From Saprospiraceae bacterium (lineage in GTDB: Bacteria; Bacteroidota; Bacteroidia; Chitinophagales; Saprospiraceae), in contig JANTGI010000013.1 in NCBI GenBank assembly GCA_024762995.1, positions 1-37,162 on the forward strand: DNA of 37,162 bases. Direction: 5' to 3'. A program made the translations under genes and the position numbers. Numbering within the stretch: position 1 is the first letter of the stretch; the number at the start of each line of letters is the position of its first letter. The notes beneath the pieces are model-generated. The model worked only from the letters and a program-made list of their open reading frames with translations. It was not told the origin of the DNA and searched no databases. Positions 1-37,162 of this stretch are shown here, piece by piece.

Positions 1-620
1 AACCTGCTTTTAAAACATCCAACACCAAATACAAAATGCTCTGTTTTTACCTTGCAACAACAACAATCTTGCTTCACTAGCTGTAAAACTCATTTTTTTC
101 ACCTTTTTTTAAGGGATAATTGACACCTTTTTCGCATCATTTACAAAATATAAATAACTGATTATCAATCAATCAATTAATAATAAAAAAAAAGCCGTGA
201 ATTCTACCGGTAATTTCCTAAACAAAGTCGCCTTGTGCAATAAGGTTATAACATTTAAGTTGCAGAATGAAATTCATTTTTACAAAAATGAACTTCATCC
301 AAAATTAAAAAAGGCATCGATAATGGCAAATAAACAGAAATTCTATAGAGAGTAAATCTAAAAAGTTAGTATCTTGTAAGCAAGAAATAGAGCCAGTCCA
401 CTACGAATTTGGCTAAATGAGTTAGCGAAAACTAATAAGTAAATCCGTCGGACTCAAAAGAGCAAAAACCTTGGGGCAAGTAGTATATCTGCCCTTATAA
501 ATAAAAAAAGTGCTCAAGAAGAAAGTCAGGCCGTTTTAGTTGTTGATTAGAGCTGTTGGTAAATCCTTACCAATCTTCATGGTGATAGGAAGTTAAACAT
601 CTCACCAAAATGTTTATGAT
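1..620. other. Non-coding, AT-rich leader region with inverted repeats
   Basis: No convincing coding frame is visible in these 620 bases. The most obvious element in the first half is an almost perfect inverted repeat with arms at 269-281 and 284-296, 12 of 13 positions pairing around a 2-base centre. It has no T-tract after it, so it does not look like a terminator. The second half, from about 391, contains several short self-complementary stems and is listed separately as a possible structured RNA. Confidence 0.5.
391..607 (+). ncRNA. Possible structured RNA, group II intron-like fragment (tentative)
   Basis: Several stems can be drawn by eye on the plus strand: 391-395 with 410-414, or alternatively 395-399 with 450-454; 474-478 with 490-494; a 7-bp stem with a 4-base loop at 556-573; and 580-585 with 602-607. 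The wording of the segment, especially the closely spaced paired blocks at 551-607 and the purine-rich text around 420-480, reminds me of the ribozyme part of bacterial group II introns. No reverse transcriptase/maturase gene follows, no GUGYG 5' end was found, and no domain V was recognised. If it is an intron it is a fragment. The class assignment is recollection-based inference; only the stems are seen directly. Confidence 0.25.
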
Positions 621-992
621 ATGAAGTATTTTTTTCTTATTTTTGGCATCATGGCTTTTCTCACTTCTTGGGACAAACAAGAGGTTAAGGCGCCTTCTTC
701 AAATATTGAAGATATATCTTCAGCAGAACGAGCATTTTCGGATGACCTGGCTGTTGCCTTGAGTATTCTTGAAAAGGGTGATAAACTCCAAGTTTCAGTT
801 GGAGAGAAGGGTATTATTAAGTATAAAATAATTGACAAAAAGATAGCTCAAGACCAAATATCATTTCGTTAGGTAAGATGCAAAGGTTCTGGTGTTAGCT
901 TTGTACGATGTGTCAAAAAAGCTGTGGACAAGTATGGATGCCAGCAGATTACGAAAGACGGTGACGAATATGTGTCATCAGATTGCCCATAA
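621..992 (+). pseudogene. Small lipoprotein-like gene interrupted by an in-frame amber codon
   Basis: The first open segment runs 621-872 (83 codons) and ends in TAG at 870-872. The same frame then continues without interruption to TAA at 990-992, adding 39 codons with four cysteines (tail ending DEYVSSDCP). Together they would make one protein of about 123 residues. The N-terminus has a hydrophobic core followed by LTSW where a lipoprotein signal would have LTSC, so the lipidation cysteine looks replaced by Trp (one base from TGC or TGT to TGG). Loss of both the lipobox Cys and the reading frame suggests a decaying gene. Alternatives are a sequencing error, amber readthrough, or two separate tiny ORFs. 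I do not recognise the family. Confidence 0.5.
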
Positions 993-1044
993 TTGTTAAT
1001 ATTGGTGGATGCCAGATGGCATTCACTTTCTTAAACCTGAAATT

Positions 1045-1413
1045 ATGAAATCAATTAAATTATTAGTTTTTCTTTTTGTTCTACATTCACATGTAGCTAC
1101 AAGCCAAGTCACTGACAAAGAACTACAGTCCCCAGAAACAATTTCATTCATTACAGATATGGTCAAAGATGAATCAGTTGTTTTTGGCAAAGTTTCAAAA
1201 TCAAATGATGGATGGTCCATTGAAGCCAGTACTGATAAAAAAGTAGTAAGCTTTATGTTTGCGGATGAAATTTACAAATCTCAACAAACTGATCTAAAGG
1301 TTGGATTAGAAAAAATAATTGCATTCTTGATAAGTCACGGAGAATCTTGCTATGAATACGTTCTAAGTAAGGAAAATCAAAAGTGGGATTTCTTTTTGTA
1401 TCGATGTAATTAA
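1045..1413 (+). CDS. Small secreted protein of unknown function
   Basis: This encodes about 122 residues from the ATG at 1045. An in-frame ATG at 1009 adds 12 residues, but the 1045 start directly begins a good Sec signal peptide (MKSIKLLVFLFVLHSHVATS), so I prefer it. The mature part is about 100 residues, mixed charged and aliphatic, with two cysteines near the C-terminus (ESCYEYV and FLYRCN) that could form a disulfide in the periplasm. I do not recognise a domain. It lies 52 bases after the broken gene at 621-992, whose tail is also cysteine-rich, so the two may be a remnant pair of small exported proteins. Function unknown. Confidence 0.6.
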   Translation: MKSIKLLVFLFVLHSHVATSQVTDKELQSPETISFITDMVKDESVVFGKVSKSNDGWSIEASTDKKVVSFMFADEIYKSQQTDLKVGLEKIIAFLISHGESCYEYVLSKENQKWDFFLYRCN

Positions 1414-1613
1414 AACATCAATGAGCACTTTTTTTTACCTACACAGACAAAAATGAAAGTAGCTAAAATTTCAGTTGCCCTGCGGAGCATAGACTATGGC
1501 GGAAGGCAGTGGATAATTTGTCTCTCTTAAGTACAAGAGTGTAATTTTTTTCATCTGCTTACGCTAAAAATTACTTTCTTTCTAGTTTATTTCATATATT
1601 GTATCCTGGATAG

Positions 1614-1630
1614 GGAAAGCTGACGATTGG
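1614..1630 (+). repeat. Left copy of a 17-bp imperfect inverted repeat
   Basis: The 17-mer GGAAAGCTGACGATTGG matches the reverse complement of 3448-3464 (GGAGAGCCGACGATTGG) at 15 of 17 positions. The two copies face each other across the whole T9SS cargo gene at 1877-3403 and the structured DNA just before it. That could be the ends of a small gene cassette, or two copies of a dispersed repeat. Confidence 0.45.
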
Positions 1631-1662
1631 CCCATTGATTATGAATAAGTTAAGCCTAAGTG

Positions 1663-1790
1663 CAGGACAAACGCTGGTTAGATCGAAGAAAACCAAGTAT
1701 TTTTTGATTTTTCTATTTTAACCCCCAAATATCCCCCTTGCGGAATGGGGATTTATACTTGGTTTGCCTAAGTTCCAAGATTTTGTCCTG
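1663..1790. repeat. Three-tier nested inverted repeat (128 bp)
   Basis: Three perfect inverted pairs lie inside one another: CAGGACAAA at 1663-1671 with TTTGTCCTG at 1782-1790; AAACCAAGTAT at 1690-1700 with ATACTTGGTTT at 1755-1765; and ATCCCC at 1731-1736 with GGGGAT at 1747-1752. Transcribed, this would fold into one long branched hairpin; as DNA it resembles a miniature element or the foot of a mobile element. It is followed 29 bases later by a terminator-like hairpin. No coding potential was seen inside. Confidence 0.6.
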
Positions 1791-1819
1791 TATAAAGAAA
1801 TTAAACAGTAACATTAAAT

Positions 1820-1860
1820 GGAGCAGCATGAAGGATTTATCTTTTCTGCTGCTCCTTTTT
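1820..1860 (+). terminator. Intrinsic terminator-like hairpin directly upstream of a start codon
   Basis: A perfect 9-bp stem (GGAGCAGCA at 1820-1828 with TGCTGCTCC at 1847-1855) encloses an 18-base loop and is followed by five T residues. This is the form of a rho-independent terminator on the plus strand. Its oddity is position: only 16 bases separate the T-tract from the ATG at 1877, too few for a complete promoter. Either the transcript of the downstream gene passes through it (attenuation), or the hairpin terminates something upstream and the gene is started by unusual means. Confidence 0.65.
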
Positions 1861-1876
1861 AACAAATACACTTCTT

Positions 1877-3403
1877 ATGAATAAAAGAACAACAATACTC
1901 CTTTATCTTTTAATATTGTCAAACATTTTGAATGCACAAGAAAGATTTGACAAAGAGTGGATGTTTGGCTATGGTCAGCATCTTTCTAATAATTTTGGAG
2001 TAACAAAAATGGATTTTTCTAATAACCAAGTTAAGGTATCTTCCAAGAATGGCTCCCCTGACTTTGCTCTTGGCATTGAGTCAGGAAGCTTTGTTTGTGA
2101 TAAGTCCGATAAGGTGATTCTATATACAGATGGCTGCTCAATCCGAGATAGCTCTATGAATATTATATTAAATGGAGATAGTTTAAATCAAGGTGAATTA
2201 TATCAATACTATTGTCACCAAACTGGGTCTGGTTTTCCAGCAAAACAATCTACATTGTTTTTTCCAGACTTATTGGATAGTAATAAGTACTATTTATTTC
2301 ATAAAGATAGCCATCTTAATAGTCAGCTTCAAACTGTGGTAAGCCAAAATTTATTTAAAAGCACAATTGAATTGGACAGTAGTGGAAGATATAGGGTAAT
2401 TGATAAAAACAAGCTTGTTCTTTCTGAATCTTGGTTATATGTTGATGACCTTAGTTCCTGCCAACATAGTGATGGTCAAAGCTGGTGGATTACCACACAT
2501 GAATTTAAAGGGAATAATTTTCATTCTTTTTTACTAGAACCAGATGGGGGCTTGAATGGCCCTTATACTCAAGCAATAGGCGATCAAATGTTCCAATATT
2601 TAGATCAACCTTATTCTGCTACCTTTTCACCAGATGGTAGTCACTTTGCCATGCAGTATGATAGTTTATCAACCTATTCCCTGACCAAGTTTATTGCATT
2701 ATTTGATTTTAATAATACCACTGGAGAATTCTCCAATCAACGCTGGATTACATATCATGTGGATAGTATTGGCTCTGCTGTAGGGCTTAGTTTTTCACCT
2801 GATTCAGAGTTATTATATGTCTCAACTGCACGAACACTACTTCAGGTGGATTTTAATCAAAGTGAGCCCGAAATTGTAGTGCTAGGCTATGTACATGAGA
2901 TAAAGAATAATTGGATAGTAGGTATTGGGGAGATGTCTATCGGTCCCGACTGTAGAATTTATGTGGGACCAGGAGCCACAAATAATTTTTTACATGTCAT
3001 CCATCACCCGAACTTGAAAGGACCTGCTTGCGGATTTCAGCCTTTTGCTATTGAAACACCAACAAGATTGAATAGCATAATACCGAATCTACCGGTATTT
3101 CCGGACTGTGATAGTACCATCGCTTGGCTACCTGTTGGTATCAAAGAGATGCCCCTACAAAAAATAAGGATATCTGTTTATCCCAATCCAGCCACTGACC
3201 ACCTAACTGTTTCTTTTCCACTATTTTATGATGATAGAGTATTGGAGATTCGAGATATTATGGGTAAAGTTGTAGATAGGATTTCAATGCCCAAGGGGCA
3301 AACAAATCAAGGTGTTGATGTCTCAAACCTTCCATCCGGAATTTACTTTCTAGTTGATGACAAGCGGAAATTTACAGTGGAGAGAATGGTGATTATGAGA
3401 TAG
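1877..3403 (+). CDS. T9SS-secreted beta-propeller-like protein, function unknown
   Basis: This 508-residue protein has an N-terminal Sec signal peptide (MNKRTTILLYLLILSNILNA) and a C-terminal type A T9SS sorting domain, starting near residue 433 with the VYPNPATDHL motif and including the SNLPSGIYFL box. It should therefore cross the outer membrane and be released or anchored at the surface. The middle contains propeller-like phrases (TFSPDGSHFA, SFSPDSELLYV, MSIGPDCRIYVGP), typical of WD40-like surface proteins in Bacteroidota. No catalytic motif is recognised. Starting at the ATG at 1877 gives a clean signal peptide. The gene is AT-rich relative to the region after 3.5 kb, is preceded by a terminator-like hairpin, and is flanked by 17-bp inverted repeats, so it may be a laterally acquired cassette. 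Confidence 0.8.
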   Translation: MNKRTTILLYLLILSNILNAQERFDKEWMFGYGQHLSNNFGVTKMDFSNNQVKVSSKNGSPDFALGIESGSFVCDKSDKVILYTDGCSIRDSSMNIILNGDSLNQGELYQYYCHQTGSGFPAKQSTLFFPDLLDSNKYYLFHKDSHLNSQLQTVVSQNLFKSTIELDSSGRYRVIDKNKLVLSESWLYVDDLSSCQHSDGQSWWITTHEFKGNNFHSFLLEPDGGLNGPYTQAIGDQMFQYLDQPYSATFSPDGSHFAMQYDSLSTYSLTKFIALFDFNNTTGEFSNQRWITYHVDSIGSAVGLSFSPDSELLYVSTARTLLQVDFNQSEPEIVVLGYVHEIKNNWIVGIGEMSIGPDCRIYVGPGATNNFLHVIHHPNLKGPACGFQPFAIETPTRLNSIIPNLPVFPDCDSTIAWLPVGIKEMPLQKIRISVYPNPATDHLTVSFPLFYDDRVLEIRDIMGKVVDRISMPKGQTNQGVDVSNLPSGIYFLVDDKRKFTVERMVIMR

Positions 3404-3447
3404 GTTAGATTAGATTTGGGTTAGAATTGGCTAGGCTTCCGCATATC

Positions 3448-3464
3448 CCAATCGTCGGCTCTCC
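3448..3464 (-). repeat. Right copy of a 17-bp imperfect inverted repeat
   Basis: This is the inverted partner of 1614-1630 (15 of 17 identical). It lies between the convergent 3' ends of the T9SS cargo gene (stop at 3403) and batA (stop at 3497), exactly where a batB gene would be expected to continue the minus-strand operon. Confidence 0.45.
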
Positions 3465-3496
3465 AGCTGAAAACATTTTGAAACAACCTACTCATC

Positions 3497-4513
3497 CTAA
3501 GGCAGCGGCTTCACCCAACCCAACATCAACACCCAATAAAGAACAAAAAGACTCAGACCAACCAACAAAAAGGGGCGAAAACGCTCTATCTTGGTCATAT
3601 GTGTAATGACATCAATCTTAGAGCGTTCTAGCTGATTAATCTCTTTATAAATTTCTTTTAGCTCTTCTTTGGAACGTGCACGATAGTACTTTCCATGGGT
3701 ATAGTTAGCAATTTGCATCAAGAGACTTTCGTCAAAATCCGAAGGAACCGGCGCAAATAAGTAGTCGCCATTAAGCTTTTTACGGATAGGCATATTGACC
3801 ATCCCTTCCGTACCCATCCCAATCGTATAGACCTTGACCCCGAAGGTTTTGGCCAATTCTGCCGCTTCCATTGGATCAATGTCTCCCCTATTATTAGAGC
3901 CATCGGTCAATAAAACGACGATTTTACTTTTTGCCTTACTATCTTTAAGTTGATTGACCGAAGTGGCGAGTCCCATTCCGATAGCGGTGCCCATTTCAAG
4001 GTTCTTCGGGGACAACTCTTTAATCAACTTGGACAAGGTGCCGTAGTCCGTGGTCAGCGGACATTTGGTATAAGCTTCTCCCGAAAACACCGTCAAGCCT
4101 ATCTTATCCCCCTGCCTTTCTTTCACAAATTCTACCGCCAGTTCCTTAGCCACTTCCAAGCGATTAGGATCAAAATCCAAAGACAGCATACTCGGACTCA
4201 CATCCATGGCCAACATGATCTCTATACCTTCTCCTTTAAACTCTTGATGGTGCACAATTTCTTGGGGCTTCGCCATAGCCAACACTAAACTTATCAAACC
4301 CAAAAACGGCAACCAATTGGCATACCGATACGCCCATTTCTTTGGAGAAAGGCCCATTTTTACCTGACCGACTTCCGGTAATGCCAATCGCTCCCCTTGC
4401 CCTTTTGAACGACTATAACGCCAAAACAAAATGGCCAAAACAGGAATCAAAAACAACCAGTAAGGTTGCGTCCACTCCAGATTAGACCCTCCAAATACGA
4501 TTCCTAAAATCAT
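3497..4513 (-). CDS. batA: BatA-like von Willebrand factor A domain membrane protein
   Basis: This 338-residue inner-membrane protein has hydrophobic segments near residues 18-33 and 67-82, a vWA domain in the middle, and a C-terminal membrane helix near 315-333. The metal-ion-dependent adhesion site is intact: DVSPS at 104-108 and TDGSN at 203-207. BatA proteins belong to the Bat (Bacteroides aerotolerance) system and work with MoxR ATPases, probably in assembling or protecting envelope complexes. I chose the ATG at 4513 because it overlaps the preceding stop as ATGA, the pattern of this operon; a GTG at 4537 would add only eight unlikely residues. It is the last gene of the operon here. batB, batC, batD and batE do not follow. 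Confidence 0.9.
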   Translation of the reverse strand: MILGIVFGGSNLEWTQPYWLFLIPVLAILFWRYSRSKGQGERLALPEVGQVKMGLSPKKWAYRYANWLPFLGLISLVLAMAKPQEIVHHQEFKGEGIEIMLAMDVSPSMLSLDFDPNRLEVAKELAVEFVKERQGDKIGLTVFSGEAYTKCPLTTDYGTLSKLIKELSPKNLEMGTAIGMGLATSVNQLKDSKAKSKIVVLLTDGSNNRGDIDPMEAAELAKTFGVKVYTIGMGTEGMVNMPIRKKLNGDYLFAPVPSDFDESLLMQIANYTHGKYYRARSKEELKEIYKEINQLERSKIDVITHMTKIERFRPFLLVGLSLFVLYWVLMLGWVKPLP

Positions 4514-5430
4514 TCGGTTACATTCCTTTTTACCCACTGAATAGCTTCCAAAATGCTCTGCTCTTGCCGTTCATTAGGCATGGTCATTTTGGCAAATTTT
4601 ACCAAATCCGAGTCGTTTAACAGCCTGATTAACTGCGCTTTCTGACTAGGACTAATTCGTTTTAAGTCTCTTTCAATCTCTTGCGTGGACTCCTCTAAGG
4701 CATGTATGCGATGCGCTCGTTCCAAGTATCTTCTCAATATTTGCGAAAGCTTGACTTGTGTTTCTTTTGGCGCAGACTCCCATAAGCGTTGTTTTTGCAA
4801 TGCTTCCAGGCTTTCGACCGCTTCTTGGAGTGGCGGTTTCACCGGAATTTTCGGTTTTTGGGGGGCCATCTCCTTCGGCTTACGATTGCGCAAAAACAAA
4901 AACAGCAAAATACCCAAAAGCACTGCCAAAGCCCCTGCGATCCACGCATAATAATCACTTAGTTTTTTGGGCTCTTTGATGATGGTACGCAAGCCTTGCG
5001 GCAAATCTGTCACTTTCACAATGGGCTTCACAAACACCCGCACCGGATTGGAAGAAAAAACATAGGTCGTATCCGGCATCGGTGCTTCATAGATTACAGG
5101 TGGTAGGTCTATCCAACCGGAATCCAAAAACACCATCGCATCCATATCCTCTACCAAAATTTGCTTCTTTCCGTCTTCGGAAGACTCCTTTGTCACATTT
5201 GGTCTCCCTTGATATTCCAAATATTCATTTTGGGGCAACCCGTTAAGTCCCGGCCCGGTTATCTTCAGATGGCGGTCATATTCTACCCGAGCTTGAAGAT
5301 GAATCATATCTCCGATAATCACCGTATCCCTATCCACTTTCAAAGAGACTTGTGCTTGTTCAGCTTGCGCAAAAAGCAAGACCGGAGTCAGCAAAAATAA
5401 AATGACAAATTTGAAATTCATCCTGCTCAT
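4510..5430 (-). CDS. BatD/DUF4381-like membrane-anchored protein of the Bat operon
   Basis: This 306-residue protein has a signal peptide (hydrophobic core, cleavage near LLFAQA), a periplasmic beta-rich domain (about 25-155), one membrane helix near 160-182 and a charged helical cytoplasmic tail. The layout matches the DUF4381/BatD-like proteins that sit between DUF58 and BatA genes in Bacteroidota. The periplasmic part (SLKVDRDTVIIGDMIHLQ) resembles the repeated beta-sandwich opening of BatD. The start at 5430 overlaps the DUF58 stop as ATGA, and its own stop overlaps the batA start the same way, implying translational coupling. A second ATG at 5421 would give a more usual signal peptide and cannot be excluded. 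Its likely role is a structural partner of BatA; the precise function is unknown. Confidence 0.75.
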   Translation of the reverse strand: MSRMNFKFVILFLLTPVLLFAQAEQAQVSLKVDRDTVIIGDMIHLQARVEYDRHLKITGPGLNGLPQNEYLEYQGRPNVTKESSEDGKKQILVEDMDAMVFLDSGWIDLPPVIYEAPMPDTTYVFSSNPVRVFVKPIVKVTDLPQGLRTIIKEPKKLSDYYAWIAGALAVLLGILLFLFLRNRKPKEMAPQKPKIPVKPPLQEAVESLEALQKQRLWESAPKETQVKLSQILRRYLERAHRIHALEESTQEIERDLKRISPSQKAQLIRLLNDSDLVKFAKMTMPNERQEQSILEAIQWVKRNVTE

Positions 5431-6323
5431 CTTCCCAAATTTGAATTTCTTTTATTAAAAAATGCCAACATTGATTTATGAACAGATTCATCTGTTTTGA
5501 TGGTCAGATTGCTGGCCCGAGCACGAATAAAAGCATCTTCAAAAAAGGCCGTTTGATTCCGATAATAATTTAATAATACTTGTCGATCATCCGACCCAAA
5601 ATCAACCAAAACATCTTGCCCACTTTCCGGATCAACAGTTTTCACCAAGCCCGTCGTCGGAAGATGATCATAAAACTGATCCCAAATTCTAATCCCAATC
5701 ACCTCATGCTTTTGCGCAAGCAAAGACAGCTCCTTGGTATAACCGGTATCCAAAAAATCCGAAATAACAAAAATCAAATGATGTTTTTTTAGCACTCTTC
5801 TCAAAAACTTGAGCGACGCACCGATATTCGTCCGGGTGTCCTTGGCTTCTAACAAAACCAAGTCTCTCAAAATCTTTAGCAACTGTGCCTTACCCTTCTT
5901 CGGCGGCACAAATGACTCATTATCAGCAGAAAACAGCATCAAACCCACCTTATCTCCATTCCGCTCAGCCGTCACAGACAAGGATGCGCACAATTCGGTA
6001 ATCTGCCTGGAAATGGTTTTTCCATGCGCCCCAAACAAGGTGGATTGACTAATATCCACTGCCAGCAAAACTGACAACTCCCGCTCTTCTTCAAATATTT
6101 TGATGTGTGGAGAGCCGGTCTTGGCGGTTACATTCCAATCAATACTCCGGATGTCATCCCCATATTGATAAGGACGCACTTCACTAAAAGTGATGCCCAT
6201 TCCTTTAAAATTACTATGGTAGCCTCCCGAAAACATATCCTTTGTTTTCTGCCTAGTTTTAATTTCTAGCAGTCGAACTTGACGGAGCAATTCCGCCGGA
6301 GTTATATTTTCACGTTTGGCCAT
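5427..6323 (-). CDS. DUF58 domain protein (vWA-like) of the MoxR/Bat operon
   Basis: This 298-residue soluble protein contains the DUF58 signature RPYQYGDDIRSIDWNVTAKT at about 50-69, followed by a vWA-like fold with a MIDAS motif DISQS at 90-94. A second acidic strand appears in VISDFLD. DUF58 proteins are regularly encoded next to MoxR ATPases and are thought to be their substrate adaptors or clients. The length and motif order are normal. Its ATG overlaps the preceding stop codon by one base (TAATG), and its stop overlaps the next gene by four, so expression is tightly coupled. No membrane segment is seen, so a cytoplasmic location is expected. Confidence 0.9.
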   Translation of the reverse strand: MAKRENITPAELLRQVRLLEIKTRQKTKDMFSGGYHSNFKGMGITFSEVRPYQYGDDIRSIDWNVTAKTGSPHIKIFEEERELSVLLAVDISQSTLFGAHGKTISRQITELCASLSVTAERNGDKVGLMLFSADNESFVPPKKGKAQLLKILRDLVLLEAKDTRTNIGASLKFLRRVLKKHHLIFVISDFLDTGYTKELSLLAQKHEVIGIRIWDQFYDHLPTTGLVKTVDPESGQDVLVDFGSDDRQVLLNYYRNQTAFFEDAFIRARASNLTIKTDESVHKSMLAFFNKRNSNLGR

Positions 6324-7750
6324 TAATGCAATTTACGGAAGTGTTTGACGATTTTTTTATTTTTAATATAACCCTTTAATTCAGGGTAAGAAAACAACAC
6401 ATGATACTGCCCGAATACAGGATGAAACGCACTGCTAAAAAGGACACCATCCGGCTGCAAAACGAAGTTCTCGAAAGCGTCCTGACCGGCCCAAGCTAAA
6501 AAATCCTTATTATTTTTCAACTGATGTTGACCGAGATTTTTGCGGGCACGATTCTGAACCATCCGCTTCAGTTGTACCTTATCTTCAAACAAATCATCAA
6601 AACTCAAAAACTTCTTTTTCTTGACATCAAAATTCAAGGACTTCACTGAATATTTATCTTTACCGGGATCGTAAAAAATCTGAAATCCGCTAAACACATA
6701 TTCGTCCCGACAATGCACATCCACATAGCTATAAGCCGCCGGCGCATTCAAAATAGATGAATATTTTTTGACCGAAAGGGACTTTTGTTTCTTACAATAT
6801 TTAACCCAATCCGCCGCTTGCTCTTCCATCACATCATCAAAGGCTTGGATATTTAATTTTGGATAAATAATACTGTATCGAAAGTCTTTTGAAATCTCCG
6901 AAAAACAACTCTGCCCATCCGAAACCATCGGCATCGTATGTATTATTTGGTCGGAAGACCCGGTCTGAAAATGCCCTTCCAATTCTCCGTCTTGCCCAAG
7001 CTCTCCATAAATATCTCCAATTCTTCGCCCGTCATTTCCTATGACCACTAAATCCACCTTACTCCCGACCATCATACCTGTCAAGAGAGCAGTCATCTTC
7101 CTTTCGGCAAAATATATCGTCCCCTGCAAATCCCCATTTCCGATGCGCTGCAAATACAGATAGACATTCTCCCCATCGACCAAATGCCCTTGATGATACA
7201 CCAACCATTTGTCCACAAAACAAGCCGGCGGAACCACGGGCACGTCTTGGGTATAACGCCCATTCACCGTCGATACTTTTTGCTCCAAAGCACTCAACAA
7301 CTCACCCCTAAATTCTTGATTATCAATAGAATAACTCATCTTTCCTTGATCAACACCTTGCTCATCACGCAAATACAAAATAGAAGAAGTCCCACTCATC
7401 AACAAGGCTTCTTTTCCATTCGGGAAAAACAAAACACCCTTCATCGAGCCACCATTTTCTTTAAGCACAACCACCCCACCTTCCATCTCATCAATTCGGG
7501 TTGCATAGGTTTTGACTTTTAGGCTATTGGCTCTTTCCCCCAAGTGTTTGAGACACACTTTGTCTAGGGCTACGGTTTGAGCCTGCCCCATATTCCAAGA
7601 AAAAATAAAAAATAGGAAAACTGTTATACGCCAATTTAGGAAGCAAGTATCCGGCCCTTTAGCTTTCGCCAAAAGCACTTTATTGGCTATTGCCAAAGCC
7701 CCACTCTCCTTTACACTGCCGGCCCTAAAATTGAGTATTTTCTTTAACAT
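6323..7750 (-). CDS. Secreted protein with C-terminal DUF3298/RsiV-like domain, inside the Bat operon
   Basis: This is 475 residues from the ATG at 7750, which overlaps the MoxR stop as TGATG (a TTG at 7753 is one codon upstream and less likely). The N-terminus is odd: about 36 polar residues precede the hydrophobic core (TVFLFFIFSWNMGQAQ, about 43-58), so the signal peptide has an unusually long n-region, or the protein is anchored with a cytoplasmic tail. The middle (60-280) contains beta-rich segments that I do not recognise. The last 170 residues, with FDDLFEDKVQLKRMV and the closing FSYPELKGYI, resemble DUF3298/RsiV-type domains known from anti-sigma and peptidoglycan-related proteins; this is a motif-level impression. 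A gene of this kind between moxR and DUF58 is not part of the usual bat order. Confidence 0.6.
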   Translation of the reverse strand: MLKKILNFRAGSVKESGALAIANKVLLAKAKGPDTCFLNWRITVFLFFIFSWNMGQAQTVALDKVCLKHLGERANSLKVKTYATRIDEMEGGVVVLKENGGSMKGVLFFPNGKEALLMSGTSSILYLRDEQGVDQGKMSYSIDNQEFRGELLSALEQKVSTVNGRYTQDVPVVPPACFVDKWLVYHQGHLVDGENVYLYLQRIGNGDLQGTIYFAERKMTALLTGMMVGSKVDLVVIGNDGRRIGDIYGELGQDGELEGHFQTGSSDQIIHTMPMVSDGQSCFSEISKDFRYSIIYPKLNIQAFDDVMEEQAADWVKYCKKQKSLSVKKYSSILNAPAAYSYVDVHCRDEYVFSGFQIFYDPGKDKYSVKSLNFDVKKKKFLSFDDLFEDKVQLKRMVQNRARKNLGQHQLKNNKDFLAWAGQDAFENFVLQPDGVLFSSAFHPVFGQYHVLFSYPELKGYIKNKKIVKHFRKLH

Positions 7751-8751
7751 CAAGGCACCATTATTTTGTCCAAAATCTTATTGACAATATCGTCCTTGGT
7801 GACCAATTCTGCTTCGGCTTCAAACGTAGTCCCAATCCGATGACGCATAATATCCGGTGCAATATTTCTCACATCTTCCGGAATCACAAAGCCGCGTCGA
7901 TTCAAAAAAGCCACAGCTTTAGCCGCAATCGCCATACTGATACTCGCTCTCGGCGAAGCACCATAGCTAATAAAAGGAGCCAATTCCCCTAATCTCGCCG
8001 ACTTCGGATCTCTAGAAGCCTTCACAATATCCAGGATATAATTTTCGATTTGCTCATCAAGATAGACTTTTCGGACCAGCTTGCGCAATTTCAAAATATC
8101 CTCGATTGATGCGACAGGTTTAACTTTTGGGAAACCATTTTCCGAAAGGCTCCGACGCATAATTTCTTGCTCATCTTCCCGACTTGGATAATCTATCGTC
8201 AAATGCAACATAAAACGATCCTTCTGTGCTTCCGGCAACGGATAAGTACCTTCTTGGTCAATAGGGTTTTGTGTGGCCATCACCAAAAACGGCTCTTCCA
8301 GCTTAAAGGTCTGTCCCCCTATGGTCACCTGACGCTCCTGCATGGCTTCCAAAAGGGCACTTTGCACCTTGGCCGGCGCTCTATTTATTTCGTCCGCAAG
8401 GACAAAATTGGCAAATATCGGCCCCTTGCTGATTTCAAAAGTTCGCTCACCGGGATTGTAAATCATTGTCCCCGTCACATCCGACGGCAACAAGTCCGGT
8501 GTAAATTGAATTCTTTGAAACTTCGCATGAATCACCCTAGATAAGGTGCTGACTGCCAAGGTTTTAGCCAACCCGGGCAAACCTTCCAGCAGGATATGAC
8601 CTTTCGTCAAAAGCCCAATGAGTAGGCGTTCCATCATTTTTTCTTGGCCGACAATCACCTTTCGAGTTTCGGCATTGATGGCATCAATGTAGTGATATTC
8701 TCGTGTTATTTCTTCGTTGAGCTCATTGATTTGCTCGTAGGATGTGGACAT
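7750..8751 (-). CDS. moxR: MoxR-family AAA+ ATPase
   Basis: This 333-residue cytoplasmic ATPase has Walker A GLPGLAKT at 57-64, Walker B VLADE at 117-121, sensor 1 in ATQNP (159-163), and a sensor 2 region YGASPRAS near the C-terminal lid domain. The spacing and length are those of MoxR/RavA-type AAA+ chaperones, which act with vWA-domain proteins; the DUF58 and BatA proteins encoded downstream are the obvious partners. It is the first gene of a five-gene minus-strand operon whose members overlap by one or four bases. The ATG at 8751 is preceded by a 266-base divergent spacer shared with the plus-strand secreted propeller gene. Confidence 0.95.
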   Translation of the reverse strand: MSTSYEQINELNEEITREYHYIDAINAETRKVIVGQEKMMERLLIGLLTKGHILLEGLPGLAKTLAVSTLSRVIHAKFQRIQFTPDLLPSDVTGTMIYNPGERTFEISKGPIFANFVLADEINRAPAKVQSALLEAMQERQVTIGGQTFKLEEPFLVMATQNPIDQEGTYPLPEAQKDRFMLHLTIDYPSREDEQEIMRRSLSENGFPKVKPVASIEDILKLRKLVRKVYLDEQIENYILDIVKASRDPKSARLGELAPFISYGASPRASISMAIAAKAVAFLNRRGFVIPEDVRNIAPDIMRHRIGTTFEAEAELVTKDDIVNKILDKIMVP

Positions 8752-8827
8752 ATTCTACTTTTTTTAAATTCTAGGTTTTGAGAACGCCAAAATATGGAAA
8801 TAGTTGTTTTGGGGAAATAAAAAAAAT

Positions 8828-8855
8828 TCTAGTTGAAAAATACTAGATTCCAACT
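8828..8855. promoter_or_regulatory. Alternative hairpins in the leader between moxR and the propeller gene
   Basis: TCTAGT at 8828-8833 pairs with ACTAGA at 8842-8847. On the minus strand, the direction of moxR, this stem is followed by an A/T run with eight consecutive T residues. A competing pair, AGTTG at 8831-8835 with CAACT at 8851-8855, overlaps it, so the two cannot form together. The stems are short and AT-rich. This could be a weak attenuator in the moxR leader or chance. Confidence 0.3.
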
Positions 8856-8976
8856 CTTTTTTTTGCTTCAAAGTTCCAAAGTCATGGTTACCGGGTTTTT
8901 TCTTTGGGCTTTTGAGTCAAAAAAGAATTACAGGTCGATTTATGGACATTTATTCAAATTGTGTCCTTAGAATAGT

Positions 8977-8984
8977 TATATTTG
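8977..8984 (+). promoter_or_regulatory. Bacteroidota-type -7 promoter box
   Basis: TATATTTG matches the TAnnTTTG -7 consensus of Bacteroidota promoters and lies 33 bases before the ATG at 9018. A clear TTTG -33 element at the usual 19-21 base spacing is not seen; the nearest TTG, within 8958-8961, is too close. Confidence 0.4.
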
Positions 8985-9017
8985 CTACTACATATTCCCC
9001 ATCAAAAAAAAACGACG

Positions 9018-11792
9018 ATGAGATTATGCTATCTGCTTTCTGCTGTATTGACTATTTTTTCTTTTTTAGCGCAAGCGCAAACATGGTCTGCTCCAATAGG
9101 TCCCGGGGGTGGCGGATGGATTACAACTGTTACCATCGTTAATGATGCGCAGCATACCGTCTATGTGGGGTGCGATGTTGGCGGAATCTACAAGAGTACA
9201 GACAACGGAAATTCTTGGCAAATAAAAGATAATGGACTCGATATTTATTTCATGCATGATATCGAAGCCGACCCAACTACGCCTACCACCTTATATCTCG
9301 CTTCAAGGGGTGGCGTCTATAAAACCACAGATGGCGGTGACCATTGGATACCCAAACGGAATAATTTTCCGCCAATCAGCGACTTTACTTTTAGTGCTCC
9401 TGTCAGCGACATCGCCATCGACCCGAATCATCACAACATCATCTATGCCGGAATTGGCGTGCCGAATACGGGTTATGACCTAAATAGCTATCATTGGCAA
9501 TCAACGACCATCAATGGGGCCATTTACAAAAGTACCGATGGGGCAGATACTTGGACTTTAATCCAAAATACGGGCATCCCGTCCGATGCCATGATTTTTT
9601 CGATTATTGTCAGTCCTTATGACTCAGACATCATTTATACAGCCACCAGCGCCGGTGTTTACAAAAGTATTGATGCCGGCGCCAATTGGACCGCCATGAA
9701 TACAGGACTCCCCCACCACCTAACAATGTCTTTAGTCCAAGCCGATGCCAATACTCTGTATGTAACCCTTTGGGCAGAGCCGGGAAGTGCCACATGGCAA
9801 GGCGGGGTCTATAAAACTACTGATGGTGGTCAAAATTGGACTGCTATGAATACCGGACTTCCTCAAGTGGTTGGCAACGTTAGTGGACTGACAACCAACT
9901 ATCCTGATTTGGTCATTGACCCCAACGATTCCCAAACCCTTTACATCGGCAATATTCCATGGACACCCGAGCCTGGAATATTCAAGACCGTTGACGGCGG
10001 AGCGCATTGGGCTTGGAGCACCGTCGAAGATGGCGCCAACCAAAATATCGATATTGGCTGGATAACTGAACATAGCATTAGCGGGGTTTGCTTGGCGATA
10101 GATCCCAATAATTCTAATCGTTTATATTTTGGCTCATCGACTCATCTATTCAATACAGAAGACGGTGGCGACACTTGGAATCAAAAATATACAAAGGAAA
10201 TTTCCCCCGGCCATTGGCAAGGAAATGGGTTTGAAACGACTGTCGTCCAAAAAATTGCCGTTGATCCGACCAATTCCAACAATATCTATGTGGGCTATTG
10301 GGATATGGGTTTTCTGAAAAGTACGGATGGGGGCACGTCTTTCAAAAGAACTTTTCAAGGGATGAATTTTACGGGTAATACCTTTGACATCATTGTCGAT
10401 CCGGCCCAAACAAACACCATCTATGCAGCCACCGGATGGTGGGAAACGAACGAAGGAGATGTAGCGGTCAGCAACGACTACGGAGAGACTTGGACAGTCC
10501 TAAACAATGGACTCCCAAATGCCCAAATTTGGTCAATAGCTTTGGACACCACCAGTCCTGCCAATGCTCGAATGTTATATGCGACCAGCTTTGCTCATGG
10601 GGTTTACAAATCGACAGATGGTGGCCAAAATTGGGCTTCCATCAACAACGGTCTTGGTGTCAACGGCAATCTCCAAGCTAGAAAAATCACCATCGACCCT
10701 AATAATCACCAGATCTTATATGTCGGCATGGAAGCTATCCAAACGGAGACCAATGGCACGAATTCGACCACACAAGGCGGTCTTTTCAAATCAACAGATG
10801 CAGGTGCGTCTTGGACTCGTATTGATGCAGCGCTTCCGCAAATTACGGTTTATGACATTCAATTTGACCCTAATAATTCACAGACCATCTACACGGGTGT
10901 TCGGGGTGAATACGACCACACTCAAGCAACAACTTACGAGGGAGGAGTCTATAAAAGCACCGATGGCGGAGCGACTTGGGCCACCGCAAACAATGGATTT
11001 GGGAACAGCGACAATCTTCATGTGACCGCCATCGCCATCAACCCTTTCGACAGTCAAACGCTTTATGCCACCACGTCTGACGATCAATACCATGACATTT
11101 GTGCCGGTCGCGGAATTTTCAAGAGTACAGATGGTGGAGCTACATGGTCAGCGATGAATGATGGCTTAGGCATTCACTATCTCGAAGCAATAACCATTGA
11201 CCCAAACGATCCAACCATTCTTTATGCCGGTAGTGGGGGAAACGGATTAATTAAAGGATATGACCCAAGCGCTCCTTTAGCGATAGAATTAACGGATTTT
11301 TATGCCTACCCTAACCACCGGCAACAGGTCGTCATCAATTGGCAAACCAATGCCGAATACAACACCGATTATTTTAATATTCAACGTTCCGAAGATGGCC
11401 GGACTTGGGAAGACATTTATCAAACCCGGCCCATTTCATCGAAAAATTATTCTTATATTGATTCCCGTCCATTCACCGGAATTTCTTACTATCGTCTCAA
11501 GGAAACGACCTATGACGGGCTTTCATCTTTCTCTTCATCGGTGAGTGTAGAAATTCATCCGGATTCTTGGACGATTTTCCCAAATCCCAGTCATGGCGAC
11601 GTGACGATTACATCAGATTACTCTAATATCGGCAAGCTCCAATTATTTGATTTACTAGGTAATGACCTTTCGGAAAAAATAACTCGTACCGATACCAACT
11701 ACCATCAAATACAGCTTGATTTGTCTCCCCTAAAACCGGGTATTTATATGCTACGGAGTGGGGATCGAGTTTTTTGGGAGGTGGTGGAGTAG
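9018..11792 (+). CDS. T9SS-secreted Asp-box (BNR) propeller protein, GH74-like layout
   Basis: This is 924 residues from the ATG at 9018, which starts a clean signal peptide (MRLCYLLSAVLTIFSFLAQA); a TTG 12 codons upstream is less convincing. The body carries 13 Asp-box motifs of the form S/T-x-D-x-G-x-x-W, for example KSTDNGNSW, KTTDGGQNW and KSTDGGATW, so close to 14 blades, as in the paired seven-bladed propellers of GH74 glucanases. The opening GPGGGGWI followed by VGCDVGGIYKS resembles the GH74 N-terminus. Catalytic identity is not established, and many such proteins are non-enzymatic. An FN3-like module (about residues 755-850) and a T9SS type A sorting domain (IFPNPSHGDV onward) complete it. 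It is probably cell-surface or released. It is transcribed alone or together with the broken regulator downstream. Confidence 0.8.
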   Translation: MRLCYLLSAVLTIFSFLAQAQTWSAPIGPGGGGWITTVTIVNDAQHTVYVGCDVGGIYKSTDNGNSWQIKDNGLDIYFMHDIEADPTTPTTLYLASRGGVYKTTDGGDHWIPKRNNFPPISDFTFSAPVSDIAIDPNHHNIIYAGIGVPNTGYDLNSYHWQSTTINGAIYKSTDGADTWTLIQNTGIPSDAMIFSIIVSPYDSDIIYTATSAGVYKSIDAGANWTAMNTGLPHHLTMSLVQADANTLYVTLWAEPGSATWQGGVYKTTDGGQNWTAMNTGLPQVVGNVSGLTTNYPDLVIDPNDSQTLYIGNIPWTPEPGIFKTVDGGAHWAWSTVEDGANQNIDIGWITEHSISGVCLAIDPNNSNRLYFGSSTHLFNTEDGGDTWNQKYTKEISPGHWQGNGFETTVVQKIAVDPTNSNNIYVGYWDMGFLKSTDGGTSFKRTFQGMNFTGNTFDIIVDPAQTNTIYAATGWWETNEGDVAVSNDYGETWTVLNNGLPNAQIWSIALDTTSPANARMLYATSFAHGVYKSTDGGQNWASINNGLGVNGNLQARKITIDPNNHQILYVGMEAIQTETNGTNSTTQGGLFKSTDAGASWTRIDAALPQITVYDIQFDPNNSQTIYTGVRGEYDHTQATTYEGGVYKSTDGGATWATANNGFGNSDNLHVTAIAINPFDSQTLYATTSDDQYHDICAGRGIFKSTDGGATWSAMNDGLGIHYLEAITIDPNDPTILYAGSGGNGLIKGYDPSAPLAIELTDFYAYPNHRQQVVINWQTNAEYNTDYFNIQRSEDGRTWEDIYQTRPISSKNYSYIDSRPFTGISYYRLKETTYDGLSSFSSSVSVEIHPDSWTIFPNPSHGDVTITSDYSNIGKLQLFDLLGNDLSEKITRTDTNYHQIQLDLSPLKPGIYMLRSGDRVFWEVVE

Positions 11793-11840
11793 ATGAATTT
11801 GGGGAAAATAATCTCGTCTATTTATTGAAGTTTGTTCTGA

Positions 11841-11956
11841 TTGTGCCCAAGATTGATTTCCCCTGCCCTATTTTTCATTGACAGCACAAAGTAAAATACC
11901 TATCTTACCAAGACCTTTTTTCCATCTCAGGAAGGTCTAAAAAAAAGATCTTCTCC
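11841..11956 (+). pseudogene. Degraded 5' remnant of the downstream regulator, out of frame by one base
   Basis: The frame starting at 11841 stays open to an A7 run at 11940-11946 and reads SYQDLFSISGRS just before it. This aligns with SGLFVLSRDL in the intact paralogue (protein 32178-34979, around residues 182-191). Adding one A to the run would join this frame to the ORF that starts at 11957. Upstream stops at 11826 and 11838 end the remnant. So the gene at 11957 appears to be the 3' part of a longer gene broken by a one-base deletion and a further 5' loss. A sequencing error could explain the A-run but not the missing upstream 150 residues. Confidence 0.5.
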
Positions 11957-14206
11957 ATGCCACAATCCGCCGAGATTTCATCTATAGTCTCTTTGAAAAA
12001 GGATAAAAACTTAATTACAACGCTAAACAATGGTTTTTTTATCCAATCAGGAGACCATATTCAGCCATGGATTACCGAAGATGACCATTTCTTTCAAAAA
12101 AACGGGGTTTTCACCGCTAAGCTTTTATCAGATGGCAATATTGCTGTTGGCACATCGCTCGCCGGATTTGTGGTATTGTCCCCTTCCGGAAAAATATTAC
12201 TACACATTCAACGAAATAATGGCCTATTGAATAATACCGTCCTGAGTATTCTCGAAGACAACAACCAAAATATATGGCTTGGTCTGGATAATGGCATTAG
12301 CCACATTGAATACAACTCTCCTTTCAGTCGATTTTTTCCTGATGCCAACATTGAGTCCACAGGCTATGCGACCATCATCAAGGACGATTATATCTACTTC
12401 GGTACATCCACCGGTGTTTACTCTTTACCCAAGAACGCAAAAACAACTGAGCAACAAGTATTTAAAAAGATACAAGGCTCCGATGGACAAGTCAGAAACT
12501 TCAATATCATCAACAATACCCTCGTAGTAAGCCACCATAAACGTCCACTAAAAATAATAAATGGAATGGCTTACCCTATTTCTTTGGAAAATGGATATTG
12601 GTTATTTCAGCGACTAAAACAAGACACCAATTTTGTCATTGCCGGCACCTACCATGGTCTTAGCTTATTCGACAAAAATCTAAATTTTTTACACAAAATA
12701 AAAGGGTTTGATGAATCTAGTCGATTTTTGGAACAAGACAAACAGGGCAACATCTGGGTCGCACATCCCAATAAAGGTATTTTCAAATTAACACTGAACA
12801 ACACCAAAAACCAAGTAAAAGTCACCAAATATGGCCAAAAAGACGGCTTACCGTCTAACTTACTCAATCATGTTTTTTCTATCAGCAATGAATTACTCTT
12901 CCCAACTATTAATGGCATCTATTCTTACGACCCAAAAACCAATCATTTCACCCCAAACCAAGAGTATAACCGCTTGCTTTCCAATCAACGCCGCATTAGA
13001 CGCCTAACAAAAGCCGATTCCGGTGATATATGGTACATCAGCTCCACCGAAATCGGAAAGCTAATGGTCCAAGAAAAAAGTATTTCGAAAAAAATCGACA
13101 TCTTACAATTCCCGCAAATCTCCGACCAATTAGTCGATGGTTTTGAATGCATTTATCCTATTGGAGACGATGCCATCCTGCCGGCAGAACAGGGTTTTAT
13201 CTATTATGACAGCCGGAAAAAATGGACTAATCAGCCCAGTTTTGGGCTTGTTTTTTCTGACATCTCCCTAACCAATCATGGTGACAGCACCATTTTTTAT
13301 GGTAATTATTCGGATGGAAAACAAGTTTTTTGGGAGCAGCCTGATTCTGCTATTTTGAGATTTCCCTTTCGGGAAAATGGCATTCAATTCAATTTTTCTA
13401 CCACCAAATTCATTCGCCCGGAAAAAATAAAATATCGTTACAAATTAGAAGGATTAGACAGCAAATGGTCCATTTGGGCAACCAAATCCGAAAAAGAATA
13501 CAACAACCTAAAAGGGGGAAAATATGTATTTTCTGTACAAGCAATGGATGAGTTTGGCACTCCCACCCAACCAATTACCTATCAATTTAGAATCAGACCT
13601 GCATGGTATGCTTCCACACTTGCCTACATCTTGTATTTCTTGTCCTTTGTGGGATTATTAGCTTTGGTTTACCGCATTTACATCAAAAAATATGACCAAC
13701 AAAAAGAAATCGTCCAAAGATCCGAAAAGATTATCGACCAACTAAAACATGAAAAACTAGAAGCAGACATTCGACACAAAAACAGAGAGTTAATCTCCAC
13801 CACCCTTCATCTTGCCCACAAAAATGAAGTATTTAAGCGAGTAAAATCAGACATCGACAAGCTAGCCAAGACATGCACTGATTTAGACACCAAAGCCAAC
13901 CTAAAAGCCATTATCAAAATTCTCTCTACAGAAGAAGATGCCGAAGCAGGTTGGGAAGAGTTTGTCGCCCATTTTAACAAACTACACACCGGCTTCTTCG
14001 ATAAGTTAAAATCTAACTATCCCGAGCTTTCGCCAAAAGATTTGAAAATGTGTGCCTACCTAAGAATGAACCTTTCCACCAAAGAAATATCTACACTATC
14101 GAATATTACGACTCGTGGTGTCGAAGGGGCTAGATACCGCTTACGCAAAAAATTTGGGTTAAGTGGAGAGGATAACTTGGTTGCCTTTTTGATGGATATA
14201 CCGTAG
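11957..14206 (+). CDS. N-terminally truncated propeller/Y_Y_Y/LuxR-type regulator (probable pseudogene)
   Basis: The 749-residue ORF is a paralogue of the regulator at 32178-34979. Its first residue corresponds to about residue 199 there. Shared landmarks include LLNNTVLSILEDNNQNIWLG against LSNNTVLHLYEDKTGLLWAG. It keeps two-component-regulator propeller repeats, a Y_Y_Y domain (about 470-545), one membrane helix (551-573), a coiled segment and a LuxR-like helix-turn-helix (688-746, with YLRMNLSTKEIS and RYRLRKKFGL). It lacks a signal peptide and the first propeller blades, so the sensor half could not reach the periplasm normally. An in-frame stop at 11939-11941 precedes the start. The long intact remainder suggests recent loss, or use as a cytoplasm-facing fragment. 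Confidence 0.75.
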   Translation: MPQSAEISSIVSLKKDKNLITTLNNGFFIQSGDHIQPWITEDDHFFQKNGVFTAKLLSDGNIAVGTSLAGFVVLSPSGKILLHIQRNNGLLNNTVLSILEDNNQNIWLGLDNGISHIEYNSPFSRFFPDANIESTGYATIIKDDYIYFGTSTGVYSLPKNAKTTEQQVFKKIQGSDGQVRNFNIINNTLVVSHHKRPLKIINGMAYPISLENGYWLFQRLKQDTNFVIAGTYHGLSLFDKNLNFLHKIKGFDESSRFLEQDKQGNIWVAHPNKGIFKLTLNNTKNQVKVTKYGQKDGLPSNLLNHVFSISNELLFPTINGIYSYDPKTNHFTPNQEYNRLLSNQRRIRRLTKADSGDIWYISSTEIGKLMVQEKSISKKIDILQFPQISDQLVDGFECIYPIGDDAILPAEQGFIYYDSRKKWTNQPSFGLVFSDISLTNHGDSTIFYGNYSDGKQVFWEQPDSAILRFPFRENGIQFNFSTTKFIRPEKIKYRYKLEGLDSKWSIWATKSEKEYNNLKGGKYVFSVQAMDEFGTPTQPITYQFRIRPAWYASTLAYILYFLSFVGLLALVYRIYIKKYDQQKEIVQRSEKIIDQLKHEKLEADIRHKNRELISTTLHLAHKNEVFKRVKSDIDKLAKTCTDLDTKANLKAIIKILSTEEDAEAGWEEFVAHFNKLHTGFFDKLKSNYPELSPKDLKMCAYLRMNLSTKEISTLSNITTRGVEGARYRLRKKFGLSGEDNLVAFLMDIP

Positions 14207-14225
14207 AATGGCACAAACTTTTGAA

Positions 14226-14275
14226 TCTATTGTTGATAGCGCAACAAGGAAAAGAAAAAATAATTTATTCGTCAT
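14226..14275 (-). pseudogene. Relic of the 5' end of a GH3 gene
   Basis: Read on the minus strand from the ATG at 14275-14273, the sequence gives MTNKLFFLFLVALSTI, clearly related to MKNKLIFLFVLSII at the start of the intact GH3 gene (25732). Homology stops near 14226, so only about 17 codons survive. The stop codon of the overlapping upstream relic lies ten bases inside, exactly as in the intact pair. Confidence 0.75.
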
Positions 14276-14348
14276 GGTTACGCTTGTTTTTGTTTTCATT
14301 GGGTATGAAGGCTGCCTTGTTAGTGAGTCCTTGATTTAAGGATTTTTT
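14265..14348 (-). pseudogene. Relic of the 3' end of a GH144-like glucanase gene
   Basis: On the minus strand, 14348 down to the stop at 14267-14265 encodes KKSLNQGLTNKAAF followed by IPNENKNKRNHDE and a stop. The intact lipoprotein glucanase (25722-27101) ends KKNKYLQDGLKKAGF, LPTKNKNKLDHEE and a stop. Similarity is also visible at DNA level. Upstream of this segment the frame meets TGA and homology fades. This is a remnant, not a gene. Confidence 0.75.
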
Positions 14349-14546
14349 CGTTCTTCGTCAATTATAGCGAGTTTTCAAATCTAATTAACCTAAGTAAAAC
14401 AAATCATCACGGTAAAATTTATAACTTTGGAATCATCAACTCCCAATACATATTCGGATTCGATTCAAAAACCAAAACCTAACTCATTCCTTGAATTCCG
14501 GACAATCGCATCTAATTAATTAACCCACCCTCCCAAAAACGAAAAG
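14349..14546. other. Gene-free spacer
   Basis: No coding frame, strong hairpin or repeat was recognised between the glucanase relic and the GH20 stop codon. The first bases, to about 14366, may be further degraded relic sequence. Confidence 0.4.
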
Positions 14547-16421
14547 TCATCTTTTCTTTTTCACCCGCTCAACCAACACCTCCCTATCCACAATAATCTC
14601 TCGTCCCAAAGCTTGGCCGTCTCTATAACTTTGTGTCCTTAATTTTAAATTACCTTCCGGAATTAGAAAAGGATTCTTGTACTTATGGCCAAATTTTGGC
14701 GGATAAGTATTATCAATTGTATAAAATATTTCGGCATTTGGAATAGCACATTTTAGCGCACACATCAACGAATCATCTTCTTTATAGACCCGTATAATTG
14801 GCTCGTAAACAGCTTTACAAATATTAGTATTTGCCTGATCAAACAATCGAAAATGATACTCCACCCGTCTAATAAAGTTGTTCCATTTTTTATTTTCCAA
14901 AGGACTCCATAATGACTCTGACAAGGCAAAGGCTCTTGGATAGGTCATATAAAAAGCAAAGGGCAAGGTCGCTACTTTCTCCGTCCACAAATTACCTTGA
15001 CCACCCATAACATACTCACTATCAATACTATCCGGTGCCGGATTAAATTCGTATACCTTCTCCAAACTCAAACTGGCATAGACGCTATTCTCCACACTTT
15101 TATCTCCTTGAGTATAATCCAAATAGGCATAAGTCGTAGGCGACATCACCACTTGGCGCTTTTGACGCACCGCCTTCATGCCCCCTTTCATCCCACGCCA
15201 ACTCATAATTGCCGCATCATCGGACAAGCCTTCTGCCAATATTTCATCCCAACCAATCATCTTTTTTCCCTTACTGCTTATGATTTTAGCCACACGATTC
15301 ACAAAGTAATTTTGCAACTCGTCGGTATTCTTAATATTATTCAAACTCATGAATTTTTGAACCTGCGGATCTGCTTCCCAGTAGCCATGATAGCATTCAT
15401 CTCCACCGGCATGGATATACTCCCCGGGGAATAGCTCTGCCACTTCCGTAAAAATTTTATCGACAAATTCATAGGTCTTTTCATCAGCAGGATTGAGCAT
15501 ATTTTCAATAAGCATCTTAAATTTTCCATTCCCGTACCATTCTGAAAAGCGTGTGCCGGGGTTGACAAATTTTGGTTCTTTCTTAGTAGAAAACTCCGGA
15601 TAGGCCGCTAATGCTGCCATACTATGCCCCGGCATATCAATCTCGGGCACAATCGTTATATTTCGATCCGCCGCATATTGTATGACGTCTCTAATTTGCT
15701 CCTGCGTATAAAACCCACCATCCGTTGCTTTTTCATTTGGTTTTGGATCTGGGCCACCGAAGAATCCATATCGTTTGACTCGCCAAGCGCCGATTTCGGT
15801 TAATTTCGGAAGAGATTTTATTTCAATTCTCCAACCATGATCATCTGTCAAATGCCAGTGAAACACATTGAACTTATAGGTAGCCATTTGATTGATATAG
15901 GCTTTCACTTCATCAACTGTAAAGAAATGCCTACTAACATCTAACATCAAACCCCGCCATTTAAACCTTGGGTAATCTAGAATAGTGCCACCCGAAATTT
16001 TTATTAAACCGTCTTCTCTTGGTGCCGCCATTAACTGCTTTAATGTCTGAAAAGCATAAAAAATACCCGCAGGTTCATTGGCCGTAACTAAAATTTCTTT
16101 TTCATGAATGGCTATTTGATACCCTTCTTTCCCAATTTTTCCGAAAGGACTTACATTCAACTTAATCCGAACGACTTTTTCAAAATCAGCTTGGGCAGTA
16201 GGTGTCAATCCAAACATCCCTACATTATGGTAAAAATCTTGTATGTACTTATCAATCAATGGATTACGAGTCTCATTCAACACTGTGATATTATTCTCAA
16301 GGGCAAAGATTTCATGACTTAGAACATAACTAACCGGCACCGGAATAATCGGTTGTTGAGCATAATCTTGGCAAATCAAAATAAAAGAAATGACAAACAC
16401 TAAAAAAATATTCTTTTTCAT
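14547..16421 (-). CDS. GH20 beta-N-acetylhexosaminidase
   Basis: This 624-residue exported enzyme removes terminal beta-linked GlcNAc/GalNAc from glycans such as chitooligosaccharides. It has a signal peptide (MKKNIFLVFVISFILICQ), a GH20b N-terminal domain to about 145, then the catalytic barrel with the family landmarks RGLMLDVSRHF (156-166), FHWHLTDDHGW (187-197) and the catalytic Asp-Glu pair D341-E342 in HAGGDECYHGYW. Glu of the pair is the acid/base and Asp stabilises the substrate-assisted oxazoline intermediate. A C-terminal beta-sandwich (about 555-615, IFYTIDNTYPP) is typical of family members. The signal peptide lacks a clear lipobox. It starts 30 bases after the SDR stop on the same strand, so it may be the last gene of a TetR-SDR-GH20 transcript. 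Confidence 0.93.
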   Translation of the reverse strand: MKKNIFLVFVISFILICQDYAQQPIIPVPVSYVLSHEIFALENNITVLNETRNPLIDKYIQDFYHNVGMFGLTPTAQADFEKVVRIKLNVSPFGKIGKEGYQIAIHEKEILVTANEPAGIFYAFQTLKQLMAAPREDGLIKISGGTILDYPRFKWRGLMLDVSRHFFTVDEVKAYINQMATYKFNVFHWHLTDDHGWRIEIKSLPKLTEIGAWRVKRYGFFGGPDPKPNEKATDGGFYTQEQIRDVIQYAADRNITIVPEIDMPGHSMAALAAYPEFSTKKEPKFVNPGTRFSEWYGNGKFKMLIENMLNPADEKTYEFVDKIFTEVAELFPGEYIHAGGDECYHGYWEADPQVQKFMSLNNIKNTDELQNYFVNRVAKIISSKGKKMIGWDEILAEGLSDDAAIMSWRGMKGGMKAVRQKRQVVMSPTTYAYLDYTQGDKSVENSVYASLSLEKVYEFNPAPDSIDSEYVMGGQGNLWTEKVATLPFAFYMTYPRAFALSESLWSPLENKKWNNFIRRVEYHFRLFDQANTNICKAVYEPIIRVYKEDDSLMCALKCAIPNAEIFYTIDNTYPPKFGHKYKNPFLIPEGNLKLRTQSYRDGQALGREIIVDREVLVERVKKKR

Positions 16422-16451
16422 ATTAATTGGGTTTCGGTTCCGGTTATCTAC

Positions 16452-17492
16452 CTATTTTTTAACGATTTTGGCATCCTGCATCTGACTAACCATATCCTCA
16501 ATGGTTTTCTCCAAAGGCAAATAAGTCAAACCTAATTCTTCTTTGCTTTTAGTCGCATTAAGTTGAATGTCGTGTCCTACATTCCGGCTTATAAATTTTG
16601 TCGTAAGACCAAACATCCTTCCAACCAGATAGAGCATAAATTTGGGAGATTGCATCATCGGCAATTTATATTTATTACTATAAATTCCATTAATCAGTTG
16701 GGAGAAGTCATAGACACTCAATGTCCTTTCCGCAAGGATATGGCGACCTGCTGCATCGTCTTTTTCCAAAGCCAGAATGTGTGCCTTCGCCACGTCTCTC
16801 ACATCGACAAATCCAAAGACCAAGTTCGGAGCGCCCATGTAATATTTTCCGGTCAACATTTCCTTCATAAAATTCAAACTTTCCGAGTTAGAAGTCGTCG
16901 TCAAGGAAGGGCCCATCACAAAGGACGGATTGATCACCACCAAATCCCATTGGTCTTGATTTTCGTAGATTTCCCAAGCCTTTTTTTCCGCAAGGACCTT
17001 GGAATAAGAATAGGGTTGATGCGTCAATGAACTGGATGTATTAAAATGCGCTTCCGTAAATTCTGATAGGCCTTGCTCCTTCATATCCACATTGTCTCCG
17101 TGGACAGCAGCCACACTTGAAGTAAGTACAACTTTTTTTACCGTAGATGATTTTGTGGCGGCATTAAGGACATTTTCCGTACCTTTGAGTGCCGGATCAA
17201 TCAACTCCTTTTGGGCATCTTTTATTCGAAAGCTAAAAGGAGAAGCCATGTGAATAATGGCTTGGCAACCTTCGGCGGCGGCATCAAAAGCTCCGTCTGT
17301 AAGCAAATTGGCTTCCCAAAATTCGAGAGAACCAGGAGTTTCTTTTTCAATATCCAACAGGTGTTGGTATTTCTCTTTTTTTGATTTGTCTCGGACGGTT
17401 AATCGAACAGTATGTCCTTTTTCCAAAAGGTCTTTAGTTACCCAAGACCCTAAATATCCTGTTCCGCCAGTCACTAAGGTAGTTTGTTTCAT
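16452..17492 (-). CDS. Extended SDR NAD(P)-dependent reductase/epimerase-like
   Basis: This 346-residue cytoplasmic oxidoreductase has the Rossmann nucleotide-binding motif TGGTGYLG at 8-15 and the catalytic YxxxK as Y161-SYS-K165, with an upstream Ser in LTSSVAAVHG. The overall sequence resembles dihydroflavonol-4-reductase-like aldehyde/ketone reductases (extended SDR). The substrate cannot be read from sequence. Its ATG overlaps the TetR stop as ATGA, so the two are translationally coupled, and TetR probably controls it. Such TetR-reductase pairs often handle reactive carbonyls or xenobiotics; that role is inference. Confidence 0.88.
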   Translation of the reverse strand: MKQTTLVTGGTGYLGSWVTKDLLEKGHTVRLTVRDKSKKEKYQHLLDIEKETPGSLEFWEANLLTDGAFDAAAEGCQAIIHMASPFSFRIKDAQKELIDPALKGTENVLNAATKSSTVKKVVLTSSVAAVHGDNVDMKEQGLSEFTEAHFNTSSSLTHQPYSYSKVLAEKKAWEIYENQDQWDLVVINPSFVMGPSLTTTSNSESLNFMKEMLTGKYYMGAPNLVFGFVDVRDVAKAHILALEKDDAAGRHILAERTLSVYDFSQLINGIYSNKYKLPMMQSPKFMLYLVGRMFGLTTKFISRNVGHDIQLNATKSKEELGLTYLPLEKTIEDMVSQMQDAKIVKK

Positions 17493-18064
17493 TGTTCTAG
17501 ATTTTTTGAGTTATGGACACCATCCCATGAAATGGCAATGGCTTGTTCCAGAAGTGTATTTGTAATTTTTAAGGTTTTTGAATGAGCCAATTGCGTGAGA
17601 GCGACCACGTTGCCATAGATGGTTTCGGTCATTAACTGAAGGTCAATATTTTTTAGTATTTTTAATTGGATGCCTTCCGCCAAAAAATCAATAACCGGCT
17701 CATAAAAAACCAATCCTTCCTGTCTGGTCGTCTCCGTAATAATTGGCAAATGCCCAAAATGCTGTGAGAATCTGAACATCAATTCGTGCTGATAAAAAAA
17801 GTTAAAAATATTCTTCCAAATTTGGTAAAAACGTGCTTTATACTCCATTTTTTTATCCACATCTTTCATGATGCTTGCGCCAAATTCCTTCTTGACATCT
17901 AAGTAAATCTGATTGATTATTTCATTTTTGCTCTTAAAATGGTGGTAAATTGTCCCCATGGCCACTCCGGACACTTTAGATATCTGAGACATCGGAGTCT
18001 CTTGAATCCCTTGATTAACAATGAGTTGCAGAGCCGTCTGGGTTATTTTTTCTTTTTTTGTCAT
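17489..18064 (-). CDS. TetR/AcrR-family transcriptional regulator
   Basis: This 191-residue repressor-type protein has the N-terminal TetR helix-turn-helix at about 10-50 (ISKVSGVAMGTIYHHFKSKN, with the family-typical TIYHHF recognition helix) and an all-helical ligand-binding C-terminus. It is coupled to the SDR gene by a four-base ATGA overlap. A 10-bp perfect palindrome lies six bases upstream of its ATG and is a likely autoregulatory operator. Ligand unknown. Confidence 0.93.
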   Translation of the reverse strand: MTKKEKITQTALQLIVNQGIQETPMSQISKVSGVAMGTIYHHFKSKNEIINQIYLDVKKEFGASIMKDVDKKMEYKARFYQIWKNIFNFFYQHELMFRFSQHFGHLPIITETTRQEGLVFYEPVIDFLAEGIQLKILKNIDLQLMTETIYGNVVALTQLAHSKTLKITNTLLEQAIAISWDGVHNSKNLEQ

Positions 18065-18069
18065 TGTAG

Positions 18070-18079
18070 TGAACGTTCA
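18070..18079. promoter_or_regulatory. Palindromic operator candidate for the TetR regulator
   Basis: TGAACGTTCA is a perfect 10-bp palindrome five bases from the TetR start codon. Sites of this form, centred on ACGT, are common for TetR-family repressors, and the position would let binding block early transcription of the TetR-SDR unit. Flanking symmetry beyond 10 bp is weak. Confidence 0.5.
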
Positions 18080-18154
18080 TTCGGTTGCAAAGTAACGGTT
18101 TTTTGGGGATAGATGCTAATTTGCTAAAATTGGTAAAAATCTAGCTGCCTAACA

Positions 18155-18874
18155 TCAGGGCGTAGCCAAACTCTCCAGTCGGGTCGCCCTCACTCGCTCA
18201 ACAAGCAAACGATGCCCCAAGTCATTCATATGAATACCATCACCCGAGTCAAACTCGGATCGGATAAATCCATTTTCCATAGCAAATCCATGCCAAAAAT
18301 CTATCACCGAATCCCCATAACGATGCTCTATGGAATCTAATAATTCAAATTGCAAATTAACTTGGGAGCGTTTAGAAAAATTTCTTGGTTGAGGCGTACA
18401 AATCCATGTTTTTACTCCTTGCGTGGCAGCATTTTTAATAATGGTATCAAAATTAGTCAATTGAATACTGACGGGAAAGTTATGCGCGGCATCATTGGAG
18501 GGCATATTGATAATAATCGCATAAGGATGGTAAGTCAACGCCTTGGTTACATTTCTACTCGAATCTATACGTATATCCAATCCGGCTGGAACAGACATCC
18601 CCGTCGGCAAAATTTGATAAGTCGTATATCCTCCCTTGGCCAGATTGATTAAGGCAAGTTTTGACGTCTTGTTTAGATACTTTTGGTATCTTTTCACCCA
18701 CGAACTATCTGGGGTTGACACACCCCATCCGGCCGCAGTCGAAGAGCCTAATACGACAATGGGACCGGTTTGACCAACATCCATAGCCTGCTCCTTCCTA
18801 ATCGTTGATAATGACTGGCAGGACAAACCCGTCAATAGTATTATTATCAAGATAAAATTAAAATTAAATTTCAC
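18155..18874 (-). CDS. SGNH/GDSL-type hydrolase lipoprotein
   Basis: This is 239 residues from the GTG at 18874, which gives a classic lipoprotein signal with lipobox LTGLSC (Cys19). A TTG at 18907 would prepend 11 residues and is less likely. SGNH blocks are present: Ser45 in VLGSSTAAGWG, Gly82 in LAKGGYTT, Asn127 in NMPSNDA, and D212xxH215 in DGIHMN. These form the Ser-His-Asp esterase machinery with its oxyanion residues. It is 81 bases downstream of susD on the same strand and is the last PUL gene, suggesting a carbohydrate esterase that strips acyl groups from imported or surface-bound oligosaccharides. The substrate is inferred from context only. Confidence 0.85.
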   Translation of the reverse strand: MKFNFNFILIIILLTGLSCQSLSTIRKEQAMDVGQTGPIVVLGSSTAAGWGVSTPDSSWVKRYQKYLNKTSKLALINLAKGGYTTYQILPTGMSVPAGLDIRIDSSRNVTKALTYHPYAIIINMPSNDAAHNFPVSIQLTNFDTIIKNAATQGVKTWICTPQPRNFSKRSQVNLQFELLDSIEHRYGDSVIDFWHGFAMENGFIRSEFDSGDGIHMNDLGHRLLVERVRATRLESLATP

Positions 18875-18955
18875 AATATTTTTTTTAATATCAACAACCA
18901 GGGTCAAGAACCCTAAAACATGTCTAAGAATTTAGAAAACCAAAAAAATCCACCA

Positions 18956-20431
18956 TCAATACCCCATATTCTGAGTCATCACCCCACCTAACAAATCAAT
19001 TTCTGACTGCGGAATTGGTAATAGTTCATGTTTGTTTTCTACAAAATCTTTTCCGAGTGCTTGGAGCGTTGTCGCTGCTCTTTTTTGACGAACTAAGTCA
19101 AACCAACGATGTTGCTCCATCCCTAACTCCGCTCTTCGTTCATGCCAAATTTTTTGACGCAAGACATCTTTGTCAGTCGTGGTGATTTCCGGAAGGATAA
19201 AATTATTTCCTTGGCGAGCACGTGCTCTTACTACTTCTAGAAGTACCAAAGCGTCATTAGGTTTATTATTTTCATTCATGGCTTCCGCAGCTATCAACAA
19301 GATATCGGCATAACGCAAAATACGAATATTACCGGGGCCGTTGCCATTGCCACCGGGGTGATTGGCCACCCATGCTTTTTGATTATATCGCTCATTAAAA
19401 ATATTGGGATTGTCTTCCACCACCGTCGAACCATCCGGCAAGGTCTCTCCCACATATAAAATAGTCGCATCCCGTCGCGGGTCACCCGGCTCAAAAGAAG
19501 TGACAAAATCATCCGATGGGCGATTGAATCCCCATCCAAGATTAGGGGTGCCCCTAACTCCCTGAACTTCATTGTATTGTGAGCCAAAATTACCTTCTTC
19601 GTATGAGGCAGCTTGTACTTCAAAAATAGATTCATTACTATTTTCTCCTTCTTGCTGAAACAGTTTTGTGTAATTAGGATACAGGCCATATTCTTGCGAA
19701 TCAATGACTTTTTGAGCATAGATTTCCGCTTGAGCAAAATCTTCCATAGTCAAATATACTTTCGCCAAAAGGCCGTTAGCTGCTCCTTTGGTGACACGTC
19801 CTAGGTCTGCCGGCGCATAAGCAGATTTTTCCGGAAGGACTTCGGCGGCTGCTTTTAAATCATTAATTATAAACTCATAAATCCGATCTTTCGACACACG
19901 GGGCTGCTCGTATTCATCTTGTGTCAAAATGTGATCCACCAAAGGCAAATCCCCAAACCATCGTACCAAATTAAAATAATAATAAGCGCGCAAAAAATGA
20001 GCTTCCGCCAAAAGACGCGCCTTCAATTCTTCATCCATGTCGATACCCGGCACATTATCTAATACCGAATTGGCCCGATAAATCCCATGATAATAACCCT
20101 TCCAAACAGATAGAAAAGCAATATTAGACGGATCAAAAGTAAAATCATCCAATTCTCTTAAAAAATTGGCATCATTGGGCAAACTCCCTTTGTCAGAATC
20201 ATCTGAAATAATGTCCGTCAATCCAATGTAACTAAAGACATGGACATCCCAGCTTCTTAATTGATTGTAAATCGCATTGGTCGCCCAAACAGCGTGTTGC
20301 TCCGTCTTGTAAAAATTGTCGGTCGAAAGCTGCCCCTTTGGTTTTTTATCAAAAAAAGATTCCTTTACACAACCCGATAAAAAGAAAAGGGCCAATGTAA
20401 GCATGATGAGTTGAGTTGAATTATTTTTCAT
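18956..20431 (-). CDS. susD: SusD/RagB family outer-membrane glycan-binding lipoprotein
   Basis: This 491-residue lipoprotein has a lipobox FLSGC at Cys21, followed by the usual FDKKPKGQLS segment. The fold signature includes tetratricopeptide-like helices (ARLLAEAHFLRAYYYFNLVR at about 132-151) and the conserved C-terminal half with ILRYADILLIAAEA and HERRAELGMEQHRWFDLVR-type text. SusD proteins cap the SusC transporter and capture oligosaccharides. It lies 44 bases after susC on the same strand, as expected for a cognate pair. Length is normal. The ligand is not predictable from this sequence; PUL context suggests a glucan. Confidence 0.95.
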   Translation of the reverse strand: MKNNSTQLIMLTLALFFLSGCVKESFFDKKPKGQLSTDNFYKTEQHAVWATNAIYNQLRSWDVHVFSYIGLTDIISDDSDKGSLPNDANFLRELDDFTFDPSNIAFLSVWKGYYHGIYRANSVLDNVPGIDMDEELKARLLAEAHFLRAYYYFNLVRWFGDLPLVDHILTQDEYEQPRVSKDRIYEFIINDLKAAAEVLPEKSAYAPADLGRVTKGAANGLLAKVYLTMEDFAQAEIYAQKVIDSQEYGLYPNYTKLFQQEGENSNESIFEVQAASYEEGNFGSQYNEVQGVRGTPNLGWGFNRPSDDFVTSFEPGDPRRDATILYVGETLPDGSTVVEDNPNIFNERYNQKAWVANHPGGNGNGPGNIRILRYADILLIAAEAMNENNKPNDALVLLEVVRARARQGNNFILPEITTTDKDVLRQKIWHERRAELGMEQHRWFDLVRQKRAATTLQALGKDFVENKHELLPIPQSEIDLLGGVMTQNMGY

Positions 20432-20475
20432 TTTTTTTTATTTTTCAGGTCGATAGAAAAAATGGATTCCTAATA

Positions 20476-23454
20476 TTAAAAATTAGTAGTCAAGCCAAAT
20501 GTGACCGTTTTTGCCGGCGGGAATATCCCCCGATCCACTCCATTATTCAAAGGTTGTTCGGAGGCAATCTCCGGTGAATAACCACTATAAGATGAATTAT
20601 TCCATAAATCCGTCCCACTTACATAAAACCTAACTGAAGTAAATTTCCATTTTTGCGTAAGCGATGCCGGTAGAGTATAACCGAATTGAACACTTCTTAA
20701 TTTTAAATAGGAACCATCTTCCAACATCCAGTCAGAAACTAAATAATTGTGTCCACCATTGGTCACGCGCGGCTCAGTGGTGCTCGTCCCTTCACCGGTC
20801 CAACGGTCTAAATAAGACGATTCAAAATTATAGGTACCGAAGCGGGCAACCTTCTTGGCATTGGCCACTTTATTGCCAGTCTGCCCCGTAAAATCAATGC
20901 CTACATCAAAACCTAAATAGGAAGCACCCAAATTAAAACCATATATCAAAGTTGGTATGGAACTACCCAGATAGACACGATCTTCTTCTGAAGTAATCTT
21001 CCCATCCCCATTTTGATCAACAAATCTCAAATCACCGGGTTGCTCATCTCCGATGGTCGCCCCTTGGTCAATTTCAGCTTGATTTTGAAAAATACCATTG
21101 GTCTCATAGCCGTAAAAAGCACCAATCGGATGACCGGGAACTGTATATGTAATTCGCTTACCGCCAACACCTAAGTCACCACCTTCTAAAAAATCACGTC
21201 CTTGTCCCAACGACAATACTTCATTATGTACGGTCGTAAATTGCGCACCGAGAGAGTAGGAAAATTTTCCGGCTTGTCGCCAGTTAATACTTGCTTCAAT
21301 TCCACGATTGAGAATATCCGCCGCATTCTGAAAAGGCGGATTAGCCGCCCCCACCAAATCCGGAATATTTGGACGCAACAAGATGCCTGTTGTGACCTTT
21401 CGGTAATAATCAAACTCCGCCGTAAGTTGGTTTTTTAAGAAGGAAATTTCCATTCCGATATTGGTTTGCTTGGACTCTTCCCATTTCAAATCATCATTCG
21501 ACAAATTAATGGGCGCATAGCCGTAATGTATGGTTTCGTTGACGCCAAAGATGGCATCTAAGCCACCGGATACGATGGCGACACTTGGGTAAGAACTAAT
21601 TTTTTCACTTCCCGTAACGCCCCAACCGGCTCTAAACTTCAACCTGGAAATAATATTATTTTTGACCAAAAATGGCTCTTGTGAAGCGACCCAACCTAGT
21701 GAAAAAGATGGGAATTGGGCATAGCGATTATTTTTACCAAATTTTGAAGAGCCGTCAACACGATAGCTAACTGTCGCCAAATACTTACTCTGATAACTGT
21801 ATTGAGTCCTAAATAAATAGGAAAAAATGGACCAATCATCAGCGCTATTATAATTGGTCTGAAAATCAGCCGGCCCTGCATCTAAATAATAAAATTCTTC
21901 CGTCTCTCCCAGCACATTCTTCCGAGTACCACCAAACCATTCGCTGTCATTGGTCTGGGCCACCACACCTCCCAATATGGTCAAGTCATGGTCTCCCATC
22001 TTCTTACTAAAAGTCAATAAATTATCAAACACTTTATTTTGATTTTTATTCGTATTGACGGAGATGGAGTTTTCTTGATTTTGCGAACTTGGAGACACAA
22101 AGAAAACAGGAACAAAAACCTTTCCTTCGCCATATGCCATATTCAAGCCCAGACTACTTTTAAAGGTGAAGTATTTTAAAAAATTGACCTGTGCATAAAC
22201 ATTACCATTCAGCTGATTTGATTTATTAAAATTATGATTAAACTCAAATTGAGCGGCGGGATTTCCGACAGGTGAAGTATCCCAAAAATGACCGGTTGAA
22301 TCTCTTGGAGCAAAAATAGGATAAACCCGATAGGCATTCATCAACACACCGGGCGCATTGACAGAATGGGTATTGATAAAAGACAGGTTGTGTCCAAATT
22401 TCACTTGTTTCGTTAAATGATATTCATTATTCATCCGAAAAGTAATCCGATTAAAATCTGATTGCTTAATGATTCCTTCTTGCGAAAAATAATTACCACT
22501 TAAATTAAATGTCATTTTTTCTCCCCCACCGGAAGCACTCAAGTTGGCATTAAAAATCGGTGCCGTTTGGAAAATATAATCCTGCCAATCAAATCCTTCC
22601 CCATACTGCTCGACATCACTGTAAAGGGGCGAACGATTTTCGTTGACCGCAGCTTCATTGGCCAAAGTCGCAAATTCAGTTCCATTCGCCAAATCAATTT
22701 TCTTGACCACTTTTTGTGTGCCATAATAGGTCGAAAAACCAAAAGTAGTCTTCTGGTCTAATTGTCCTTTTTTGGTGGTGACAATGATGACTCCATTAGC
22801 ACCGCGCGACCCGTAAATCGCTGTGGCAGAAGCATCTTTGAGCACGTCAATCGCTTCTATATCATTGGTACTCAAGTGGTTAATACTTTCCATAATGACT
22901 CCATCGACTACATAAATCGGACGAGCATCCCCAAAAGTACCTACCCCACGAATCCGAATAACCGGACTACTACCCGGCTGACCTGACGGTGCAGATACTT
23001 GCACGCCCGTCACCTTCCCCTGCAAAGCTTGCTCGACATTGGAAGTAGGAATTTTGGCAATTTCCTTGGACTCCACGTGAGAAACAGCACCGGTCACATC
23101 ACTTTTCTTTTGAACACCATATCCCACGACAACCACATCTGTTAGCACTTGGGCATCAATATCCAAGGTCACATCAATCACTGCCCGCCCATCAATAGGC
23201 AGGATTTCTTCTTTAAATCCAACATAGGATATTACCAAGCTGTCCTTTGGGGATTGGACAGATAATTCATACTTCCCATCATAGTCGGTGGTTGTCCCTG
23301 TTGATGTATTCTTAATCATCACAACTGCACCGATGGCAGGCAAACCATCCGGTTCATAAATTGTACCTGACACTTTGGCTTGCGCAAAAAGAAAAGAAAT
23401 AGGCAACATGCTAAAGAGTAGCAGCTGAGTAAATTTGTGGCTTAATATTTTCAT
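20476..23454 (-). CDS. susC: SusC/RagA family TonB-dependent outer-membrane transporter
   Basis: This 992-residue TonB-dependent transporter has a signal peptide (to about 25, LLFSMLPISFLFAQA), a carboxypeptidase-D regulatory-like domain (about 28-105, VSGTIYEPDGLPAIGAVV), a TonB-box-like VVVVGYG, and a plug with the family motifs ALQGKVTGVQV, YVVDGV and IYGSRGANGVI (about 115-225). A 22-strand barrel ends in TVTFGLTTNF with a C-terminal Phe. A calcium-loop-like segment (DQNGDGKITSEED) lies in the barrel, as in many SusC proteins. It imports oligosaccharides with SusD. It lies 49 bases after the GH3 gene, so SusC/SusD sit downstream of the enzymes rather than at the head of the operon. No strong TAnnTTTG box was found in that gap. 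Confidence 0.96.
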   Translation of the reverse strand: MKILSHKFTQLLLFSMLPISFLFAQAKVSGTIYEPDGLPAIGAVVMIKNTSTGTTTDYDGKYELSVQSPKDSLVISYVGFKEEILPIDGRAVIDVTLDIDAQVLTDVVVVGYGVQKKSDVTGAVSHVESKEIAKIPTSNVEQALQGKVTGVQVSAPSGQPGSSPVIRIRGVGTFGDARPIYVVDGVIMESINHLSTNDIEAIDVLKDASATAIYGSRGANGVIIVTTKKGQLDQKTTFGFSTYYGTQKVVKKIDLANGTEFATLANEAAVNENRSPLYSDVEQYGEGFDWQDYIFQTAPIFNANLSASGGGEKMTFNLSGNYFSQEGIIKQSDFNRITFRMNNEYHLTKQVKFGHNLSFINTHSVNAPGVLMNAYRVYPIFAPRDSTGHFWDTSPVGNPAAQFEFNHNFNKSNQLNGNVYAQVNFLKYFTFKSSLGLNMAYGEGKVFVPVFFVSPSSQNQENSISVNTNKNQNKVFDNLLTFSKKMGDHDLTILGGVVAQTNDSEWFGGTRKNVLGETEEFYYLDAGPADFQTNYNSADDWSIFSYLFRTQYSYQSKYLATVSYRVDGSSKFGKNNRYAQFPSFSLGWVASQEPFLVKNNIISRLKFRAGWGVTGSEKISSYPSVAIVSGGLDAIFGVNETIHYGYAPINLSNDDLKWEESKQTNIGMEISFLKNQLTAEFDYYRKVTTGILLRPNIPDLVGAANPPFQNAADILNRGIEASINWRQAGKFSYSLGAQFTTVHNEVLSLGQGRDFLEGGDLGVGGKRITYTVPGHPIGAFYGYETNGIFQNQAEIDQGATIGDEQPGDLRFVDQNGDGKITSEEDRVYLGSSIPTLIYGFNLGASYLGFDVGIDFTGQTGNKVANAKKVARFGTYNFESSYLDRWTGEGTSTTEPRVTNGGHNYLVSDWMLEDGSYLKLRSVQFGYTLPASLTQKWKFTSVRFYVSGTDLWNNSSYSGYSPEIASEQPLNNGVDRGIFPPAKTVTFGLTTNF

Positions 23455-23503
23455 TTTTTTTTGTTTTTGTCAGTTAAAACATAGGACAACACAAAAGATA
23501 AAA

Positions 23504-25732
23504 TTAAAAATAGGTGATTGTAACTTTATCCTTTGCTGATGAGTTGGTGCCTACATAAATATCAAATTTTCCAGGCTCAATCGTCCACTTCATATTTTTA
23601 TCATAAAACATAAAGTCCTCTTTGGTTAGTGTAAAAGTAACCGTTTTATACGCTCCTTTTTTAATCTTGACTTGTTGAAAACCTTTTAATTCTTTCACAG
23701 GACGAGTCACACTTCCGACTAAATCATGAATATATAATTGGACGGTTTCCGTTCCGTCATAATCTCCTGTATTTTTAATAATAACTGATATATTAATGGA
23801 GTCGGATTGGGTAAATCGGCGTTTATCCGTGGTGATTTTGCCGTAATCAAAACTCGTATAACTCAATCCATAACCAAATGGATACAGTGGAGTGTTCGGT
23901 ACATCCAAATACTTGCTGGTATATTTGTTTTTGGCATCAAAAGGCCTTCCCGTATGCTTCGCATTGTAAAATATAGGTACTTGACCGACATTTCTGGGAA
24001 AGGTGACCGGCAATTTCCCGGAAGGGTTATACTTACCTAAGAGCACATCCGCCATCGCATGACCGGCTTCTGTGCCTAAAAACCAAGTTTCCACAATGGC
24101 GTCCGCATTTTCAGCAATCCACGGAATGGCCAAGGGCCGCCCATTGGATAAAACGACAATCATCGGCTTGCCCGTTTTTTTGCACATTTTGGCTAATTCC
24201 AATTGATGTCCCGGCAAGCCGATATTAGAACGCGATGCCGCTTCTCCACTCATACCCCTATTCTCACCCAAAGATAAAATAATATAGTCTGCGTCATTAG
24301 CCATTTTTTTAGCTTCCGCAAAACCGGATTGGTCGCCATCATAGATATTGCATCCTTTTGCAAAAGAAAAAATTAAATCGGAACCTGCTTCCTGCAAGCC
24401 TTTTTTTAAAGTAACACAATCTTCCGCATGACCGGACGCACTCCAAGAGCCAAGCATATCTTTTTGACTATCGGCTAAAGGGCCGATGACTGCCACTTTC
24501 TTTTTGGACTTTTGCGGAAGCGGGAGAATTCCTTTTTTATTTTTTAATAATACAATGGATTTTTGCGCAAGCCGGCGGGCAAATTTTCGATGTGCTTCCG
24601 CAAAAACCAATTCTTTTTCTCTTGTTACATTACTGTACTTGTAAGGATCATCAAAAAGACCCAATTCATATTTCATCATCAGCACATTACGAGCCGCTTG
24701 GTTGATTTCTTGAATCGTTACCTTGCCTTCAGCTAAGGATTTTTTAAGGTATTTGTAATAGACAGCTCCTTGCATGTCCATATCGACACCAGATTTTAGT
24801 GCAAGCTCGCCGGCTTCTTTTTCATTCGCAACATTACCATGTTCGACCATTTCGTTGATGGATGTGTAATCGGTGACCACCATTCCGTCGAATTTCCATT
24901 CATCTCGTAAGATGTCTTTAAGTAAGTATTTATTGCCCGTTGCCGGAATGCCATTTAACTCATTGAAAGAAGTCATAAAGGTTCGAACGCCTGCATCAAT
25001 CGCCGCTTTGAAGGGCGGCAAGTAAATCTCTCTCAACGTTCGATCTGATATATCCACCGTATTATAATCTCTCCCTGCTTGAGCGGCACCATAAGCGGCA
25101 AAGTGTTTGGCGCAAGCTAATATCGTATTATTATCTGTCAAATTTGCCCCTTGAAAACCTTTGACTCTAGCCCCGGCTACGGCATTACCCAAGTAAGTAT
25201 CTTCTCCTGCTCCTTCCGAAATTCGCCCCCATCTCGGGTCGCGGGCGATGTCCACCATTGGTGCGAAAGTCCAGTGCAAACCGGCTGCTGAAGCTTCGAT
25301 GGCTCCAATACGGGCGGCTTGTTGTATCGCTGCCAAATCCCAAGAAGCCGCTTCACCCAAAGAGATTGGAAAGATAGTTCTATACCCATGAATGACATCG
25401 TATCCAAATAAAAGGGGGATGCCCAATCGAGTTTCTTCGACCGCCATTTTTTGCAAGGAACGGGTATAAGCCGCTGTATGCGCATTAAAGATAGCGCCAA
25501 CTTTTCCTGCACGTATGTCCGCCTTATAGGTATCGCGCATAGTTGGGCCGGTGGATTCCCAGTCGCTAGTAAATAAAGTCATCTGTCCTATCTTCTCTTC
25601 TGTAGTCATCAGCGCAAGAAGCGAATCCACGGGATGTATATTTTTAATAGTAATAGCCGATTTTGTGGTTTTTTGTGCGGTAGTACACCCAATTATTGAT
25701 AGCACAAAAAGGAAAATTAATTTATTCTTCAT
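23504..25732 (-). CDS. GH3 beta-glucosidase (BglX-like) lipoprotein
   Basis: This is 742 residues from the ATG at 25732; a TTG two codons upstream is not needed. The signal has a lipobox LSIIGC (Cys16). The (beta/alpha)8 domain contains LHWTFAPMVDIARDPRWGR and the nucleophile motif GMVVTDY with Asp288. It is followed by the alpha/beta sandwich and a C-terminal FN3-like domain, the full BglX layout. Expected role: exo-acting hydrolysis of beta-glucosides or beta-glucooligosaccharides in the periplasm. Its start lies inside the preceding glucanase gene (11-base overlap), so the two are coupled. A relic of the same junction exists at 14226-14348. With GH144-like neighbours, a sophorose-type beta-1,2-glucosidase is plausible but not proven. 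Confidence 0.92.
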   Translation of the reverse strand: MKNKLIFLFVLSIIGCTTAQKTTKSAITIKNIHPVDSLLALMTTEEKIGQMTLFTSDWESTGPTMRDTYKADIRAGKVGAIFNAHTAAYTRSLQKMAVEETRLGIPLLFGYDVIHGYRTIFPISLGEAASWDLAAIQQAARIGAIEASAAGLHWTFAPMVDIARDPRWGRISEGAGEDTYLGNAVAGARVKGFQGANLTDNNTILACAKHFAAYGAAQAGRDYNTVDISDRTLREIYLPPFKAAIDAGVRTFMTSFNELNGIPATGNKYLLKDILRDEWKFDGMVVTDYTSINEMVEHGNVANEKEAGELALKSGVDMDMQGAVYYKYLKKSLAEGKVTIQEINQAARNVLMMKYELGLFDDPYKYSNVTREKELVFAEAHRKFARRLAQKSIVLLKNKKGILPLPQKSKKKVAVIGPLADSQKDMLGSWSASGHAEDCVTLKKGLQEAGSDLIFSFAKGCNIYDGDQSGFAEAKKMANDADYIILSLGENRGMSGEAASRSNIGLPGHQLELAKMCKKTGKPMIVVLSNGRPLAIPWIAENADAIVETWFLGTEAGHAMADVLLGKYNPSGKLPVTFPRNVGQVPIFYNAKHTGRPFDAKNKYTSKYLDVPNTPLYPFGYGLSYTSFDYGKITTDKRRFTQSDSINISVIIKNTGDYDGTETVQLYIHDLVGSVTRPVKELKGFQQVKIKKGAYKTVTFTLTKEDFMFYDKNMKWTIEPGKFDIYVGTNSSAKDKVTITYF

Positions 25733-27101
25733 GGTCAAGTTTGTTTTTATTTTTAGTAGGTAAGAAGCCTGCTTTTTTTAACCCGTCTTGAAGGTACTTA
25801 TTTTTTTTCAAAATGGTCCAAATTAGTTCTGTTCGATGGTTTTCTAATTGTAATAATAACACGCCTTGGTCGATGCCAATATAGTCCGGATCAAACCATC
25901 CTGAAGTATCGTCACCTTTCGGTGAAAATGTCAAGTTAAAAGCGTCCTTAAATCCATATTCACCGACTAACTGATCATAGTAATTAGTCCACATGGTTTG
26001 TAATGCCGGCTCACATATTTCCGGAGCAAAAGGCAAAGAGCCTCCGGCGGCCGTTGGAGCAATGGTACCATCGTCATTGACATATTTTGCGGAAGCACCC
26101 CTTGCGGAATAACCATCAAATTGGTATTCTAAATCATTTATTGTCAGACGTTTATGGCCAGGTCCATCGCAAGCCGTCAGCCCCCAAATGTTTTCACTGT
26201 ACCCCTTAAAGTTTTTAGGATTTTGGATGCAATAGGCTCTATTTGCATATGTGGCTTTTCGGGAATTAATAAAATAATCAGACGAGTGCTTGCGCATAAA
26301 ATCATCTTGAATCCCCCTAAAATCAATAAACGCTTGGCTATATTGATGCCCAAACAAAGGTGCAAAATTCAAGTGCTTTTCTCCTTGAAAATTTAACCAT
26401 TCATAGGTTTGTGTCCAATTGGCCCAACAAGTGTCGGGAATAGGATGAGTAGGACTCCCCATCGCTAATATTAACAATATCATGGCTTCATTGTAGCCTT
26501 CCCAATCATGTTTGATAAATCCGGATTCCGGCTTCCAGCCATGAGAGAGCAAGCCCTTATCATTGAGCATCCAGTCCCATTCCACCTTTCGGTAAATGGC
26601 GTCCGCTAGATTTCGTATTTCTTTTTCTTGGGGATTATCTCGGTCAAAGTAACTTTGAAGTGTTAATACACCGGCCATTAGCAAACCGGTATCAATAGAA
26701 GACAATTCTACATCTTTGTAACGCTTGGCTTGTTTTAAGTCCAAAAAATGATAATAAAATCCTTTGTAGCCGGACGCATCAGAAGTAGCATTTTGCGGAA
26801 GCGCTGCCAACTGTCGAAGCGCATGTAAGGCAATATGGGCTGCTCTGTCTCTTGTGATATATTTTTTTTCTACACCGATGGGTAGGGCTGCATACCCAAA
26901 ACCCGTAGCCGCAATACTATAAAACGTCCTAGTCGGATAGCGATCTAATACTTGATAATGCACCGTATCCATCGTAGCCATAAAATAATCAAAGGTTCTT
27001 TTTTCTAATTCTTCAAGGGAAAAAGTCGGTACGGTGCGATGACTATCCGTAGATGCACACCCCAAAAAAAAGAAGAATAAAAAAAATATGGCCTGTTTCA
27101 T
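25722..27101 (-). CDS. GH144-like glucanase (PF10091 'glycoamylase' fold) lipoprotein
   Basis: This 459-residue lipoprotein (lipobox FFLGCA, Cys15) has an (alpha/alpha)6-type catalytic domain covering nearly all the rest. Family landmarks are GYNEAMILLILAMGSPTHPI, the SENIWGLTACDGP segment, and the closing YIGIDQGVLLLQLENHRTELIW. Despite the Pfam name, characterised relatives in GH144 cleave beta-1,2-glucan, not starch. Where the secreted homologue in this PUL has DGGDLVETAFLLEGLL, this one has ELSSIDTGLLMAGVL, so it belongs to a different subclade and may differ in specificity. It overlaps the GH3 start by 11 bases. Periplasmic or outer-membrane-anchored action on imported oligosaccharides is inferred. 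Confidence 0.82.
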   Translation of the reverse strand: MKQAIFFLFFFFLGCASTDSHRTVPTFSLEELEKRTFDYFMATMDTVHYQVLDRYPTRTFYSIAATGFGYAALPIGVEKKYITRDRAAHIALHALRQLAALPQNATSDASGYKGFYYHFLDLKQAKRYKDVELSSIDTGLLMAGVLTLQSYFDRDNPQEKEIRNLADAIYRKVEWDWMLNDKGLLSHGWKPESGFIKHDWEGYNEAMILLILAMGSPTHPIPDTCWANWTQTYEWLNFQGEKHLNFAPLFGHQYSQAFIDFRGIQDDFMRKHSSDYFINSRKATYANRAYCIQNPKNFKGYSENIWGLTACDGPGHKRLTINDLEYQFDGYSARGASAKYVNDDGTIAPTAAGGSLPFAPEICEPALQTMWTNYYDQLVGEYGFKDAFNLTFSPKGDDTSGWFDPDYIGIDQGVLLLQLENHRTELIWTILKKNKYLQDGLKKAGFLPTKNKNKLDHEE

Positions 27102-27170
27102 TTGATGATTTGGTTTTTCGAGAAAACTCTTAAGTAATTGATAATCAACAAAATGCGATTACACAAAGAA

Positions 27171-27200
27171 GCTCGGAGCATTAAACATAACACTCCGAGC
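27171..27200 (-). terminator. Intra-operon hairpin after the binding-protein gene
   Basis: A perfect 8-bp GC-rich stem (GCTCGGAG at 27171-27178 with CTCCGAGC at 27193-27200) starts 19 bases after the stop of the five-module protein. On the minus strand it is followed by TTCTTTGTGT, an imperfect T-tract. It could be a partial terminator or a transcript-stabilising hairpin that lets the upstream secreted proteins be made in excess of the downstream enzymes. Confidence 0.5.
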
Positions 27201-27218
27201 ATTCAAAACCCTTCAGTT

Positions 27219-29906
27219 CTACTCTTTCACAAATTTTGCGTTTGCTATCAATTGACCGTTATTGTCATATCCCGTAAGGAAATAAATACCACTTTTCAAC
27301 TGGCTAACATCAAAGCTGGCCGTCGTGTTATTTGATGTTTTGATAGTGGACACAACTTGACCTAGTAGGTTGGTAATGGATAGTTGGCGGAGGTCTTCCA
27401 AATTATCAATTCTTAATTCAGTAGATACCGGATTTGGCGAAAGCTCAAAACTAGCTACATCTGTCGGCGTAAACAATCCATCCGGCAAACAAGAACCATC
27501 TCCAATAATAATATCATCAAAGTAAGAAGTTACATCAACCCCTGTAGCATCTATTCCCAAATCTACAAAAACGGTCAAAGTCATAAATTGAGCATCATCC
27601 GGTGCCGCAGAAAAATCAAACGTCAATTCTTCCCATTCATTCACTTTTGTATTCGGAACTGATAGTTCAATATTAGCAGCACCCGTTGCGGAAGCTTCCG
27701 TTTTCATACCAAAATTACCGATGTGATCCATATAAACCTTCACTCTGATGGTCTTATTTGCACCAAACTCAATCGGAGCGCCCAAAGGTGAAAAAGCACC
27801 TGCCCAAGGGTCGCAATCACTAGCTCTCACAAATTTGGCCACCGTCGTGCTGGTATTAATTCCACCCGGAGCGGGATTGTCAACCGTATGAATCTTATTG
27901 TCTTCTTGCTCGATGTGACCGTTTGCAAAGTACTGGTGCATGAAGGTCGTATTGGGGGATTCATAGTCTCCAACGCACCCGCTGTAATTAGCCCTTTGCC
28001 ATAAGACATCATCAATATAGTAAGTATCTTCTTGACCCGGATTGACTCCTGCATTAAAGAATACCACTATTCTGGCATGATCTTCCATGGCTTGGTCACT
28101 AAAGTCCACGGTGTATTCGACCCACTTATCCACTTCCGTAACTTGCATGGATACTTCTTTTGCAGGAGAAGTACCTCCTTCTAATTTGAAAAGCAAAGGA
28201 ACAATTGCCGAAGAATAAATTTTTATTTTAAATTGGTTGTAAACACTCAAGTCCCAAGAACTTCCGCTTTCAAATCCAAGTGCAGACCATTCGTCATTTG
28301 GATCTAAGTATTCCCCAACTTTGGTGCTATTATTTTCAGCAGTAACGTGTGGATTGTTTACGGTGGTCAACCTATCATTACCGGCACCAATGCTATAATT
28401 AACCTGACATTCAAAATCATTAATAATATTAGGTATAGGAGCAACCCCCATACAAGGATCAACGGTACTTTCGCTTTGTGTTAAATTATCAAATAAAAAT
28501 TTCACGCCGGCTTCAGCCGTGCCCGGATTAAAAATCAAATTTACACTTTCAAAGTCCGTAATATCACTAAATGCTTCAAAGTTAAAGCCCATATCCACCC
28601 ATGTTTCCGTTGCCGAAATATCTTGAGTGACTTCCTTAAATCCTTGCAACGGACTGGATAATTTCATAATCACACTCGTCGCCCCGGCAGGTGCCCAAAC
28701 CTGTAAATTCAACTGGGGTTTAGTCGATAAGTCTAAGCCGGCAGGAAAAACAGCAGCCAGAGTGCTATATTCGGCAGTACCTTTGGTATATTCGCCGACA
28801 TTTGCGCTGGTGTTTACACCGGTCATGTCAGGATTCGCAACAACCGCAAAGCTACCATGTTCTGTGGCATTTCCACCGGCAGGTCCCCAGCCCATTTTCT
28901 GCGGCTCAAAATCTTCTAAAGCAGGAGCAGCGGGTGCTTCTTCAAAAACTATATCATCAATATAATACACATCATTAGGCCCGGCGTCAACACCTCCATT
29001 GAAGAAGATGGAAAGTTTTTCGTGATTGGCGGCAGCTTGATCACTAAAGTCAATGGTGTATTCTACCCATTCACCGGTGGTCGTGATGTCTTGCCAAACC
29101 TCCTTCGCCGGAGAGACGCCTCCTTCTAATTTAAAGAGCATCGGCACGGCCATGGAAGACCATAATTTAACCTTCAAAATATTGCGAGTGGAAAGATCCA
29201 TTGGACCACCAAAATCAGCCACCAACGGCAACCAAGGCTCTCCTTCAGGGTCATTATATTGACCGACCATGGCACTGGTATTGATGCCTCCGCTATGGGG
29301 ATTGGCAATCGCTGTCAAGGCATCCCAACCTGCACCATACTCCACATTGCGCTGGCATTCAAAATCATCTACTATACCATCTACAGGAGTGGTACCGGCA
29401 CATGGTCCTTCCGGATAAGCAATAATATTATCAAATAAATATGTATCGTCACTAGTTTCTACTCCGGGATCAAAAAAGATGACAATTTTATCAATCCCGG
29501 TGAAGTTTTTAGCACCACTCATATCAAAGACATAATCCTTCCATACGTTAGTGGAGGCAATGGTTTTGGTGACTTCCAGGGCATCCCCTCCACCTTCTAA
29601 TTTGAATATTACTTTAGTGTCAACGGGTGCATTAATCATCATGTGTAATTCGTTATTCGTGCTCAAGTCTAACGGTCCGCTCAAGGTGCCCAATAATAAG
29701 CTATAAGCATGAGAACCGGACTTGGTGTAAGAACCGCATTTTGCACTGGCATTTAATCCATCAGTAGTTGGATTATCCACTACAGCAAAAGTTCCATCCC
29801 CAGACCAGGTCAAGGGGGTTCCTTCAAAATCTTCGATAGTCACTTGCGTAAAAGCAAAGGCCACGAAAATGAAAAGTGATGAAATTGTAAAAATTACTTT
29901 TTTCAT
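27219..29906 (-). CDS. T9SS-secreted protein with five carbohydrate-binding-like modules
   Basis: This 895-residue protein has a signal peptide (MKKVIFTISSLFIFVAFAFT), five beta-sandwich modules at about 25-163, 181-322, 331-474, 497-637 and 647-802, and a T9SS type A sorting domain (820-895, LSPNPVSTEL). Each module opens with a D-F/Y-E motif and closes with a F/I-D-D/N-I/V motif, as in jelly-roll carbohydrate-binding modules. Modules 2 and 4 are close copies (LFKLEGGVSPAKEV and LFKLEGGTSPAKEV; both EYT-I/V-DFSDQA), while 1 and 3 form a second pair. No catalytic residues are recognised. With no SusE/F-like gene next to SusD, it may be the surface glycan-binding protein of the PUL. It lies between the two GH144-like genes on the same strand. 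Confidence 0.8.
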   Translation of the reverse strand: MKKVIFTISSLFIFVAFAFTQVTIEDFEGTPLTWSGDGTFAVVDNPTTDGLNASAKCGSYTKSGSHAYSLLLGTLSGPLDLSTNNELHMMINAPVDTKVIFKLEGGGDALEVTKTIASTNVWKDYVFDMSGAKNFTGIDKIVIFFDPGVETSDDTYLFDNIIAYPEGPCAGTTPVDGIVDDFECQRNVEYGAGWDALTAIANPHSGGINTSAMVGQYNDPEGEPWLPLVADFGGPMDLSTRNILKVKLWSSMAVPMLFKLEGGVSPAKEVWQDITTTGEWVEYTIDFSDQAAANHEKLSIFFNGGVDAGPNDVYYIDDIVFEEAPAAPALEDFEPQKMGWGPAGGNATEHGSFAVVANPDMTGVNTSANVGEYTKGTAEYSTLAAVFPAGLDLSTKPQLNLQVWAPAGATSVIMKLSSPLQGFKEVTQDISATETWVDMGFNFEAFSDITDFESVNLIFNPGTAEAGVKFLFDNLTQSESTVDPCMGVAPIPNIINDFECQVNYSIGAGNDRLTTVNNPHVTAENNSTKVGEYLDPNDEWSALGFESGSSWDLSVYNQFKIKIYSSAIVPLLFKLEGGTSPAKEVSMQVTEVDKWVEYTVDFSDQAMEDHARIVVFFNAGVNPGQEDTYYIDDVLWQRANYSGCVGDYESPNTTFMHQYFANGHIEQEDNKIHTVDNPAPGGINTSTTVAKFVRASDCDPWAGAFSPLGAPIEFGANKTIRVKVYMDHIGNFGMKTEASATGAANIELSVPNTKVNEWEELTFDFSAAPDDAQFMTLTVFVDLGIDATGVDVTSYFDDIIIGDGSCLPDGLFTPTDVASFELSPNPVSTELRIDNLEDLRQLSITNLLGQVVSTIKTSNNTTASFDVSQLKSGIYFLTGYDNNGQLIANAKFVKE

Positions 29907-29966
29907 GTTTAGGCGTTTTTGAAAAGGTTTGTGAAATTAAATTTTAATAGACTCTAAAGAGCCTGT

Positions 29967-31805
29967 TTAGTCAATTAAAAAATGAGTCGTCTTCATTTGA
30001 TCTTTGGAGTAAATTGTCAAAAAATAGCTGCCGGTGGGGATGCCCGTCAAATCTATTTCCAAGTGGTGCGTTCCGGGCACAAAGTCCCTATTTGTAAATA
30101 TTTGCTGTATCGTCTTTCCTGAACCATTCGTCATTTTTCCCGAAAGGGATAAAGATGTATCTAACTGAATATTCAATTGTAAATGGTCTGCGACCGGATT
30201 AGGAAATAGAACCACATCAACATCTAAAGGCTTAATATTAAAAATACTTACTGTTGAATCGGGTACAAATCCTAATTTGTCTAAGCCCGTCTGAATTTCC
30301 GGATTTTTCATAAAGTATTGCCAAAGCAAACCCGTCCGATAATTTTCGATCATACCGATTATAGGCCCTTGATCTATCGCTAAGTAAGAAGTGGCATACC
30401 AGTTTTCATGCACATTAAAGGCATCGGTAAACCCATACTTGCCCCATATCTTATCGCCCAATTCTCGATAAAAATATTTTAGAGCCGGCATGGATGCTTC
30501 GGGCGTATAAGGAAAAGACGACAAGGCCGCTGTCGGAGTAATCGTTCCATTGTCTCGATTGCCGGTTGGCTCATGCGCCAAGTAACCGAAGGGATCATCA
30601 CTGGCCGTCAATCCCCAACTTTGCTCCGAATATCCTTCATAATTCTTGGGATTTTCGATACAATAAGCTCGATTAATTAAGCTGTGTCGAGTATTCCGAA
30701 TAAAATAATTGGTATAATCATCCCGAATACCCCTTGGATCAAAACCCAAATAGGAATAGTGGGAAAAGAAAAGCGGACCACCCCGAAAACCACCCACTTC
30801 GAGCGGATAGCCGTAATAAGAAGCATTCGTCGTATAGTTGTTGGTCACCCACCCTTGGTGATATACATTGGCCGGAATGGGATGGGTCGGCGAAGAAGCA
30901 GCCAAAATATAGACAATGTGCGCTTCATTAAATCCGCGGATTTCGTGATTGAGTTGCCACCCATAGTTCGGAGACCAGTGCCAAAATAGTACTTTTTGGG
31001 TTTGTTTGCGATACCAATTCCAATCCACTTCTTCCCATATTTGGGTAATTTTTTGACGCAAATCCACTTCTTCCGATACACTTCCGTCAAAATATTCCCT
31101 TGCGGTCAAAAGTCCTTCAAGTAAAAAAGCGGTTTCCACCAAATCGCCCCCATCATCATACTGACTAAAAGGAATGACGGCCCCCGTGGCTCCGTTCATC
31201 CAATGGGGGAAAACGCCATGAAATCGGTCGGCATTCAAGAGAAAATTAGTCATTTTGAGCAATCGCTGCAATCCTTCTTCACGAGTAATAAAACCCCGTT
31301 CGATACCCACCAAAATGGCCATCACCCCAAATCCACTGCCCCCGGAAGTCACCGTAGAAGTCGTATTTCGCTCTCTAGCCATCCCGGATACCGGATGCGC
31401 AAAGTCCCAAAAATACCTAAACGTATAGGCTTGCACCATATCAAGCAGTTCGTCATCCGAAAAAGGCTGTGTGGACGCATTCTGAAGGTCAGAAAGCGGG
31501 CTTTCTTGCTGAGACTGATTGACGGCAGAGATTTTATAATCATAGTGAGCATTTTGGTCGCCGACAAAATCAATGTAAGCGTCATTCAAATACCCTAGAG
31601 ATTTGATGAGTTGAAAGTCATTTTGATTGGCATCAGAGCGATAAATGCGGTAGGCCGTGACGGTAGGATCGGTGGATTTTGTCCAAGAAAGCTCAATATG
31701 GCTATCATAGCCTTTTGATGCAAATCCTAAGGGCGTAGCCGGCTGCGCATAGATGGAAAAGCCGGACAACATACTTGCCCACAAAAACCATAAAATCTTA
31801 TTCAT
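29967..31805 (-). CDS. T9SS-secreted GH144-like glucanase with N-terminal FN3 domain
   Basis: This 612-residue protein has a signal peptide (to about 20), a fibronectin type III domain (about 24-110, IELSWTKSTDPTVTAYRIYR), a PF10091/GH144-type (alpha/alpha)6 catalytic region (about 115-515), and a T9SS type A sorting domain (from about 527, VVLFPNPVADHLQ). Landmarks are YDDGGDLVETAFLLEGLL, RGFNEAHIVYILAASSPTHP and YLAIDQGPIIGMIENYRTGL. GH144 enzymes are endo- or exo-acting beta-1,2-glucanases, so surface cleavage of the polysaccharide is the inferred job. It is the first gene of the enzyme/SusCD run, with a 372-base upstream spacer likely holding its promoter and a 17-base palindrome at 31833-31849. 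Other activities exist in PF10091, so the substrate is tentative. Confidence 0.83.
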   Translation of the reverse strand: MNKILWFLWASMLSGFSIYAQPATPLGFASKGYDSHIELSWTKSTDPTVTAYRIYRSDANQNDFQLIKSLGYLNDAYIDFVGDQNAHYDYKISAVNQSQQESPLSDLQNASTQPFSDDELLDMVQAYTFRYFWDFAHPVSGMARERNTTSTVTSGGSGFGVMAILVGIERGFITREEGLQRLLKMTNFLLNADRFHGVFPHWMNGATGAVIPFSQYDDGGDLVETAFLLEGLLTAREYFDGSVSEEVDLRQKITQIWEEVDWNWYRKQTQKVLFWHWSPNYGWQLNHEIRGFNEAHIVYILAASSPTHPIPANVYHQGWVTNNYTTNASYYGYPLEVGGFRGGPLFFSHYSYLGFDPRGIRDDYTNYFIRNTRHSLINRAYCIENPKNYEGYSEQSWGLTASDDPFGYLAHEPTGNRDNGTITPTAALSSFPYTPEASMPALKYFYRELGDKIWGKYGFTDAFNVHENWYATSYLAIDQGPIIGMIENYRTGLLWQYFMKNPEIQTGLDKLGFVPDSTVSIFNIKPLDVDVVLFPNPVADHLQLNIQLDTSLSLSGKMTNGSGKTIQQIFTNRDFVPGTHHLEIDLTGIPTGSYFLTIYSKDQMKTTHFLID

Positions 31806-31832
31806 CAGTCAGGGTAGTTTGTCAACTAAAAC

Positions 31833-31849
31833 ACATTAAAAATTAATGT
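31833..31849. promoter_or_regulatory. Palindromic site upstream of the PUL enzyme operon
   Basis: ACATTAA and TTAATGT form a perfect 7-bp inverted repeat around AAA, 28-44 bases before the GH144-like start codon. LuxR-type HTH proteins bind dyad sites, so this is a candidate target of the PUL regulator. It is AT-rich and could also be chance. Confidence 0.35.
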
Positions 31850-32027
31850 AAAATTAACCTTAGACCACCATAAAACCAAGAAATAAAACTCACTTAAAAT
31901 ACGCCAAGTGTGTATTTTTGGGTAATTTTATAGGGAGAAATGGGACTTTTCAGTCTAAAAAGTGGGTTGATTCATACGGATGGTCTTCAAATGGATGGAG
32001 CTGTGTTATTTGAGTGGTGCTAATGGA

Positions 32028-32048
32028 CAGCTTGCAGCTTGCAGCTTG
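32028..32048. repeat. Three tandem CAGCTTG heptamers
   Basis: Three perfect head-to-tail copies of a 7-base unit occupy 32028-32048, followed by a partial CA match. The repeat lies in the spacer between the regulator and the enzyme operon. A 7-base period is not codon-compatible, which supports non-coding status and makes copy-number slippage possible. Confidence 0.6.
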
Positions 32049-32177
32049 CATTTTGCGTGCATTGGATCCAATGGAAAGAAGACTAAGTCTTTAGCACGAT
32101 GTGAAAACCAACTTTTGACCTATACTTCTACCGAATCCACTAAAAACAGAGCATGCCACCCACCAAATACCAACCCC

Positions 32178-34979
32178 TCAAAACCCCTCCAATAAAGTCA
32201 CCAAATTATCCTCGCGAGTTAGTCCCATTTTTTTGCGTAGTCGATAGCGTTTGTTTTCCAGTCCTCTGACGGAAATGCTAAGAATCGGGGCTATCTCTTT
32301 GGACGAAAGTCCCATCCGCAGATAGGCTGCCAATTGCAAATCGCTTTGATTGAGATTGGGATAAGCAGCTTGCAAGTTTTTCATGAATTTTTCATGAATC
32401 TGATTAAAATTAGTTTTGAAGACCTGCCATTCAGACTGGTCAGAGAGATTAGATTCTAATAATTTAATGGTTTTTTGGATACCAAAATCCTTGGTGGGCA
32501 CTGCATCTTTAATGCGTTTTAACTCTTCCTTAATTTCGATGAGTGCTTCGTTATACTTTGCTAAGGAAATGGCTGCGTTAGCGAGTTCTTTGGACTTTGA
32601 CTTAATGTCAAATTGCAGGCGCTCATTTTCAGATTTAATAAGTTGTTCTTGCAGTTGGCGTTCTTTTTCTCTCTGTTTTGCTTCAATTTCTTTTTGTTGC
32701 TCTAGTCTTTTTTGTTCGAGTTCATACTCTTGCTTTCGCAAACGCAATAAATGCCATCGGTATAACAGAAATAGAATTCCAAATAAAATCAAGCCGTAAA
32801 CCAAATATGCCCAACCGGTGACATACCATTTCGGCTGCACAGTGATTGGAAATGTCAACTCAGCGTGTTCAGACTTCAATCTAAATAAAAATTTTCCGGA
32901 AGGAATATTCTGCAAAACGACCTTACCATTTTGCGCAGGCTGCCATCCAATACCCAACCCGTCTAAAGCATAGGTCACAGGTTCCTGATGCAAATAATTA
33001 GGATTTGAATAATAGATGGTAATTTGTTGGGTATTGGCCGGCAAGGTAAGCCCTTTACGAGTCATCTCTGCGCCCATTTTTAATTTTTGTTTCGGACGCT
33101 GAATTTCCACATAATCAATAGATGGCGGTGTACTTCTATTGCGCTGGTGGACTCGATTTAAATTTAAAATAGAAAACCCGTTATCCAATCCGACTAAAAA
33201 CAAATTATCCTGCAAAGGAGTAATGCATTCAAATTCATTGTGCAATCGCAAGGGAATGGTTCTGGATTTAGTGGCTTTGTGAATGGTCATGGACTCCGGA
33301 GTCACCGAAAACCAATTATTAGATTGCCCGTCAATGATCCTTCCTTCCTGTCCCGTGCTTACATCTGAAAAAGGGCGAACACGCATCGAAAAGGGGTCAA
33401 AAACAGTATTGCTATGAGCTGTATGGACAATAATTTTACCCTGCCATTCGGAAATACCGACATTGTCTCCCAGCATCGTAATATCGTGAATATCAACAAC
33501 TTGGTTTAATTTATCATTTAAAATTATTTTTTTAACACCCTGATATGGTGAAGAAATAAGTGCCTGATTTCTTGCGACAAATATCAACTCATTAATCGAC
33601 GTAGAAAGCCCTTTAATGGATTCTTTGTATTGCCAGTGGTGTTGCTTATTCTGTTTGAAAATGGCGATTCCATTATAATTAGCTTGAAACAGCATTAGAC
33701 TATCATAAGGATTTCGCACCCATTTCCACGCACCGATATTGGCTATTTTTTGTGCGCCATTTTCATGAATGACAAAGCTGCCTTCATTATGCGCACAAAG
33801 CAATTGATTGCCGGCCACTTCTAAGTCCCACACTTGACCTTGAGTACCTTCCACCTTATTTAGTGGAAAATCCAAGATTTGAAGTCCAAAAAAAGAAGGC
33901 TGCAAGCGACTGTAAAAAACACCTTGATTCGTACCGATGTATAATTTATTATCAAACACAACTCCGGCATAAGTGGTACCTATGGAGCCGATTTTGTCTT
34001 GATAAGAAATAACCGGTGATTGTATCTCCGTGAGTGAGATACCATTATCCAAACCGGCCCAAAGCAATCCCGTTTTATCTTCATAAAGATGGAGTACGGT
34101 GTTATTAGAGAGCGCATTTTTTTGGTTGAGTTGATAGACGAGTTGACCAAGTTTATCTAATACATAAATACCATTTTGAATAGTACCAAAAGCTAGAAGG
34201 TCATTTTTTAAGATGACTCCGGTATTAATCTGATGTCTTTGCAGTTGCTCAATGATAGGTGTTTGCCAAGAAACTAAGCGACCGTCTTTCCAAATAAACA
34301 AGCCCTGATGCGCTGTTCCTATTAACAATTCTTTTTTCCCGAAAGGAAGAATGGTCGTTACCTTTTTATCGGACAATCTTTCCGTACCTGTTAAAAATGA
34401 AAATGTCAAATCCCTACTCAAGACAAACAAGCCGCTATCAATGACAGGCACAATCAACTGATTATCAATCTCTACGGCATACATGATATTACCCGGCGGC
34501 AAAAGCGAAATGATGGTATCTCCATCATAAATAAATAATTTTGAAAAGGACTGAAAGATAATCTTTTTCCCGAAAGGGGTGATATGCCATATTTCTTCCT
34601 GCCCCAGCACAGAGGCATTCAAAAGTGAAACCAGTGAGTGAAACACCATGGAGTCCACGTCATTTTTCTCCCAAAATCCCATTTCTTTATATCCACCGGC
34701 AAAAATCCTACCTAGAGAATCCGCATAAATACTCCTTGGAATTCGATTATTAGGCAACGGGTACTTATTCCATCTAGTCCCGTTGTATTCCAAAAGACCA
34801 CCTGTATTGGCAAAATACATTTTATGATTAGGCGCTTGGACAGACTGCCAAGTTTGGTTGTATCCGCCATGAATATCTTCCGAAAAAATTTTGGTATAAG
34901 GCACTAACTGCGCACGCAAGAAATGTCCTGACAGAAAAATCAGACAAAGTAAAAAATAATATTTAATGCTTGCTTTCAC
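32178..34979 (-). CDS. Transmembrane propeller/Y_Y_Y/LuxR-type PUL regulator
   Basis: This is 933 residues from a GTG start at 34979 that directly opens a signal peptide (KYYFLLCLIFLSGHFLRAQ). A periplasmic two-component-regulator-type propeller (about 30-620, with SNNTVLHLYEDKTGLLWAGL) is followed by a Y_Y_Y domain (about 640-715), one membrane helix (718-741), a charged coiled coil (745-800) and a cytoplasmic LuxR-like HTH (874-930, YLRMGLSSKEIAPILSI and KRYRLRKKMGL). There is no histidine kinase or receiver domain, so it is a one-component membrane regulator linking periplasmic glycan sensing directly to DNA binding. It sits between GH97 and the enzyme operon on the same strand, 42 bases after GH97. 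A truncated paralogue lies at 11957-14206. Confidence 0.88.
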   Translation of the reverse strand: MKASIKYYFLLCLIFLSGHFLRAQLVPYTKIFSEDIHGGYNQTWQSVQAPNHKMYFANTGGLLEYNGTRWNKYPLPNNRIPRSIYADSLGRIFAGGYKEMGFWEKNDVDSMVFHSLVSLLNASVLGQEEIWHITPFGKKIIFQSFSKLFIYDGDTIISLLPPGNIMYAVEIDNQLIVPVIDSGLFVLSRDLTFSFLTGTERLSDKKVTTILPFGKKELLIGTAHQGLFIWKDGRLVSWQTPIIEQLQRHQINTGVILKNDLLAFGTIQNGIYVLDKLGQLVYQLNQKNALSNNTVLHLYEDKTGLLWAGLDNGISLTEIQSPVISYQDKIGSIGTTYAGVVFDNKLYIGTNQGVFYSRLQPSFFGLQILDFPLNKVEGTQGQVWDLEVAGNQLLCAHNEGSFVIHENGAQKIANIGAWKWVRNPYDSLMLFQANYNGIAIFKQNKQHHWQYKESIKGLSTSINELIFVARNQALISSPYQGVKKIILNDKLNQVVDIHDITMLGDNVGISEWQGKIIVHTAHSNTVFDPFSMRVRPFSDVSTGQEGRIIDGQSNNWFSVTPESMTIHKATKSRTIPLRLHNEFECITPLQDNLFLVGLDNGFSILNLNRVHQRNRSTPPSIDYVEIQRPKQKLKMGAEMTRKGLTLPANTQQITIYYSNPNYLHQEPVTYALDGLGIGWQPAQNGKVVLQNIPSGKFLFRLKSEHAELTFPITVQPKWYVTGWAYLVYGLILFGILFLLYRWHLLRLRKQEYELEQKRLEQQKEIEAKQREKERQLQEQLIKSENERLQFDIKSKSKELANAAISLAKYNEALIEIKEELKRIKDAVPTKDFGIQKTIKLLESNLSDQSEWQVFKTNFNQIHEKFMKNLQAAYPNLNQSDLQLAAYLRMGLSSKEIAPILSISVRGLENKRYRLRKKMGLTREDNLVTLLEGF

Positions 34980-35021
34980 TTTTTATGATTCATTTCAACA
35001 GTGCAAAAATCATATCCAATT

Positions 35022-37097
35022 TTATTGCGTCACTTCCTTAATACTCATAGCAAAACCACCGCCCGGCGCACAATAAAATTGTTTTTCATCTCCCTTTTTC
35101 ACGGCATAGTTCTTTATCTCATAAGCATTGGAATGATCCCTAAAATCTGCATTCGGAGCATCTTGATAAATAGTCGCTTGATAGGTTTTATCTGCATCTA
35201 AAAAATCAAAACGAACGCCTAATTTCCGTTCGTGCTCATCCGTAATACCGCCTAAAAACCAAGAACTAGTCCCCTTTTCTTTACGCGCAACAACCACATA
35301 ATCACCGACTTGTGCATCTAGTACAATGGTTTTATCCCAATCCACTCCGACATCTTTAATAAACTGAAATGCCGGATGCCCTTGATAATTTTCCGGAAAA
35401 TCAGTGACCATTTGAACAGGGCTATACAAGACTACATATAAAGCGAGTTGATAGGCCAAAGTCGTATTTACCTGATTATCTTTGCGCCAAGGTTCCAGCT
35501 GAGTATTAAAAATACCGGGCGTATAATCAACCGGCCCGCCGAGCATCCTAGTAAATGGAATTACTGTCAAATGCTCGGGTGGATTACCTCCATCTTTTCC
35601 CCACACATTAAATTCTTGACCACGTAATCCTTCTCTTGAAATCATATTAGGGTAGGTGCGTCGCACACCGGTCGCCTTAATCGGCTCATGAGCGATGACA
35701 GCTATATGATGCTGAGCGGCCTTTTCTATTACCTTTTGATAATGCTTGACCATCCATTGACTATGGTGGTGTTCTCCTTTCGGTAAAATCTCACCGACAT
35801 AGCCCGTTTTAACGTAAGAAATACCAAGCGCATTCATCAAAGCAAAAGCAGAATCTAAATGTTGCTCGTAAGCCAAGGCAGCCCCCGCCGTTTCATGGTG
35901 CATAATCAACTCCACTCCCTTGGATTTTGCGTAAGCCGCTACTTCAGGAAGATTATAATCCGGTGTGGCGGTCACAAAATCAAAAATTGAATCCTTCGCT
36001 ACTCCTGTAAACCAATCTTTCCAACCCGTATTCCAACCTTCTATGAGCAATCCCCCAATACCGTTATCTGCGGCAAAATCTATAAACTTTTTTGCATTTT
36101 CGGTCGTCGCTCCGTGTTTTCCGGTGCCATAATCCCAACTCATCGTACCGATGTGCATTTGCAGCCAGATGCCGGTATATTTCATGGGTTTAATCCAATC
36201 GGTATTTTTAATTTTAGAAGGTTCATTTAGGTTTAGTATTAAGTTAGAAGTCATTATTTTTTTGGCATCTTCTGCGATTATGATGGTGCGCCAAGGCGTA
36301 CTAAAGGGAAGGGGAATCACCGCTTTATTCTTATTTTGTTGATGTCCCACCAGTTTTGCTTGCAATTTCAACCGGGCCGTATCCACCCCCAAAGTCATAT
36401 CCGGATAGTCCGTCAGAGCCGCTTCATGAATACTGATATGGACTCCATCCGAAGAAATCATGGTAATCGGGGTATTGACCGCATTTTCAGGGATAAAAGT
36501 AGTTCCAAGATTGGGATGATTCCGTTTCTTAGTGGCATCAATTTGCGAAAGCCGGGTGTGATTGTACAAATGTTCATAACTATCCCAGTCCCCCGGAATC
36601 CACCAACTTTCCAAGTCTTGCGCTAAATTAAATTCCGTCAATTCTTCAACAATCAATAAACTATCCATCCCTTCCTTTTCAGGAAAATGATATCGAAAAC
36701 CAACCCCATCATCAAAGGCCCGAAAAATTAATTGCAAGCGACGAAAAGGTTCGTTATCTTCCAAAAGATTGATTACCAACTCATTATAAGAGTTATCATA
36801 TTCCTTTTGCTCGCCATAGGGCAATGTGTAGGTTTCTGAAAAAGAATTTTTATGCGTAGAATTAATGATAAAATGATTAGCCGGTTGGGGCTGATTTTGA
36901 AAATTGAATCCCAATTTGGAAGGCAAAATGATGCTTTCACCATGACGACTTATCGCGTAAGTAGGCTGACCATTATGCAAGCCAACGACCAAGCTGATTT
37001 CCCCATTTGGAGACACAATGGTCAAATCAGAATCTTTCTTCGAATCGCAGCCAATGAAAAGCCACCCGATTAAAAGGAAAAATGGAATCAATTTCAC
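35022..37097 (-). CDS. susB: GH97 glycoside hydrolase, inverting SusB-type alpha-glucosidase
   Basis: This is 691 residues from a GTG at 37097, giving a lipoprotein signal with LFIGC (Cys17). The N-terminal beta-super-sandwich (about 25-290) is followed by the barrel with GGLLIEGWNTGW (348-359). Three glutamates match the inverting subgroup in both context and spacing: Glu402 in MHHETAG, Glu471 in AHEPIKATG and Glu495 in RGQEFNVW. The intervals of 69 and 24 equal those between Glu439, Glu508 and Glu532 of Bacteroides thetaiotaomicron SusB. It should therefore release glucose from alpha-glucosides, an unexpected partner for beta-glucan enzymes. It is 42 bases upstream of the regulator gene and probably co-transcribed with it. 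The symbol is by homology only. Confidence 0.92.
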   Translation of the reverse strand: MKLIPFFLLIGWLFIGCDSKKDSDLTIVSPNGEISLVVGLHNGQPTYAISRHGESIILPSKLGFNFQNQPQPANHFIINSTHKNSFSETYTLPYGEQKEYDNSYNELVINLLEDNEPFRRLQLIFRAFDDGVGFRYHFPEKEGMDSLLIVEELTEFNLAQDLESWWIPGDWDSYEHLYNHTRLSQIDATKKRNHPNLGTTFIPENAVNTPITMISSDGVHISIHEAALTDYPDMTLGVDTARLKLQAKLVGHQQNKNKAVIPLPFSTPWRTIIIAEDAKKIMTSNLILNLNEPSKIKNTDWIKPMKYTGIWLQMHIGTMSWDYGTGKHGATTENAKKFIDFAADNGIGGLLIEGWNTGWKDWFTGVAKDSIFDFVTATPDYNLPEVAAYAKSKGVELIMHHETAGAALAYEQHLDSAFALMNALGISYVKTGYVGEILPKGEHHHSQWMVKHYQKVIEKAAQHHIAVIAHEPIKATGVRRTYPNMISREGLRGQEFNVWGKDGGNPPEHLTVIPFTRMLGGPVDYTPGIFNTQLEPWRKDNQVNTTLAYQLALYVVLYSPVQMVTDFPENYQGHPAFQFIKDVGVDWDKTIVLDAQVGDYVVVARKEKGTSSWFLGGITDEHERKLGVRFDFLDADKTYQATIYQDAPNADFRDHSNAYEIKNYAVKKGDEKQFYCAPGGGFAMSIKEVTQ

Positions 37098-37162
37098 AGT
37101 ATATTCATTTTGTTAAAGTCCAACAAAGAAAAGGAATTTTTCAATACATATTACTAACCACC

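Follow-up and report, generated by a model that had tools for sequence, protein, structure and literature searches.

Truncated and decayed gene copies arising from duplication, deletion and erosion have been surveyed in bacterial genomes (PMC522871), and on the enzyme side XcSGL has been described as a GH144 beta-1,2-glucanase (PMC12102758). We found no published report of GH144 in Saprospiraceae or of relics of PUL junctions. The relic analysed here resembles the surveyed pseudogene remnants in being truncated and decayed while the genome still carries the intact version, but it differs from them in being a gene-gene junction of about 95 bases, recognised by a stop/start overlap, instead of the remnant of one gene.

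The intact PUL and its relatives

The window, that is, the whole stretch of DNA analysed, comprises 37,162 bases and corresponds to an entire contig (C13) of a 3.68-Mb Saprospiraceae genome in 241 contigs. Its right-hand part is occupied by an intact PUL, in which the following features were identified by Pfam matches unless otherwise stated.

18155 to 34979, minus strand: intact PUL, with a core order common to many Saprospiraceae
18155 to 18907, minus strand: GDSL esterase
18956 to 20431, minus strand: SusD
20476 to 23454, minus strand: SusC
23504 to 25732, minus strand: intact GH3 (BglX-like beta-glucosidase; NCBIfam BglX also above its cut-off)
25722 to 27101, minus strand: intact GH144 of the endo-beta-1,2-glucanase type (PF10091)
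27219 to 29906, minus strand: PKD/CBM protein
29967 to 31805, minus strand: GH144b, a GH144 paralogue with a T9SS tail
32178 to 34979, minus strand: PUL regulator, propeller-type
35022 to 37097, minus strand: GH97, upstream of the PUL

The closest solved chain to the product of 25722 to 27101 was XcSGL (8xul, E 6.7e-133), while CpSGL (5gzh) matched with E 2.3e-49; judged by these similarities, the gene is related to characterised GH144 enzymes, and the cluster is a putative beta-1,2-glucan PUL. For the GH3 gene, the ATG at 25732 fits both the signal peptide and the overlap with GH144, and the mechanically called ORF starts two codons earlier, at TTG 25738. Past the GDSL esterase, reading from right to left, lie a TetR gene, an epimerase gene and a GH20 gene (14547 to 16421). 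Elsewhere in the window, a cluster of MoxR-type AAA ATPase and VWA-domain genes occupies 3497 to 8751, in which the proteins of 4510 to 5430 and 6323 to 7753 have no Pfam match, and self-comparison revealed self-complementary (palindromic) intergenic stretches at 267 to 298 and 1816 to 1859.

Like other Saprospiraceae GH144-GH3 PULs, the cluster contains a regulator, GH144b, a PKD/CBM protein, GH144, GH3, SusC and SusD, with variations between loci; because related loci show the same core order, it counts as a standard PUL of the family. It differs from them in one respect, in that the PTKNKNKLDHEE end of GH144 and its 11-base overlap with GH3 occur in this genome only. Among these loci, one MAG contig (JADLBE010000529.1) carries two inverted GH144 PUL copies (L079 and L081) about 52 kb apart and with equal query identities, which may be a genuine duplication or, alternatively, a palindrome produced by the assembly.

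A second copy of the GH144-GH3 junction

The strongest non-self match in a blastn self-comparison of the window joined 14229 to 14321 with 25692 to 25778, in the same orientation, with 76.3% identity over 93 columns (E=1.3e-12). The former segment is intergenic, between the GH20 gene (14547) and a convergent regulator-like gene (11957 to 14206), and the latter is the junction of the intact GH144 and GH3 genes. The features recognised at the intergenic site are as follows.

14227 to 14321, minus strand: scar, a second copy of the junction between the GH144 3' end and the GH3 5' end (blastn and shuffles)
14265 to 14321, minus strand: putative relic of a lost GH144 copy, namely its 19 terminal codons, stop included (NKAAFIPNENKNKRNHDE and stop), compared with 25722 to 25778
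14265 to 14275, minus strand: 11-base stop/start overlap, matching that of the intact pair (25722 to 25732) at 10 of 11 bases
14227 to 14275, minus strand: putative relic of the first 16 or so codons of a lost GH3 copy (signal peptide MTNKLFFLFLVALSTI), compared with 25692 to 25732
14322 to 14354, minus strand: possible further GH144 codons (RTKKSLNQGLT), a weak feature from blastx extension, not significant at the DNA level

The preliminary description, which had read this site as the relic of a second GH144-GH3 junction, had proposed, among its checks, a comparison of the alignment with shuffled sequence of the same composition. The scar aligned to the intact junction with a Smith-Waterman score of 81, while the scores of 1000 dinucleotide shuffles averaged 20.7 and did not exceed 37, and 60 shuffles searched against the rest of the window likewise peaked at 37 or below; chance similarity is thus ruled out. 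The reading as a junction relic is supported. Both reading frames on the minus strand were also found as originally given, namely KAAFIPNENKNKRNHDE and stop for the GH144 end and MTNKLFFLFL for the GH3 start. The overlap between them, first thought to be identical to that of the intact pair, is the same in length and register, but one of the 11 bases differs (ATGACGAATAA / ATGAAGAATAA). Similarly, of the roughly 120 aligned bases originally claimed (14226 to 14348), homology is secure over about 14227 to 14321, whereas past 14321 the DNA alignment gained nothing over shuffled sequence, 68 of 200 shuffles being equally good; blastx extension towards 14348 to 14354 brought a plausible protein match to 29 aa (48%). 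No additional GH144 or GH3 sequence was recognisable in 14355 to 14546. What is left, beyond any function, is thus 19 GH144 codons and about 16 GH3 codons, with nothing more recognisable outside approximately 14227 to 14354.

The differences between the two copies carry some record of their history. The GH144 relic shows 12 differences in 19 codons, distributed 3/3/6 over the codon positions, with no indel, and the GH3 relic shows two 3-base gaps that keep the frame. As the GH144 part lacks indels, the GH3 gaps come in threes and half of the GH144 differences fall in third positions, this small sample suggests that part of the divergence arose while the scar was still coding. Retention of 76% identity might also be expected if the junction copy had been kept for a function of its own, as a small RNA, a terminator or a regulatory site where the GH20 and regulator genes converge. 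We consider this highly unlikely: the window yielded no Rfam match and 14100 to 14700 no terminator-like site, so that a conserved RNA or terminator was rejected, no counterpart was found in the 60 relatives, and the similarity tracks the coding register of the two genes.

Comparison with Saprospiraceae and other Bacteroidota further defined the relationship between the two copies. The PTKNKNKLDHEE tail was found in none of about 50 distinct GH144 relatives, most of them with a readable stop, and the GH144-GH3 overlap was likewise absent from all of them and present only in this genome; instead, the relatives carry AGFxGGWL-like tails or terminate shortly past AGF. A degenerate pattern for the junction, allowing up to three mismatches, occurred exactly twice in the genome and in none of 60 relatives. 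The absence of the junction rests on this pattern search, given that the known scar went unreported when the genome was searched in DNA mode with the intact junction. Because no GH144 relative has the tail or the overlap, the scar and the intact junction have in common a derived state private to them and must be close copies of each other; generic conservation of GH144 ends was rejected as the source of their similarity, since the tails of relatives differ. A relative with an intact second copy, which the preliminary description had suggested looking for, did not turn up: neither the pattern nor the DNA search (a weak negative) detected a second junction at the same site in the 60 relatives, just four of which are same-genus genomes. 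This genome itself contains one close GH144 copy with the distant GH144b and one GH3 copy, and no second GH3 or second close GH144 was found in it. Among the four further genomes of the genus, GH3 was present in a single one (G004) and GH144 in none.

The headless regulator and its same-genus counterpart

The gene convergent to GH20 proved to be damaged as well, and a short decayed segment precedes it.

11957 to 14206, plus strand: headless PUL-type regulator (Reg_prop, Y_Y_Y), open over 749 codons (Pfam; orthologue in G004)
11828 to 11956, plus strand: decayed in-frame relic of the N-terminal side of the regulator, with a stop at 11879 to 11881

Compared with its full-length, 947-aa orthologue in G004, the regulator is without about 206 N-terminal residues (the N-terminal fifth). 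The segment at 11828 to 11956, located between a VPS10-like gene and the headless regulator, scored 32 in fixed register against residues 164 to 206 of the G004 regulator (1 of 20000 shuffles was as good), while as a free local alignment it was not significant. No good candidate for the missing head was found elsewhere in the genome, the best match being the N-terminus of the PUL regulator itself. A resemblance of minus-strand 14201 to 14239 (LSTIDSKVCAILR) to the regulator motif LSxKDLKMCAxLR was at chance level (E 1.2) and was discarded.

The identity of the regulator is 58-59% to the G004 regulator and 33-38% to regulators of other genera. The neighbour of the scar had been taken for a truncated paralogue of the PUL regulator; truncated, damaged and of PUL type it is, but it shares just 27% identity with the regulator at 32178 to 34979 and belongs to a different regulator group. 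With its closest relative elsewhere, in G004, we rejected a close paralogy to the PUL regulator. From this placement, 11957 to 14206 is a headless PUL-type regulator of the group linked to GH3 in this genus.

The locus in question (L151, 1 to 9935, on contig C155 of G004) is a GH3 locus without GH144, with a glucuronate isomerase-like gene, the full-length regulator, GH3, a GDSL/T9SS protein and SusC. The regulator is divergent to GH3, which is followed by the GDSL gene and then SusC. The G004 GH3 is 71% identical to the window GH3 and its sister in the tree (support 100/99), and the GDSL protein is 64% identical to its counterpart in the window. The two loci are therefore alike in the orthologous regulator and the sister GH3, but the G004 locus has no GH144 in front of GH3, its SusC is just 39% identical to that of the window, and its regulator and GH3 are divergent, whereas the window regulator and the GH3 relic are convergent. 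That the orthologue is intact and directly beside GH3 adds new support to the original reading of the site as a relic.

The G004 genes also provide a point of reference for the age of the second copy. Between the GH3 genes of the window and G004, 58% of third positions are different, as are 32% of positions overall; the scar has diverged from the intact junction by 24%, a value below this although signal peptides and tails evolve fast. Because the GH3 divergence from G004 exceeds that of the scar, the lineage had probably already separated from G004 when the duplication took place.

Origin and meaning of the scar

We consider it most probable (at roughly 77%) that deletions next to a decaying regulator reduced an additional GH144-GH3 segment, which probably belonged to a duplicated PUL, to its bare junction. 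The extra copy would have occupied the interval separating GH20 (14547) from the regulator-like gene (11957 to 14206). Its source would have been a duplication or the uptake of a very similar PUL, at a time when the private tail and overlap already existed. It would then have diverged from the intact pair with both frames kept, until deletion removed, on one side, GH3 from roughly its 16th codon onwards, as far as the sequence flanking the regulator at its 3' end, and, on the other, most of GH144; the adjoining regulator would also have lost its N-terminal fifth. On this reading, the region from 11.8 to 14.5 kb is what erosion has left of a set of PUL genes, and it has probably lost its function in the PUL.

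Some observations weigh against this reading or limit its reach. Secure homology covers only about 93 bases, too few to tell how large the lost copy was, and no relics of SusC, SusD or other PUL genes besides the regulator were found in the tested intergenic stretches or in the window self-comparison. While the preliminary description argued for a whole second, paralogous PUL at the site, a GH144-GH3 segment alone also fits; duplication of the whole PUL, control of that PUL by the regulator and the order of the deletions are all steps that we infer. The regulator turns its 5' end to GH3 in G004 but its 3' end to the GH3 relic in the window, and because of this difference in orientation a rearrangement is needed. 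In addition, the scar and the regulator relic need not share one age, as the 749-codon frame is open despite the 24% divergence of the scar. The assembly is in many fragments and possibly of metagenomic origin, and a chimera could in principle have joined the neighbourhood but not made a 76% copy.

Since both edges of the similarity lie inside genes and nothing is recognisable outside about 14227 to 14354, one might instead suppose that some 100-130 bases of the junction were copied alone, by a template switch or as filler DNA at a break, and then drifted, so that a second gene pair never existed. This origin seems rather improbable to us: that both frames survived 24% divergence without a frameshifting indel, albeit over a short stretch, suggests a coding past, and a broken PUL regulator with an orthologue beside GH3 would be an unlikely target for random filler.

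Another alternative is that the scar marks the original GH144-GH3 locus, native beside the regulator as in G004, and that the intact PUL is a newcomer that replaced it with a close PUL. Adjacency of the regulator orthologue to GH3 in G004 and the lack of both GH144 and GH3 in three of the four same-genus genomes agree with such a replacement, but the intact PUL has the conserved gene order of the family and its own regulator, its GH3 is sister to that of G004, as for a resident gene, and the tail common to scar and intact copy is private to the lineage. We therefore regard a replacement as quite unlikely. We hold it very unlikely, too, that the headless regulator continues to be produced and to control the surviving PUL, the locus having formerly held a second, diverged GH144-GH3 PUL with a different regulator; if so, the loss of that PUL would have left a rewired regulator.

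Under the preferred reading, deletion of an extra GH144-GH3 segment, the scar is a real and well preserved genomic fossil of an ordinary kind. It illustrates how much of a duplicated gene cluster can be lost with the rest still recognisable, the private overlap serving as a fingerprint, and it adds a case in which a PUL was duplicated and lost again in an environmental lineage of Bacteroidota. It is also a warning that a regulator beside a PUL can be the orphan of another, lost locus; apart from these points, it represents ordinary genome erosion.
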